Notes under the pieces: model-generated | The model's input: the letters and a program-made list of their open reading frames with translations, nothing else | The model's database searches: none | Told to the model about the DNA's origin: nothing | Shown: positions 1-64,000 of the stretch, piece after piece | Layout: each line of letters starts with the position of its first letter | How positions within the stretch are numbered: position 1 is the stretch's first letter | Made by a program: the position numbers and the translations under genes | Origin: Eutreptiella sp. 'Long Island Sound 2002' | Lineage: Eukaryota; Euglenozoa; Euglenophyceae; Eutreptiales; Eutreptiaceae | DNA length: 64,000 nt | Direction of reading: 5' to 3' | Assembly (NCBI GenBank): GCA_964036045.1 | Contig: OZ038385.1 | Span: 29,573,306 to 29,637,305, forward strand

Positions 1-2972
1 TTTTCCTGAGCTTTCGCTTTTTGCGCTGCCGCCTGGTGTCGCTCACTTCTGTGCTGAAGGACAGTGTGTCCGCTGCAGACAGTGTGTCCGCCGCAGACAG
101 TTCATTCAACAACTCTCCCTGGTGTGTGTGTCCTGTCCTTATGTCCTCACTTTCTGAACTGCTTGAGGTGTATGGACCCATTCCACGTGGCGCTGCTTCC
201 CCGGATGCTTCCCCTGTCAGCTCATCACTATCCATGGGTACCATACCCAAGGATGACCAGAGTGCCTTGGTGTCCTCTGAATCTGATCCAGACCCTCCCC
301 TCAAGCCTACCGTAGACTCCGACCCTGATGATGAGTGTGGTGCAACATGCTGAGACCACAGCGGGCTCGAACACATGCCTTCCATCGCCAGTCCATTCGC
401 CACCTCATTCCCCTGTACGTTGACATGGGCTGGGACACGCTCCCACCTGGCTTCTCTTGCTGGCGTCGCCATTTCCTGGAGCAGGATTTCCCAGACGGGG
501 ACGTGGACCTGCAGCTTACCAGACGTGGTTGTCCATCCCTTTGACTTCCAGTGCTGGGCCCTGCCATTCGCTCCCAGCTGCAGGTACTGTGAGTCGGTGA
601 GGATTGCCAGTTTTGGCACCCAGAACCCCTGTAAGGCTTCCAGGGCTGCCCAAAGCTCCGCTCCGTTATTTGTTTGCCTGTGGCGTGTTGGTACGTAGCC
701 GCAGAAGCGCACCTCCGGTCCTTGCTCATCTTCCGCTGCGAATACGCCAAAGCCCCCGGCCCTGCGCATGTCCTTGTGGCTCAGTCGTTTTAACGACCCG
801 TCCGTGTACACAATCCTGTAACCCTTTGCTACCAGTTCTGCAATCAGATCTTGCACTCCTTGTAGCACTCCCGGGCCTGCCTGCCTCGGGCGCTTCGGGC
901 GTGATTCCGTTTCCCTATGCCAAATGTGCTTGTCGGCAGATCGCTCTTGCGTGAAGCAATCTGTGTGTGTTTGCCACCATGCATTCAATCCCCCATGGAC
1001 CCGTACTTCCCCTTGTCGTGGCTGCACTCCGGTATCTTGAAGCTGCTCCAGTGACTGCTCGAAGCCTTTCCACTGTTCCCTGCGCTCTCCCGAGTAAAAC
1101 CCCACCCATTCACACAGCTCCCTTAGCCAAGTTGTCAGGTATGATGTGAACACCGGTGATGCTCCCGCTTTGACTTCGCATCGGTATCGCCAGTGGGCAC
1201 TTCTTGCCGACCACATTGCCCAGCCTTGATTCGTGTTCAGCAACCACTCCTGGTGGTCGGACTCCATCATGTCTCGGACCGCAGACTTCCCGTTACCAGT
1301 GTCCACCGGGCCATAATAGTGCTGTATAACCGCCGCCGCCGCTTTAAACATGGGGCATTCGACCATCGCGTGCTTGACCGTCTCCTTTTGAGAGCACACC
1401 GGGCACTTGTCCGTGCCCGACCTCTTGTAGACTCTTGCGTGCACAGTCAGTTTGTGCGACAGCACTTTTTGTGCAAAGTCCCGAACCCTCGGCGGGAGTT
1501 GTGCTTGAGCCCATTGTTGCCATACCTCCGGTGTTTGTGGGTCGCGGACCCCTGGCTGTGAGGCGTAGAATTGAAGCAGCCATGCCCTGGTCCAGTTTTG
1601 GGCGTGGACCGCGGGGGTATCAAACCCCCCTTGTGACAGGACTTTATTGAGGAGTCGTCCGCCATGATTGTACACCCCTTTCCATGTTCGAGGCAGTGCA
1701 TTCAACAGCCTTACGTCCTCCAAGGATTGCAATTGACCCCACGTCAGCACCCCCTGTCGGATCATTTTCGTGTTGTAGTAGGAGCAGTTGAACTCATTCC
1801 GGAAGTACACAGAGTGCCATAATGGCAGTTGGTCCCGGTTTGCCGGGGGGGCCACTTGTGGGGCCACCCGTTGGATATGTGAGTGTGCCTTTGCTGACCA
1901 TCCCAAGAACGTCAGCTCCGCCGTCCGGACCATGCCCAGCTGGATATATGGGAGGTTGTCTTTGGATGGTGTGAACCCGATGGTTGTCGCCCATGCATAG
2001 AAGGTCTCCACTGCCTTGTCGGGATACTTGTGAGGCTCCCCCAAAAGGCTGACGAACGGAGCCGCTGCCTGGTGCATGAGAAACAGCTCTGGCTCCGGCA
2101 ATGCCAGTCCCCCGTGCGTTCTTGGCCGTGAGAGGATTGGCAGGGTAATTCCCCAACTGTTGGTACCCATGGTCACGTGGTACACCAACTTCAGCTGTCT
2201 GACCACTGAGATTGGGGCATAGTATGCCTTGGATACCCAGGCCACAACCGGTAGGATCCATGATGTCAGCATGAATGCACGTTCGTCCATCGACAACTGC
2301 AGCGTGGATACCACCCGTGCGCGACGAAAGGCCTCTTGCAGTGCTGGTGCAAAAGCCTGCTCTATTGTCAGCCCCCATCCTTGGTCATCCTGTTGGTGCC
2401 GTACATTCCCCAAGCGTACACCCAGATACTTGACGAAGTTTTTGACGTCCACCCCAATGTCCCGAAAGCACCTCGCCCACTCCATTCCCCCACAGTTGCG
2501 AACTATCGCTGCCGTTTTGCTCAGGTTGACCTTCAGCCCAGAAAATTGTCCAAAACAAGACACCACTTCCCACACCCTCCTCAGCAGCTGTGGGTTGGCA
2601 CGTCCATCCAAGAAGATGATGAGGTCGTCCGCATACATCATGATAGTCAGCCCTGGACCCAGGTCTTGTAGTGGGAAAATCACAAAGGATGCCACCAGGG
2701 AGAACAATGCCGGGGAGAGTGGGTCTCCCTGGCGCGTGCCTGCACGCGGGTGGTGATAGACACCTGGAACGTATCCCTTACCAACCGAGTACAGATACGG
2801 TGCACGTAAAAGATGCAGTATCAGCCGGATGTACAGGAACGGTATGCACATTAGACCCAGTGCCGCCGACACCATCTCGTGAGACATCGTGGGGAACGCA
2901 TTTCTGAAGTCCACTGACAACGCCGCTCCTTCACGTAAGCCATCCCAGAGTGCCCGTGCCTTTCAGATAGGC
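1..2972 (-). pseudogene. LINE-1 ORF2, C-terminal part: RT palm/thumb, zinc knuckle, RNase H
   Basis: One frame appears open from about 2972 to base 1 (about 990 codons). Visible in order: RT motif A (SVDFRNAFPTMSH, near 2910), motif B (GDPLSPALFS, near 2710), catalytic motif C MYADDLIIF at 2638-2612, thumb motif KYLGVRLG, a zinc knuckle CPVC...H...C near 1390, the RNase H start VYTDGSLK near 810 with NNGAEL, a TDSQY motif and a VPAHVNVQGNEVA motif, then a Ser/Glu-rich stretch and a basic tail (DTRRQRKKRK). It copies element RNA into DNA at the nicked target, and RNase H removes the RNA template. The fingers of the RT are missing because of the deletion at the right end, so an active enzyme is unlikely although this part has no stop. 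The frame continues past the left edge. Confidence 0.85.
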
Positions 2973-4409
2973 CACACATTCTTCCTCCGTGGCCCCCGTT
3001 GGGGTGGACACTTGATCCCAATGTTCCACCGGCTCTTTTGCCACCGCCTTTGCTCCGCGTACTGCCGTGCCTGCCCGAGACACCAGCTGCTGAAGTTTCT
3101 TTCGCTCCTGCAGCTCCCGCATTAGCCGGTACAACTCGTTTCTTCGCGTTCTCAGATCCCCTGAGGTTTCCCCCGACGTGATCACCCCCTCGAGCTTGGA
3201 GAGCGTTTCCATGCCCGTTCTGTCACGCTGTGCCTTTTCATATACCCCAACCAGGAGAGTGTAAGCCGTTGCCGCTTCTGTCGCTGCAATTCCCAGTGAC
3301 GAAAGAAATTGATAGACCGCTGGTGTGACGGGGTCCCTTGTGGAGCCACGTAAGAGCCGTAGGGCCTGTAGTTCAACTGATTGCTTTTTGTTTTTGTGCT
3401 CCCTTTGGTAGCTGACCGCCTTCTTTTGGATGCAGCCCAGTGCATCTTCCCACCATTGATCTCCCGTCGAGGTGATAGACTTGAGAGAAGTCTCCAGATC
3501 TTCCATTGCCTCAGAGTCTTGGAGGATGGCCTCTGGGCAGTAGAATCTAGGAACTGTGTCCTCTGTTTCGAAGGATGGGGGTGTGAATTCAGCCAGGGTT
3601 GCCTTGTGGTCCGAGTTGGCAGCAAACATGGGGTACACGCTGGTCGCCAAGCTCAACAAGTCTGGCGTCGTGTGTATGCGGTCAATACGGCGTAATCTCT
3701 GCGGATCGAACCGCTCTCCTTCTCGAGGATAGCCGTATGTGAAGCCCGTCGGGCATGATGATTCTTTGTCCTTGATGTCCGTCAGAGTTGGACAATGGAT
3801 GTCCACCCAAACGTCCTGCAGACCCGCTTTTGCTAAAGTTGTCACCTCCTGTTCTCTGGCACGTAAAGACGTGTCATGCTCAAACTCTGGGGGCGCAAAG
3901 GCGTCCCTGTGTTTTACCACTAAACTATTGTGATCAGCACATAAAATCAGGTTCGGTCCATGTAACTCCTTGGCGATGTCCTTCCATTGCGACTGCCGTC
4001 GCGTGTGCTTGTGATGGAGGTGGGCCACCACTAAAGTGATCTCCAATGGACCACTCGACAGTGAGGCTTTCGGCGCCCTGGGAGACAGGAACTTCATTAA
4101 TTGTAATGTCCACTTGGATGTTTTCCACGCCAGTGCCACTCCTCCCCGTCCTTCTTCATGAAGTGGTCCGTCCAGGCCATACCCGTACTTTGATAAGCAC
4201 TGCATGCCTGCTTGACGATCCTCCACCGTGACGAAGTGGGGCTCTTGGACGGCGAAGAAGTCCACCTCCAGGGACCGCAGCAGTGACCCTAGGGCCACTA
4301 TGCGCTTTTGCTTACGCTTTCTCATGGTTATTTTCGTTTGGAACCCATTGATATTTTGGGACAGTACTCTGAGCGTGCTGCTCAGAGGGATGCTTGATGC
4401 AGACGGCAT
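2931..4409 (-). pseudogene. LINE-1 ORF2, N-terminal part: AP-type endonuclease
   Basis: The N-terminal domain of ORF2, about 492 residues to a stop at 2931. Endonuclease signatures: SQNINGF (about residues 17-23), AVQEPHF with the metal-binding Glu at 56, LCADHNSL (the GDFN-type site, Asp159/Asn161), RRIDRIHTT and SDHKAT. The family nicks target DNA to prime reverse transcription. The ATG at 4409 lies inside the end of ORF1 (28-base overlap), which suggests reinitiation or coupled translation. After residue ~480 (EECVAYLKG) the frame runs into LINE-1's internal deletion and stops. The homologous protein of LINE-2 continues at this point (ECLSFLKGMRLPSNF) into the RT fingers, which places the deletion junction near 2960-2975. 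Confidence 0.85.
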
Positions 4410-6004
4410 CGTGCTGCTCCATTGAACGACGAAGCCTCCTCCTCCTTCAAGTCCCGCTTGCGTTTGAGGGAGCTGATGACCTTGTCGACTTGGTCGTCCA
4501 ACTCCATGGCCTTGGCCATTTCACCCGCCGTGATGAGGCCTTGCTTGCGTGTCTTTGCGTCATCTGTGCTCCTGGGCCGGTCCGTGATGCGCCTTTTCCG
4601 CGCCTCATAATCCGCCTCGGAGAGCACAAACATTGGGAACATTCCAGAGTCCGACAAGTAGACTTTTCCAATCAGCTGTGTCACACTTTCCCCAGTCATC
4701 CGCCATGTGGCCGTGCGCATCTCCCCAACACTCCACCTGACACGGTCTGCGATGTACCGGCACTGTACCGAAGGAGCAAGAGCCTCAGTCAGATCCGAGA
4801 GATACCACCAGGGTGCCACATCCAAGATGTACATTGTGCCTACCAATTCCTTCTGCCATGTCGAGGGGACCGTGGGCTTGGAGATGATGTCTCTGTCGAG
4901 GAACTGTCATGTCTTCAGGTCCTTGAAGACAGCCCCGATGGCAGCCACCAGTTCACGGTACCTTGTCTTCAGCAGCGAGTGCCCAGTTTCTGTGAGACCC
5001 AGCAGTAGTTTACTGGGACCCAGTACGTGGATTTTCACTGGCGATTGTGCCTGCAAGACGCCCGGGATTTTCCAAAACATTGCGAGAACTGAGGCATACA
5101 GCATGGGCGACCATGTTTCCTTGTGTGTCTTCTTTATCCATACCTCATAGACAGCAGACATGTTGGTCAGGTTGGCCCCACGATACCATTCCACTGGCTG
5201 GATCTGGAACCTTGGCTTGGATCCGAATTGTGACACTATGGTATTCACTTGTTCCTCATTTAGTTCTGTGAAGAACAGCTTCGAGTTCCGTGGGTCTGTT
5301 CCCGGAAGGAGATGGACTTCATCAGAGTTCAAACCAATAGACCCCAGCAGCCCGTTGATTAGGTCATTGTGGACCTGTATGGCGTACTGATTATCCCGCA
5401 CATCTGGCTCGTGGAACACCACCTTGTCAACCTCTGCCCCAGGTGTCATAAGCCGCAGGAGCTTGTACGTTGGGGGCGGTGATAGGTTCCTGGAATCCGT
5501 TGTGCTGCTTGCAATCCAGACATCAAATCGACCATGTGTGCGTATGTGCATGAGGGACCTGTCCACCATTTGCAGCTTGTCGCAACCGAAAGGCAAATTG
5601 GAGTTGAGAGCGAGTGCCCGATTGAGAAACGATGGCTTGTCATCATCATCGCTGACAGGTTCAAGCAGGATAGCAACAAAGCGGCCCAGCATGGGCAAAT
5701 CAGGAAGCAGTCTCTTCATTGCATTTTGGATTTTGTCATATTCAGTCATTTCCCCTACGAGCACTACGTTGGGGCGACTGCCGTAAAGGACGGCAGCTAG
5801 TTTTTCGGACGAGTCGCAGTCCTTGAAGAGGTCGTACGACAGGGAGGCAGCCTCTGGAACTCCACTCTTCAGCACCACTTCGTCCTGGATGATGTAATAT
5901 GTGTCATCGATGGCTGCCAAACACGCCAATTGACCGGCGTCGGCAGGAACGATGACCTCCTCGCCTGGCGTGGCCAGACGGGCCTGGGTGTCCCGGACAC
6001 TCAT
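4382..6004 (-). pseudogene. LINE-1 ORF1 protein, one in-frame stop
   Basis: One frame of about 540 codons starts at the ATG at 6004 (MSVRDTQARLATPGEE) and is interrupted only by a TGA at about 4907; the same frame then continues to 4382 as a Lys/Arg-rich C-terminus (SLKRKRDLKEEEA). By position it is the ORF1 protein of the LINE, which in other families binds the element RNA. I see no CCHC knuckle or RRM that I can name, so the function rests on position alone. The C-terminal basic/acidic stretch could be a nuclear localisation signal. The stop is best read as a nonsense mutation in a dead copy; readthrough cannot be excluded from one copy. Confidence 0.7.
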
Positions 6005-6361
6005 GCGGTGAGGGGACAGGGAGGTGACGTCGGCGGCAGTTTGTCAAGGCCCAGCGGCCCAGGCAAGCATGGACAAAAAGACACCGAAAAAAAAATAGAC
6101 ACTCAGAAAGTGTAAAGGCGGCACCGCGGGGGGGGGGGGGGGGACTGCTGTCCAATAACCCAATAAGGATGGTACCCCAGGGGGGGTCGCTTTCTCAAAG
6201 GTGCGACACCATGACGAAATGACCTTTCTTTGGGTCCCTCAAAAAAAGGGGTAGTTTTGGGGGGTTTGTGGGGAGTTTTGGCTAAAAGAAGTGGGGTGGG
6301 GTGGGTGGGTGGGGGGGGGGGGGCTGGGGGGTTAGAGCGGGTTTTGCCCGAAAGTGGCGGT

Positions 6362-6785
6362 GTGGGGGATCAATGGTGGGTGACGATGGACTGAATGCCC
6401 CCACAATAGACACTTTGAGCCATTAGTTTGGTGGTTCTTGCACAGCAAACTATGTCCCCTTCTTGGTTGGGGTGCTCTACTATCGAATGTACAACAATAT
6501 GTACCGGTGTATATGGTAACCCGGGCGGGATTACAATGGGTGCCAGCCGCGCTATATAACCATTGGTAAATCGAGACGTGTTGTGACCAATATAGTTTAT
6601 ACCCGACCGCAGGTGCGGGATGGATAAGCACGAAATAGCCATGCAGCCATCTGCCGATAGCAGTGAGGGGAGAAAGAAAGTGTGGTATATTGCGTTTAGC
6701 TCTGCGGGTCACTTGAGTGATTGTCCTTTCTGCCGACTCTATAGAACAACCAGGATCAATATAAAGCCGTCGTCCATTAGGTGTG
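6362..6785. repeat. Dispersed repeat family F1, copy 1
   Basis: Similar in sequence and order to 37487-37733. Both begin GGGGGATCAATGGT, share CCCCTTCTTGGTTGGGGTGC in the middle and end with AACAACCAGGATCAAT. The second copy lacks roughly 190 internal bases. No coding potential; class unknown. Confidence 0.75.
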
Positions 6786-7179
6786 TGTGGAGGGGGGGGA
6801 GGGGGGTTGTTAGAAGGTGGGTGGTGGTGGGGGGGCACACCTCTGGAGCCGACATGGGTGGTATTTATGTTTCAGGGGAAAAAAACCCGGGGGTACTCTC
6901 AACTACAAAATTTTGTAGCGCCCAACCCAAGCCTTTTGTCGGCGGTAAGAGTCCCCATGCAAAATGCATGGGGCGAGAACCCGGGCAAGCAATCGGTGGA
7001 CCCCGCGTGGGTATGAAAGGCCGTTCAGTAGGTGGACCAAGTCTAGTGTGTAACGTCAATCTCGCCACCCAGCCGTTCCGGATTTGCTTGCCGCTAGCTT
7101 GCATCCAAATGGTGCTCCAAATGATGGACCCCGGGTGGATGGGGAACCTCATCCTGGCCATTCGGCGGTGCCCCAAGGG

Positions 7180-7350
7180 GAATGTTTGCCCGGCGCGCCC
7201 GGCGCGCTACTTTTCTGTTAACCATCCCGGCTTCAGCCCTAGATTTACCCTCTCATGGAGAAGCCCCCCAAGTAGACCACGTTGGACTGCACACCTTCCC
7301 GACAAAGCACGTTGCATAATAAGCAATAGCTGTGAATTCAACAACTGCAA
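7180..7350. repeat. Dispersed repeat family F2, copy 1
   Basis: Contains a GC-rich TTTGCCCGGCGCGC block, then TTTACCCTCTCATGGAGAAG, then ACAAAGCACGTTGCATAATA and CTGTGAATTCAACAACT. Parts of the same sequence recur at 37400-37487, 40915-41040, 48955-49080 and 50205-50290. No reading frame is conserved, so a non-autonomous element or SINE/MITE-like sequence is likely. Confidence 0.75.
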
Positions 7351-7468
7351 ATCAAAGAAATCACCTCGGCTCCGAGAAGGTCCATACCCATCCCAAATGA
7401 AAACATCAGCCGATGTCCCGGGGGCCAAGGGGTGAATCCATCCTTATAAACATGCGACGCATACTTAG

Positions 7469-7552
7469 GATTCCCCCCTTACCTCCTGACATCCACAGCT
7501 CATACATACACAAACACAAAAACCAACACCGCTGCTTGCTCCTTCACTGGCG
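7469..7552 (-). repeat. DIRS-A split direct repeat B2 (3' end)
   Basis: An 84-bp copy of 7740-7823 with two mismatches. It begins GATTCCCCCCTTACCTCC and ends CTTCACTGGCG. It marks the outer 3' end of DIRS-A. Confidence 0.85.
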
Positions 7553-7649
7553 GTACACTCGTGTGCCGTGGCTCTATGATACACTTCTCCATGATTGTCA
7601 TCAATGGTGTCACTGAAGTGTGCGTAAAGTGTCTGGGCGGGTGGGCGGG

Positions 7650-7745
7650 CCCAAAAATCTTTAAAAGATTCTATAGTGAAAGTGCATATGAGTGGCATTA
7701 TGGGGTGAATCCTGTGATTCGCCTAAAGGCGAATCCCTTGATTCC
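7650..7745 (-). repeat. DIRS-A split direct repeat A2
   Basis: A 96-bp copy of 13097-13192 with one mismatch. It contains a perfect 9-bp inverted repeat, GATTCGCCT-AA-AGGCGAATC. It overlaps B1 by the six bases GATTCC, as expected for the joined ends of a circular intermediate. Confidence 0.88.
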
Positions 7746-7823
7746 CCCCTTACCTCCTGACATCCACAGCTCATACATACACAAACACAAAAACCAACAC
7801 TGATGCTTGCTCCTTCACTGGCG
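7740..7823 (-). repeat. DIRS-A split direct repeat B1
   Basis: An 84-bp repeat directly abutting A2; matched by B2 at 7469-7552. It lies downstream of the last ORF of the element. Confidence 0.85.
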
Positions 7824-8118
7824 CGCCAGGCCCGAAGGGCACCGTAGTTCATCTCTGACTCCCCACACCAAGCTGAGGCTCTCGTGGCGACAATATAAGT
7901 GGGCGCGCTCGCTCTCTGCAGCATGACGTTGTTGTCTCATCCATCGCACTTGCGAGGGGAGCTCCCTTTTATATACCCTGGGCATAATCATGCTCTGTCA
8001 GTACACATGCACCCCCCCCCCTCCCCCCTCCCGCAGCATTACTCCTTCCTTACTCTGACTCTGGAATGCCATGGAAGGCCTGTGCAGGAGCGACAGTCAT
8101 CCCCTTGCCAGCCTCGCA

Positions 8119-8636
8119 TCAGTCGGAGTCCTCCTGTTCCACGTCGTCCTTCACAAGCTCGGAAACATCCTTTATGAGGTCAGCTTTGCCGTTGACGGTG
8201 ACTCTTTGCACGGCTGTGGCATTGTGGGTGAAGGACATCGTCAGCCTGACTCCCGGCGCCAGTCGCAGCTCGTGGCGGACGAGGTAAAGGTGGCGTCGGG
8301 TTTGGTCTTTGCCCTTCTCAGCAGGCTCGACTCGTGCCATTGCATACCGCGCCCGGGCGCGGCGCGTGATCCAACCACAGAAGGTCTGCCAGGCGTTGTG
8401 GAGGTCCCGTTTTGGCATTGGGTGGCACACACTATTGCGAAGGACTGCTCGGTCATCGTCCCCAGAAGGTATCTGGGCTTTGCTGCATTGAGGTGTCCTT
8501 CCGCCGCCCTCCGTCGCAGCGTGCGCGCCTTCTGCGCCAGTTTGCCCTCTGGGCCTCGCGATCCTCGTGGGCGCTTCGATCCCACCTTCTCCTCGTTATG
8601 GAACTCCTCCTCATTTTGGTCTTCCCACTCAGACAT
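8119..8636 (-). pseudogene. DIRS-A extra ORF downstream of RT-RNase H, unknown function
   Basis: From the ATG at 8636 (MSEWEDQNEEEF) a protein-like frame runs to about 8420, then continues in another frame to a stop at 8119 (ending VKDDVEQEDSD). Together about 170 codons: an acidic start, a basic middle (QKARTLRRRAAEG), then a region with alternating hydrophobic residues (RHLYLVRHELRLAPGVRL, VQRVTVNGKADLI) that could form beta strands, and an acidic end. I recognise no family. It sits between RNase H and B1, so it belongs to the element. Methyltransferase and hydrolase ORFs are known in some DIRS-like elements, but I see no motif of either. DIRS-B has no counterpart between its RNase H and B1. 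Confidence 0.55.
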
Positions 8637-8707
8637 GTTGCCAGGGCCTGCTACAGCAAAAAAGGGGACACGCAAGCCATCGCCCATGCGAGGATTGTTT
8701 CCCCCTT

Positions 8708-10807
8708 CTACAGACGAACTGACCCAAAGGTCTGCACAAGGTGCAGCTCCTCGCACAACGCACTCCACTTGTTTGCCGCCTCAACCTTTGCCCTAGCAAT
8801 ACTTGCAGGTGTCAGATCTGGCAATCGGGATACAACGTCAGCAGGCATGCGCGCAGTATCAACCCAGACAACATTCAAGACCATGCCCGTGTGCCACAAC
8901 AAGTTCCAAAGAGCACGGAGTATCTTCACTTATGTACATGCCCTCGTCGACGCCCTCATATTGGCCGCACTGTAGCAGGCCGCCGTATTGTCCACAAACA
9001 AGGAGACCCTGTGCCACTTCTGCGTCACCGCAAACCTACAGGCATGTAGGACACCGCTGAGCTCTGCCTGTTGTTGGTTCTTGGCCGGGACCTTTCGCGT
9101 TCGCATGACTCCATTTCGTCCAGAGATACCCAGGCGGTACCCTCCGGTAGCTTCCGCTGCATCCACCGACAGGAATGGTGCAAATCCAAAGTGCCCAGGC
9201 ATGGGGTCAACCGTGGCAGGTACATATGAGATTGCCAGCGCATCGAACAGCGCCGATATCAGGGCCGGGCTCGGGCGGTGCTGAAAGCGATGATGTCCCC
9301 ATTGGAACCGATGCCATCCCTGTAGGAATAGGGTGACCCCCTTTCGTGCTCCAAACGCCCATTGCATTTTTCCCGTGACCCGTTCCGCCACCTTTGGAGA
9401 TACAGGCGAGCAGGCCGTTTTGATGGCAATCCCCAAGCACTTGGTGAGCATTTTGTCGGTGTTTCGCACCTCCCCTTTAGCCAGGTCGAACACTTTTCCC
9501 AGCCACAGGACATTCTGATGTGGCTTGAGGCAAGATTTGGTAGAGACACGCAGACCCTTCGCCGTCAAGAATGCCGCTAGCTGTGGACCCGGACTGTCCG
9601 TACACTCCCTGTCACGTGACAAGATCAGGACATCATCCAAATAGTGGAAACGATGGATGTCGTGCCCCACCGCGTGGTTGTCAAAGAACTCCCTCAACAA
9701 CGCCGCCAACGTGTCCTCTGCCGTTACCGGGGAAAATTTCCACGCAAACGGGAGGCAATTGAAGTGCGCCCCTCGTATGCGAAATAGTCCCCTATGCTCA
9801 GCCGGGATTTGCAGGCTCCAGTAGAAGTTGGATATGTCCAAGGTGATGCCCCACAATGGTGCTCCTTGGTGTATCTCCCTTTGGATGGTCTGAAAGACCG
9901 TATGAATGGACGGAAGGTTCACCTTGCGCAACGGTACCTTCGAGCAGTCATTCAGATTTCGCATGTCAATGATGAACGAGCACTTCACATCATTTTTGGG
10001 TTTAACGAACGCCGACACATTGTCCGTGAGGTCTTCCCACTCAGGGGCTCCCAAAAACCCGGGGTCACGACACAGGAACCCATCATCCACCAGCACTCCA
10101 ACCATGCGCCTGGTGTGTAATGACGGTTGCCACACATCGAATCTCCCACAATCTGGCCCCGACTTCCAACTCCGTATATCCCAGATGAGCCGCGTCGGGA
10201 TGTTCGCGTTCCATACATCCAAGGGGATATCCAGGTTGCCCCTCTCTCCAAGGCCCGCAGCAATCATTCCTTCTGAGATGCCTCCTGACGGGCCATCTCC
10301 ATCGTACCCGTCGTAGTCCTGACTCAGTAAGTCCCGGTTAAGCTTATGCAGAGCATCCAAGTGACTTGAGATTCTTTCTAGGTGCGCCTGCCCACCTTCC
10401 ACATCTCTGAGGCGCTCCCGCGCTCGGAGGATTACCGCAAGCGTGGCCCAGAAAAGCTCATTCCGCGGGATATCAGAAACCTGCTCAACCCGTCTGGATG
10501 CCGACCACGCACATGTCCGCGCTCGTTTATATGTTACCCACGCTCCTGCTACACGCCCTCCTCCAACACCCATGAGCGATTTCATCCTTCTTGGTTTGTG
10601 TTGTCCATCTACCTTGTTGCCGGGTAATACATGCACCGACTCCCTGCCCTCCCCCAATGCCCCATAGCCCGTCCGGCCATCTGCCTCTTCACGTGCCGCG
10701 TCTCCTCTTACCCCTCCTGCCGTGGGTCTTCCGAGGTGAGGGGCTGACCGAGGATGACCCAGTGCATGTGGAATCCCCAGAGTCGCTCTCCGGGGTGTCC
10801 CCCTCAA
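8708..10807 (-). pseudogene. DIRS-A reverse transcriptase-RNase H, one in-frame stop
   Basis: A 625-residue frame, then a TAA at about 8930 and the same frame on to 8708. RT motifs: AFVKPKNDVKCSFIIDMRNL (residues ~266-285), LDISNFYWSLQIP with catalytic Asp324, LPFAWKFSP (~352-360) and YLDDVLIL (389-396), the DIRS-type variant of YxDD. RNase H follows: an acidic SVDAAE start, QQQAELSG with the catalytic Glu, VDNTAA, and after the stop ADVVSRL, the usual C-terminal motif of DIRS RNase H. The enzyme makes the circular DNA copy of the element. It begins 15 bases after the recombinase ends. The single stop may be an inactivating mutation; otherwise the frame is remarkably intact. Confidence 0.88.
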
Positions 10808-10821
10808 GGATATTGTAGGCC

Positions 10822-11970
10822 TCAGGTGGCCTCAGGTGCCCAGAACAGCAGAATTCCGTGCATCGCCTGGTTGCCGTTCCCGCAATCCATGGTTTCCCCT
10901 TGAGGTAACTGGGGGGGGGCAGGTGCCTTGAACAGGTGTCGGATGCGCCCTGGGTGTGGGCAGTTGATGTAGGCCATTGCCGTCCTTGTGCTCCTCCACC
11001 TGAACCATGCCTTCATGCTTGGGAGCTTGCCCCCAGCCTTGTACATGGTCGCTGGACCGAGGCGTCGCGATGCATGCCATCTGAGATTCTTCCACTTGGA
11101 TCCACGCAACAGGTTTGCCATGACATTTTGCAGTTTGTCCTCAGAGAACAGCCGCTGGAACTTGTCGAGGTTCCAGCATCTTTGCGCAATCCAGGCGCAG
11201 AAATGCAACCATTTGAGGGCCACTCCAGAAACCGTACGGGTAATCCAAGCCCTGTGGACTTTGCGGTCATAGAACTCCGCCGTTCCTGCCAGAACCCCCA
11301 ACCTGTGGAAGCTGATGCTGGCCGCCTCGCCGACTCTGAGGCCCAACAGCGTTGAAAGTACCGCGAGTCCCACCACACACCACTCCAGCTCTGAATCCGC
11401 CTGGTGTGCCATGATCTGCAGTGCCTCAAAACTGCCCCACTCCTGTGTGGACTTCTCTTCCAGTCGTTGTGCCGCCTTGAACGCCTTCCACAGTCTTTTT
11501 GGAACCGGTTCGCCGACCATCCCCATGGTGTATGTCATGGCAGCCGCATTGAGGATTGTTTTGACTGAGCTGCTGCCTTTTCCCTCTCGAATGGCATCAC
11601 ACACGACTTGTTCCACGATCTTATATGGTCCCCACCCCGGCCTGGCCATATGCGTCTGTCGGAGTTTTCGCATGCCCGTCTTGTACGTACCCAGCGATGT
11701 TGTGCCAGAGGAGCTTGCGAGGACTTGCCAGTTGCTTCCCAGGATCCCGTCCTTGTTGTCTGCCTGGTCTCGACACAATGCAGCATATGCCCGTCTGTAT
11801 GCAGGCCACTCCCTGGGAATCTCGTCCTCTTCACTTTCCACCTCCACTTCTCCGTCATCCCCAACGAAACGCTTTGGGGTGCCCTCTGCCATGCCCCCCC
11901 CTCCCCCCCGTTCCAGGGGAGTCAGTTTTCGCAGTCCCATATCCACTGGTTGTCGCCACATTCTCCACAA
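10822..11970 (-). CDS. DIRS-A tyrosine recombinase (integrase)
   Basis: An uninterrupted frame of 382 residues. The C-terminal half carries the recombinase signature: Arg212 in LLGLRVGEAASI, the His-x-x-Arg box in LRWHASRRLG (His299, Arg302), and a candidate nucleophile Tyr334 in TAMAYINCP. The N-terminal part has an acidic segment (VESEEDE) and a predicted helical core-binding region. The enzyme would insert the circular double-stranded DNA form into the genome by site-specific-type recombination without target duplication. The start overlaps the end of Gag by about 50 bases in another frame; a later Met at residue 27 is also possible. Encoding it upstream of RT is the reverse of classical DIRS, Ngaro and PAT. 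Confidence 0.88.
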   Translation of the reverse strand: MWRMWRQPVDMGLRKLTPLERGGGGGMAEGTPKRFVGDDGEVEVESEEDEIPREWPAYRRAYAALCRDQADNKDGILGSNWQVLASSSGTTSLGTYKTGMRKLRQTHMARPGWGPYKIVEQVVCDAIREGKGSSSVKTILNAAAMTYTMGMVGEPVPKRLWKAFKAAQRLEEKSTQEWGSFEALQIMAHQADSELEWCVVGLAVLSTLLGLRVGEAASISFHRLGVLAGTAEFYDRKVHRAWITRTVSGVALKWLHFCAWIAQRCWNLDKFQRLFSEDKLQNVMANLLRGSKWKNLRWHASRRLGPATMYKAGGKLPSMKAWFRWRSTRTAMAYINCPHPGRIRHLFKAPAPPQLPQGETMDCGNGNQAMHGILLFWAPEAT

Positions 11971-13056
11971 GGCCCTGGGGGGCCCTTTGCCACGTCATAC
12001 GCGTTGTCGCCTCTCGCAGTGCAGTAGTAGGTGATGTTCTCCCGGTCCGCCAACCTGAATCTCCCTTTTCGGGTCGCTTCAATCCACGTTCGGGCTCCCA
12101 ATCTTTCCAACTCCTTGACAGATCTTGCCGTAACTCGGGATTGGGGTTGTTTCCCGGTGCCGTTGTGTGAGCCACCAGTCACACTGTGGCCCCCGCTGGG
12201 GTATTTCTCCTTGTAGCTGTCCTTGGAGACCAGCATCACCTCCCACAGTTCCTTTGCCAGTGTTTCCCCTTTGTCCCCCTCGTTGGACTCCACGAACTAC
12301 TTCAAAAAAGCAGTCGCTTCACGCATCCATTTGGCATTTCCCGGGGCTTCAACAAACTCGTCCAGCGCTGCAGGGGTCAGGGGGAGCACGATTTTTGCCC
12401 TCCGCTTGTGCTCCAGTCTCACTTTGAGTGCTTCCATCTGTTTTGAGATCTCCTGCTGCTCTAGGTCCACAGGTGCGTCTGGTTTCCCGCCATCCGATGC
12501 ATCGGCCGTCACCAGGTTCAGCTTGTGGCCCTCTGGAATGATGATCCACTTGAAATTGTCGAAGAGGGCCAGCGCCCCCATTGCCCTGAGCACGAATTCG
12601 GGGTCTTCCGCCTTCTGGGTCTCTGGCATGCCCTCAGCAAACTCTCAGATGGCCAGGCGGTGCTTTGCTGCCACTGCCATGCCTGCCTTCGCGATTTCGG
12701 CGCTGGAGCAGAATTTTTCAAAAGTGGTCCATTGCAATTCCAAAAGCGACTTGATGCGCGCCCCGATCTCTTCGCTAACGGCCAGCTCCGTCTCCTTTTT
12801 TTGCTTTGAATTCTCCTGTTTGGACTTCAATTGTACATCGACAACAGAGTTTGAGCGGATCTTCTTCCCAGCCAGAGGCCTTCTTGAGGTCCTGCAGCCA
12901 TTTGTTGTGGTCCACACCCGCGTCTCTGATGCGCTGCATGATTTCCACCGCCGCTCTCGCCAAGTGGTCCGCGGGGAGGGTGGTCTTGTAGACCTCGATC
13001 TGGCCCTTAGAGACGAAGTCTTTGAAGGTGAGGGACAGCATGCTGATAGCGGACAT
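11922..13056 (-). pseudogene. DIRS-A Gag-like protein, frameshifted
   Basis: The first ORF of DIRS-A starts at an ATG at 13056 (MSAISMLSLTFKDF), 41 bases inside A1. The coding frame changes near 12840 and then has in-frame stops at about 12645 (TGA) and 12297 (TAG) before ending at 11922; joined length about 375 codons. Charged helical stretches (QQEISKQMEALKVRLEHKRR) fit a coiled-coil or structural protein. The C-terminus has PCGECGDNQWIWDCEN, a Cys/Trp cluster resembling PCRICGHCHWYWQ in the DIRS-B Gag, and may bind zinc and nucleic acid. Position and this motif support a Gag role; no capsid domain is recognised by eye. Confidence 0.65.
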
Positions 13057-13096
13057 TTTGTATGGATCTCCTTACGTGGCCTGACGGGCCTGAGAA

Positions 13097-13192
13097 CCCA
13101 AAAATCTTTAAAAGATTCTATAGTGAAAGTGCATATGAGTGGCATTATGGGGTGAATCCTGTGATTCGCCTGAAGGCGAATCCCTTGATTCC
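13097..13192 (-). repeat. DIRS-A split direct repeat A1 (5' end)
   Basis: 96 bp, identical to 7650-7745 except one base in the loop of the GATTCGCCT/AGGCGAATC hairpin. It lies 41 bases upstream of the Gag ATG and marks the 5' end of DIRS-A; it may also hold the promoter. Confidence 0.88.
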
Positions 13193-13256
13193 GCAGGTCG
13201 GCACTCCATATCCCACCAATAGATCTGATGGGCATGGAGTTTGTGAAAATGTGAAA

Positions 13257-13435
13257 TAAGCATCAAAATAACCTTTTTCAAACAACAATAATGTCCATAG
13301 TATCACGAAGTATGGGGTTCTAGGACGGCTAGATATCCAAATAGTTGCACTGCGCTTGGTGCACCCCCTAAAAGGTCACCGGTGGGGCACGGGTAAAAAA
13401 AGGTGCCCGGCGCGCTAACGCTCCCCCCCAATCCG
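13257..13435. repeat. Dispersed repeat family F3, copy 1
   Basis: Shares CATCAAAATA, AACAACAATAATG, GGACGGCTAGA, CCAAATAGTTGCACTGCGC, GCACCCCCTAAAAGGTCACC and GGCGCGCTAACGCTCCCCCC with 41370-41575 and 50697-50885. Those two copies form the right half of a composite with F2; this one stands alone beside DIRS-A. Non-coding. Confidence 0.75.
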
Positions 13436-13546
13436 CCGTGTACCCCACGACGCCAATCTTGCCACCCAGCCGTTTCCCTGGCCACACCCGTTGGCACTAG
13501 TATGTCTCTTGTGGGCACTGGGAACACACTTATGGGCAGACCACAC

Positions 13547-13550
<4 letters not shown>

Positions 13551-13640
<90 letters not shown>
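13551..13640. repeat. (GA)n microsatellite
   Basis: About 90 bases of GA dinucleotides with short GGAGGGA interruptions near 13604-13613. Open frames across it on both strands (EREREsR or LSLSLS) are artefacts of the repeat. Confidence 0.95.
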
Positions 13641-13643
<3 letters not shown>

Positions 13644-14600
13644 TTGCACACACCTAGGGAATTTGTCGAACGTTGACTTGCAATTGTCCCGACTTGGCAA
13701 AATGCTTCGCCTGCGATGCGACGGCAATGCACATGGTATGCATGAGTTGGTAGTCGATAAGTTGCTATGTACAGCATGCCAAAGGAGCCCCTAGTAGCAC
13801 AGCACATGTGGCATAGCCTGCTCGTCCACCCAGAATGTTAAGGGTCTGCAAATTATGCGAACAAATGATACCAGTAGTAATGTGCTACTCCAATTGTAAG
13901 GCGGCAACCTCTATTGTGTGCACCATGAGGCACAAAAGAGGCATTATACAAACAACAAACATTGTAAGCCAAACAGTGAACGTTCAAGACAGTACACAAG
14001 CACCAACATGCAAGGGGCCATGAGCAACGGATGCTGAGCAGGCATATACCCCCGCGACACAGGCATACGGTCATAGCTATGAATCTTATTACATTGATTT
14101 GACTTGCCGCACTGTAGCACAAACTAGAGCAACATGCGGGGGGAAGGGGGGGCTTAATAGTAGCCCAACCTTTTGCTTCACAGACTTTCGGGTTTAATAT
14201 CGCAAAAAAGCGTGCACACGTGCAAGGGTTTTGTGCCTTTGGTTGTGGATTTTTTTTGACGAAGCTGTAATAGTTCTGCAATAGCTCTGCAGCAGTATGA
14301 GTGAATCTCCGGATCTAAGTACACTCTCAGAACATACCATAGCTTCCTCCCCTGTCAAGGACAGGGATAAAGGATGACGAAGAAGGAGCAACTTATATTC
14401 CTACCTTGAGTATACCTGCAGAGTGACCAAGGGGTCGCCACGACTCATGTTTGGCCCTTGTCTTCTCAACTTTGACGAGTTTTGTTGGCTCCAGGGACGT
14501 GCATGGGTGAGTCTGGTGATACTCTAATTCGCCCTGTTATCCTCCTAGTGGTAGACGTCTATTTGGCTTGTGGCGGTGAGTAGGCCGTGTTGTGTGGTGC
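13641..14600. other. No gene seen
   Basis: About 1 kb with no recognised coding sequence or repeat family. Part of it may be the 3' untranslated region of LINE-6, whose last stop is at 14664. Confidence 0.5.
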
Positions 14601-14663
14601 TTCCTCACGCCGTTGCAAGCCCTGTTGTAGAAGTGCGTACCGTAGACCGAAGATATGATATGA

Positions 14664-15745
14664 TTAATCCAACTCATGCACCAACTCCTGGTATGTTTTT
14701 TCCATATGATGCAGCCATTTACCCACCCTCCTATACCTAATACCGTCATAGTGCCGGTCTCTGAGAACACTTTGGCACCCATTGTTGTGCAGGTTCTTTA
14801 CCTCCCACATCACTCGAGTGGTTTGGTACTTAATCCTGGGTGCGGACAATTTCTCCATCACTTTTTGATGCCTGATAGTATCCTGGGTGAACTCAAGGTA
14901 TTTTAGTGCCTTCACCTTGGTTTGGTATGAATCTTGGTGCTGTAAAATCTTGTGACACTCCTTGTCATCTTCCTGTGTCACCGTGGCAGGTGCGTTGACT
15001 TTTGCACGCTTTTGTTTCCAAGGTTTATACATTACTTGTTGCTGCAACACTTGTGGGGTGGGATTTGGCGTACACACCCTCGGCTTGACCTTACCGTACC
15101 ATGCGCTAACGAATTGACTAGGCTGTGTTGCTTCATTGTCCCTGGGGGGCATAACTCCTTTCTTAGCTGGTAGAAAATGCGAAACATCATGTATTGGTGA
15201 TGTGCCGTGCTCCTGGAAGTGAGGTCCATATACCTGGGGCAATTGGTCATAGAACGAACTAGGAACTCTTAGGCACGCGACATGGTGCATGTCTTCCGGG
15301 GACGCGTTATCGTATCATTGCTCTGCGTATTCAGCCCATGTGACCCATGATTGTGTCCATGCCTTCCTGAATGAGGGAGCCCATTTTGGGCATTGAATCA
15401 ACCGCTTGTGCACGGTGGTGCCACGCTTGGTATTGCATATGGGGCACTTCACAATATTATGATCCCATGGCGTGCCACATCCATCCCACCGCTCATTTCC
15501 CCGAAGCGATTTAACCCAAGTCATCCGGCGGGTTCCTATGAGCGGGAGCCAAGACACCCAGTGTGTACCTGAAAAAAGGTCATGGTGTCTCCTCTCTATG
15601 ACCCATTCATTGGCTCGGGTAGGCGCAGACCCCCATCGGCAGCGGTGTCACCTAGGTGGGTAGGTGTGTATTCACGAAGAGGTAGGCCAGTCGCCATTTT
15701 AGCCAGACGGTCAACCTCATCGTTACGTCTCATTTCTGTTCGCTC
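14664..15745 (-). pseudogene. LINE-6 ORF2 C-terminus: RNase H end, zinc knuckle, basic tail
   Basis: Begins with the end of RNase H (RRNDEVDRLAKMATG, near 15720-15670), then a knuckle CPICNTKRGTTVHKRLIQC (near 15450; C-x2-C...H...C), then about 270 residues rich in Lys, His and Gln ending in RVGKWLHHMEKTYQELVHEL before the stop at 14664. A stop and a frame change near 15315 and one near 15560 break it. The knuckle-plus-tail layout is usual for LINE ORF2 after the RT. The same region can be followed in LINE-7 at 24.7-26.3 kb. Confidence 0.7.
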
Positions 15746-15749
15746 TTCC

Positions 15750-15799
15750 TTTCCCATGCCGGCAGCACAAGCACCAAAAGTATTGCGGGAACAGCCAGC
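15750..15799 (-). repeat. nmSDR repeat B2'
   Basis: A 50-bp copy of 16018-16067 with two mismatches (TTTCCCATGCCGGCAGCAC at its start). Outer 3' end of the nested element. Confidence 0.82.
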
Positions 15800-15920
15800 A
15801 TGGGAACAGCCGGCGGGACATTTCTGTCACAGCCCCAAAGGGCAGCAAGTCCATCCACTGAAGCTCTCATACCCAAAGGGTCTGAACAATAGGAACTGGG
15901 CGGGTTAAATATGGGTGGGC

Positions 15921-16020
15921 ACTCATAAAGGTAAAAGACCCTATACACAACAAAAGGTGGCATGTCCCAAAGGAACCCAGAGGAAAACAACTGTCCAGCA
16001 TGTGAGGCAGACAGTCGTTT
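15921..16020 (-). repeat. nmSDR repeat A2'
   Basis: A 100-bp copy of 17345-17444 with two mismatches. It overlaps B1' by three bases (TTT on the plus strand). Confidence 0.85.
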
Positions 16021-16067
16021 CCCATGCCGGCAGCACAAGCACCAAGAGTATTGCGGGAACACCCAGC
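16018..16067 (-). repeat. nmSDR repeat B1'
   Basis: A 50-bp repeat adjoining A2'; matched by B2' at 15750-15799. Confidence 0.82.
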
Positions 16068-16805
16068 GGTATATATTCCCACAACCTCACACCGTCTTGG
16101 CAGGCATAGGGTAGCCATACCTTAGGGCCTAGGGCTTACCCTCACGTGTGTGATCCCCCCCCCCTGGTTCCCCGCCCTGACACATACAAACACTGACCCT
16201 CCGCGTCACACAGCCCACCCCTCAGCTGCACACCTGCAGTGCAATACTAACCGCTACCCCAGCTATAGCAAAAGCGGACGCTCGCAAGGGGCATTTTCTG
16301 CAGACTGGCTGCATACTAGGCCAGACGCTTGCGGTAAACCACGCCAAGGCCGCACACCAAGGGCGGCGTTCGAGCTACACAAGCCAAACAACCTGGGGCC
16401 TGGCCGTTGAGGCAGAAAAACCGCCGTCAGCCCAAAAACCAACAGCAAAAACAAAAAAGCGGGGGGGCACAGCCCGTAGAAACTCGCTGCACTAAAGCAA
16501 CTCAGGGAGATAGGCATGAGCACTAGGCGCAACCTGACAGCCGGCGGAATGCCCACCGTTGTGATTCTTTCAGGTGTTGTAGGGTGCGCCCTGTCACCAA
16601 TGCCCACCCCCCCCGCACAGTTGCAAAAAATCAACCCCCCGGCCCGACAAGACTGAGCCTGGGGGCACCAAATAAAACGCATAACACAACCCCCTTACTG
16701 GCAGGTCCTTGGTACAGGCGGTCTGCCTCCGCCTGGGCACAAAGGCCTTGATGAAAACCGTCAGCATCAAGAACTCCCTGGGGCTAGGTACAGCGCGGGG
16801 GCCCG

Positions 16806-17336
16806 CTACAACACAGGCGGAGGGGGCGGAGGGGGTGCAGGGGCCCTGGGATATTGCGCCCACTGCTGTAGGAGGGCGGCCAGGGCTGCACGGGAAGCGG
16901 CCCTTACGACTGCCCGCCGCTGAGGGGCTGGGATGTCCCTCCAAAGGGCTCGGCTGATACCCAGGTGGAGGCGGATGAAACCTTGCGGGCGATCACCAAG
17001 GTCCACCACCGACATGTTGCCCTCGTCACGCCTCGCCCGAACGTCGTACATGTCATGGGCGAAGACGTCCACAGGGAAGGCTAGGATGGGGGCGGGCGGC
17101 GCAGGTGGATCCGGGGGGGCTGGAGCAGGGGCCGGAGCAGGGGCACGGGCATGGGCGGGTAGGGCCGATGAGGAGGCCATCTCTTCGTCCTCGACCTTGA
17201 CCTCGGGGTCCTTGGCCTCCTTCGGCTCCTCCTTGGGCTCCCTCTTGAGCCTGATCCTCTTGCCTGGATCTTCCGTCACGGCCTTTCTTTCCCGCTTCTT
17301 GCCGCCTTCCTCCCCTGATTCACGCTTGTTTGACAT
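16806..17336 (-). CDS. nmSDR ORF: charged 177-residue protein, unknown function
   Basis: Starts at the ATG at 17336, nine bases inside A1', as Gag does in DIRS-A. N-terminus: MSNKRESGEEGGKKRERK and KRIRLKREPKEEPKEAK (likely nuclear localisation), an acidic segment, an Ala/Pro linker, then a more structured region (ILAFPVDVFAHDMYDVRAR, VVDLGDRPQGFIRLHLGISR, ALWRDIPAPQRRAVVRAA) ending in Ala/Leu-rich helix and a poly-Pro stretch. No stop or shift interrupts it. No family is recognised. Its place directly after A1 suggests a Gag-like or RNA/DNA-packaging protein retained by a non-autonomous element. Confidence 0.55.
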   Translation of the reverse strand: MSNKRESGEEGGKKRERKAVTEDPGKRIRLKREPKEEPKEAKDPEVKVEDEEMASSSALPAHARAPAPAPAPAPPDPPAPPAPILAFPVDVFAHDMYDVRARRDEGNMSVVDLGDRPQGFIRLHLGISRALWRDIPAPQRRAVVRAASRAALAALLQQWAQYPRAPAPPPPPPPVL

Positions 17337-17344
17337 TAAAACAA

Positions 17345-17444
17345 ACTCATAAAGGTAAAACACCCTATACACAACAAAAGGTGGCATGTCCCAAAGGAAC
17401 CCAGAGGAAAACAACTGTCCAGCATGTGAGCCAGACAGTCGTTT
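17345..17444 (-). repeat. nmSDR repeat A1' (5' end)
   Basis: 100 bp, matched by 15921-16020 at 98 positions. Begins at the break in the LINE-6 RNase H and ends just before the nmSDR start codon. Confidence 0.85.
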
Positions 17445-17937
17445 TGGCCTTGGCCATATCCCTGTGGCTTGGGACCCACCTCGACTGGAGAGGCTTGTGT
17501 TGTGCTTCCTCCTGGATGGTGAGACGTAAATCCATATTGGAACACTCCCTATGGGGAGGGTGTAGGGTGTGGTCCCCACCTGCTATGTTGTCAGATCCCG
17601 ATTTGTGCTAGCCAAAGCCGAATTGAACCGCAAAACTTTGTAAATCTGCCCTATATGAGGTTTGTGGTCCGGTCACTCGGGTAATGACCTGCAGTGGACC
17701 GCAAATGATGGCTCCTCCTGCTCTGTACATTGTTCTTCCTCCTACACCCCGAGTTTGTTTACTCCCGTGTCCATACCATATGCCGCCTTCTGCCTGCTTT
17801 GCATTGGTGTAGCATTTAGTAAACCCTGGCAGGACTTCTCCGTCACTGGGATCCTCATTTGCACCGCATTGTGTTATGGTAGGCCTACTGCCACTTCTTA
17901 CTGTTAATACATTCTTCATCCCCGGATGTTTGCTCAT
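17440..17937 (-). pseudogene. LINE-6 RNase H, upstream part
   Basis: IWYGHGSKQTRGVGG is a decayed form of the RNase H start (TDGS-type; here GHGS, so the first catalytic Asp is lost), followed by RAGGAIICGPLQ and QTSYRADLQSF (the R-A-E-L segment with Asp for Glu). After a frame change, LQSRWVPSHRDMAKAK near 17490-17445 is the W-x-P-x-H motif. The domain is cut at 17444 by nmSDR and continues at 15745. Confidence 0.7.
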
Positions 17938-19471
17938 AAATGAGATTTGCGGAAGTGGGGGGTCTCCTGCGCGGGGCCAGAACCAGTGTAGTGTTTCCTC
18001 CTATCTGGGACAAGACTGTGACGTAGTCACAAAGACGTGTCATCATGCGTTCTATGGATTGTGCCACCAATCTGCACAATCTACCAGTGGGTTTCCGCAG
18101 CAATCCTTGAACAAGGGTGATGTACCTAGTTCTATAAGCCCAGTATATTTGTTGTAGTCCTAGTCCTCCATACTTGACAGGTGAGTTGATGTGGGTAACA
18201 TTGTGAGCCTTGTAGATGTTCTCTTTGTTGTGTTCTAATCCTTTTGCAATAGCAACAAAAATTAACCACATTTTGTCTATGTGCTGAAACATGCGGTCAT
18301 GTGGGATGAACATGGTATGATACAACCAGCGTGGGATGAGCACGGAGTTGAGCAGTTGTACCCGTTCAAATGCATTTAATGGTAATGTCCTATACCGAGT
18401 GAGATCAGACCCTACTTTAGCCCAGACTTCATCTCTAGCTCTTTCTGCCCACGAGGGGTGCGCTATTGTATGCCCTAAATATCTAAATATGGGGGGTCGC
18501 ACCAGTATGTCCTTGCCATTTAATCGGAGTACGTAATGCAGTGGCACCTATCTCTTTTGCCTGGCCCTCGGGGTTGTGGCCCATTTATAAACCTCTGTCT
18601 TACCCGGATTTGAAACCCGAATATGAGGGACAACTCTTGTACCCTATTCAGCACCTGTTGCATATCGTTGGTGTTCTTGGTGACAACTGCAATGTCCTTG
18701 ACATGTACAAAAAAAACTAGTGCGGGAAATTCTTTGGCCACCGTTGTGTGGAAAGTCTCATAGACCAACACAAACCATGCCCGTGACAGGGGGCAGCCCT
18801 CTTTGATGCCCCTAGTTAGGGGACATCGTAGTTTTCCGTACTAGAACGTACCGAGGGTGTATATGGATTTGATCATGCGACTCACATGTGATGGCGCCCC
18901 TATTGCCTGTAGCGATTCTACAAGACACATGCGGGGTGCTCGGAAAGGCTTTGGCAATGTCGAGAAGACAGATGTAACTGCCTTCGGGTCTCTCATGTAA
19001 TTCCATAAGGAGGTTCATGGCTTGCTGCGAGGTGGTGTAGCCCTTACGACTAACCGCTTGAACGTCAGACAGTGTTGTATTTATGGGTTGTTGTATGGCA
19101 TCCAAAATGAGCTGGGCTAGTACTATGTAAATGCAATTGGATGCATTGATGGGCCTATAGTTCATGGCAGACGTCGTGCTGCCCTTCTTGTACACAAGGG
19201 AGAGCCTAGCTTCCAGCCAATGTGCTGGGATTTCCCCTGTCCCCAAAAAGGCTGATTGTGGGAATGCTGGCAGGGGAGTTGCCACGGCCCAATTTTGCCG
19301 GCGTTGGGTGTACCGCTCCTTGATCTGTGTACGTATTTTCGGGGCAAGTGTGGAGAAAAAGGCGACATCATCTTGTATGCTCCCAAGGCAAGTATGAAAT
19401 CTGAACTGGTTCCATGTTCCCCGTCGAGGATGGCCTGATAAAGATCCCATTAGAGTTCCTTGGGGAGCCAT
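17885..19471 (-). pseudogene. LINE-6 reverse transcriptase, palm and thumb
   Basis: Three overlapping frames carry RT pieces. 19471-18812: LVYKKGSTTSAMNYRPIN (RT motif 2 region), YTTSQQAMNLL and YICLLDIAKAFPSTPH (motif A with Asp). 18771-18520: FFVHVKDIAVV stands where YADD should be, with Lys for the first catalytic Asp. 18547-17885: IFRYLGHTIAHPSW (thumb, K-Y-L-G type) and SPVKYGGLGLQQIYWAYR. Motif B is not seen intact. The enzyme is certainly inactive: frames shift twice and motif C is destroyed. Confidence 0.75.
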
Positions 19472-20001
19472 TGCAACAAGTGCGGAGATATCTTGTCAGG
19501 TCTGGGGTCTTTCTTTTTGGGCCGCTTGATGACTTCGCAAAATTGCTTCCATGTGGGGTTACCCAGCTTAAACCCTTCCTGTGGGCGGAGTATGTCGTTC
19601 ATTATAAACATGGCTATGTCGTGGTCCCAAGGGGGATCACCAAAAAAATGGGGGAGATGCCGCCAAGCGGATCCTTCTGTAGGTTGTGGGCTGGAAGTAC
19701 GAAAAGGGGTGAGGAGCCACATCCGTAGGGATTGGAGGAAACTTTTCCCTCGGTGGTGAGCATTCCGTCGAAACTGTCGTAATGCTTTATGGGCGTCCCT
19801 CATTTCCTTATCCCCCATGTATGCCGCCCAGTCATGTAGTGTGTATGGGGAGCGTGGGTTGGCAATGACGGCACTACATAGTGCTTGTTCCCGGGGGTCG
19901 ATCTCGGGTTCTTTTCTTGGATATTGCACGACAAACTGTGTGATTTTGTTGAGTATTATGTCGGCCACTGCGACCGGAGCGCAGGCGGTATGAGGATGCA
20001 T
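19450..20001 (-). pseudogene. LINE-6 linker and N-terminal RT region
   Basis: A 183-residue frame between endonuclease and RT palm. It contains WLLTPFRTSSPQPTEGSAWR and ends CEVIKRPKKKDPRPDKISPH, matching the usual entry into LINE RTs (AxGPDxI). Domain role follows from position and that motif. Confidence 0.65.
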
Positions 20002-20005
20002 TTGG

Positions 20006-20536
20006 TCACATGCCGTTTGACTTGTGAAAAAGGGATTGGGGCGAATGGGCTACAGAACCAAATCCTGGAGGTGGGAGGGGGCTCTCTTGGAGTGGGTTGT
20101 GGGTCACCATAGTGACCCCAAGGTGGTCACCGGCATTAGAATAGTCTAGGGTGTAGTAAGCCTCAGGAGTACCAATTCCCCTAGCATCAACATAGACCAG
20201 CATGGCATCGAGTCGTTGACCCCTATTGTGCGTGATTAATCCAGCAGGGGAAATGTCTTCAGCAACAGCCATGGGTGGATCTTGTAATGTTCCGCTGGTT
20301 AGTTTGGTGTCCCACCACCTAGTGGGCTTGTGTGATTCCCCCCGAATCTTATAATTGAATTCCCCCATTAGGATGTCAACTCTATTGAAGGTGCCAAGCC
20401 ATTTGTCAATGGCGTGCTGTTGCGCCTTTTCGAAGGGTCCGTGTATGGTGAATATTACCAGGGGGGGCTGTTGAATCGAAGCGTGCCCACGCGCTGATTC
20501 AAAATAGGGTCTAGACCCCTCTAGGAACCTGCCCAT
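20006..20536 (-). pseudogene. LINE-6 endonuclease, C-terminal half
   Basis: Keeps ILMGEFNYK (GDFN-type site, Glu for Asp), NRGQRLDAMLVYVDA (R-x-D) and SNAGDHLGVTM (S-D-H region). The N-terminal half with the Asn and Glu ligands is absent because the element is truncated at the hairpin satellite. Nonfunctional fragment. Confidence 0.7.
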
Positions 20537-22294
20537 GCGCTGATTCCTAGAGGAATCTAGACCCCTGTAGGAATCACCTTGTTTTGAATCAGCGCATGCC
20601 CAGGCGCTGATTCAAAATAGGGTCTAGACCCGTCTGGGAATCAGCGCGTGCCCATGCGCCGATGCTTAGAGGGGTCTAGACCCCTGTAGGAATCACCCTG
20701 TTTGGAATCAGCGCGTGCCCACGCGCTGATTCAAAATAGGGTCTAGACCCGTCTAGGAATCGGCGCGTGCACACACGCTGATTCCTAAAGGGGTCTAGAC
20801 CCCTTTAGGAATCACCCTGTTTTGAATCAGCGCGTGCCCACGCGCTGATTCAAAATAGGGTCTAGACCCGTCTAGGAATCGGCGCCTGCCCATGCGCTGA
20901 TTCTTAGTGGGGTCAAAACCCATGTAGGAATCACCCTGTTTTGAATCAGCGCGTGGGGACGCGCTGATTCACTATAGGGTCTGGGCCCCTCTAGGAATCA
21001 GCGCGTTCCCATGCGCTGATTCCTGGAGGGGTCTAGACCCCTGTAGGAATCACCCTGTTTTGAATCAGCGCGTGCCCGCGCGGTGATTCAAAATTGGGTC
21101 TAGAGCCCTCTAGGAACCAGCGCGTGTCCATGCGCTGATTCCTGGAGGGGTCTAGACCTATGTAGGAATCACCCTGTTTGGAATCAGCGCGTGCCCACGC
21201 GCTGATTCAAAATAGGGTCTAGAACCATCTAGGAATCAGCACATGGGCACGCGCTGATTCCTAGAGGGGTCTAGACCCCTGTAGTGCTGACCCTGTTTTG
21301 AATCAGCGCGTGCCCACGTGCTAATTAAATAGAGGGTCTAGACCTGTCTCGGAATCAGCGCGCGCCCGTGCGCTGATTCCCAGAGGGGTCTAGACCCCTG
21401 TAGGAATCACCCTGGTTTGAATCAGCGCATGCCCACACGCTGATTTAAAATAGGGTCTAGACCCGTCTAGGAATCAGCGCGTGCCCTCGCGCTGATTCCT
21501 AAAGGGGTCTAGACCCCTGTAGGAATCACCCTGTTTTGAATCGGCGCATGCCCATGCGCGGATTCAAAATAGGGTCTAGAGCCCTCTAGGAATCAGCCCG
21601 TGCCCATGCACTGATTCCTAGACGGGTCTAGACCCCTGTATGAATCACCGTGTTTTGAATCAGCGTGTGCCCACGGGGTGATTCAAAATAGGGTCTACAC
21701 CCGTCTAGGAATCAGCCCGTGCCCATGCACTGATTCCTAGAGGGGTCTAGACCCCTGTATGAAGCACCCTGTTTTGAATCGGCGCGTGCCCACACGGTGA
21801 TTCAAAATAGGGTCTAGACCCGTCTAGGAATCAGCGCAAGGGCCCGCGCTGATTCCTAGAGGGGTCTGGACCCCTGTAGGAATCACCCTGTTTGGAATCC
21901 GCGCATGCCCACACGGTGACTCAAAATAGGGTCTAGACCCCTCTAGGAATCAGCGCGTGGGGACGCGCTGATTCCTAGAGGGGTCTAGACCACTGTAGGA
22001 ATCACCCTGTTTGGAATCAGCGCGTGCCCACGCGCCGATTCAAAACAGGGTCTAGACCCGTCTAGGAATCAGCGCGTGCGCACGCGCTGCTTCCTAGAGG
22101 GGTCCGGACCCCTGTAGGAATCACCCTGTTTTGAATCAGCGCGTGCCCACGCCCTGATTCAAAACAGGGTCTAGACCCGTCTAGGAATCAGCGCGTGCGC
22201 ACGCGCTGATTCCTAGAGGGGTCTAGATCCTGTTTTGAATCAGCGCGTGCCCACGCGATGATTCACAGAGGGGTCTAGACCCCTCTATGAATCA
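20473..22294. repeat. Hairpin satellite, about 15 units of ~119 bp
   Basis: Unit markers (AATCACCCTGTTTTGAATC) recur near 20572, 20692, 20810, 20929, 21049, 21169, 21289, 21408, 21526, 21646, 21766, 21884, 22003 and 22121. Each unit has two long inverted repeats with arms like GAATCAGCGCGTG / CACGCGCTGATTC and a 2-base loop, and two TCTAGA-centred palindromes such as AGGGGTCTAGACCCCT. Units diverge by scattered substitutions, many retaining pairing. No coding frame. On either strand it could extrude cruciforms or fold as RNA hairpins. Confidence 0.92.
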
Positions 22295-22775
22295 ATGGGG
22301 GACGGGACTATGAAATTGATGGGGGGGGGCTATGAAATTGATAGAGCAGGGGGCTATGAAATTGAATGGGGGGGACCTATGAAATTGATGGGTGGGGGCT
22401 ATGAAATTGTTGGGGGGGGTTTATGAAATTGACGGGGGGGGGGCTATGAAATGGATGGGGGGGGGTAATGAAATGGATGGGGGGGGGGCTATGAAATCGA
22501 TGGCGGGGAATATGAAATTGATGGGGGAGCTATGAAATTGATGGGGGGGGCTATAAAATTGAATGGGGGGGTCTATGAAATTGATTGGGGGGGGGACTGT
22601 GAAATTGATAGGGAGGCGTATGAAATCGATGGGGGGGGGGCTATGAAATTGATGGGGGGGATGAAATTTATGGGGGGGGGGGCTATGAAATTGATGGGAG
22701 GAGGGCCTACGAAATCGATCGGGGGGCTACGAAATTGATGGGGGGGGGGGGTGCTATGAAATTGATCGGGGGGTT
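22292..22775. repeat. G-rich minisatellite, unit about 20-24 bp
   Basis: Roughly 20 irregular copies of CTATGAAATTGATGGGGGGG with varying G-run length. It follows directly after the hairpin satellite, whose last unit ends TATGAATCAATGGGG, so the two arrays grade into each other. The G-runs could form quadruplexes. Confidence 0.9.
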
Positions 22776-24017
22776 TCTGACCGGCTTCGGACCTACGGGG
22801 ACCTACGGATACACACCACAACACTGCACAGCATAGTATGGCACACCTGCAGGTTGTGAAATGATCATTTTTATTGTTGTCACTTTTATTGCATGAAAAG
22901 AAACACCTGTGAGACAAAGAAAAGAGACCCTCCCGCACCGGTGGCGGAACCCCCCCCCCCCCCCCCGGGCAGTTCTCTCAAGTCTCCCCCTTCACCGGTG
23001 AAAAACATACAAAGAAAGAAGAGGCACCCCCCCCCCCCCCGAACCAAGGCTTAAAGCAAGGCCGTAGTGACTATGCTATGTCAAAGTGTGTGTGCGTGTG
23101 GGTGTGCGTGTGGGTGTGTGTGGGTGGGTGGGTGTGTGTGGGAGGACAAATGCGCCAAATGTGTTGGTTTTCTTTGCAATGGTGTCTGATGGCCCTACAA
23201 CGCTAGGGTTGAGGCCACAGAACGAAAATCTACACCTCGAAGAGTGTAGTGAGTGGGTGCAGTTCCCATGCTTCCTACACTAAAACACACGACACCAAGC
23301 GGGGGTTCTTTTCCGAATCATTTTCCACACGTCCTGATGCAAGAAAGCACTCATGAGTGGGGGGGGGGGGGGGGAAGGACTAGGGAAGGGCCACAAGGGG
23401 GGGCATCTTCCATTGGGGGGGGGGTGTACTACACCACAAGGGGGGATGGGGGAGCTGGGTTTATGGTTTGGGTAATGGCGGTCCATAAAAGTCTGATGTC
23501 TGATGTCTGATGGCCAACTTGGTCGCTATACACATTCCTGCTGGCGCCGCTCACGATCACCGACCATGACACCACGCGGGGTGTGTTGGGAAGGGGGGGC
23601 AGGATACGATGCGATGGGTTGTAGCACCTCGGCTTTGTGTTCAACAGTGGCTGTAAGCCCCGTCGTTGGTGTGGTCCATTCGTGGGGTCGGGTATTGTGT
23701 TCAGGGTGGTGAAGTCCGAGTGGTGCCATGGACGGGGAGCAAGGCTCCACACCATGATCGGGTTTTTCAGGCGGGGAGCAGCGCTGCACTCCACCATTTT
23801 CCTGTCCTTTGATTGTTTTTGTGGTTATGTTAGTTGTCCGTTTTGTGTTGTTAGTTGGCAAGGAGCGGGGCTCCACTCCACCGTCGCTCATGCGTAGGAT
23901 GTATGTGAGGATGCTTATCATCAGCGCCATGACATGTAATGGTCGTGGCCTGCGTGGGGTTGTACCTGTGGTACACTCCATCATATTGCGCCATGATCAT
24001 CATGGAGTTGGTGGTAT
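22776..24017. other. No gene seen; homopolymer tracts and (TG)n
   Basis: Contains C-runs near 22952-22966 and 23028-23040, a TG-rich microsatellite at about 23080-23140, G-runs near 23360-23375 and 23417-23427, and a short repeat CATAAAAGTCTGATGTCTGA near 23484 whose relative lies near 60740. No protein motif found on either strand. Confidence 0.6.
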
Positions 24018-24500
24018 CCAGCGGCGGCGCTGAGTGGGCCGTTCCCGCTGGGAACGTACTATCTTGGAGTTCTTGTTGGAGGGAGCACTTGTAGTCGTCT
24101 CGAAGCTCACGTTGTTGGAATCGTCCAAATTTTCATTGTCGGCGTTCTCAGACTCTCTGCTCTCACAACTCCTGAATACCATGTCCTGCCCACTCCCGTA
24201 CTCTCCGTTATATTGGGCCGTGATCGTCATGCAGTTGATGTTCTCCCGCGGCGGCGGTTAGTGGGCCGCTCCCGCTGGGGAACGTGCTGTCTTGGAGTTA
24301 TTGATGGAGGCGGCACTTGTGGTCGTCTCAGAACCGACGTTGTTGGGGTCGTCCACTTTTTCATTTCCGGCGTTCTCAAACTCTATGTTCTCAGAACTCT
24401 TGATCGCCTTGTCCTGTCCAAGCCTGTATCCTCTTTGACACTGGGCAGTCGTCCCCGTGAAGTCGTTAGCCTACAGCGACGGCGCTATTTCGGGCGCTCG
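24018..24500. repeat. Tandem duplication, unit about 230 bp
   Basis: CGGCGGCG...AGTGGGCCG(T/C)TCCCGCTGG begins at about 24020 and again at about 24249. The second unit follows the same order (GTCGTCTC, TTGTTGG, GTCGTCCA, GGCGTTCTCA), and a third partial unit starts near 24476. Substitutions are many, so the duplication is old. Confidence 0.75.
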
Positions 24501-24699
24501 TGGAGGGGCAAGCATTACCTTCGTGCGGTTGATGGTGGAGAGGTCAGACATAACCGAGGGCTTGTGGCCGGCTTGTCCTGTCATTCTATCGGGCCCGCCT
24601 CGGGACATGGGTGGCTGATGCCGCTCTGGCAGCGAAAAAAAATTAGACACGAAAAAAATAGACACTCAGAACGTAATTTTAGCAAAGTACAGATTTCGG

Positions 24700-26290
24700 C
24701 AATGCTTGGGGGTGCATAAGGAAGTCATCGCTAGGCTGGTTCCCAACGGTTTCTCGCTGATGTCGGTGTGTGCCTATTGCCAATTGCCCCGCGATGGGGG
24801 CGATTCAATACATGTTGTGTTCGTACCTGTGGCAATTCCAGTCCCAGGGTCCCAGTATGTCTTGTGCCTTTTGGGTAGTTGCACAACGGGAGTTCCCGCA
24901 AGGTGGGGTCCCAGATTTCCCGTGGCATCTTCCTTTGCACTTACAGCTGTCGTCTGAGGTGCGAGGATCCTGTGTTGTACCTAACGTACTTGGTTGTTTC
25001 ACTATGGCCCTGTATGTCTTGGCGCTGGGTGCAGTGGAGTGTGTGCTCGTATATCTGCTTTGTATAGCCCAGCCACCTGTTCTCGTATACTTGTAACCGG
25101 TGCAGGTATTGTCGGTATCGTGTGTGCAACCCCACCGCGGCTGCGTTGTCTCTGTAGGAGGTAAAGGCTTCTTGTTTGGCAGTGTGGTAGGTTTCCTGTG
25201 TGTGGTCTACGTAATGCTACCGTTCCTGGTGGATGCGTGTGATGTTGAAATCGTCCCGCGTCCACCACTTCGTGATCGTCCCGCTTAGCTGTGATAGTGC
25301 CGTCGTACATAGACCAAAGGTCACACAAGTGTTTCATGGCGTGGGCGCACGTTATGGCAGATCAGTACGCGTGTGTCGGGACACGCAAGTGTTTACGGTT
25401 CAGGTCTTCCATGCGTTTCAAGGTGCTAGTCCAGGACTTGTGCACCGCATTGAGGGTCCTGGGTCGCTTGCGTTGCTGTGACGTGGTTGTCACCTGGTGT
25501 AGGACGGTGTGCGAAAACCATTGCACAGCCTCAGAGTCGTTGGCTAGGCGTGCCTCCTGCAGCCACGTGTCCGCGTCAATTACAGGTTGGTCATGTGGGG
25601 TGCTACATTTGCGCTTCCGGGTCTGTGTAATTGGTGCCCCAACCATGTTCCGTAGCTTTTGTGGTGTTTCACGTGGTATGTAGTGTTGTACGGTGAAGCA
25701 TGTGATCCACAGGGGGGATGGTGGCAGGTCGGGTGTAGGGGCAGTTAGATTCTGCCGCAGTCCCTGTACGCCCTGTATAGCCCGGAACTGGAAAAGACCG
25801 GCTACCGGGCACGGTGGATGACGCTCGTGCTGGGGTATCATGTCCAGTAGGGAGTGGGTAATGAGAAGGCGTGCGCACGGCCACCTATCATGTTACGAGG
25901 CTGTGTGCAACCAATCCTGGACGTAGGTCGCCGAGTCATCCCACCATTTTTGCCACTCGATCCAGAGTATCGCCCAAGAAGGGCAGTGCGCCAGTCACAT
26001 TTGCACCGAGCCCCCGTGTTTGAGGCCCCACACACGGTGGGGATACGCTCCCAGAGTGCTCCATGTCCCCACCAGCGGACTTGGCCCCACGGCCAAGGAA
26101 GCCATGCAGACCGCCGGTAATGTTTCAACAGGCTCCAACGGATGAAGTGTACGTCAGCCATTTGTTTTTGTCGTTGCAGCTGCATAACCGATTATTCGGC
26201 CGGATTAGGCATGATGTGTGCGTGAAGGAATATGATGCGTGGCTTGGGGGGGTGGCATGTCCATGGGTAGGTTGCGGCCATGTTTGCTAG
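24700..26290 (-). pseudogene. LINE-7: decayed ORF2 C-terminus of the LINE-6 family
   Basis: Minus-strand frames here match the LINE-6 C-terminal region in order. SAWLPWPWGQVRWW aligns with VSWLPLIGTRRMTW; a degraded knuckle followed by AHCPSWAILWIEW aligns with IQCPKWAPSFRKAW; a Lys/Arg stretch ITQTRKRKC aligns with KPWKQKRAK; ENRWLGYTKQIYEHTL aligns with VGKWLHHMEKTYQELV. Multiple stops and frame changes interrupt it. Only this 3' portion is recognisable; the RT and endonuclease are not seen upstream. Similarity was judged by eye, so limits are approximate. Confidence 0.55.
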
Positions 26291-27290
26291 GGTATCCGAG
26301 TGGTTGTTCCCCTATATGTGAACATAGTCGTGGTCACGGGTGGGCCGTCTCCTCGCTTTTGTCCACAACCCCCCCCCCCCCCCAGTAGAAATGGGCCGAA
26401 GGCCCCCGGGTGGGGGGGGGGGGGGGGGGGGGGCATTGGAGGGGGGGTTCAGGGAGGAGCGATGGGGGGGGGGGGGTCCAGGTGGGGCGATTTGGGGTTG
26501 GGGGCCGCAAGCAGGTCAACAAAGAGCTCCACACATGCACGTCCAGGTATGCATATGCAGCAATGTTCGGCAGTTCCATTGATACGATGGTTCCACGAGC
26601 ACTTTAGCGTATGTACAGGTTGCACTGATGTTTGCCTAGTTACCCTTTTCTGGCCGTGTTTTGTCGGCCAAAACCTCTAGCCTGCATGTTAAGTTACTGG
26701 GGGGTTGAGGTCCACTGGCGGCTGGACAGGCTTGCAGTACACTGGCTCTCAATCGGCCAACCTGTCATGTCGTCCGACAGCACTCATAGAGAGGGGGTCA
26801 GTGGTGTGTGTGTGTGTGTGTGTGTTAGGCTCATTCTCATTCATATGACTACACACACTGTGGCGCTGATGTGGCTGTGAGGGGGCCGCAGGCCCAGCCT
26901 CTGGTTCATACCATCCATTCAGACAGAGCATTCCTGTGAGCAGGGGTGCAGAATGCAGGCTTTTGGTCGTGTACCGCAGCGCCAAATTAGCCGGCCGCTG
27001 CCCTGAAGATGAAGGTTCGATTGCTCGCTAAGGAGGAAGATGAGGAGGAGATGCGGTTCTGGCGGCGCAAGCAGCCCCGGTGGTGGAGCGCGCTGCTGCA
27101 GGTGTGTTGTGGCTGGGGCTTTGCTTTTTGCTGAATCCCTGTGCTCAAAATCTATACAGTAAGAAGTAGACATACCTTGCTGCCAGACAAAAATCTATGA
27201 GGACGAGACACGCCACCGATCCACCGGCGGTACCGATGGTGGAGCGGGATCCTGAAGGGGGCGGTGGCGGGGACCTCACCGACGGGCCCC
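26291..27290. other. No gene seen; paired C- and G-runs, (TG)n
   Basis: A C-run (about 26370-26383) is followed 30 bases later by G-runs (about 26413-26433 and 26464-26475), which could pair as a homopolymer hairpin. A (TG)n tract lies at 26805-26825. No coding motif. Confidence 0.6.
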
Positions 27291-27368
27291 TGGACGGACA
27301 CACGAACCGGGAATCGAACCCCCGACCACGACGAGCGCCAGCCATGGCGCATACCACTAGACCGTCCA
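27291..27368 (-). repeat. tRNA-like sequence, likely SINE head
   Basis: On the minus strand the ends pair as a perfect 7-bp acceptor-type stem (TGGACGG / CCGTCCA). It has a box A-like GGTCTAGTGGTATGC and a canonical box B GGTTCGATTCC, plus a GCGCC-ATGGCT-GGCGC hairpin at the anticodon position. The anticodon loop has six bases and the T stem is imperfect, so a working tRNA is unlikely. A tRNA-derived SINE or tRNA pseudogene fits best. It lies about 90 bases beyond the 3' end of LINE-3 ORF2. Confidence 0.6.
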
Positions 27369-27454
27369 TGCCACTTACCAAAAATGGCGCTTGCATCATT
27401 TATACCTCGACGGGGTGACTCCCTCAGGGGGGGGAAACGCTCCCAAGTCCAATT

Positions 27455-29110
27455 CTACTTCCGTCGTTTCCTGGTGGAGCTAACATCTGTGCTGAACTCG
27501 TTATCTGAGGAGAGGGGGCGGTCGCTCGAATTACCATCGGAGAGGTAGTCATCTACAATGTTGTGCCTGGGCGATTCAATGGTGGAGCATCCCGACTGGC
27601 TGTCCTGATCTGATGACGCCAAACCCTCAGAGTCTGTCCCTGGATCGTCCGGAAAAAGCTGTCTCACAGGATCCTCTGGGTGAGTGTGCGTGCGATTCAT
27701 TCGCGCAATGAGGGGGGTTACATCGTCTGGCTGCAGGAGTGGGGTGATTTCCACGCGCATGTGCGGGCCTGCAGAGGCGTCAGCGCAAATTCTGAGTGCC
27801 GGGGGGGAGCAGGGCGGGGTGACAGGTTGGCGCACAGCCCTGTGCACTGTATTGTACAAGGGGGACAGCTTCTTGCCTCGCTCAGCAAGCCTGTCTGCCT
27901 GTTCGTTTTCCGCAATGTCAACATGACTGGGCACCTTAACCCACCGGAACTTGCAAGTGCTGTGCAAAAGTTTGTCTAAAATTTCTTCCCATAAGTCTAC
28001 ATTGATGACCGGTCCCCTTGCTGTGACCCAGCTTGCCGCCTTCCATTGCATAGCCTTGCCTTGGAGGCCATCATGTACGTAAGCTGAGTCAGTTGCAACT
28101 GCCACTGACAGTGTCCTATGCCTGTAGTGGTGCACTACATCGATGACAGCTTGTAGTTCTGCGCGGTTAATGGACTGTCTGAGGTGGGGGGGGGGGGGGT
28201 AAGAGCAGTGCTCCCACTTCTCAGTGGGCTCAGAACATCCATACCCCCCCACCCATCCCACCTGCTGTACCCATTCTGCTGAGCCGTCAGTATAAACAAT
28301 GACATGTCCTTGTTGTTGCAAGGAAGCAATTTCTTCTCGGGCCAGGGCTGCCAATTCATGCTTGCGTTCCATTTTTATGCTGCGTTTCCGTGCCCTTTCC
28401 TCCCTTTCATGCTCTGATGGTTCAAAACAAATCTTAGTGGTGATGAGGGATCCCTGAGTGAGTAGATGACTTAAAGACTTGTGAAACTGCCAAAAGACGT
28501 CAGAGTACCAGGAGATTGGCTCCCAGACTGTGAGAAGAGCTACAAACTTAATCCATACAGACAAAAAACCGTCGTAGGAGCCAATCCCCCCTCTGATCAG
28601 TGAATTGTGGAATGACCAGTGGGCGGCCAGAGCCGTGCACATCATGATACCCAAAGGGGTAGAGAACGTGGTTGGAAGTGGGAGGGAACGAGCAGCATGC
28701 GGCTTGTTGTCAACCACCACCGTGTCCCAGCACTTGTCTAGTGTGTCGAAGATGATAATATGAAACCTGCAGCTATTCAAGGCATGATCGATAGTTTCAG
28801 TGGTACCACAGACAGGGCACCTGGATTCCTGCGTCCAGGGGAAAGGCGCTCAACCACTTTCAGTTTGCGCCAGAGAACCTGGTGCACAAAATCTACAATG
28901 GAGGGCGGCAGCTTCGCTAGCCAAAAGGCCTTCCAAGCTGCCGGTGAGCGTCGTGTGACTGTCTCCGGGTCCGGGGCCAGGCGTTTGAGTGTATCCGTTT
29001 TGGCCCAGGCCCCCGCTCACACCGAGGCCATGAGGCAACGGACACTGGGCTCGCATACGCCCCCGTGTCACGGGCGCATGGTCATAACCACATTGTTCAG
29101 TGTTTTGCTT
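27455..29110 (-). pseudogene. LINE-3 ORF2 C-terminus: zinc knuckle, RNase H, tail
   Basis: Starts near 29100 in a frame reading VTRRSPAAWKAFWLAKLPPS and VDFVHQVLWRKLK, shifts frame near 28850, then reads CPVCGTTETIDHALNSC (C-x2-C...H...C knuckle, ~28810). RNase H follows: IVYTDGSAEWVQQVGW, INRAELQAVI, VAVATDSAYVHDG and KVPSHVDIAENEQADRLA carry the expected catalytic residues. An acidic Ser-rich segment and the tail FSTDVSSTRKRRK end at 27455. RNase H looks intact. The RT and endonuclease upstream are missing. Same LINE group as LINE-1, -2 and -4. Confidence 0.85.
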
Positions 29111-29884
29111 GCTGCACTGCAGCGTAGACCAGTTCTGTACCACACCAGGTGGCTGCTAGGTGTGCATTGGCACTGTTCCTCTGGACATCGAGGTCGGCTC
29201 GCACCCACCACCCACCCACAGTGCCGGTTAGTCTCTAACCCTTGCCCTGCAGGTTGTGAGGTCGTGTCATACTCCATCCTTAGGGGCGCAATGGCGCCTT
29301 GGTTGGCGCAAAAGCGTCTCAGTATTTCAGCATGCGCTCCGTCTGTCAGGCAACTCAACAAATCATTGCTGTTATGCGTGTGGCGCATACCACGTCTGCT
29401 CCCCACGCTGCATGCGCATGCCGCCCACACATTCATGCCTACTTGCTTTCGTCTTCCTCACATGGGCCGCACTCTCGCCGCCCCAGTCGTGCTTTGGCTG
29501 TGCAACACGTGACAACATGTTGTGCCTGTGGCTCAGGGGCGCTACGGCGCCCTGTTTTTTCATTTCTTGATTGTTCCGTGTCTCCGCGGCGTCCCTTTCA
29601 CCTCGCTCTGCTCGAACCCACCCTGCTCAGCCCGAACCCTGGTCAGCTCGAACCCACCACCTCCCTTTGCGCCGGTTAGCCCCGGTCTCTCGCTCTGTGG
29701 GTCTCTCTCCTACTCTCTCCCTCCCATTCTCTCGTGCTCTCCCCTGCTCATCCTCTACTGTTGCGCCTCTCTGTTCCTTTCTCACCGTGCTCTACCCTCT
29801 CTCTCTCTAACTCTGTGTCTCTTTCCCTCTCCCGCGCCCAAAAAAAGGGGGTTCGGGTTGCTTGGTGCATCTCTATCCCCCCCG
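29111..29884. other. No gene seen
   Basis: A pyrimidine-rich stretch lies at 29690-29840 on the plus strand. No protein motif. It separates the LINE-3 3' part from the ORF at 30022-30663 and may be replacement sequence for the deleted middle of LINE-3. Confidence 0.5.
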
Positions 29885-29950
29885 GGGTTTGAACCATCCT
29901 CCAAAAGACAGAAGAGGTGCGGTGTATCCACTAGGCCACGACGATGGGTT
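29885..29950 (-). repeat. tRNA-like pol III promoter, likely SINE
   Basis: Minus strand: a perfect box A TGGCCTAGTGG (29938-29928) and a box B GGTTCAAACCC (29895-29885) about 30 bases apart, the spacing of tRNA-derived promoters. No complete cloverleaf is evident. Just right of it, GGCACCAT repeats four times (about 29957-29990). Confidence 0.5.
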
Positions 29951-30021
29951 ATTTGCACCATGGCACCATGGCACCATGGCACCATGCGCTTCACTCTTCT
30001 TCTCCTTGTTGTCACCCCCTG

Positions 30022-30663
30022 TCATGCATATCTTCTTTCGCATGGGGGTGTGTTCAGCAGTGTGTAAAGGAACCGCACAGCGTCCCCGGGTACCGGGTCC
30101 GCCTGCCTGAAGAGCGTTCTTTGGAACAGTCGCAAGAGGTCCGCTCGGCCTGTCAGCCACACATGCATGCAATCGCCAGTTTTGCTTACCGAGGAGGGCA
30201 CCGCTCTATGCCCTTCTGCTGTCGGACACTGGAGGATCGCCCCCCACTGGAACGGGTGCCATTTGCCTGCACTTTTGGGTCGCCACTGGACCTGCATGTT
30301 CGCCAAAGCCTGGGTCTTCAGGGTCCAGTTGATCTGGACCATCACCGAGTAGAGCTCCTGATTGCTCATCTGCAGTGGTTCCCCATGGTTGTCCACCATC
30401 TCACAACGTATCCTGGTGTCATGTGGTTGGTCCAGTCGGAGCCAGATCTGCTGATTGCGGGCCGAGGCCATTTTGGTCAGTTCTGCTTCAACTGCTTGCA
30501 GTCCTTCGTTCGCAATGGCGTCCAGCTGACTCAGTGCTTGCACCTTGAAACGTTGGCGTTCTTGCTGAGGCTTGACCTTCTTTGGGGTTGGCTGGATGTG
30601 TGTGTACGGGCCATACCGCTGCTGGTGAGTTCCCTTCTCCTGCTGCGTCCTCCCAGACGGCAT
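30022..30663 (-). CDS. Unidentified 213-residue ORF, possible LINE ORF1
   Basis: An uninterrupted frame beginning MPSGRTQQEKGTHQQRYG. N-terminal Gln/Lys-rich segment (KKVKPQQERQRFK), a helical stretch (LDAIANEGLQAVEAELTKMA), then a mixed region (WLRLDQPHDTRIRCEMV, MVQINWTLKTQ, CMHVWLTGRADLLRLFQRTL). No named domain recognised. It lies 217 bases beyond the end of the LINE-2 tail and upstream of LINE-3, so it could be ORF1 of LINE-3 whose middle is deleted. The LINE-4 end is followed by a comparable basic ORF (37948-38424). The start could differ, but the ATG is real. Confidence 0.5.
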   Translation of the reverse strand: MPSGRTQQEKGTHQQRYGPYTHIQPTPKKVKPQQERQRFKVQALSQLDAIANEGLQAVEAELTKMASARNQQIWLRLDQPHDTRIRCEMVDNHGEPLQMSNQELYSVMVQINWTLKTQALANMQVQWRPKSAGKWHPFQWGAILQCPTAEGHRAVPSSVSKTGDCMHVWLTGRADLLRLFQRTLFRQADPVPGDAVRFLYTLLNTPPCERRYA

Positions 30664-30879
30664 GACGCCTGGGTGCCTGTCCGCGACAGGACGCGGCGTT
30701 CAGCTGCTTGGTGTTCTCCTGTGCGTGTTGCTGCTCCCTGCGACAGAACACGACTCGTATGTTGCAGGCTCTACTGCGACAAGACGCAGCTCATGTGTTG
30801 CAAACTCTGCGTCAGAACACAAGTGCTTCAGACTGTGCGAGGTGTCTGCACCATTGTGCATGGGCTACTGGTTTCGTCA

Positions 30880-31134
30880 TTATCGACCCTGTCCTAAGTT
30901 CCTGCGCTTCCTGAGCCTTCGCTTCTTGCGCTGTCGCCTGGTGTCACTCACATCAGTGCTGAAGGACAGTGTGTCTGCTGCTGACAGTGCACTCGACAGC
31001 ACTCCCTGGTTTGTGTGCCCTGTCCTCATTTCCTCACTTTCTGTACTGCTTGAGGAGTACGGTCCCATCTCACGTGGCGCTGGCTCCCCGGATGCTTCCC
31101 CTGTCAGTTCATCACTGTCCATGGGTACACTCAC
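30880..31134 (-). pseudogene. LINE-2 ORF2 C-terminal tail
   Basis: About 84 residues: MDSDELTGEASGEPAPREMG, a Ser/Glu stretch and FSTDVSDTRRQRKKRRLRK, ending at 30880. Nearly the same sequence ends LINE-1 ORF2, where it follows RNase H. Here it directly abuts the truncated thumb in another frame, which shows the intervening domains were deleted. The strongly basic end could be a nuclear or nucleolar signal. Confidence 0.8.
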
Positions 31135-33083
31135 ACCGAGGGGGGGGACCAGTCTGTGGGCTGGTGATGCATGAAATTGGTAAGCCCCACCTCATATACC
31201 ACCTTCCAAGTTGGGGCTATTTTGCTGAGCAGGTGGGCCAGGATCCGTCCGTCAGAGCCATAGAGGTCCTGGACTGTGAGTATGTTCTTCTGTATCAGGG
31301 CCGGGCAGTAATAGGTGAGGTGTTTGGCATTTTTGAAAACCGCCGACTGCCACAGTGGCAACTGTCCCTGAGCCGTGGGATCTGCGAGGCCGTCAAGGAT
31401 GTACCTACGAGCAATGGAAAACGATTTTAAGCTATACGCAAGGTAGCCAAATGTCTCGTACGGGACACGACCCAGCTGAATGTAGGCCCACGCCCAAGCA
31501 TGCAGGCAAACGCCATACTTGGTACACCAGGTTCTGAAGGGGGAGGTGATAGTTTCTGTGAAAACTTCAGGGTGCTGCAAGAACTTGTGGAAGGACAGTC
31601 CAAACTGGGCATGAAGCCAACATTTGGGGGTGGGGAGCTGGAACCCCCCACACTCCGGGTGCTGCGCCAGCTCTCGTAGTGTTACGCCCCAGCTGTCCAC
31701 CCCCTGCGCTGTTTGAAGCACGATTTTGAGCGCCTTAATAGTGTGTTCAGATGGGAAATAGGACCTGGCCGTCAGGAGCAAGGTGGGAAGGACCCACGTT
31801 TTGAGCAGAATAATCGCCTCTTTTTTGGACAGTCCCAGTGAGCCCACCGTGGAGGCTCTGCGTTGGGCCTCACCAAGGTAAGAGGCAAAGGCTTCGTCCG
31901 ACGTAAGGTTGCCTATTTTCACTCCAAGGTAGCGCACAGACTGTCGAATCTGTATACCACACAGCTGAGAGCCCCCTGGGGACTCTGTGACATGCTGTTG
32001 GTCCCTGGTGGAGAGATTGCCTTTGACCACAATGCCACACTTGCCCAGGTTGAGCAGGAGACCAGGAAATATGCCAAACTGTTTCATCATTTCCAGAACC
32101 TCATATACAATAGAGGATACATGTCGCCCTTGGATCAAGGCTCCAAGGTCGTCAGCGTACATATATGCTTGCACATGCATTAGGGAATCAAACCCAAACA
32201 ACACAAAGGAGACACAAAAGGAGAAGAGTACGGGCGAGAAGGGGTCACCCTGGCCAATGCCCGCGGCCGGGTGGAACACCACCTCCCTGACCACCCCCCT
32301 TCCCACACAGAAGTGGTAGGGGGCGGTCAGGGTCGAAAGGATGAACGAGATCATACACTCAGGTAGCTCAATTAGTCGCAATACCGCAGTGATAAAGTTG
32401 TGTGTGAGAGTGGGGAAAGCATTCGAAAAATCGAAGCTCACAAGAACTCCTGACCTCATGCCCTCCCACCCAGACCTAACGGCCCAGATGTGGTTGATCA
32501 TATGCCTTCCCTTAACGCAGCCGACCTGTCTACGATGCGTGAGCTGCTGAAAAATTTGTTCAACCATCAGATAAACAATATTCATGATCCATTTCTTTTT
32601 TACGTCCTGTAACGCAATAGGTCTGAGCCTGCCAACTGACGGTGTGCCAGTGGACTTCGGAATAGAGTTAATTAGTCCCACTGCCCAATCCGGAAAGATG
32701 GAGCCCGACTCAAAGCACTCTGATGCAACCTCAAACATTCCGGGTACAAAGATATCCGAAAAGGTCTTGTAAAACCGGGCCCCCATTCCATCATCTCCAG
32801 GGGAGACTTGGTTGTGGAGGTTGCTGAGGGCTGTTTCAACAAGTTCAAGAGAGAGTGGCCTCAGGAGGGCCTTGGCCATAACAGAAAAATTGGAAGGCAG
32901 TCTCATGCCCTTCAGAAAGGACAGACACTCATCTGCAGTTTTCTGACCTGGAACTGAGATGGCAGCCCAATGCTGAGCCAGGGGCGCCGCAATTTGCACG
33001 GGTTGATGGAGCACCTGGGCTGTTTTATCCCTGATCCACCCTAGCTTTTTCCGCTGCTGAAGCTCGGTCATCAACTTGTTTAT
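31131..33083 (-). pseudogene. LINE-2 ORF2: reverse transcriptase
   Basis: About 650 residues: fingers (ECLSFLKGMRLPSNF, NLHNQVSPGDDGMGARFYKT), SIPKSTGTPSVGRLRPIALQ (motif 2), VSFDFSNAFPTLTHNF (motif A), AGIGQGDPFSPVLFS (motif B), YMYADDLGALI (motif C, both Asp present) and VRYLGVKIGNL (thumb). After PTWKVVYEVGLTNFMHH the protein breaks off at the deletion. This copy shows what LINE-1 has lost between LKG and motif A. The RT domain itself looks complete, but it is separated from the endonuclease by a stop and lacks RNase H. Confidence 0.87.
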
Positions 33084-34436
33084 TTAGCGGTGGCGCTCCT
33101 TTGGGGAATCCTGCTGTAGATCTTCCCCAGCCAGCAGGCCTTTAAGTTTAGCCAGCAGTTTTAAACCTGTTTTGTCCAAGGAGTCCTTTTCAAAAATCAC
33201 AACGAGCAGTGAGTATGCATCGGACTCAGACTGGGGTGTGTAGTTGTTTTGGGGGAGGTATGCCCATCCTTGGGCACACACCTGGTGTACAGATGAACTC
33301 TGGATGATACCAAGAAGGTTCCAATCACGTGGGGCCTTGTGTTCCCTGCTATACCTGGTGGCTTCCGAGCGCATGGCCTGCAGAGCCATGTCCCACCAAT
33401 CCTTTGAGTCCCTAGGTAGGTCCTGCAGGTGGTGTCTTAGTGACTCCACTGCCTCATCATCCTCAAGAATTTCTTGAGGGCAGCGTAGTCTGGCTCTCAT
33501 AGCATCAAAATTCGGCGGCTTACAGGAGACGGTCACTGCTTTGTGATCCGCGCGAGCAACAAACGAGGCGTAAGCCTCGGATAAATGCGGGAGCAGGGAT
33601 TGAGACACATGGATTCTGTCTATTCTCCTAAGGTTGTGTGTCCCTGATTCGAGATCAGAATCAGAGGAATGGTCCTGTGGTGTGTCCTTGGTACCAAGGC
33701 CATAGGTGAACCCTGGGTTAGGCTCCTGCTTGGAATCACAAGTGTGCACTTCCGTGTAGGCATTCGTGAGACCCAATTTCTGTAGGACCCTGATCTCGGT
33801 TTCCCGGGACTCCACTATGGTAGTGTTCTTGTCCTCGAACACTGGTGCTGAATCACGGGCCGGGACAATCAGTGAATTATGATTGGCAAGCAAAATCTTA
33901 TTGTCATACTGTAAGGGAAGCAGGCTTACCAGAAGATTGTCCCACTGCGCCTTCCTGAGTTTAGCCCTATGGTGGAAGTGGGCAGATACAACGAAAAGCT
34001 GCTGCCCATCAATGTTTTCGATGACCGCCGCGAGGATGCGGGGTTCCAAGGCGAACATATTGACCAATCTCCATCCATGTTTGAAAACAATGGCGGCCCC
34101 TCCATGACCCTTAGGGGAGAGATTAGAGAAGAAGTGATAACCCTGTCTGTCAAATATATCACGAATGAGGGAGTATTGCTCCCACGATTTGATGTGTGGC
34201 TCCTGAAGGGCAGCCACGTCAACGGAATTGGCAGAAAGATGCTGTAGGATAATGGACAGTTTAGTCACCTGCTTTTTTCCTTTTTTTTGGGGGGGGGGGC
34301 AGGCTCCCGTTACCTCCCCTGGCCCTCCCTTTGGGTTCAAGTATAGCGTTGGGGTGCTCCACCGCCTGGGCGGGGAGGGATGCAACGTGAGCAAGGGGAA
34401 TGAAAAAAGTTTTTGGGGCGCCTTTGGCGCCACCAT
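33084..34436 (-). pseudogene. LINE-2 ORF2: AP-type endonuclease, fused to repeat sequence
   Basis: Carries VDVAALQEPHIKSWEQY (metal-binding Glu), ILLANHNSLIV where LINE-1 has CADHNSL (Asp replaced by Asn at the catalytic GDFN-type site), NLRRIDRIHVS and ARADHKAVTVS. The frame ends at a TAA at 33084, after which the same frame goes on into RT. The first ~45 residues (MVAPKAPQKLFSFPLL and following) derive from repeat F4 and a G-run, not from the element, so this ATG is fortuitous. The SQNINGF motif found in LINE-1 is missing. Confidence 0.82.
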
Positions 34437-34529
34437 ATGTATGGCCGGTAGCTATTGACCCTTGGTAACTAAGTGGGCCCGGAGGGCAGGGAGGGAGGGG
34501 GGGGTCGCGTACCCGACCCGAGGAGACGC
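34395..34529. repeat. Dispersed repeat family F4, copy 1
   Basis: Matches 36669-36798: GGCGCCTTTGG, ATGTATGGCC, ATTGACCCTTGGTAACTAAG and GAGGAGACG occur in the same order and spacing. It is fused to the truncated 5' end of LINE-2. Confidence 0.78.
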
Positions 34530-34544
34530 CCCCCCCCCCCCCCC

Positions 34545-34915
34545 GTGGTCGTGGTATTTGGTTGCATTGCGCAGGTCACGGTGTCCGGGTGTCCATCCGA
34601 CCGTCAAGTTTATGGTGGTCACGTTGTGGTAGCTCTGGTCTCGGCGGTCTTGGTCCTTTACTACGGCCCTGCGGGGCACCGGGGTGGCCTTCATTACCCC
34701 CTAGTTGCCGAGAACGATCTCGTCTCCGGGTTGTGCTCAGTCCGGACCACGGCGAACGCCATGATTTCCGCCCGAAACACTTGATCGGGGCTGTGGACCT
34801 AGAAAGCGGACCGAAACTCCCCGTTGAAGATGCCTCCTCCTCCCCTAAAGTGGCGTTTCGAACCGTATGGGTACCACCTTCTTGTTGTGGGGTGCCCCGT
34901 GTAGTAAAATGTTAC
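34545..34915 (-). pseudogene. RNase H remnant (LINE-8), LINE-6 type
   Basis: Minus-strand frames read YPYGSKRHFRGGGGIFNGEF (RNase H start, near 34880), DQVFRAEIMAFAVV (R-A-E-x segment, near 34780) and VGWTPGHRDLRNATKYHDHG (W-x-P-x-H motif, near 34590). Stops and frame shifts lie between them. The GSK and HRD features match the LINE-6 RNase H. No knuckle or RT can be attached to it. Confidence 0.55.
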
Positions 34916-35329
34916 TCGCAGAACATTCCGCGTGTGCGGGAAGTGTGTGTCACGTCTCGTGTTTCCTCGGGTGTCGGTTCGTCTGGTTGCGTTGCCTGTG
35001 GCGGATTACTATAGGCCCGTCACTGACTGAGTCACTTTTAGAGACTTGCATCGCTGCCTACCTCTTTACCCCTTGTGTGCTTGTATGTTTCTGCCTCCTG
35101 ACCCTCGGCCTGTCATCGGACGGCCGCCTGGGCTGTGACATTTTCTGTACGGTGGACTTTGCTGCCCCAGCTCTAGCCAGTTCATCAAAAGCATCGTTAC
35201 ATACGAGCTTGTTGTGTCCATACACATGCATCATAGACACCGATGCAACACTCGTCTGCCATGATTGATGTATGTCCTCCCATATATCATGGTGCCTGAC
35301 TAGCTACTGGCACTTCGCTATCTAGTTCC

Positions 35330-35600
35330 GGCGCTTATATAGTTTTAGGTTGCTAGAAATGTCAACATACTAAACACTATATAGGCACACCTCCTGGGTG
35401 TTGCGCATAGCGCGGATTTTGGATCTCAGTGCCAAAACGTCTGCCTATTATTTGTCTATGGACCCACCACCGGCTCGCCTACGTTACCATATTCTCCATG
35501 GGGGAAGAAGATCCCGAACCCTGCTCATTCCCGGATCTCCGATCCATCCACCCAAGCATGTATTCGCGTGGTGTCCCACAGGAACTAAGGTACGGACTCC
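35330..35600 (-). pseudogene. RNase H start remnant, second copy
   Basis: IHAWVDGSEIRE, a TGA, then AGFGIFFPHGEYGNV and TNNRQTFW follow the order of an RNase H first half (VDGS, GxGIFF, TNNR). It is about 600 bases upstream of the remnant at 34545-34915 and resembles a different LINE type. Short and degenerate. Confidence 0.45.
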
Positions 35601-36535
35601 GCGTCTGACAATCCAGCCAGAAAATCTTGTCCCCGTATCCCCCGGCAGCAGCCGTCTTCAAACAAACTCATGTGTGTGCATGCAGATGACCAGTGCTCAT
35701 CCATATGTATGTGCGTGTGCGTGCTACCTGCCAATTGCTCTTCGTCGTCGTGTGACGTGGCCATATGGTTTTATGCCACCGACCATTGCCTCTCCTCCGG
35801 ATCTGACACGTTGTTCTGCCCTCGTAACTCCCTAGGCATCGCGGGGTCCTCCTCCATCGGAACCGGGGCTTCCGGTCGGTCTGCTATGTTCATCGACTGC
35901 CGGTGGTCCACCTCATCATGTGGCTGGGCTGCCACCAAGAGCGCTAGCACCGACTGGACCGGGTTCGTTGCCACCTGGGCCCAGGCATCCTGTTGTTTCT
36001 ACTGTCGCTCTTGCTTCCGTTGCCGAGCATTTTCCTTTCATTTTGGCCTTGGTGCGCCTCTTGTGCGCCTCTTGCTGCCCGACGGTTGCTGCCGTGACCC
36101 TCATTGTCCATAGTCGGTGTAGTCCGCACCGCACACATAGCCCCGGGGGTTTGGTCAGCGCAATGATCGGGTCATCTACTACGCACCTTCCCACGTGAGT
36201 GCCTTGCACTACTAGTACAACCACATCCCTACACGTTGCATACTACATTCGCACTTTTGGGCAGCTCTTCACAAAACGGTACGCCATCTCCTACGCCCCA
36301 CACCACACACATGTGTGTTGAATATCCTCCATAAGCCCCACGCATTGTCGGACCTACAGTTGCTTCCACAGAACCACTTTCGTGTGTTGCCCTACACTCT
36401 CCAAAGGGCGTGTGTGTTCCACACGTTATGACGCCCCATTGGAGCAGGAGGAGGAGGATGAGGATGAGGATCAGGAGGAGGAGGAGGAAGGGGACGACAA
36501 CGAGGGAGACGAAGAGGGGCCCGCAAGTGGGCGGA
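35601..36535. other. No clear gene; GGA/GAG-rich tract
   Basis: A minus-strand stretch near 35970-35780 (VLALLVAAQPHDEVDHRQSM) looks protein-like but is short and unidentified. 36440-36515 is a GGA/GAT-rich simple repeat whose translation is a Glu/Asp run; I do not treat it as a gene. Confidence 0.5.
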
Positions 36536-36680
36536 ACTGCTACGCCACCCCTGCATTCTCAGGGTTCCCCAGCAAAGGGTTCATAAGCAAAAGGGGCAAC
36601 CTCACCCCTACCTTCTCGGGGCCCCGCAATGGGCAGAGAGGCTACGTAACCCCTGCATTCTCGGGGGTCCCAGCAAAGGG
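36536..36680. repeat. Short tandem block, three units of about 45-60 bp
   Basis: The phrase GCTACG(C/T)(A/C)ACCCCTGCATTCTC followed by GGG(G)TCCC recurs three times with changes. A related phrase (CACCCCTGCCTTCTCGGGG type) is in the F2-F3 composites near 41180-41250 and 50530-50610. Confidence 0.65.
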
Positions 36681-36798
36681 GACAAAATTTTCGGGCGCCT
36701 TTGGGGCCACCCTATGTATGGCCCGCAGCCATTGACCCTTGGTAACTAAGTGAGCCCGGAGGGGGGGAGTCGCATACCCGAACTGAGGAGACGGCCCC
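36669..36798. repeat. Dispersed repeat family F4, copy 2
   Basis: Second copy of the sequence at 34395-34529 in the same orientation, with scattered substitutions and a shorter G-run. Confidence 0.78.
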
Positions 36799-36914
36799 GT
36801 GCACAAAACTTTGTACATGAATTCATGTGTAATCGACGCGACATTAGTTTCCACAACGTTGATCAGTGCAGGGTCCGCCTATCTATGGGTGCCATTTTGC
36901 AAACCGTGCCGTTT

Positions 36915-37372
36915 TCACGCCCACTCCCCAAACCTTGGCGGTACAAATCCGTCAATTTGCACGGACTCGTCATCAGCTGCCTCCAAAAGGTCAAGGATCG
37001 TGTCCAGCTCCTGTTGCGCATGTTCCTCATTGGGTACCCCCACCGCACGCACCATAGCCGGCACATCCACTGGATTGACTTCGCCGATCATAGTGGCCCA
37101 TCGTCGCCACCTCGGCACTTTGAGCGCCTGAGTCTCAATCACCACCACCACAGAGTGTGCAATCCTCAGGTTGCGTATTTGTCCCACCGTGAGCCGGACT
37201 CCATTCATAATCTTGCGTAGCGTTGAAAAGCTCCGCAACGAACGCACCATGAGGCCCTCCAACCCACCAGTACGAGGTGTGTGTGTGCCAATTGCCAATT
37301 GCCTCGCTGCGGCGGCGATATCTTACGCAATCAGTTCATGCCACCGGCGGTTCTCTAGGAATGGTCTTGGCA
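36915..37372 (-). pseudogene. Unidentified protein remnant, about 150 codons
   Basis: A protein-like frame reads PFLENRRWHELIA, a TAA, then IAAAARQLAIGTHTPRTGGL and VRSLRSFSTLRKIMNGVRLT, GQIRNLRIAHSVVVVIETQA, WRRWATMIGEVNPVD, EEHAQQELDTILDLLEAADD, ending GFVPPRFGEWA at 36915. The regular hydrophobic pattern and even composition argue for a once-real protein rather than chance. No family recognised. It could be a fragment of a host gene or of a transposon protein. The upstream end is lost in repeat F2. Confidence 0.5.
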
Positions 37373-37399
37373 CCTCTTGATGCCATTGATTGCTTCCCT

Positions 37400-37733
37400 G
37401 CCTTGGGGGCATGTTTGCCCGGCGCGCGCCGAGCGCGCTACCCTTCTATTAACTATCCCGATTTCAGCCCAAGATTTACCCTCTGATGGGGGGATCAATG
37501 GTCGGTTCCGATAGACTGAATGTCCCCGCCATAGACGATTCGAGCCATTAGTCCAGCAGTACTGTGTAGCTCAATCAATGCACGTGTCCCCTTCTTGGTT
37601 GGGGTGCTCCACTATGTAAGGTACAGTGAGGCGTTTCTTGCGGTTAGCTCTGTGGGTCACTTGTGTGCTTGTCCAGTCTGCCGACTCTAGTGAACAACCA
37701 GGATCAATAAAAAAGCAGTCGTCCTTAAGGTGT
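37400..37733. repeat. F2 fragment joined to F1, copy 2
   Basis: 37400-37487 has the GC-rich start and TTTACCCTCTGATGG of F2; at 37487 it passes directly into F1 (GGGGGATCAATGGTC), which ends near 37733. Compared with 6362-6785 the F1 part has lost about 190 bases. Confidence 0.72.
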
Positions 37734-37947
37734 GGACTGCATTCACTTGTTTACGTGTGAACTGATTGGGCTGCAAAGCATGGCACTCACTCGGCCTTTC
37801 CCCGTTAGTTGCTGTTTAGTTTCAAGAAGTACAGGGGGTAACATACAGATTCAGCAGGGGGGGGGGGGGTACATACAGAAGAAGAAGTATAAGAACAAGT
37901 GTGACGTGTGGGCCGTGTGCAATCTGTACTGTAAGTAGGGTGTGGCG

Positions 37948-38424
37948 TCATGTGTTAAGGTCCTCGTCCACAAAGGCCTGCACCACATGCTGGTATGCTG
38001 AGACCAGACGGGGCAGCCCCATGCACCACAGCCGCATTGTACCCTTGGGAGCACCAGTAATGCGTTGTGTTGTGATGCCGGTTTTCAGCGACCTATTGGT
38101 GTCCACGTCCGTGATGACAACCGTTCGTTCCATGGAGTGTACTCCGGCATGTCTTTTCGACTCTGGCTGGCGACTCACAGGGTGCGCGACGTGCCGTTCG
38201 AGCCTGTGAGCCAATGCGGCAAGGAGACTGAATTGCTTTTTAGCTGGTATAGATGGGACAAGCGTCCATGTTCGGTAACTGCTGGATGCTGCTGCCAGAT
38301 GCTCCGTGACGGTCACATCGTGGATCAGATTGTGGTCCTGCCTTCTCCGCTTTTGTTCTGTCCGTTCAGGATCAGACGACCTGCGTCCCCGCTTCCTCTT
38401 GCGGGAGGAATCGCCGGGTTCCAT
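37948..38424 (-). CDS. Unidentified basic 158-residue ORF after LINE-4
   Basis: An uninterrupted frame: MEPGDSSRKRKRGRRSSDPE and RTEQKRRRQD make a strong nuclear localisation signal, followed by LLAALAHRLERHVAHPV, SMERTVVITDVDTNRSLKTG, and RLWCMGLPRLVSAYQHVVQA near the end. No known family. It starts 181 bases beyond the end of LINE-4 RNase H ORF, a layout repeated after LINE-2 (30022-30663); the last third of both ORFs has a similar pattern (hVWLTGRADLLRLFQ against LWCMGLPRLVSAYQ). It may be ORF1 of another, truncated LINE. Confidence 0.5.
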   Translation of the reverse strand: MEPGDSSRKRKRGRRSSDPERTEQKRRRQDHNLIHDVTVTEHLAAASSSYRTWTLVPSIPAKKQFSLLAALAHRLERHVAHPVSRQPESKRHAGVHSMERTVVITDVDTNRSLKTGITTQRITGAPKGTMRLWCMGLPRLVSAYQHVVQAFVDEDLNT

Positions 38425-38604
38425 TGTGGCCGAAGCAATGCAGAGGTAGGCTAATCAGATAAAAAGGGAGAGGGTTCGGGGGGGTAGGGCGGGAGAACGC
38501 TTGTCTACCTCGAGGGCTGGGTGACGTCCACGTGTTGCCCTTGCGGCCGCTGTGGGGGTCTCCCGGTGTTTTGGAGGGGGGGCACCCGGTGGATCCAGCC
38601 GGGC

Positions 38605-39400
38605 TTAGCGGCTGGCCTCCGTGGAGCACGACCGCACGCTTGGCTGGCTGGACGCTTCCCCGGAGGTGTTCCACGTGTCCGTATCACTGTCAATGTTGGA
38701 AGGGGTACTCACACCCCCCTCAGACAGAAGTGTGAGGTTAAGAGCTGTGAGTAGGTGATGCCCTTCCGCAGAGGTTGCCCGAAGAGGTGACTCGTGCAGG
38801 GGAAAATCCAGTCGTTTAGCAACAGGCGAAGTTGCTTCCAGTGAGGAGAGTTTGACTCTTTTGGGCGCCGCCGGGGTGCCCGTGTGGCAGAGTTGTAGCT
38901 GTGGCGTGCGGAGGTGTGGGTAGCGGGGGTGGAGCTGCCTGCCTTGATCGGCCAGGCGGTCTGCCTCATTGTTGCCCTCGATGGTCACATGCGAGGGGAC
39001 CTTGATCCAGTGTATGGTGCGTGAATCGTTGTCAAGTTCCATTAGCAGTTGTTCCCACAAGGGGACATTGGAAACTGGTCCCGACGAGCCGACCCACCCC
39101 CGCAGTCGCCAGCGGCGGGCGGCCCCGGATGCTCCCAAAATGACGTATTGTGAATCCGTGCATAGTGCAATGTCACCTGTGTGAAAGATTTTAAGTGCTC
39201 TAATGACCGCCAAGAGCTCGGCGGAATTGTTGGTTTGCCGGTACTCATCCGGGACATATGCAGCGATGCTGGTGTGATGCTCACAGAAAATGCCATACCC
39301 TGCTAGCCTGCCTGCCGGCCCCTCAACAGCGGAGGAACCGTCGGTATAGACTTGCGGGATGCCTTGGTCCTGTAGGTCCTGCAGTGGTGCGGATCGTATC
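38605..39400 (-). pseudogene. LINE-4 RNase H and C-terminal tail
   Basis: PQVYTDGSSAVEGPAG (39355 and following), RQTNNSAELLAVI, IALCTDSQYVILGASG and IKVPSHVTIEGNNEADRLAD give the full set of RNase H catalytic positions. After it come about 100 residues with Pro/Leu/Ser and an acidic region (NIDSDTDTWNTSGEASSQPS) ending at 38605 in CSTEASR. The frame is open for its whole length; only the junction to the upstream frame is shifted. Confidence 0.83.
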
Positions 39401-40905
39401 CGGGATAGGTAGGTAGCGTGGGCACGAGGACCAGAGGTTTAGGACGTGATACCAGTGGTCACAGAATTTGTCCCACGTCACCCTGAAAAATGGCTGGTGT
39501 TTTTTGGTGCATCGTAGCGACCAGTTGGTGATAACGGCGGACCAGCCCACAAGGCCTGCTGGGGTGCTCAGGGAGGCCGCAGGGTCCTCTTGCAGAAGTT
39601 GGGAAACGTTAAAAGGTTGGAAGCCCTCTGGCCTGAAGACCTGATTAATGAATGCAAAAGATTTTTGAACAAATTGGCAGTGATACAGTGTATGTGCGAC
39701 GGTTTCTAGTTCTTGGTCAACAGGGCACCACACCTCTAGCGGTTTCCAGCTCTGCTGTCGTTGGCCTACAGGGAGCCTGGACCATAATGCCTTATGAATA
39801 AAATCCTTGTGCCGCGGTGGAAGGTTGCAGCGGTGAAAGGCTTCCCAGATCGAGTCTGGCTGGCGTGGTTTCAGGGAGTATGGTTGTGAAAGAAGCTCCG
39901 CCACTGGTGCTCGTGTCCATGCATACCAAAAGGTAAGGTCCGGAGGGGGTTGGGGGGGCAGTGCAAAAGTGGGCAGGAGAGAGGCAGGGAGCAGTGGTTG
40001 ATCCACCTGGAGGCGGTGCCGATAGACGGGTTCCCAGGTGGGAGCAAGCATGGAAAAATAAGTCGGTTGCTCAAGCAGTTGTCCAATCGTTAAAACTCCT
40101 TGGCGGATGAGGCGGGGCGAGAAGTAGGTGTGGCAGTGTTCATTCAAGAAAAAGGTCGAGTGCCACGCTGGGGCATCGCCGGGTAACTGGGCGGGGTGTT
40201 CAAAGTGCACATCTTTTTTAACCAGTGAGAAAGCGCGTGCACACCACCCCAGGAAAGGCATAGTCTGTTTAACAACTTTTGGTCCTAGCTGAAAGAAAGG
40301 CAGTGATGCCGGGCTTAGGATAATACCCAGGTCGGCAGCAAATGGCTGGAATGACGTGTGTAAAATACTGGGAACGCTCAGTGGGTCTTTAACGTAAGCC
40401 ACAAGTGCTGATGCATGCTGCCAATACAGGAAGGTTTCCGGTGCGGCCAGATTGTATCCTCCACATGTGCCCTTGTGCAGAGGGCGGGAGAGAATGTCCA
40501 GCGTGATGGACCAGGAGTTGAGCTTTAATGCAAGCTGGTAGACCGTGCGCAGTGCGCTCACCACAGGGTCCGAGGGGAAGACCACTCTCGCTGGAAAAAT
40601 CAGGAGAGGGAGAATCCAGAGTTTCAACAGGAGGACCCTTTTAGCTAGCGACAGGTCCCATGACTGCATTGCAAAGGCCCGACCCATGGCCTTTTGCAGT
40701 GCATGGGAGTATGCCACTTCTGGCGTGACATGGCCAAACTCAATCCCCAGGTATTTGTAGCTGTCTTGGAACTGCAGACCGGTCGAGAGTAGCTGGACTT
40801 TCAAACTCTCTGTCCAGTGTCCCTTCAGGAGGATGGCTGACTTTTTGTGGTTAACCAGCAGTCCTGAGTATTTAGAAAAGGCTTGGAGTGAGCCCCATAC
40901 TATTA
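39323..40905 (-). pseudogene. LINE-4 RT thumb, connection and knuckle region
   Basis: Opens with SGLLVNHKKSAILL (just after the lost YADD), then YKYLGIEFGHVTPEVAY (thumb), VLLLKLWILPLLIFPARVVF, CGGYNLAAPETFLYW, RLIRQGVLTIGQL and TWEPVYRHRL, all matched in order in LINE-1 and LINE-2. The knuckle reads WCPVDQELETVAHTLYHC, with Asp for the second Cys. The frame has no stop down to 39323, so this fragment kept its reading frame better than most copies here, which suggests the truncation happened at insertion and is not old decay. Confidence 0.83.
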
Positions 40906-40914
40906 GGGAAACAA

Positions 40915-41575
40915 AGACAGCTGATGGAGAAGGCCCCCCAAATAGACCATGATGGACTGCGCACCTTCCCTACAAAGCACGTTGCATAATTAGACAATAG
41001 CTGTGAATTCAACAACTCCAAATGTCATTTCCATTGTACTTAACAAACGGTACTTTGCCTTTACATTTCCCATAGATTTGGCTATGGCAATGAGTCCCCA
41101 AGCCGCAACCGGTTTGGACGGTGTTTCTGCCTCACGTCACGAGAACGAAGCGCAAACTCAGTATTCGCTACATCACCCATGCCTTCTCGGGGTCCGCATG
41201 GTGGGGAGAAATCAATATGGCTACATTACCCCTGCTTTCTTGGGGTCTCCATGGTAGGGAGAAATCAAGCTAGCAAGGAGTGGATGTGGTGGAAACGAGC
41301 AAAAAGTGGAAGAAAATTGGTGAAACTGGGTGAGAATCCAAATATACCACATCCCGAATGTGAAAGAAGCATCAAAATACCCGTTGTCAAACAACAATAA
41401 TGCCCATAGTATTACAAAGTATCGGGTTCTAGGACGGCTAGACGTCCAAATAGTTGCACTGCGCGCTCACTGCGCTCAATGCACCCCCTAAAAGGTCACC
41501 GGTGCAGCAAGGGTCAAAAAAGATGCCTGGCGCGTGCCCGGTGCTCGCCCGGCGCGCTAACGCTCCCCCCTTCAT
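40915..41575. repeat. F2-F3 composite element, copy 1
   Basis: F2 (AGAAGGCCCCCCAAATAGACC, ACAAAGCACGTTGCATAATT, CTGTGAATTCAACAACTCC), a middle with CATGGTGGGGAGAAATCAAT and CACCCATGCCTTCTCGGGG phrases, then F3 (GGACGGCTAGACGTCCAAAT to GGCGCGCTAACGCTCCCC). 50205-50885 has the same parts in the same order over about the same length, so this is one mobile non-coding family of about 660 bp. A (TG)n run follows at 41657-41680. Confidence 0.8.
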
Positions 41576-41809
41576 GCAGACTGAGATAGGTTTGTTGGTC
41601 AGTGTACCGCGTCCTCGGCAGCTTGTCTGGCATTTAATCCGGCTCACGGTCCGGTGTGTGTGTGTGTGTGTGTGTGTGATCTGTACTATTTACGAGGTAG
41701 ATCCTTATGCAGCCATGAGATGGCAGGTGTATTCGGCTCAGTCTGCTGTTGCCTCTTTGCGCCTGTGATCCATCCCTTCTGCGGAATCTGAACCTCTGTG
41801 TGTGTACGG

Positions 41810-42748
41810 TTAGGTAACCTCGGAGGTGGCCCTTCCGTGTGCCCCCAGAAAAAGCTGGCGGCAGATTGCTTCCGTATCCGGCGTCTCTGCCAGCCCCTGT
41901 GGAACAGGGGTTGGTGGGGAGGGCGGGGATGGCGTTTTGGGCCTCCGCCGCTTGGGGGTGGGAGGCGTTGGGGGTTGGTGTGGAGACCTCAAAGAGGCTT
42001 GACTTGTCTGTGAAGGCCCAACTTGTGGGCGTTTATATGGACGCTTCGGCCGTTGAGAGGAGCAACGCTTCCTGGATGGCTGGACTGGGGTGCACACTTT
42101 GTGATGCCCCCTCGCACAACATTGCCTTACCCCCCGTTGTGTGCGTGCGCAAATGGGGCACGGCGGCAGTATGTGGGCCTCACACAGCTGTAGTTGCGGG
42201 CGGCGAGGGACGTGCCCCGCTTCGTGATGCCCCAAAGAGCAACATTCCTGGGCTGTTTTGCGCAGCCTCTTGCACGTGATGCACGCCGGTAGAGAGTGTG
42301 TGACACATACAGTGGCATTTGTTGGCGCCCTGTTTACGTGTGCCTGTGCTGTTGTTGGTACGTGCCTGCGTGTTCCTGTGTATGGGCGCTGTGGCAAGCG
42401 ACCGTCGCCGATGATGGGGAAAAAATCTGCTCCGAAATTGGAGCCTGTGGCTCCACCCTTAGCTGTGAGCTGTGCACCAGATGCTGGTGCCAGGCCCGTC
42501 TACAAGTTCCCGCACAGGGCTCTGTGCAGTCTATGTGCTTCAATCTCTGCTGCTGTCTTACGCGGGCGGTATGTGTATGGGCGCAGCGCATGTGTGCGGT
42601 GTGTTCCCGCCTTGGCCACCCACTGCTCTTCGCAATACTGAACGAGTTTGCGGATGTGTGAAATCATGGCCTCACGGCGTGCAAAATACGGACATTGCCA
42701 AACGCAGTACCCTGCCTCGTTCCTAGAGGGACAGGGTATGTCCAGCAT
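41810..42748 (-). pseudogene. LINE-5 ORF2 C-terminus: Cys/His-rich zinc-finger region
   Basis: First a finger-like segment YCVWQCPYFARREAMISHIR (C-x3-C...H) at 42748-42600. After a stop and frame change come repeated Cys/His clusters: HSLPACITCKRLRKTAQECC with SLGHHEAGH, then HILPPCPICARTQRGVRQCC with ARGHHKVC, a clear internal duplication of about 40 residues. The last 90 residues are Pro/Lys/Arg-rich (QRPKRPYKRPQ, PTPKRRRPKTPSP). The region probably binds nucleic acid and may help choose the target, as zinc fingers do in some LINEs. Confidence 0.65.
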
Positions 42749-43400
42749 ACTTCACCTGAGGCGCATGGGGGAGGGTCCTTTGCGCGAACTCTTCGAAATC
42801 AATTGCCGGTTCCAAAAAGGTGACAGTCCCCGGTTCCTCCGGCCACGTCAGGGCTCGTAGCCAACCGAGTAGGTCCGCGAGAAAGCTCTTTTCCCACTTC
42901 CATTCATGCCCCTTGGGGGTGCGGAGTGTCAAGGCACCGTGTGCCACCGTTTGGGGCAGTGGCCCAACCAGCTGTTGATAAGGGTATTGCCTGACTTGCT
43001 GAGACAGTCTGTACCTTGCAAAAATGGAAGGGCTGTGCGCATCTCGCTTTTTGCGTGCTGCTATAATGCACACATACATGGAGTGTACCGCGCGCAGGAA
43101 GGTGAAAGCTGCACCAGATTTTATTGCCTCCGTGGAAATTTCTGGGGCTAAACCACATCGCCGTAAGCATGCCGGCCACTGGCCGGGTGGTGAAAGCTCC
43201 GGCACATGGGAAAGGGCCCTGTGCACAAGCGCCAACAGCGGGTCACGGACGTGGTCCCACGCGACACAATGCCAGAGGATATGTTCCTCATCTTCTGGGG
43301 ACGGATTACAAAAAGGACATGCCGAGGAGGTGCGAAAGCCACGTTGATACGCGCGCAGCGCGGTCCAGGTCGCTCTAGAAAGAACCCCTCTCAATATGGT
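42723..43400 (-). pseudogene. LINE-5 ORF2: knuckle and connection
   Basis: SACPFCNPSPEDEEHILWHC is a C-x2-C...H...C knuckle close to the RT end. The frame goes on for about 190 residues with Leu- and Arg-rich helices (AAFTFLRAVHSMYVCIIAAR, FLADLLGWLRALTWPEE) to a stop at 42723. It is in the same frame as the RT piece ending at 43539; two stops lie between them (about 43539 and 43490). Confidence 0.72.
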
Positions 43401-43538
43401 CCGCTCTAGTTCGGACCCAAAGCTGGCAATGCTCGGCTGCAGAAGTTGCCTGTTTGTGGCATAGTGCAGACCCGCAAACAGGCGAGGTCACCGTTGGACT
43501 AGCGAGTCTAACAATTGCTTTCTGAGCTGTTCGCGGAC

Positions 43539-44960
43539 TTAGTGTTTTACAGTCTGTTTGTCCCCATTTAACATAAGGGGTTCACTCTTCCCTGGGACTT
43601 TCCAGCCCCACCAACCCTGCATAGGCGCCCAGCCGCATTCCTGTGCTGTTTGCACCGCGCGCCCAAAGGGGCCGCTGTTTCTGGTGTAAAGTCCTGTTTC
43701 CCAAATGGCCTGGGCAGTGATCTGGTTTGGGCCCCTGTTCCGGCATAGATGTGACAGCCAAAGCAGGCGTGAGTACTTGACCACCATGGTTGGGGAAATC
43801 CGGTGGCCTTTGCATAGCAAGGAAAAGAAAATTTCTTTTGCCCTCCCTGGGCGTGTAGAGCCCCAGATAGTTCTAATGACACGGGTTTCGAAGGTAGCGG
43901 GATCCCGCATACGGAGTGGGACGATCTCCGATGCATGTAGGCCTGTGGCTGTGATCATAGTTGATATGATCTCGCAGCGGCGTTCATAATTGCCCTGGGC
44001 TCCATGCAGACGGTCAAGGAGGCCGCAGGCACGAGATATGCGCTTCAGGATTAGCGGGCCTGAGCACGTGGCATCGGTTGTGCGGATGCCTGCACCCAGC
44101 GACCTAAACTCTGTTTCCACCGGGAAAGGTACACCCAGCAGTTCTGCCTTCACTGGCTCTGATGAGGATGAGGAGAACCCCACGGACTTTTTGGCATTGA
44201 CACCCTGGCCGGTGTCTTGTAGCCATTCCTCCGTGCATTGCAAAAGGGGGGTCAGGGGTGTGCCTCCCGCTGCCAGCCCATAGGTGTCGTCGGCATAACC
44301 AAGCGCTGTGAGTATAAAGTGCAGGACCTGAACTGGCTGATCCCCAAGGGGGGAGCGCGCGCGCTGACACCGACAGGTGCTGTTTTTGGGCATCCAGCAC
44401 CCGTTTCCAGATACTAGTCATCAAATTGATCGGTATGACTGAGAGTGGACATCCCTGCAATATGCCATTTGTGGCCGCAAAGAAGCTGGCGCAGCATCCC
44501 ATGATTTTGAAACATCTTACTAAGATTGTATACATGCCCTTAAGGGCTCGGTGGGTTCCTGGATCCATGCCCTGTTCCAGGGCAATGTGCAGTACAATGG
44601 GCTGCGGTATCAAGTCAAAACACTTGACATAGTCAAGTCCCAAACCGTGCAGAACAGATTTGATAATTTTGTGGAGCTCCACAAGCAGGGCGATGAGCGC
44701 CGCCGCATCTGTGGCCCCTCTTCGTTTTCTGAAACCAAAGGCATGTGGGTGAATCCACCCCTCTTGCCACAGCATGCATTCCTCTAGTCTAATCCCTGCC
44801 CAGACTCGGTAAATTTGGGATAACACGGAGAGCGGGCGTTGTTGCATGGGCAGCACCCTTAGGAATGAGCGAAATATACCCTTTGGCCAAGGCCTGAGGC
44901 CACTGTCCTGTGTGCTCGATAACGTGCAGCAGTTTTGTTAGCATATCCATCAGCTACATG
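43539..44960 (-). pseudogene. LINE-5 ORF2: reverse transcriptase
   Basis: Assembled from two frames. 44960-44104: KGYISLIPKG, then after a frame change RPLSVLSQIYRVWAGIRL, HAFGFRKRRGATDAAALI, GLDYVKCFDLIPQ (motif A) and NGILQGCPLSVIPIN (motif B). 44393-43539: LTALGYADDTYGLAAG (motif C with both Asp), FRSLGAGIRT (thumb) and TGLHASEIVPLRMRD. Decayed by frameshifts near 44870 and 44350 and by a stop at the 3' end; the catalytic residues remain readable. Confidence 0.8.
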
Positions 44961-44986
44961 GGCAACGATGGCAAGTTGGCGACGCA

Positions 44987-46837
44987 TCAGCCGTCAAGGC
45001 CGGTGGCCGTATGGATGCCCATTTTCCTGAACCTTTTGGTGAGTCGGGCGCCTGTGATGGGAGCGGCTTGCATGAGCCGACCGCGCCGTAGAAAAACCCC
45101 AAATTTGCGCACAAAGGCGGCTGCATCCGGCTCTAGGGCATGTGCATACTTCCTCATTACTTTGTCCCATGAGGCATGTAGAATGTCGTCCATTCTATTC
45201 ACACTGGAGGTGGGTTGCTGTGTCTCCGGATCCAACAGCATGACAAGGGGGGGTTGATATTCATTTTGAATCCAACGATATACATCCTTTGGCCTGCCCA
45301 ACCAGGCCTGATTCATCTTGTGCTTCCATGCCTCTATTCGATCACGTTCTTGCTGTTTAGCATACTTCCTGCCTAATGTACAGAGCTGGTCATACTCAGA
45401 CATGGTCTGGACCAGGGTTGGCATCTGACGGATGGGGGGGAGGTTGGGGTCCGGGGCCAGTGCAATGAAGTCCTGTAGCAGCAGGTCATCTCTGACTGCC
45501 GCGCCAATTTTACGCATACGCCGGCACGCCGCTTGCCAAGCGTGTTGTACCTGCTGCGGCACAACGCCCAATCGGACGGCTCTCTGTGCTTTGCGCCTCG
45601 CAGACGCTGTGAGTCGGTTCCCTTGGACACCCACCTCCTTTCGCTGCCACTGGATGACTGTGCGAAGTGATCCCTGGGCACCGGTGATCTTGGATATCAG
45701 CCGAGTGCGTGGCCCCCCATATGCAGTTGTTTTGCTTGGGGCCAGAGTAGTTTCTCGCAACATCTGTGCTGTCCCTCTGCCACAGGGTGCAGACTTAGGT
45801 GCGAATGGGAGAGTGGCCCCTAGGCTATCCTTTGTGAGGTGATTGCATGAGAGTGCGAGCCCCACTTCCTCTGCTAGCCAAGTCCACTGATCCCAGATGG
45901 CATTGACATTCCCTTCACTGACCAGGGCTGTCCACTTTGTTTCCCAAGGCTTCAGCAGCATGTCGCTTATTTCCTGTGCCTCTTCTACCTCTCGCGGAGG
46001 TAGTGAAAAGGGGGGTAGTTTCCTCATCTTGATAACTTTCTGTCTTGGGCCATCTAGAGCAAAGGTATATCGTACCGGCGTGTGGCCTGGGAGGGAATGT
46101 CCCTGCACAGCAGAGACGTCAACAAGTGCTGAGACCTGTGCAGGCGTGGCCAGCAGTGCATCGATGCCAGTTCCAGGGGCACCATCCTTAGAAAAATTGC
46201 TGACACAGGACTTCTGGTGCAGTGTGGCGAATACATGGTCTGCATCTACTAGCCAGCCATCTGCTAATGCAGTTAGGGGGGCTGCAGGTATTTTTTGAAA
46301 GACATCGAAATTAAAGTTCGCATCTGTAAAGAGAAGGCAGGGGGAGGCTCCCAGCCTGCTGAGATAGCAAATGACTAATTCCCAGAATTCAGTGTTCAGC
46401 GGGGCATTGGCCGGGATGCCGTATGCTACGCATATGTTCAGGACAGTGTGCCCTTCACCGATGCCTGCGCATGTGTGCAGCCATCTGCCGGAATGCCAGA
46501 GTCTGCTGACAATGGGATCTCCTTCGTCCGCCTCCACTTGGCGTACATTCCATCCCTTCTTGAACAACAGTCCAACCCCCCCTTGAGGGGCGCCCCAGAT
46601 CCCACCCGTGGGCGAGCCCAGTGGTTTCCCCCAAAAACATGACCAGCCATATTCTGCTGCAATTGCCTGCATGCAGCGCTGACCTGATTCTGTTAGACGG
46701 GTCTCTTGCATCCCGACCACATCAGCCTTAAAACTAAAGACATCTTCGTGGTGCACACGCAATGACGTGACGTTTGTGTTTACAAATTGGAGAGGACCTG
46801 TATTGGGTTGCCGTCCTGAAAAATGCATGAAACTCAC
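44987..46837 (-). pseudogene. LINE-5 ORF2: endonuclease and linker to RT
   Basis: A 616-residue open frame beginning MSFMHFSGRQPNTGPL. Endonuclease motifs: FVNTNVTSLRVH (Asn), VVGMQETRLTESGQRC (Glu), GGVGLLFKKGW, LLFTDANFNF (GDFN-like), GTGIDALLATP and SLPGHTPVRYTF (final His; the usual Ser-Asp is not conserved). A long basic helical linker follows (residues ~300-540), then AAPITGARLTKRFRKMG and TATGLDG, the usual entry of the RT. It stops there with TGA where Trp is expected in related RTs (GLDGW), and a TAG follows 12 codons on. Confidence 0.78.
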
Positions 46838-46911
46838 AGGATGTCTTCACCCTCCTCGTCCTTGGCTGCCTCTTCCGGCATTTCCTCATCCTCTGGCGTC
46901 ACACATCCCTG

Positions 46912-48098
46912 TCAGGGGGGTAGGGTGGCACGCTTGCCTACTGGCTTGTACGTGGGGGCAGCAGCCTTGCGGATGCACTTGTGCCATTTCCGCACGGGCA
47001 TTCGGGAATCCTGCGCAGGAACTGTGCACCCTTCCCAATCTGGGGGGATGCCCGTTACATCCATGTCAAAAACTGGAGATACCAGACCACTGTGCTTCAG
47101 GTGCTGGCATCTTATCACAGTGACGATGTTCGCGCCGAAAACTCTGTCGGCTTCACGCTGTGCAGCCGATTGTTGGCCTGAGACCAGACCCATTGAAACA
47201 CCGTACCCTCTGACGCGTACCCGGGTCACAAGGGGGGTCATAAGGATACCAAGCAGTGTACCTATTTCTTGTCGTGTGTCAGGGATGACAGGCCCGCCCC
47301 AAACTCGCACTCCCAGGCGGTCGGCACGGTCCCCTTGCGATGAGGCCTGCAAACCACGGTTGTTTGTGTAAACTTTTCCAATGATCGGAGATGGCTCTGT
47401 TTGTGTTCTGGGGAAGTTTGACCCATACCATGTTTGCTTTGAGTGTGTCCACGTCGGTATCTTTATTCATGAAAAGGAGGTACTCAGCTCTTGTCACTTT
47501 TCCGCTATTGCAAAGCACCTGTTTCACCATAGGAGCTGGCAGCACCATGGTTACTTCGTATTTTGAGCCCCTCTTTCCCACTTGCATAGGGGGGGGGGGT
47601 GTAAGCGTGGGGTGAGGTATGGGGACGTAAGCTCCCAGCACTTCTCTTCTCCCCATCGGGCAGCCTTCATTTTGGCATTGTCTTCACCAGCGACTTGTAG
47701 GATGGTCGGGTCCAAACAGCAAACAACTCTGATCGCCGCCTTATCCTGCGGCAGGTCCACAGGCTCATGATCTGCATCTTCAGTGCCCTCGCCGGAGCGC
47801 TGCCAGCAAAGCAGCAGCGAGTGCTCAGGCGGCGTCATTTTTACGTCCGCATCCTTCTTGGTCTCCCACTCCATACGTTGCGTGATGACTTTTACGCTGA
47901 GCGTCATGCCAGAGATGGTCAGGCTGTCCCTCGATCTGCCCAATGCTGTCAGAGTTCCGTGAACAGAGGCATCGTTCCGTTTGCTGCCTGTAGCTAGGAC
48001 ATGTGCACTGACACTGCGGATACACGCATGCTGTGACATCGCCTGTGTCGCAATGAAATGAGCTTCGGCCACCTGCTGCCCAACCAGAAGCACATGCG

Positions 48099-48137
<39 letters not shown>

Positions 48138-48150
48138 ATTGTGCTATCAA
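46912..48150 (-). pseudogene. LINE-5 ORF1, two frameshifts
   Basis: Three frames in sequence: 48150-47590 (HVLLVGQQVAEAHFIATQ, SLTISGMTLSVKVITQRMEW), then after a run of ten G at 47589-47598 a second frame (YEVTMVLPAPMVKQVLCNSG, ANMVWVKLPQNTNRA) and near 47330 a third (RLGVRVWGGPVIPDTRQEIG, CTVPAQDSRMPVRKWHKCIR) to 46912. Together about 400 codons. It ends 74 bases before ORF2. No named domain; RNA-binding ORF1 by position. The first residues (Thr-His repeats) come from the (TG)n tract, so the true start is probably later. Confidence 0.55.
48101..48136. repeat. (TG)n microsatellite
   Basis: About 18 TG units at the 5' boundary of LINE-5. A second tract lies at about 48399-48421. Confidence 0.93.
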
Positions 48151-48954
48151 CGAGGGTTGATGGCTTTTAATGTCCTGGCCGCTCTTGCGACGGGAGGGTT
48201 AGGGGTTAGCGGGTTAGAGCCTGCCTGAAGCCTGCCCTATCCCACCCCCGGCCCCCCAGTGTACTACTAACGAGGGAGACCCATATGTGGCGGTAGTGCA
48301 ATCGGCATATTTAACCCGGCACGTGGGCGGGGCTGTGCATATGCTCGTGTTTGCGTTTATCCACGGAGTCACAACCTCTCTGGTGTGGCGGGCTTTGTGT
48401 GTGTGTGTGTGTGTGTGTGTGAATATGTATTTCCCACTTTGCGGGATCCCAATGTGCCTTGTGTCATTTGAGCACGGGTTGCAATGGTGCTTCCCACAAA
48501 GTGGTGCCCATGCAATTTTGGGGACTCGCAAGATTTCCATAGTGCAAAAAATTGCGTGCTAGGTCCTAAAGTGACATGTGACTGTTAATGAGGTTGCAGA
48601 GCTGGCACTCATTTGGCCTTGCCTTGGCTTCAAACCTAACTACGATGAAAAAGGTGAAATATTCTGTGATTCCCCCCTCGGTTCCCTCGAGTGTTTCTGG
48701 CTATTGTGGCATTCATGTCGAACGTTTTGCCAATCCACGTCATTGGGAATGAAGGTACCAGCTGGCTTGTAACACTAATGATCAAAGAGTGGCCAAATTG
48801 TTGCAATCTTTGTGCAGTGCGTGCAGTGCCCACACAATGAAACCTAGTGCCAATGTCACAGAAGTTTTCATATCCTGGTGGTTGGTGGCCGTGGCCAAGC
48901 ACAAGTGAGTGCGTTGGAAGATGGTGACAGCCTTCTGGAGACATAGGGGGAACG
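48151..48954. other. No gene seen
   Basis: Contains AGGGTTAGGGGTTAGCGGGTTAG-like text near 48196-48217, resembling but not repeating a telomere motif, a (TG)n tract near 48400, and no protein motif. Confidence 0.5.
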
Positions 48955-49080
48955 TTTGCCCGGTGCGCGACTTTTCTATTAACTATCCCAACTTCAGCCC
49001 CACATTTACCCTCTCATGGAGAAGCCCACCAAGTAGACCACGTTCGGCTGCACAACTTCCCCCCCCCCATTGTCTAAGCC
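48955..49080. repeat. Dispersed repeat family F2, solitary copy
   Basis: TTTGCCCGGTGCGCGAC, TTTACCCTCTCATGGAGAAG and AAGTAGACCACGTT follow the order of 7185-7300. It ends at a C-run near 49060-49067. Confidence 0.75.
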
Positions 49081-49310
49081 ACGCCAAAGTACCAAAATAA
49101 ATACGGTCCCTACGCCTAATGTAGCTTGGACACAGGCGTAGCTTGCGCGCGACATATACAACTACCGACACACACGTAAAGGAGCGCATAGTATGAGTGC
49201 ACCTCAACCTCCACCCATGTTCCCAAAGGCATGCAAACACAAGAAAGCGATTGAAACATGGAAATTCAGGTTCACACCCATGTTCTCACAAGCAATGAAG
49301 CATGAGAAGC

Positions 49311-49855
49311 TTACAAATGTTCGGCTTGGAAACCCTTCTTGCGATGATACACCATGCGGAACAATTGCACATGTTCGCCACTTGAAGATGCCGTTGAAGA
49401 TGCCTTTGCCCGAGGTTTAGGGGCTGGTTTGGGCTCGGGCAACTTCGAATTCTTGGGAATGAAATTGCCTTGCATGTGGTCTCTTGTAAAGTACAAGTTC
49501 CCATCAAAGACATGGGCCATTCCCCACACACCTCGGGCAGCCTTAGCCCAAACAACTTCAGTGGGAGCATCATCGGAGTCACTAGAATCATCATCCGAAG
49601 AAGAGGACTCTTCAATGCAATCATCCGCATCGGTATCCGTCCCGGAATCAGAATCAGAATCAGAACTTGAATCGGAATCAGAATTACCAAAATAGGTCAA
49701 ATCCTCAAGCTCCGACAACTTCATCCCTTTGGGGAAGTAGTAATAATATCATTAATATCATTCTCGGTGATTGCATTAAATGCCTCCAAAACCCACGTGG
49801 CGGTCTCCTCCCGCGAAGGGACGGGGACGGGCCCACGTTTCCTTTTTTTCCCCAT
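49311..49855 (-). CDS. Candidate small gene: basic N-terminus, Ser/Asp-rich middle; two overlapping frames
   Basis: First frame from the ATG at 49855: MGKKRKRGPVPVPSREETAT, then WVLEAFNAITENDINDII and TTSPKG, stopping in ATGA at about 49724. The A-T-G of that same ATGA opens the second frame: MKLSELEDLTYFGNSDSDSS, a long Ser/Asp run, DDAPTEVVWAKAARGVWGMA, HVFDGNLYFTRDHMQGNFIP, a Pro/Lys linker and LFRMVYHRKKGFQAEHL to 49311. Joined it would be about 180 residues: nuclear signal, helix, acidic linker, small globular part (EVVWAK recalls a PWWP start, weakly). Either a single-base frameshift or stop-start coupling. Surroundings are repeats, so it may be a transposon gene. Confidence 0.5.
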
Positions 49856-50204
49856 CTATTTATCCTCTACCCACTCCGCATAGCTCTCTTCCAAAAATGA
49901 TTTGAATGCCCCATTGACCATCTTTTTATCACATGCTTGAATGTACGGTGTACAATATGGTGAGATGGTGAGCTAGTGCAAGAAGGGGGAATATAATGCA
50001 CAAATACCCCCAAAATCAGAGTTATGTGGGTTCAAGTGGGCAAACACTCACAACAAATGTGTACATGACTCTATGTGACTCGCAAATTCGTCAAACCCAT
50101 GTCTTATGTGGTTGCACTAAATTTGGGACCGAATTAAAATTAGGTACCAAATTAATACGGTCCGTACGCCTACTGTAGCTTGGACAAGGGCGTAGCTTAG
50201 ACAA

Positions 50205-50885
50205 GGGGGGGGGGGGGTACAAAGCACGTTGCATAATAAGGCAAAAGCTGTGAATTCAACAACTCCAAATGTCATTTGTAATGTACTTAACAAACAACGT
50301 TGGTGTGGGTGTCAATGCATTCGGCCCAATAGTGCTCTTCACAGTCACCACAAACCGTGATGGTGGAACGCTTCTGACAACACAACACACACACTTCTGC
50401 CTCATCCTGTGCCTCATCTTGCGTGGTGGCCTAGTTGCTTTTGTTAGTTCAAACATGAGGCGGGACATGCTCCCATGGTCCATAGGGGAGGTGACGCAGG
50501 GTCCCCATGGTGGGAGGAAATCAGTATGGCTACATCACCCCTGCCTTCGCGGGCTCCCCATGGTGGGGAAAGATCAATACGGCTGCATCACCCTTGCCCT
50601 CTCGGGGTTCCCATGGTGGGGAGAAATCAACCTAGTAAGGAGTGGATGTGGTGGAAACGAGCAAAAAATGGATGAAAATGGGTGAGAATCCAAATATACA
50701 TCAAAATGCCCGTCTTCAAACAACAATTATGCCCATAGTATCACAAAGTATGGGGTTTTAGGACGGCTAGACGTCCAAATAGTTGCACTGCGCGCGCACT
50801 ACACTGAGTGCACCCCCTAAACGGTCACCAGTGGGGCACGGGTCAAAAGAAGATGCGCGCCCGGCGCGCGCCCACTCCCCCATAG
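50205..50885. repeat. F2-F3 composite element, copy 2
   Basis: Same order as 40915-41575: TACAAAGCACGTTGCATAAT with CTGTGAATTCAACAACTCC, a middle with two or three CCATGGTGGGGA-type phrases (about 50500-50620), then GGACGGCTAGACGTCCAAAT and GCACCCCCTAAA near the end. A G-run (50206-50216) marks the left boundary. Confidence 0.8.
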
Positions 50886-51347
50886 CCCTCCCGCCTTGAC
50901 CCGATTGGGGCCCAACTTGTAGCCACATGCAGCACTATGTGGGCCATTATTGATAAGCCATGCTACTGATTCGCACAATATGAGAGTGCAGATGCAGGGT
51001 TCAAGTGTTGGCTCATAAAGAGACTCCACAAAGGACATTGTTTCCTAGAGGTAGCAAAGCAATGGCCATGAAGGTTGGAATCCGCTTATGGAACCACAAA
51101 CTTGTGAAAAAGGGCCAAAACTAGGGTTCAAGTAGTTGCCAACATGCAAAACTTTGCACTGTGTGCGCGCGCAGTGCATGCACGGCATTCCCAAGGGTCC
51201 CCATTCATCTAGCCACCACTCACTGAGCATGCCACACAGCAACAAACTGAAACCAAAATCGCAAACACCGAAGGCAATTGTCGTGTGACCAGGTGGCAGG
51301 ACCGCCGCACTCAGAACACAGGGTCAAGCAGGGTCAAGCAGACTATT
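50886..51347. other. No gene seen
   Basis: About 460 bases between the composite repeat and DIRS-B. No motif or repeat recognised, apart from a GGGTCAAGCA duplication at 51321-51340. Confidence 0.5.
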
Positions 51348-51481
51348 GTTCCCCCGTGCGTGTGTGTGCGCCGCGCATCAAAGCAGGAGACAAGCATGTG
51401 CACCCTCCACTGTAAGACACTCTCCATCCAAAACACATTGCTTCTTCGGTGCTACTCACACTTCTTCGGTGCTACTCACAG
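51348..51481 (-). repeat. DIRS-B split direct repeat B2
   Basis: Matches 51697-51810 (GTTCCCCCGTGCGTGTGTGT through CTTCGGTGCTACTCACAG) with one substitution. It is longer because its last 20 bases (CTTCTTCGGTGCTACTCACA) are duplicated in tandem at 51441-51480. Confidence 0.82.
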
Positions 51482-51696
51482 TCACTGGAGCACAGGCTCC
51501 AGAGGACAGTTCGACTGGAACGCAAACCCGTGAGAAGGTCACGGTAATAGAGGGCGGGTTGGGCGGATGGCACTAGAGCAGTGCACCTCAGTCACAGAAA
51601 AACTTATCTACAACAGGGAGGGAGACGCCCCCAGTGGAGTCAATCGGGCACACACACACGCACTCCGGGCGGAATTTCCATTCCTACGGAATTACA

Positions 51697-51810
51697 GTTC
51701 CCCCGTGCGTGTGTGTGCGCCGCGCATCAAAGCAGGAGACAAGCATGTGCACCCTCCACTGCAAGACACTCTCCATCCAAAACACATTGCTTCTTCGGTG
51801 CTACTCACAG
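51697..51810 (-). repeat. DIRS-B split direct repeat B1
   Basis: A 114-bp repeat just after the RNase H gene end, matched by B2 about 350 bases away. By analogy with DIRS-A, A2 abuts it on the left. Confidence 0.82.
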
Positions 51811-51845
51811 AGGCCCGCGAGCGAATGCGAGCCTTGCACCAGGTC

Positions 51846-52990
51846 TCATGGAGCCACCCTGGGAGTGGGGACGGACTGTCGTGGGCGGTCAAACGGCAGG
51901 TCTGACCCCCCCCAGGCCACCCGACGCTGCTCGCAGAGGCTCAGCATGGAGGCCCGGGAAAGCATTTCATGCTTCCGGCTCAGAGGGTCAGCGGGGTTCA
52001 CCGCTGAAGGCACTAGAAAAACAGACAGTTGCAGGCCACTCCACGCCCGCAGCCAGAAGATGCGTCGCAACAGACGCAGCTGTACAGGGCAGTCAGTGGA
52101 CGCCCGTAGGGAGGCGGACTGGACTCGGATCACCTCATTGTCGATACCCACAGCCACAGAACGCAACCGGCAGCCTACTGCAGCTTTTAGAGCTCCATAT
52201 ACGCCATATAGCTTTGCCTGCTGCAGGCTGCGGACCCAGCGGGGACAGACGTAGGATCTGTAAAAACCTGGGGAACCAACGACCCGGATTCTGAAGCGCC
52301 GTCCGCAGGGCGCTGCGTCTGAGAAGAAAGTATGTACACGCACATGTGATGGGTCACTGAGACCGTGAGACGGGAAGGAGAGGAGCAGAGCCGTACCAGT
52401 GGCACGGATCAGCGTGCGGCTGAAAAATTGGGATGCGGTGGAGCATGGCATTATAGGCCCCCGCCAGGAAAACAGATGCCCCCCCCATTGGTCTGAAGAC
52501 CCACTGTAATCGCCCCAAGAAGCGGGCCATCTCTCTCGCTGGCATGCGCCCCGTGCCGACCCCTTGCAGCCACAAACGCAGCGTGGCCTTGAGCATGTCC
52601 ACGCTGTTGGAAACAGAGCGCCTAACAGAGTCCAGCCGCTTGCCGAGGAAGGTGATGCAGGTTGAAGGCTCCAGCTCGGTTTTGGGGCTAATTATAAACC
52701 CCGCATCACGGAGAGCCGCAGCCACACGCTGCACCCCTGCCCGGGCTGCCGCCGGACTAGTGGCGGTGATGAGGATGTCGTCAAGGGAGACATCCCAGTC
52801 AACATTTGTGCCGCGCAGTGCACGCGCCACAATCCCAGAAACGAGGCGCTGGCAGATTGCTGGAGAATACTTCCAGCCAAATGGCAGGCGCGTAAAGCGC
52901 CACCGACGCTGGCCTGCCTGAACTACAAATGTGCGGCGCCACCATCCTGGGAGTATGATACTCCAATAGGCATCACATGGTGCTGGGACG
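51846..52990 (-). pseudogene. DIRS-B RT C-terminal part and RNase H
   Basis: Resumes with AYWSIILPGWWRRTFVVQAG (directly after motif A), FTRLPFGWKYSPAICQRLV, DWDVSLDDILITA (the YLDD box, Ser for Tyr), CITFLGKRLDS, and GRMPAREMARFLGRLQW. A frameshift near 52390 leads to RNase H: HTFFSDAAPCGRRFRIRVV, LQQAKLYGVYGAL where the catalytic Glu of QQAEL is Lys, VAVGIDNEVIRVQ and VPSAVNPADPLSRKHEM. It corresponds part by part with DIRS-A. Its N-terminal half is at 61386-62160 on the other side of the insertion. Confidence 0.85.
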
Positions 52991-53116
52991 CACAGCATAG
53001 AAGGTAAAAAATGGCAGGAAAATGCTGAGCATATTGCTCAGGATATTTGGGGATGCTCAGCATTCATGCTCAGCAAATGGGACTCATATTGCAGGGTTGA
53101 TCTCGGAAGTCCGAGC

Positions 53117-53262
53117 CAAAATTTCTTACGAGCTCCCCCGGCACGGTCGGCTGGGAAGCCCATGGAACATTCCTACCGATATTGGTTGCGTTTTGGGGGG
53201 CCGATCTGGCTGCCAAAACTTCCGAGCATCTTTCCGAGGGATTTCAAAAACTTCCAGGCGTT
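53117..53262. repeat. Insertion-flanking direct repeat, left copy
   Basis: AGCTCCCCCGGCACGGTCGG, CATGGAACATTCCTACCGAT and GCCGATCTGGCTGCCAAAAC occur in order here and at 61155-61253, about 95% alike by eye. Just left, around 53017-53072, GCTGAGCAT and ATGCTCAGC form inverted repeats. Confidence 0.85.
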
Positions 53263-53404
53263 TTTCCATCGGTTTTTTGTACGATGAACTACACCGTTCT
53301 TGGTTCCCAAATCCCACACCTCAGCAAAGAAACACACAAAAAGGCAAGCATGACGGTTCACTTAACACCTCTACTGCTACCGGAATCCACTGAGATTAGA
53401 CACC

Positions 53405-54940
53405 CTGCCCCATTGTTAGAGGGTGGGGGAGGGTGGGGGAGGGTTGGGAGAGGGTTGGGAGAGAGTGGGAGAGGGTTGGGAGAGGGTGGGAGAGGGTTGG
53501 GAGACGGTTGAGAGAGGGTTGGGAGAGGGTGGGAGACGGTTGGGAGAGGGTTGGGAGAGGGTGGGAGAGGGTTGGGAGAGGGTGGGAGAGGGTTGGGAGA
53601 GGGTGGGAGAGGGTTGGGAGAGGGTGGGAGAGGATTGGGAGAGGGTGGGAGAGGGTTGGGAGAGGGTGGGAGAGGGTTGGGAGAGGGTGGGAGAGAGTGG
53701 GGGAGGGTTGGGAGAGGGTTGGGAGAGAGTGGGAGAGGGTTGGGAGAGGGTGGGAGAGGGTTGGGAGACGGTTGAGAGAGGGTTGGGAGAGGGTGGGAGA
53801 CGGTTGGGAGAGGGTTGGGAGAGGGTGGGAGAGGGTTGGGAGAGGGTGGGAGAGGGTTGGGAGAGGGTGGGAGAGGGTTGGGAGAGGGTGGGAGAGGATT
53901 GGGAGAGGGTGGGAGAGGGTTGGGAGAGGGTGGGAGACGGTTGGGAGAGGGTTGGGAGAGAGTGGGGGAGGGTTGGGAGAGGGTTGGGAGAGAGTGGGAG
54001 AGGGTTGGGAGAGGGTGGGAGAGGGTTGGGAGACGGTTGAGAGAGGGTTGGGAGAGGGTGGGAGACGGTTGGGAGAGGGTTGGGAGAGGGTGGGAGAGGG
54101 TTGGGAGAGGGTGGGAGAGGGTTGGGAGAGGGTGGGAGAGGGTTGGGAGAGGGTGGGAGAGGATTGGGAGAGGGTGGGAGAGGGTTGGGAGAGGGTGGGA
54201 GAGGGTTGGGAGAGGGTGGGAGAGAGTGGGGGAGGGTTGGGAGAGGGTTGGGAGAGAGTGGGAGAGGGTTGGGAGAGGGTGGGAGAGGGTTGGGAGACGG
54301 TTGAGAGAGGGTTGGGAGAGGGTGGGAGACGGTTGGGAGAGGGTTGGGAGAGGGTGGGAGAGGGTTGGGAGAGGGTGGGAGAGGGTTGGGAGAGGGTGGG
54401 AGAGGGTTGGGAGAGGGTGGGAGAGGATTGGGAGAGGGTGGGAGAGGGTTGGGAGAGGGTGGGAGAGGGTTGGGAGAGGGTGGGAGAGAGTGGGGGAGGG
54501 TTGGGAGAGGGTTGGGAGAGAGTGGGAGAGGGTTGGGAGAGGGTGGGAGAGGGTTGGGAGACGGTTGAGAGAGGGTTGGGAGAGGGTGGGAGAGGGTTGG
54601 GAGAGGGTTGGGAGAGGATGGGAGAGGGTTGGGAGAGGGTGGGAGAGGGTTGGGAGAGGGTGGGAGAGGGTTGGGAGAGGGTGGGAGAGGATTGGGAGAG
54701 GGTGGGAGAGGGTTGGGAGAGGGTGGGAGAGGGTTGGGAGAGGGTGGGAGAGAGTGGGGGAGGGTTGGGAGAGGGTTGGGAGAGAGTGGCAGAGGGTTGG
54801 GAGAGGGTGGGAGAGGGTTGGGAGACGGTTGAGAGAGGGTTGGAAGAGGGTGGGAGAGGGTTGCGAGAGGGTTGGGAGAGGCTGGGAGAGGGTTGGGAGA
54901 GGGTGGGAGAGGGTTGGGAGAGGGTGGGAGAGGGTTGGGC
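53405..54940. repeat. G-rich minisatellite with 264-bp higher-order units
   Basis: Built from GGGTTGGGAGA (11) and GGGTGGGAGA (10) alternating in 21-bp pairs. The variant GAGACGGTTGAGAG marks a higher-order unit at 53501, 53765, 54030, 54294, 54558 and 54822, spacing 264-265 bp. Because 21 and 264 are multiples of three, long open frames run through it on both strands (Gly-Leu-Gly-Glu, Pro-Asn-Pro-Leu); I do not regard them as genes. The G-rich strand has many GGG triplets suited to quadruplexes. Confidence 0.95.
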
Positions 54941-57900
54941 GCATAGTCGAGCTCACTTTGGAGCCTTCTAATTCTGTGATGGTGTGGTAAAATTCCACAA
55001 AACAAAGTTGTGGTGAAAGCTGGAGGTTGGGGCTTTACATAGAGCCCCTAGTTGTGAAAATCTGAAACAGTGGGCCCCTGTAGGGGGGCGGATAGTCGAG
55101 CTCACTTTGGAGCCTTCTAATTCTGTGATGGTGTGGTAAAGTTCCACAAAACAAAGTTGCGGTGAAAGCTGGTGGTTGGGGCTTTACATAGAGCCCCTAG
55201 TTGTAAAAATCTGAAACAGTGGGCCCCTGTAGGGGGGCGGATAGTCGAGCTCACTTTGGAGCCTTCTAAATCTGTGATGGTGTGGTAAAATTCCACAAAA
55301 CAAAGTTGTGGTGAAAGCTGGTGGTTGGGGCTTTACATAGAGCCCCTAGTTGTAAAAATCTGAAACAGTGGGCCCCTGTAGGGGGGCGGATAGTCGAGCT
55401 CACTTTGGAGCCTTCTAATTCTGTGATGGTGTGGTAAAATTCCACAAAACAAAGTTGTGGTGAAAGCTGGTGGTTGGGGCTTTACATAGAGCCCCTAGTT
55501 GTGAAAATCTGAAACAGTGGGCCCCTGTAGGGGGGCGGATAGTCGAGCTCACTTTGGAGCCTTCTAATTCTGTGATGGTGTGGTAAAATTCCACAAAACA
55601 AAGTTGTGGTGAAAGCTGGTGGTTGGGGCTTTACATAGAGCCCCTTGTTGTGAAAATCTGAAACAGTGGGCCCCTGTAGGGGGGCGGATAGTCGAGCTCA
55701 CTTTGGAGCCTTCTAATTCTGTGATGGTGTGGTAAAATTCCACAAAACAAAGTTGTGGTGAAAGCTGGTGGTTGGGGCTTTACATAGAGCCCCTAGTTGT
55801 GAAAATCTGAAACAGTGGGCCCCTGTAGGGGGGCGGATAGTCGAGCTCACTTTGGAGCCTTCTAATTCTGTGATGGTGTGGTAAAATTCCACAAAACAAA
55901 GTTGTGGTGAAAGCTGGTGGTTGGGGCTTTACATAGAGCCCCTAGTTGTAAAAATCTGAAACAGTGGGCCCCTGTAGGGGGGCGGATAGTCGAGCTCACT
56001 TTGGAGCCTTCTAAGTCTGTGAGGGTGTGGTAAAGTTCCACAAAACAAGGTTGTGGTGAAAGCTGCTGATTGGGGCTTTACATAGAGCCCCTAGTTGTAA
56101 AAATCTGAAACAGTGGGCCCCTGTAGGGGGGCGGATAGTCGAGCTCACTTTGGAGCCTTCTAATTCTGTGATGGTGTGGTAAAATTCCACAAAACAAAGT
56201 TGCGGTGAAAGCTGGTGGTTGGGGCTTTACATAGAGCCCCTAGTTGTAAAAATCTGAAACAGTGGGCCCCTGTAGGGGGGCGGATAGTCGAGCTCACTTT
56301 GGAGCCTTCTAATTCTGTGATGGTGTGGTAAAATTCCACAAAACAAAGTTGTGGTGAAAGCTGGAGGTTGGGGCTTTACATAGAGCCCCTAGTTGTGAAA
56401 ATCTGAAACAGTGAGCCCCTGTAGGGGGGCGGATAGTCGAGCTCACTTTGGAGCCTTCTAATTCTGTGATGGTGTGGTAAAGTTCCACAAAACAAAGTTG
56501 TGGTGAAAGCTGGTGGTTGGGGCTTTACATAGAGCCCCTAGTTGTAAAAATCTGAAACAGTGGGCCCCTGTAGGGGGGCGGATAGTCGAGCTCACTTTGG
56601 AGCCTTCTAATTCTGTGAGGGTGTGGTAAAGTTCCACAAAACAAGGTTGTGGTGAAAGCTGCTGATTGGGGCTTTACATAGAGCCCCTAGTTGTAAAAAT
56701 CTGAAACAGTGGGCCCCTGTAGGGGGGCGGATAGTCGAGCTCACTTTGGAGCCTTCTAATTCTGTGATGGTGTGGTAAAATTCCACAAAACAAAGTTGTG
56801 GTGAAAGCTGGTGGTTGGGGCTTTACATAGAGCCCCTAGTTGTGAAAATCTGAAACAGTGGGCCCCTGTAGGGGGGCGGATAGTCGAGCTCACTTTGGAG
56901 CCTTCTAATTCTGTGATGGTGTGGTAAAATTCCACAAAACAAAGTTGTGGTGAAAGCTGCTGATTGGGGCTTTACATAGAGCCCCTCGTTGTGAAAATCT
57001 GAAACAGTGGGCCCCTGTAGGGGGGCGGATAGTCGAGCTCACTTTGGAGCCTTCTAATTCTGTGATGGTGTGGTAAAATTCCACAAAACAAAGTTGTGGT
57101 GAAAGCTGGTGGTTGGGGCTTTACATAGAGCCCCTAGTTGTGAAAATCTGAAACAGTGGGCCCCTGTAGGGGGGCGGATAGTCGAGCTCACTTTGGAGCC
57201 TTCTAATTCTGTGATGGTGTGGTAAAATTCCACAAAACAAAGTTGTGGTGAAAGCTGGTGGTTGGGGCTTTACATAGAGCCCCTAGTTGTAAAAATCTGA
57301 AACAGTGGGCCCCTGTAGGGGGGCGGATAGTCGAGCTCACTTTGGAGCCTTCTAAATCTGTGAGGGTGTGGTAAAGTTCCACAAAACAAGGTTGTGGTGA
57401 AAGCTGCTGATTGGGGCTTTACATAGAGCCCCTAGTTGTAAAAATCTGAAACAGTGGGCCCCTGTAGGGGGGCGGATAGTCGAGCTCACTTTGGAGCCTT
57501 CTAAATCTGTGATGGTGTGGTAAAATTCCACAAAACAAAGTTGCGGTGAAAGCTGGTGGTTGGGGCTTTACATAGAGCCCCTAGTTGTAAAAATCTGAAA
57601 CAGTGGGCCCCTGTAGGGGGGCGGATAGTCGAGCTCACTTTGGAGCCTTCTAATTCTGTGATGGTGTGGTAAAATTCCACAAAACAAAGTTGTGGTGAAA
57701 GCTGGAGGTTGGGGCTTTACATAGAGCCCCTCGTTGTAAAAATCTGAAACAGTGGGCCCCTGTAGGGGGGCGGATAGTCGAGCTCACTTTGGAGCCTTCT
57801 AATTCTGTGATGGTGTGGTAAAGTTCCACAAAACAAAGTTGTGGTGAAAGCTGGTGGTTGGGGCTTTACATAGAGCCCCTAGTTGTGAAAATCTGAAACA

Positions 57901-59265
57901 GTGGGCCCCTGTAGGGGGGCGGATAGTCGAGCTCACTTTGGAGCCTTCTAATTCTGTGATGGTGTGGTAAAATTCCACAAAACAAAGTTGTGGTGAAAGC
58001 TGGTGGTTGGGGCTTTACATAGAGCCCCTAGTTGTAAAAATCTGAAACAGTGGGCCCCTGTAGGGGGGCGGATAGTCGAGCTCACTTTGGAGCCTTCTAA
58101 ATCTGTGAGGGTGTGGTAAAGTTCCACAAAACAAGGTTGTGGTGAAAGCTGGTGGTTGGGGCTTTACATAGAGCCCCTAGTTGTAAAAATCTGAAACAGT
58201 GGGCCCCTGTAGGGGGGCGGATAGTCGAGCTCACTTTGGAGCCTTCTAAATCTGTGATGGTGTGGTAAAATTCCACAAAACAAAGTTGTGGTGAAAGCTG
58301 GAGGTTGGGGCTTTACATAGAGCCCCTAGTTGTGAAAATCTGAAACAGTGAGCCCCTGTAGGGGGGCGGATAGTCGAGCTCACTTTGGAGCCTTCTAATT
58401 CTGTGATGGTGTGGTAAAGTTCCACAAAACAAAGTTGCGGTGAAAGCTGGTGGTTGGGGCTTTACATAGAGCCCCTAGTTGTAAAAATCTGAAACAGTGG
58501 GCCCCTGTAGGGGGGCGGATAGTCGAGCTCACTTTGGAGCCTTCTAATTCTGTGATGGTGTGGTAAAATTCCACAAAACAAAGTTGTGGTGAAAGATGGT
58601 GGTTGGGGCTTTACATAGAGCCCCTAGTTGTGAAAATCTGAAACAGTGGGCCCCTATAGGGGGGCGGATAGTCGAGCTCACTTTGGAGCCTTCTAAATCT
58701 GTGATGGTGTGGTAAAATTCCACAAAACAAAGTTGCGGTGAAAGCTGGTGGTTGGGGCTTTACATAGAGCCCCTAGTTGTAAAAATCTGAAACAGTGGGC
58801 CCCTGTAGGGGGGCGGATAGTCGAGCTCACTTTGGAGCCTTCTAATTCTGTGATGGTGTGGTAAAATTCCACAAAACAAAGTTGTGGTGAAAGCTGGAGG
58901 TTGGGGCTTTACATAGAGCCCCTAGTTGTGAAAATCTGAAACAGTGGGCCCCTGTAGGGGGGCGGATAGTCGAGCTCACTTTGGAGCCTTCTAATTCTGT
59001 GATGGTGTGGTAAAATTCCACAAAACAAAGTTGCGGTGAAAGCTGGTGGTTGGGGCTTTACATAGAGCCCCTAGTTGTAAAAATCTGAAACAGTGGGCCC
59101 CTGTAGGGGGGCGGATAGTCGAGCTCACTTTGGAGCCTTCTAATTCTGTGATGGTGTGGTAAAATTCCACAAAACAAAATTGTGGTGAAAGCTGGTGGTT
59201 GGGGCTTTACATAGAGCCCCTAGTTGTAAAAATCTGAAACAGTGGGCCCCTGTAGGGGGGCGGAT
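54939..59265. repeat. 149-bp satellite, 29 units
   Basis: Unit start GCGGATAGTCGAGCTC falls at 55088, 55237, 56280 and so on to the remnant GCGGAT at 59260. From 55088 to 59260 is exactly 28 x 149 bases, so there is no net length change in 28 units. Variation is confined to a few positions (A/G in TAAA(A/G)TTCC, AATTC/AAATC, TTGTGG/TTGCGG, TTGT(A/G)AAA). Each unit has a 6-bp-stem hairpin GGGGCTTTACATAGAGCCCC and CCACAA...TTGTGG. The first unit joins the minisatellite without spacer. Confidence 0.97.
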
Positions 59266-60241
59266 GTCTATCTGTCTACTACAGGGAGGGGTGGCCAAAA
59301 GCTATGAAGGCATGAAAACGCCGTTTTGCTATGTGGCCAAAAACACTGACCTAACCACTGCCACAGCCCACCAACCCTGCTAAAATTGCAGGAAACGGGT
59401 GGGACAGTGACACACGCACTACAGGTCCTACACACCCTACAGTGGCACCATCCTGGTGGGCGAGCACTGGGGCAACTGGCTCAAGCCCCCACGCAGGACT
59501 ACCACTCCTACACGCACACTCTACTGGGCGTTGCGAAGTCAAAGATCTCGTGGGTCCTAGCGACCCTCCTGTGAAATGACAAGAGAACACAGCGCTGCTA
59601 AGCAACTGTGGCCTAACAGGGGACGCCACAACGCGTTTCCCCTACTAGGGCTTGGAGGGAAGGAGTGCTCTCGCGTGCAAGGCGCAGATGTCGATGAAGT
59701 CGGACTCCCTGCTCTGCCACAGGCGGAGCGGAGTTACTTGTTTGTGTGATCTGCGCCCTTGTTTAGCAGGGCATAAAAAAATGCTGCTGCACCAATCACC
59801 CTACCTGCCCACCTGTAAAACAAAGGCAAATGAAAGGGCGTTTGCGGCGGAGGAACCAAGCCACACTCCAGGTATTATACCCTTCTCAGTGTGACCTATA
59901 ATACACTGTCCGCAAACACGCTGGAAGTCCAGCTACCCTTGTCAAGCAAGCAAGCGTTAAGGGACTCCTCAGGTTCTCTTAAAGAACGTACCGAGGAGCC
60001 CCTGGGTAGCCTAAACAAGGTTTACCGTGCGCACTTCGCGTGGCCTACCCTTTAATGCGTGTGTGCGTTGGGGGGTCCGGGGCTTTTACCCGGACCTCCG
60101 GCCCTCCCTGGCTGTTGGCCGGAGGCGTACATTATACAATACTGTGGTTCTTTCAGTAACGTACGTACATTACTTGATACATACACATCTGGGGCCTGAG
60201 GGGGATGGCGCCCCCCCTTGGTTCCAAACAAATTCGTCTCC
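59266..60241. other. No gene seen
   Basis: About 1 kb after the satellite without recognised motif or repeat. Short open frames on both strands lack any signature. Confidence 0.55.
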
Positions 60242-60625
60242 GGGGGGCCTCCCCTTGACTCACTATCGTCTCGGGACCGTTCCGAGGTCGCCCTGCATGG
60301 CAGAGGCAGGGACGGGGGGGCCACCCCTTATTTCAGAACTGTATCGGTGCATCAATGTCTTTCCACCCTGCCTGGGCGGAAGACCAGGGACCGGGGGGCC
60401 ACCCCTTATTTCAAAACTGCATCGGCATATCAAGGTCGTTCCACCCTGCATGGGCGGAGGACCCGGGACCGGGGGGCCGCCCCTTATTTCATTCCCGCTC
60501 TGGCAGATCAAAATTCCTCCGCCCCTTGTAGGCAGAGGTCCAGGGATCGGGGGGCCTCCCCTTATTTCAGTACAGCCATTCAGGTACGGGTCAAGGAAGC
60601 AAGGTGCAGAATTGGGCAAGAGAAA
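60242..60625. repeat. Tandem repeat, about five units of 78 bp
   Basis: GGGGGGCC(A/T/G)(C)CCCCTTATTTCA recurs at 60315, 60393, 60471 and 60549 (spacing 78), with a first diverged unit at 60242. Each unit also has CCACCCTGC-like and GGCGGA(G/A)GACC-like text. A G-run and a short relative of the 23484 repeat (CATAAAAGTCTGAAGTCTGA, near 60740) follow. Confidence 0.88.
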
Positions 60626-60839
60626 AGGGGGGGGGGGCAAGTCTGATATGGGGGGCACAGCGCATGTCTGATATTTTGGGGGGGGGGGGCAAAGGCCTAT
60701 CATGGGGGGCTTGGGGGGTTGGGGGTTGGGGGTGATGGTCCATAAAAGTCTGAAGTCTGAAGTCTGATAGCCTATTGGGTTACTATACCCATAGCTGACA
60801 CACACGCAAAAAGAAAACCACAAAAGCAGGCACAAAGCT

Positions 60840-61115
60840 TCACAAGACACAAAGGGCAAACAGTCATAAGCTTGAGTACAGTGTTCTCCATGCAAGTTTG
60901 TAGGCAAAGCAGGCACCAAGGATCAAACTGCAATTGCACATGTCAAAACCAAAAGTGCAAATTCACAAAGGAGCTCAAAGGGGAAGCAGTCATAAGCTTG
61001 AGCACAGTGTTCTCCATGCAATTTTGTAGGCAAAGCAAACAAAGGGTAGACAAACATTAGCTTCGACGTACTGTTCTCCATGGCATCTTGCAGGCAAGGT
61101 AGGCACCAAGCATGC
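60840..61115. repeat. Three diverged repeats of about 55 bp or longer
   Basis: CAGTCATAAGCTTGAG(T/C)ACAGTGTTCTCCATGCAA(G/T)TTTGTAGGCAAAGC occurs near 60863-60912 and 60987-61034, and a weaker third copy (CGTACTGTTCTCCATGGCAT) near 61066-61100. Confidence 0.75.
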
Positions 61116-61143
61116 AACCAAAGTTCCACTACGTTCAGGCTAA

Positions 61144-61290
61144 AAAATTTCTTCCGAGCTCCCCCGGCACGGTCGGCTGGGAAGCCCATGGAACATTCCT
61201 ACCGATATCGGTTGCGTTTTGGGGGGCCGATCTGGCTGCCAAAACTTCCGAGCATCTTTCCAAGGGTTTTCGAAAACTTCCAAGCGACGG
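61144..61290. repeat. Insertion-flanking direct repeat, right copy
   Basis: Second copy of 53117-53262 in the same orientation, about 95 bases inside the right edge of the insertion. Confidence 0.85.
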
Positions 61291-61385
61291 ACAGAAGCAT
61301 ATCGCATGCACGTCGGTACAGATTTCCTAAAATTGCCACCGGTAACCGGACAATATTGGTCTCTCTTTCAATGTTCTGTGCTGGG

Positions 61386-62160
61386 CACCGGTGGTACATG
61401 TGTTGGTAAAGTCCAATTTACACATGTACAGTGGCCCAGGGGGCCTGTGCTGAAAGCGGGACATGATAGCAAAGAGGGCAGGGAGCTTGACCCTGGGAGG
61501 AGGACGCTCATCATAAGCGTTTATGGCACTGGCATTGAGGAGCAGCCTGCACTTGTCGGAAGACTTAGGTCTAAGAAAGGCGCTGGCAGAAACAGGGGCC
61601 GACGTGGGCTTAGCGCCACACGTGACACCGTGAACCGATTCAAACATGTGAGAAAGGGGGGCTGTCGCGCTGGAGTGGCGTGCCGCCCCCCGGCAGGAGA
61701 AGGATTTGGTACACCGACGGTAGATCGCCCGAAGCCCCCGCGGGACACATTTCCGCCAGAGGCTGCGCGCGAGGCTGACGCGTCCTGCTGGGCCCAAGCC
61801 CTTGGCTGCCACCTGCTCGGGCACCTTCTGGGACTGGTTCTTTGGTGGCAGCGGAGTACTGTCGTCGTAAAGCATGTCGTCTGGACGGCACAGGCCACTT
61901 TCCGCTATGCCTTCTAGAACATCTCGGAAAAGAGGAGCTGCCGCCGCACCTCCATCGATGTTTAGCAGCGCCAAGTACATGTCAACGAGCGCCGTGCGGA
62001 CCATCTCCCGGCGCCCCCAACGTATACCGTCCAGGCTCGACACTTTGCGCGCCAGCAACTCAATTTGCGGTCGCAGCCCCTTGTGCTCCTGTTGTGCCGC
62101 TCGATGTTGTACGAACTCGCTTTTTCCGCATCGGTGGTCTGCTCGTAACCTCCCCGTCGG
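61386..62160 (-). pseudogene. DIRS-B RT N-terminal part
   Basis: Frame with REMVRTALVDMYLALLNID, GVTCGAKPTSAPVSASAF, FLRPKSSDKCRLLLNASAIN (the counterpart of AFVKPKNDVKCSFIIDMRNL in DIRS-A) and PLYMCKLDFTN, the start of motif A with its Asp. It is cut there by the insertion. The upstream end overlaps the recombinase C-terminus in another frame; the start codon is not certain. Confidence 0.8.
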
Positions 62161-63367
62161 GTCGTGGAGGACCCTGTAGCGTTGGGCGGGGTGGGGCCGA
62201 TTGCGCCCGGGTGTGGTCGGCCCGGACCCATGGTGACCAGATCTGATACGTGGTTCCCGTCTGCTCCTGCCAGCCAAGTGTCTCCGCCTGTTGTGAGGGG
62301 ATGATGAGCGGCCCCCCACGAACGAACTCCCACGTGTGCGTGGGGTACGCGTAAATGCGGAGCATTGCCGGCGTCGCCCAGCCCCCCCAGCGCAATTGCG
62401 TGTCCGTGGGGGCGCCCAAGCAGCGGAGCTGCGCGCTCCCGAAGCGCCGCCAGCCATGCCAGCGGAGTAGCAAGCAGCCCGAGTTCGGGCGATTGACGAG
62501 GTCTTTGAGAGCTTTGTGCAGGCTCTGCCGAGTACTGTGCCATGCCGGGCGCTCTGGGTGGTAACCGTGGCGCGCACGGAGGTCCCAGAGGCGCTGCGCC
62601 CACAAGGCTGTCCAGGGGCCTGGCACCTCTTCGCAGGGTCCACTGCGCCCCTTTGCCCCTTGCCAGCGGACGGTGGATCCATCATAGTAAGCGGTGACGG
62701 CTTCCTTTGCCTGGAGGCCAAATGCGATGCTGAGCGCCGCCAGCGCCACCACTTCCCATTCGTGTGGTGCGGAGGCGAGCTCGCAGAGGCTGCGGAACGC
62801 TCGCATGCACGCCCAGAATTTGTGCGAGGCTCCCCGGCGCTTTTCATGGAAAGAGGCGACGGCTTCGACCAGTTTCTAGTCCATTGGGCAGACGATGGGC
62901 TGGATCCACTTGAACTTCTCCAGTACCCTGACCGCTGCGAGAAGTTTTCGGGGGCCACTGTCCGATTCCGTGGTGCGGATGAGGCCAAGCATGTGGTCTT
63001 GCAGGCATTCCCGGGCGCTGGCACCCGGCTGTCGCCTGACGGTGACGGCGAGGCGTCGCAGCGCATCTCCATAGCTCTCTCTTGTGTCTTTCGCGAATCC
63101 GTAGAGAGCTGTGCTGTCGTAGGTGGTGGCGAAGTCGGCAGCGGCCGCCCCCCGGTACCGTGTGATGGCCTCCGAGAGGGCGATGGCATCTGCAGTCCGT
63201 ACGCCGATTCCTCGATCACTTGCAACAACTGCCCCGGCAGCGCCGCCAACCCCACACCCGCAGGGCGTTGACTGTCCGTCGGTCGGATGCGCGGCAGGGC
63301 CCTCTGGACGAGGGCAGCGGGGGCGGATCGGGGAGTCTGGGTCAGAGCCCCTCCGCCCATCGCCGAG
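62060..63367 (-). pseudogene. DIRS-B tyrosine recombinase, inactivated
   Basis: The frame follows Gag directly. STALYGFAKDTRESYGDALR and LLAAVRVLEKFKWIQPIVCP form the core-binding part; a TAG at about 62878 interrupts it. The catalytic part reads HKFWACMRAFRSLCELASAP, AFGLQAKEAVTAYY, where the first catalytic Arg (GLRxxEA in DIRS-A) is Gln, then LLRWHGWRRFGSAQL (H-x-x-R) and LRWGGWATPAMLRIYAYP with Trp and a candidate Tyr nucleophile. The Arg-to-Gln change (CGG to CAG type) alone should abolish catalysis. It ends at 62060 after a Pro/Arg-rich tail. No clear start codon between the Gag stop and the core. Confidence 0.83.
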
Positions 63368-63964
63368 TCAGTGCTTTTTCGCGTACAGCCCGCGGCAGCT
63401 GTATGCCCCCCCCTGCCAGTACCAGTGGCAGTGGCCGCAGATGCGGCAGGGGGTTTTTGGCTGTCGCGCGCAGCTCACCAGGTCCCCTGAGTTTCGACTC
63501 CTGAAGTGTGGCTCCCCTTTGATCCACACGAAAGCCGGCGCCCCAGGGGCGTGCTGTGTGCTTTCAAACACCTTCTGGTAGTCCGGTGACGTCGATGAGC
63601 TGGATGACTTGCGCGCCGCGCGCCCACCGTCGTTGGAGGAGCTATCGCAGAAGTCCGAGGATGCCGACGAGTACTCCGAGGAAGAATATGACCTTTTGCC
63701 TTTCGCGCCCCCACGCCCTTTGTCTTTGGCCTTGCGCTCGCGCTTTTCCGCCCGCTTGGCCTTGCGCTTGCGGCGGGCTTTTGCCTCGCGGTGCTTGTCC
63801 TTGAGAAGCTTTTGTGCCCCTTCCTCCGTGCGGAGCAGCACAGACCATACCTCCATCGCGACTTCGAGCTTGCCTCCTCCGTTCGCTGGCTCCGTGGCTG
63901 CTTGGCTCCGCCAGCCGTCGACGTCCATGCCAGCGCCGTTACTTTCGCGGTCGTCAGTGTCCAT
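63368..63964 (-). CDS. DIRS-B Gag-like protein
   Basis: An uninterrupted 198-residue frame from the ATG at 63964 (MDTDDRESNGAGMDVDGWRS). A Lys/Arg run (KHREAKARRKRKAKRAEKRE), a Ser-rich middle, then LVSCARQPKTPCRICGHCHW and YWQGGAYSCRGLYAKKH. The C-C...W-x-W...C cluster parallels the end of DIRS-A Gag (CGECGDNQWIWDCEN) and is a likely zinc-binding, nucleic-acid-binding end. It stops with TGA at 63368, after which the same frame continues into the recombinase; readthrough or a nonsense mutation in a former fusion are both possible. A longer protein upstream of the ATG is possible, as the window ends 36 bases on. Confidence 0.65.
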   Translation of the reverse strand: MDTDDRESNGAGMDVDGWRSQAATEPANGGGKLEVAMEVWSVLLRTEEGAQKLLKDKHREAKARRKRKAKRAEKRERKAKDKGRGGAKGKRSYSSSEYSSASSDFCDSSSNDGGRAARKSSSSSTSPDYQKVFESTQHAPGAPAFVWIKGEPHFRSRNSGDLVSCARQPKTPCRICGHCHWYWQGGAYSCRGLYAKKH

Positions 63965-64000
63965 GATGATGTTCTCAAGCAGTCGCCCCCGTCTGATTGC

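Follow-up and report, generated by a model that had tools for sequence, protein, structure and literature searches.

A candidate tyrosine-recombinase retrotransposon family with split direct repeats and the recombinase encoded ahead of the reverse transcriptase

Introduction

What kind of retroelement encodes its tyrosine recombinase (YR) ahead of its reverse transcriptase (RT), and is that order a family trait or an accident of one copy? The question is raised by an element (element 1) at 13192–7469 on the minus strand of the 64,000-nucleotide stretch of DNA analysed here (the window). Within the literature searched, in the text available, YR before RT is described only for the kinetoplastid elements VIPER and TATE, and a search of open-literature listings and selected passages returned no report of this order outside kinetoplastids. 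Both Ngaro and VIPER are shown with split repeats of the form A1-[ORFs]-B1A2B2 in the cited passages (PMC8547959, PMC6681497). The window also contains fragments of further elements and abounds in transposable elements and satellites. Coordinates are window positions, and features lie on the minus strand unless stated otherwise.

Results

Split direct repeats enclose element 1

We find that element 1 reads A1 – Gag – YR – RT-RNase H – B1A2 – B2. The 96-bp 5' terminal repeat A1 (13097–13192) differs from A2 (7650–7745) at one of 96 positions, and the 84-bp B1 (7740–7823) differs from its partner B2, the 3' terminal repeat (7469–7552), at two of 84. The last bases of B1 are also the first bases of A2, GGAATC (7740–7745; GATTCC on the plus strand), and the same motif is present at both outer ends of the element. 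These repeats and their overlap had been proposed in the first-pass annotation, and with its cuts we recover identities of 95/96 and 82/84 and the shared GATTCC. A repeat search returns the B pair as an 84-nt repeat (D2, 7469–7552 and 7740–7823) and the A pair within a longer one (D1, 7629–7745 and 13076–13192); these pairs at the ends are direct, and the search gives no inverted pair of at least 20 nt in 6000–15000. Within A1 lies a hairpin-like inverted repeat with 9-base arms (13163–13183), with a counterpart in A2 (7716–7736), and a pattern search of the whole window matches it nowhere else.

Genes and state of the copy

The YR ORF has 356 codons from its ATG at 11892 (10822–11892), versus 394 in relatives such as P0030, and G-rich runs lie immediately 5' of its start codon (11894–11909). 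Its putative catalytic residues are R186, H273-x-x-R276 and Y308; R212, H299-x-x-R302 and Y334, as first annotated, are the same residues correctly numbered in the 382-aa ORF. An alignment of four sequences, two of them relatives at 26 and 30% identity, shows no variation at H273, R276 or Y308, while R186 is Q in element 2 (described below) and is altered in alignment rows P0032 and P0051 too. Pfam gives no match for the element 1 YR, and PF00589 is found in five of 11 aligned YR members, at E-values of up to 1 (best 0.0094), all below the cut-off. With a low-confidence structure model (mean pLDDT 49), the best 27 Foldseek matches are all Cre, the Cre derivative Tre or integron recombinase, with none reaching an E-value of 0.001 and TM-scores near 0.2. 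The catalytic R, H-x-x-R and Y, the weak PF00589 signal and the Cre-like fold ranks together point to a YR, and a Pfam scan of eight ORFs of element 1 finds no integrase or endonuclease domain.

The RT-RNase H frame, counted stop to stop (8708–10831), contains an in-frame stop at 8930–8932, and the first ATG common to relatives lies near 10585. RT passes the Pfam cut-off (PF00078, E = 2.9e-8); RNase H is weak in Pfam, and its fold matches RNase H structures. Judged from sequence and fold, element 1 carries the RT and RNase H domains expected of YR retrotransposons (order DIRS). No methyltransferase domain is found in the eight scanned ORFs, nor in the related proteins P0001, P0013 and P0030. 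A C9 run (10911–10919) sits at the change of frame from YR to RT, and three different frames occur just downstream among relatives. Counted stop to stop, the two ORFs overlap by 10 nt in element 1 and by ~140 nt in those relatives whose YR has 394 residues; there is no overlap when RT is counted from the first shared ATG.

Upstream of YR lies a Gag-like region of ~378 codons with a cysteine-rich tail (11922–13056), of which 109 residues match P0013 at 92%; in-frame stops interrupt it in this copy, and its frame shifts once. A possible fourth ORF of ~170 aa (8119–8636) is spread over two frames in element 1 and is intact in the relative P0021, at 77–80% identity; it has no Pfam match above the cut-off. 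With stops in Gag and RNase H and frame shifts in Gag and the possible fourth ORF, element 1 is, to judge from its sequence, a dead, decayed copy of a multi-copy YR retrotransposon, which cannot work because Gag and RNase H are interrupted. The description of the element as autonomous therefore does not hold for this copy; the family, unlike the copy, may be autonomous. The suggestion of recent activity is supported in part: the repeat pairs differ at just three of 180 bases, yet this copy has already lost its function.

The gene order is common to the family and to a diverged second element

Among 123 gathered proteins, 13 hold both a YR and a part of the RT ORF, and in every one of them YR comes first. 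In most of the 13 that part is the N-terminal region of the RT ORF; P0007 continues from YR through the RT domain, and P0013 places Gag ahead of RT. The families of the group are deeply diverged (about 24–37% between them). Relatives also come from other sources, namely the proteins P0025 ('lgn', 33%) and P0065 ('jgi', 37%).

The window holds a second, strongly diverged element (element 2, 64000–51348) that is split by an insertion and has the order of element 1 together with paired 113-nt repeats. Its Gag-like tail with a cysteine-rich end (63371–64000) is cut by the window end, and A1, if there, falls beyond that edge. Next comes YR (62063–63367), which contains a stop at 62876–62878 and in which Q replaces the first Arg of the catalytic set. 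The N-terminal part of RT (61369–61848), recognised by comparison with element 1 proteins, is divided from the C-terminal part (52453–52968), in which SLDD replaces YLDD, by an insertion without assigned strand (52970–61368) that contains two satellite arrays. RNase H (51942–52490) was likewise recognised by comparison with element 1 proteins, and the B1 repeat (51697–51809) is 99% identical to a second B repeat (51348–51460) 349 bases away. The YR, RT and RNase H pieces, in that order on one strand, each beat the best of 40 shuffles when compared with element 1 proteins, and the B ends of elements 1 and 2 resemble each other (GGGGGGAATC and GGGGGAAC).

Is the order nonetheless a local rearrangement, in this copy alone, of a classical element of the DIRS, PAT or Ngaro type? 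For DIRS, this is the outcome that the first-pass annotation had named as refuting its reading. RT of element 1 does show distant similarity (26% over 43% of RT) to P0118, which carries an RT together with a Dam-type methyltransferase and which we take to be DIRS-type. P0118 is, however, the only methyltransferase carrier of seven proteins scanned; the eight ORFs of element 1 carry none, and RNase H of element 2 has no match above shuffles to that of P0118. Because all 13 two-part proteins and the diverged element 2 share the order, it is not a local rearrangement, and we regard that origin as very improbable. The Ngaro-type order, RT-RNase H before YR, is not that of this family. In a window with fragments of other elements one might suspect that YR and RT genes without common history became neighbours by chance, or that elements are nested between the repeats, but this is contradicted by the succession of YR and RT ORF in 13 proteins of separate clusters and by the near-identical split repeats that enclose both, and we consider its probability negligible.

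Comparison with known YR elements

Cryptons, which likewise use a YR as mobility enzyme, are DNA transposons that lack RT. Element 1 resembles Ngaro, as far as the available text describes it, in its A1-[ORFs]-B1A2B2 repeats and lack of a methyltransferase, but in Cafeteria Ngaro ORF2 is RT-RNase H and ORF3 is YR (PMC8547959), whereas in element 1 YR is first. A further point of resemblance is that an additional ORF 3' of YR is described in amphibian Ngaro (PMC8547959, PMC9210276). PAT-like elements (PAT, TOC3 and Kangaroo) share the split direct repeats but, in the sources' accessible portions, are grouped with methyltransferase-bearing DIRS elements, and Kangaroo has an inverted YR; element 1 has neither the methyltransferase that follows RNase H in PAT- and DIRS1-like elements nor an inverted YR. 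DIRS1 is alike in that integration is attributed to its YR, with the circle junction inserted without target duplication, which for DIRS1 is a model too (PMC3266345). In the passages seen, DIRS1 differs in having inverted terminal repeats and a methyltransferase, and the catalytic domain of its YR lies at the 3' end of the ORF, past the pol overlap (PMC3266345). Element 1 shows no inverted terminal repeats with complementary internal regions, there being no inverted pair of 20 nt or more in 6000–15000.

The closest layout is that of VIPER and TATE, with which element 1, compared by layout, shares a Gag-like ORF followed by YR and RT/RNase H, A1 ... B1A2B2 repeats and the absence of a methyltransferase. 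VIPER is described, in the text available, as a Gag-like ORF followed by overlapping YR (335 aa) and RT/RH genes, with split repeats A1 ... B1A2B2 and without a methyltransferase (PMC5146736, PMC12278014, PMC6681497, PMC3266345). Our best reading is that element 1 belongs to a lineage of YR retrotransposons with many copies and a VIPER-type layout, unreported in the literature that our search covered; the lineage probably lies outside trypanosomatids.

Whether the family is a true member of VIPER/TATE, with a common ancestor as well as a common layout and a host near to or far from kinetoplastids, is a matter on which the evidence divides, and we hold this reading as plausible but tentative. 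Beyond the matching order, repeats and absent methyltransferase, P0025 matches the C-terminal domain of hepadnavirus polymerase, below threshold (PF00336, E = 0.062), and VIPER RNase H is reported, in the portion of the source seen, to group with hepadnaviruses. Trypanosomatid genomes are gene-dense, whereas the window is densely populated by transposable elements and satellites. The YR/RT overlap falls far short of that in the T. cruzi VIPER consensus, whose YR gene sits within the long RT/RH ORF, and element 1 is ~5.7 kb, compared with 4390 bp for that consensus (PMC5146736). VIPER-like elements are also called restricted to Kinetoplastida in the cited passages (PMC9210276, PMC3783388).

The small overlap and the possible fourth ORF 3' of RNase H, both differences from VIPER, would instead fit an independent lineage in which YR moved ahead of RT separately, as would the deep divergence within the group and a YR too distant from the Pfam integrase model to pass the cut-off. 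A single origin is nonetheless the simpler account of so unusual a shared order, and no tree backs independence: in an RT tree of eight rows, built without VIPER, TATE, Ngaro or PAT sequences, the branching is unresolved. We therefore treat a separate origin as a serious possibility that falls short of being probable.

Discussion

We consider it highly likely that element 1 is one dead member of a multi-copy family of Gag – YR – RT-RNase H retrotransposons with split repeats that moved by the following cycle, which we infer from anatomy and from precedent; the RNA, the circle, the choice of target and the activity of the family are all modelled by analogy. In intact relatives, a single RNA would be transcribed from A1 towards B2 and packaged by Gag. 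RT-RNase H would copy this RNA, with the internal B1A2 block serving as the template for rejoining the ends, and the product would be a double-stranded circle with one B-GGAATC-A junction. YR could then recombine the circle junction with a GGAATC-like genomic site, leaving a single GGAATC at each end and no further target duplication; the target of one GGAATC is read from one insertion. The repeats of this lineage could let circle junctions and target sites be read.

Element 2 places a second, distantly related element with VIPER-type order beside element 1 in one stretch of DNA. It is plausible, though we would stop short of favouring it, that the two belong to a separate ancient YR-retrotransposon lineage outside Kinetoplastea, built Gag – YR – RT – RNase H. 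Such a lineage would have relatives in other sequence collections and, within a single genome, two or more families that diverged deeply. If so, the VIPER layout would be far older than kinetoplastids or would have arisen twice, and the frame switch at the C-run between YR and RT may control the amount of RT. For YR retrotransposons, the available text leaves open whether a recombinase and an RT were joined once or several times (PMC6681497). With its many copies in a long-contig genome and a diverged second family nearby, this lineage would supply RT, RNase H and YR sequences for a tree that bears on one versus several origins.

Gene order and coding regions of element 1

Element 1 runs from 13192 to 7469 on the minus strand, where a Gag-like region comes first after A1 (13056-11922), followed by the YR ORF, whose ATG lies at 11892, then an RT-RNase H frame (10831-8708) and, before B1A2 and B2, a possible fourth ORF (8636-8119). 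This last ORF is without known domain and is unbroken in P0021, a relative from the homologue searches. The RT matches PF00078 above the Pfam cut-off (E 2.9e-8). The RNase H gives a weak Pfam signal, but structures of this enzyme from humans, archaea, bacteria and retroviruses match its predicted model, itself of poor overall quality (mean pLDDT 42.5). The YR of the window copy has no Pfam match; PF00589 is matched in 5 of 11 aligned YR members, all below cut-off (best E 0.0094). H-x-x-R and the Tyr show no substitution across four aligned sequences, among them relatives at 26 and 30% identity, and the first catalytic Arg is not invariant, being Q in element 2, a second, strongly diverged YR element. 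The 27 best Foldseek rows for the low-confidence YR model (mean pLDDT 49) are Cre, the Cre derivative Tre or an integron recombinase, with a best E of 5.4e-3, a probability of 0.97 and a TM of about 0.2.

Pooling three homologue searches gives at least 123 proteins, and 119 among the matches listed belong to the element-1 family (at least 59% identity to the window proteins over the aligned stretch), with P0025, P0062, P0065 and P0118 falling outside it. Family clusters P0004, P0005, P0011, P0014 and P0032 hold 40 to 64 member sequences each. Domain comparison finds both YR and RT-ORF parts in 13 of the 123 matches listed, and YR is N-terminal in all 13, which extends family-wide the YR-before-RT order noted in the first-pass annotation. 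Most of these hold the N-terminal region of the RT ORF; the RT-ORF part extends to the edge of the RT domain in P0018 and passes right through that domain in P0007. Gag lies ahead of RT in P0013, and single-part matches among the 123 listed comprise 28 with YR only and 81 with RT only.

The fused YR-RT frames of relatives originate around a C run, past which the relatives read in three frames, the SYLKG... frame leading to a 394-residue YR and another to RT; this may represent true variation, homopolymer sequencing error or a programmed slip. The YR/RT overlap is 10 nt stop-to-stop in element 1 and reaches about 140 nt in relatives whose YR has 394 residues; it is absent if RT is counted from the first ATG common to relatives. 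Homopolymer runs lie at the Gag/YR (11894-11909) and YR/RT (10911-10919) boundaries, but the density of runs of this kind is no higher in element 1 than elsewhere in the window.

Repeat structure, decay and a possible insertion mechanism

A repeat search around element 1 returns the direct pairs 7469-7552/7740-7823 and 7629-7745/13076-13192, and no inverted pairs of 20 nt or longer. The split A/B repeats are as first described: within the boundaries of the first-pass annotation, A1 and A2 agree at 95 of 96 bases and B1 and B2 at 82 of 84, and the reported B1/A2 overlap is confirmed as GGAATC, the end of B1 and start of A2. The same hexamer opens A1 and closes B2, and no extra duplication adjoins the outer GGAATC within 40 bases of flank on either side. 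With three differences in 180 bases, the repeats point to an insertion of no great age; to this extent the proposed recent activity stands, but present activity is not shown. Contrary to the first-pass annotation, the window copy is not autonomous: Gag has in-frame stops and a frame change, RNase H is interrupted in frame at 8932-8930, a point at which relatives stay open, and the possible fourth ORF is divided between two frames.

These repeats fit the A1-[ORFs]-B1A2B2 pattern given for Ngaro (PMC8547959) and for VIPER (PMC6681497). In the DIRS1 model (PMC3266345), a circular intermediate recombines with the target at a short sequence common to both and leaves no target duplication. By analogy, B1A2 would preserve the circle junction in stored form, and GGAATC would act as the core for crossover. 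A hairpin-like inverted repeat within A may serve the recombinase as a binding site or belong to the cDNA stage; we infer each of these steps for element 1. GGAATC occurs 65 times in the window, 41 of them within one satellite array (20481-22227); across the window in general there is no enrichment (24 outside the array versus 31 expected). Palindromes with GGAATC and GATTC at their boundaries make up part of the array's 52/119-bp units, and the match of its hexamer to the putative core may be coincidence only.

A second, diverged element in the window

Element 2 occupies 64000-51348 on the minus strand, where tblastn with element-1 family proteins locates YR (63331-62081), RT N-part (61848-61402), RT C-part (52968-52453) and RNase H (52490-51942). 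Upstream of YR, a frame at 64000-63371, a candidate Gag, has a cysteine-rich tail at its end like the Gag of element 1, a resemblance that does not establish relatedness; paired 113-nt repeats (51348-51460 and 51697-51809, minus strand) lie 349 bases apart, and the B end resembles that of element 1. All four pieces exceed the best of 40 shuffles in alignment bits against element-1 proteins: 43.9 versus 21.9 for YR (after its stop), 38.9 versus 21.2 for RT N-part, 65.1 versus 23.1 for RT C-part and 59.3 versus 21.2 for RNase H. Against the DIRS-type P0118, only RT C-part passes (43.1 versus 20.8), with RT N-part (21.6 versus 22.7) and RNase H (15.8 versus 20.8) below the best shuffle. YR, RT and RNase H stand in the same order in element 2, and the gene order thus holds across two families that are 24-34% identical in these proteins. 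Element 2 is decayed too, with a stop in YR and the Q substitution.

The RT parts of element 2 are separated by an 8.4-kb insertion, about 5.8 kb of which is satellite arrays. Of two adjoining satellites (53418-59265), one is a 21-bp/264-bp array and the other repeats a 149-bp unit about 29 times (97% matches); a 143-bp direct duplicate (53118-53260/61144-61286, 95.8% identical) lies near both insertion ends. Elsewhere, a Pfam scan of 10 further window ORFs (E up to 0.01) finds LINE-typical domains in six, two of these below family cut-off, and no domain in four; several LINE-like minus-strand fragments at 2-4520 and 27461-46846 carry endonuclease, RT, zf-RVT or RNase H domains.

Relationship to known YR retrotransposons

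Judged by protein similarity, P0025 (source lgn; 33% identity to element 1 RT) and P0065 (source jgi; 37%) take the element-1 lineage into other sequence collections. P0062 adds a third diverged YR at 28%, and the sole DIRS-type protein among the matches listed is P0118, which combines RT with a Dam-type methyltransferase domain (26% over 43% of RT). An RT tree of eight rows, built without VIPER, TATE, Ngaro or PAT sequences, gave no resolved branching.

In published descriptions, VIPER has a Gag-like ORF1, then overlapping YR and RT/RH genes (PMC5146736, PMC12278014), with split repeats (PMC6681497); ORF overlaps are described as not usual in Ngaro and Viper (PMC3266345). DIRS elements in general have the order gag, RT-RH, YR, and VIPER-like elements are described as restricted to Kinetoplastida (PMC9210276). 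Cafeteria Ngaro has RT-RH ahead of YR (PMC8547959), whereas element 1 has YR first. A search of open-licence papers, mostly at the level of listings, turned up no description of a YR-first order beyond kinetoplastids. The YR retrotransposon family to which element 1 belongs, as a dead copy, is real and multi-copy and has a VIPER-type layout, VIPER being compared by its published description, and element 2 is a diverged, likewise decayed cousin nearby.
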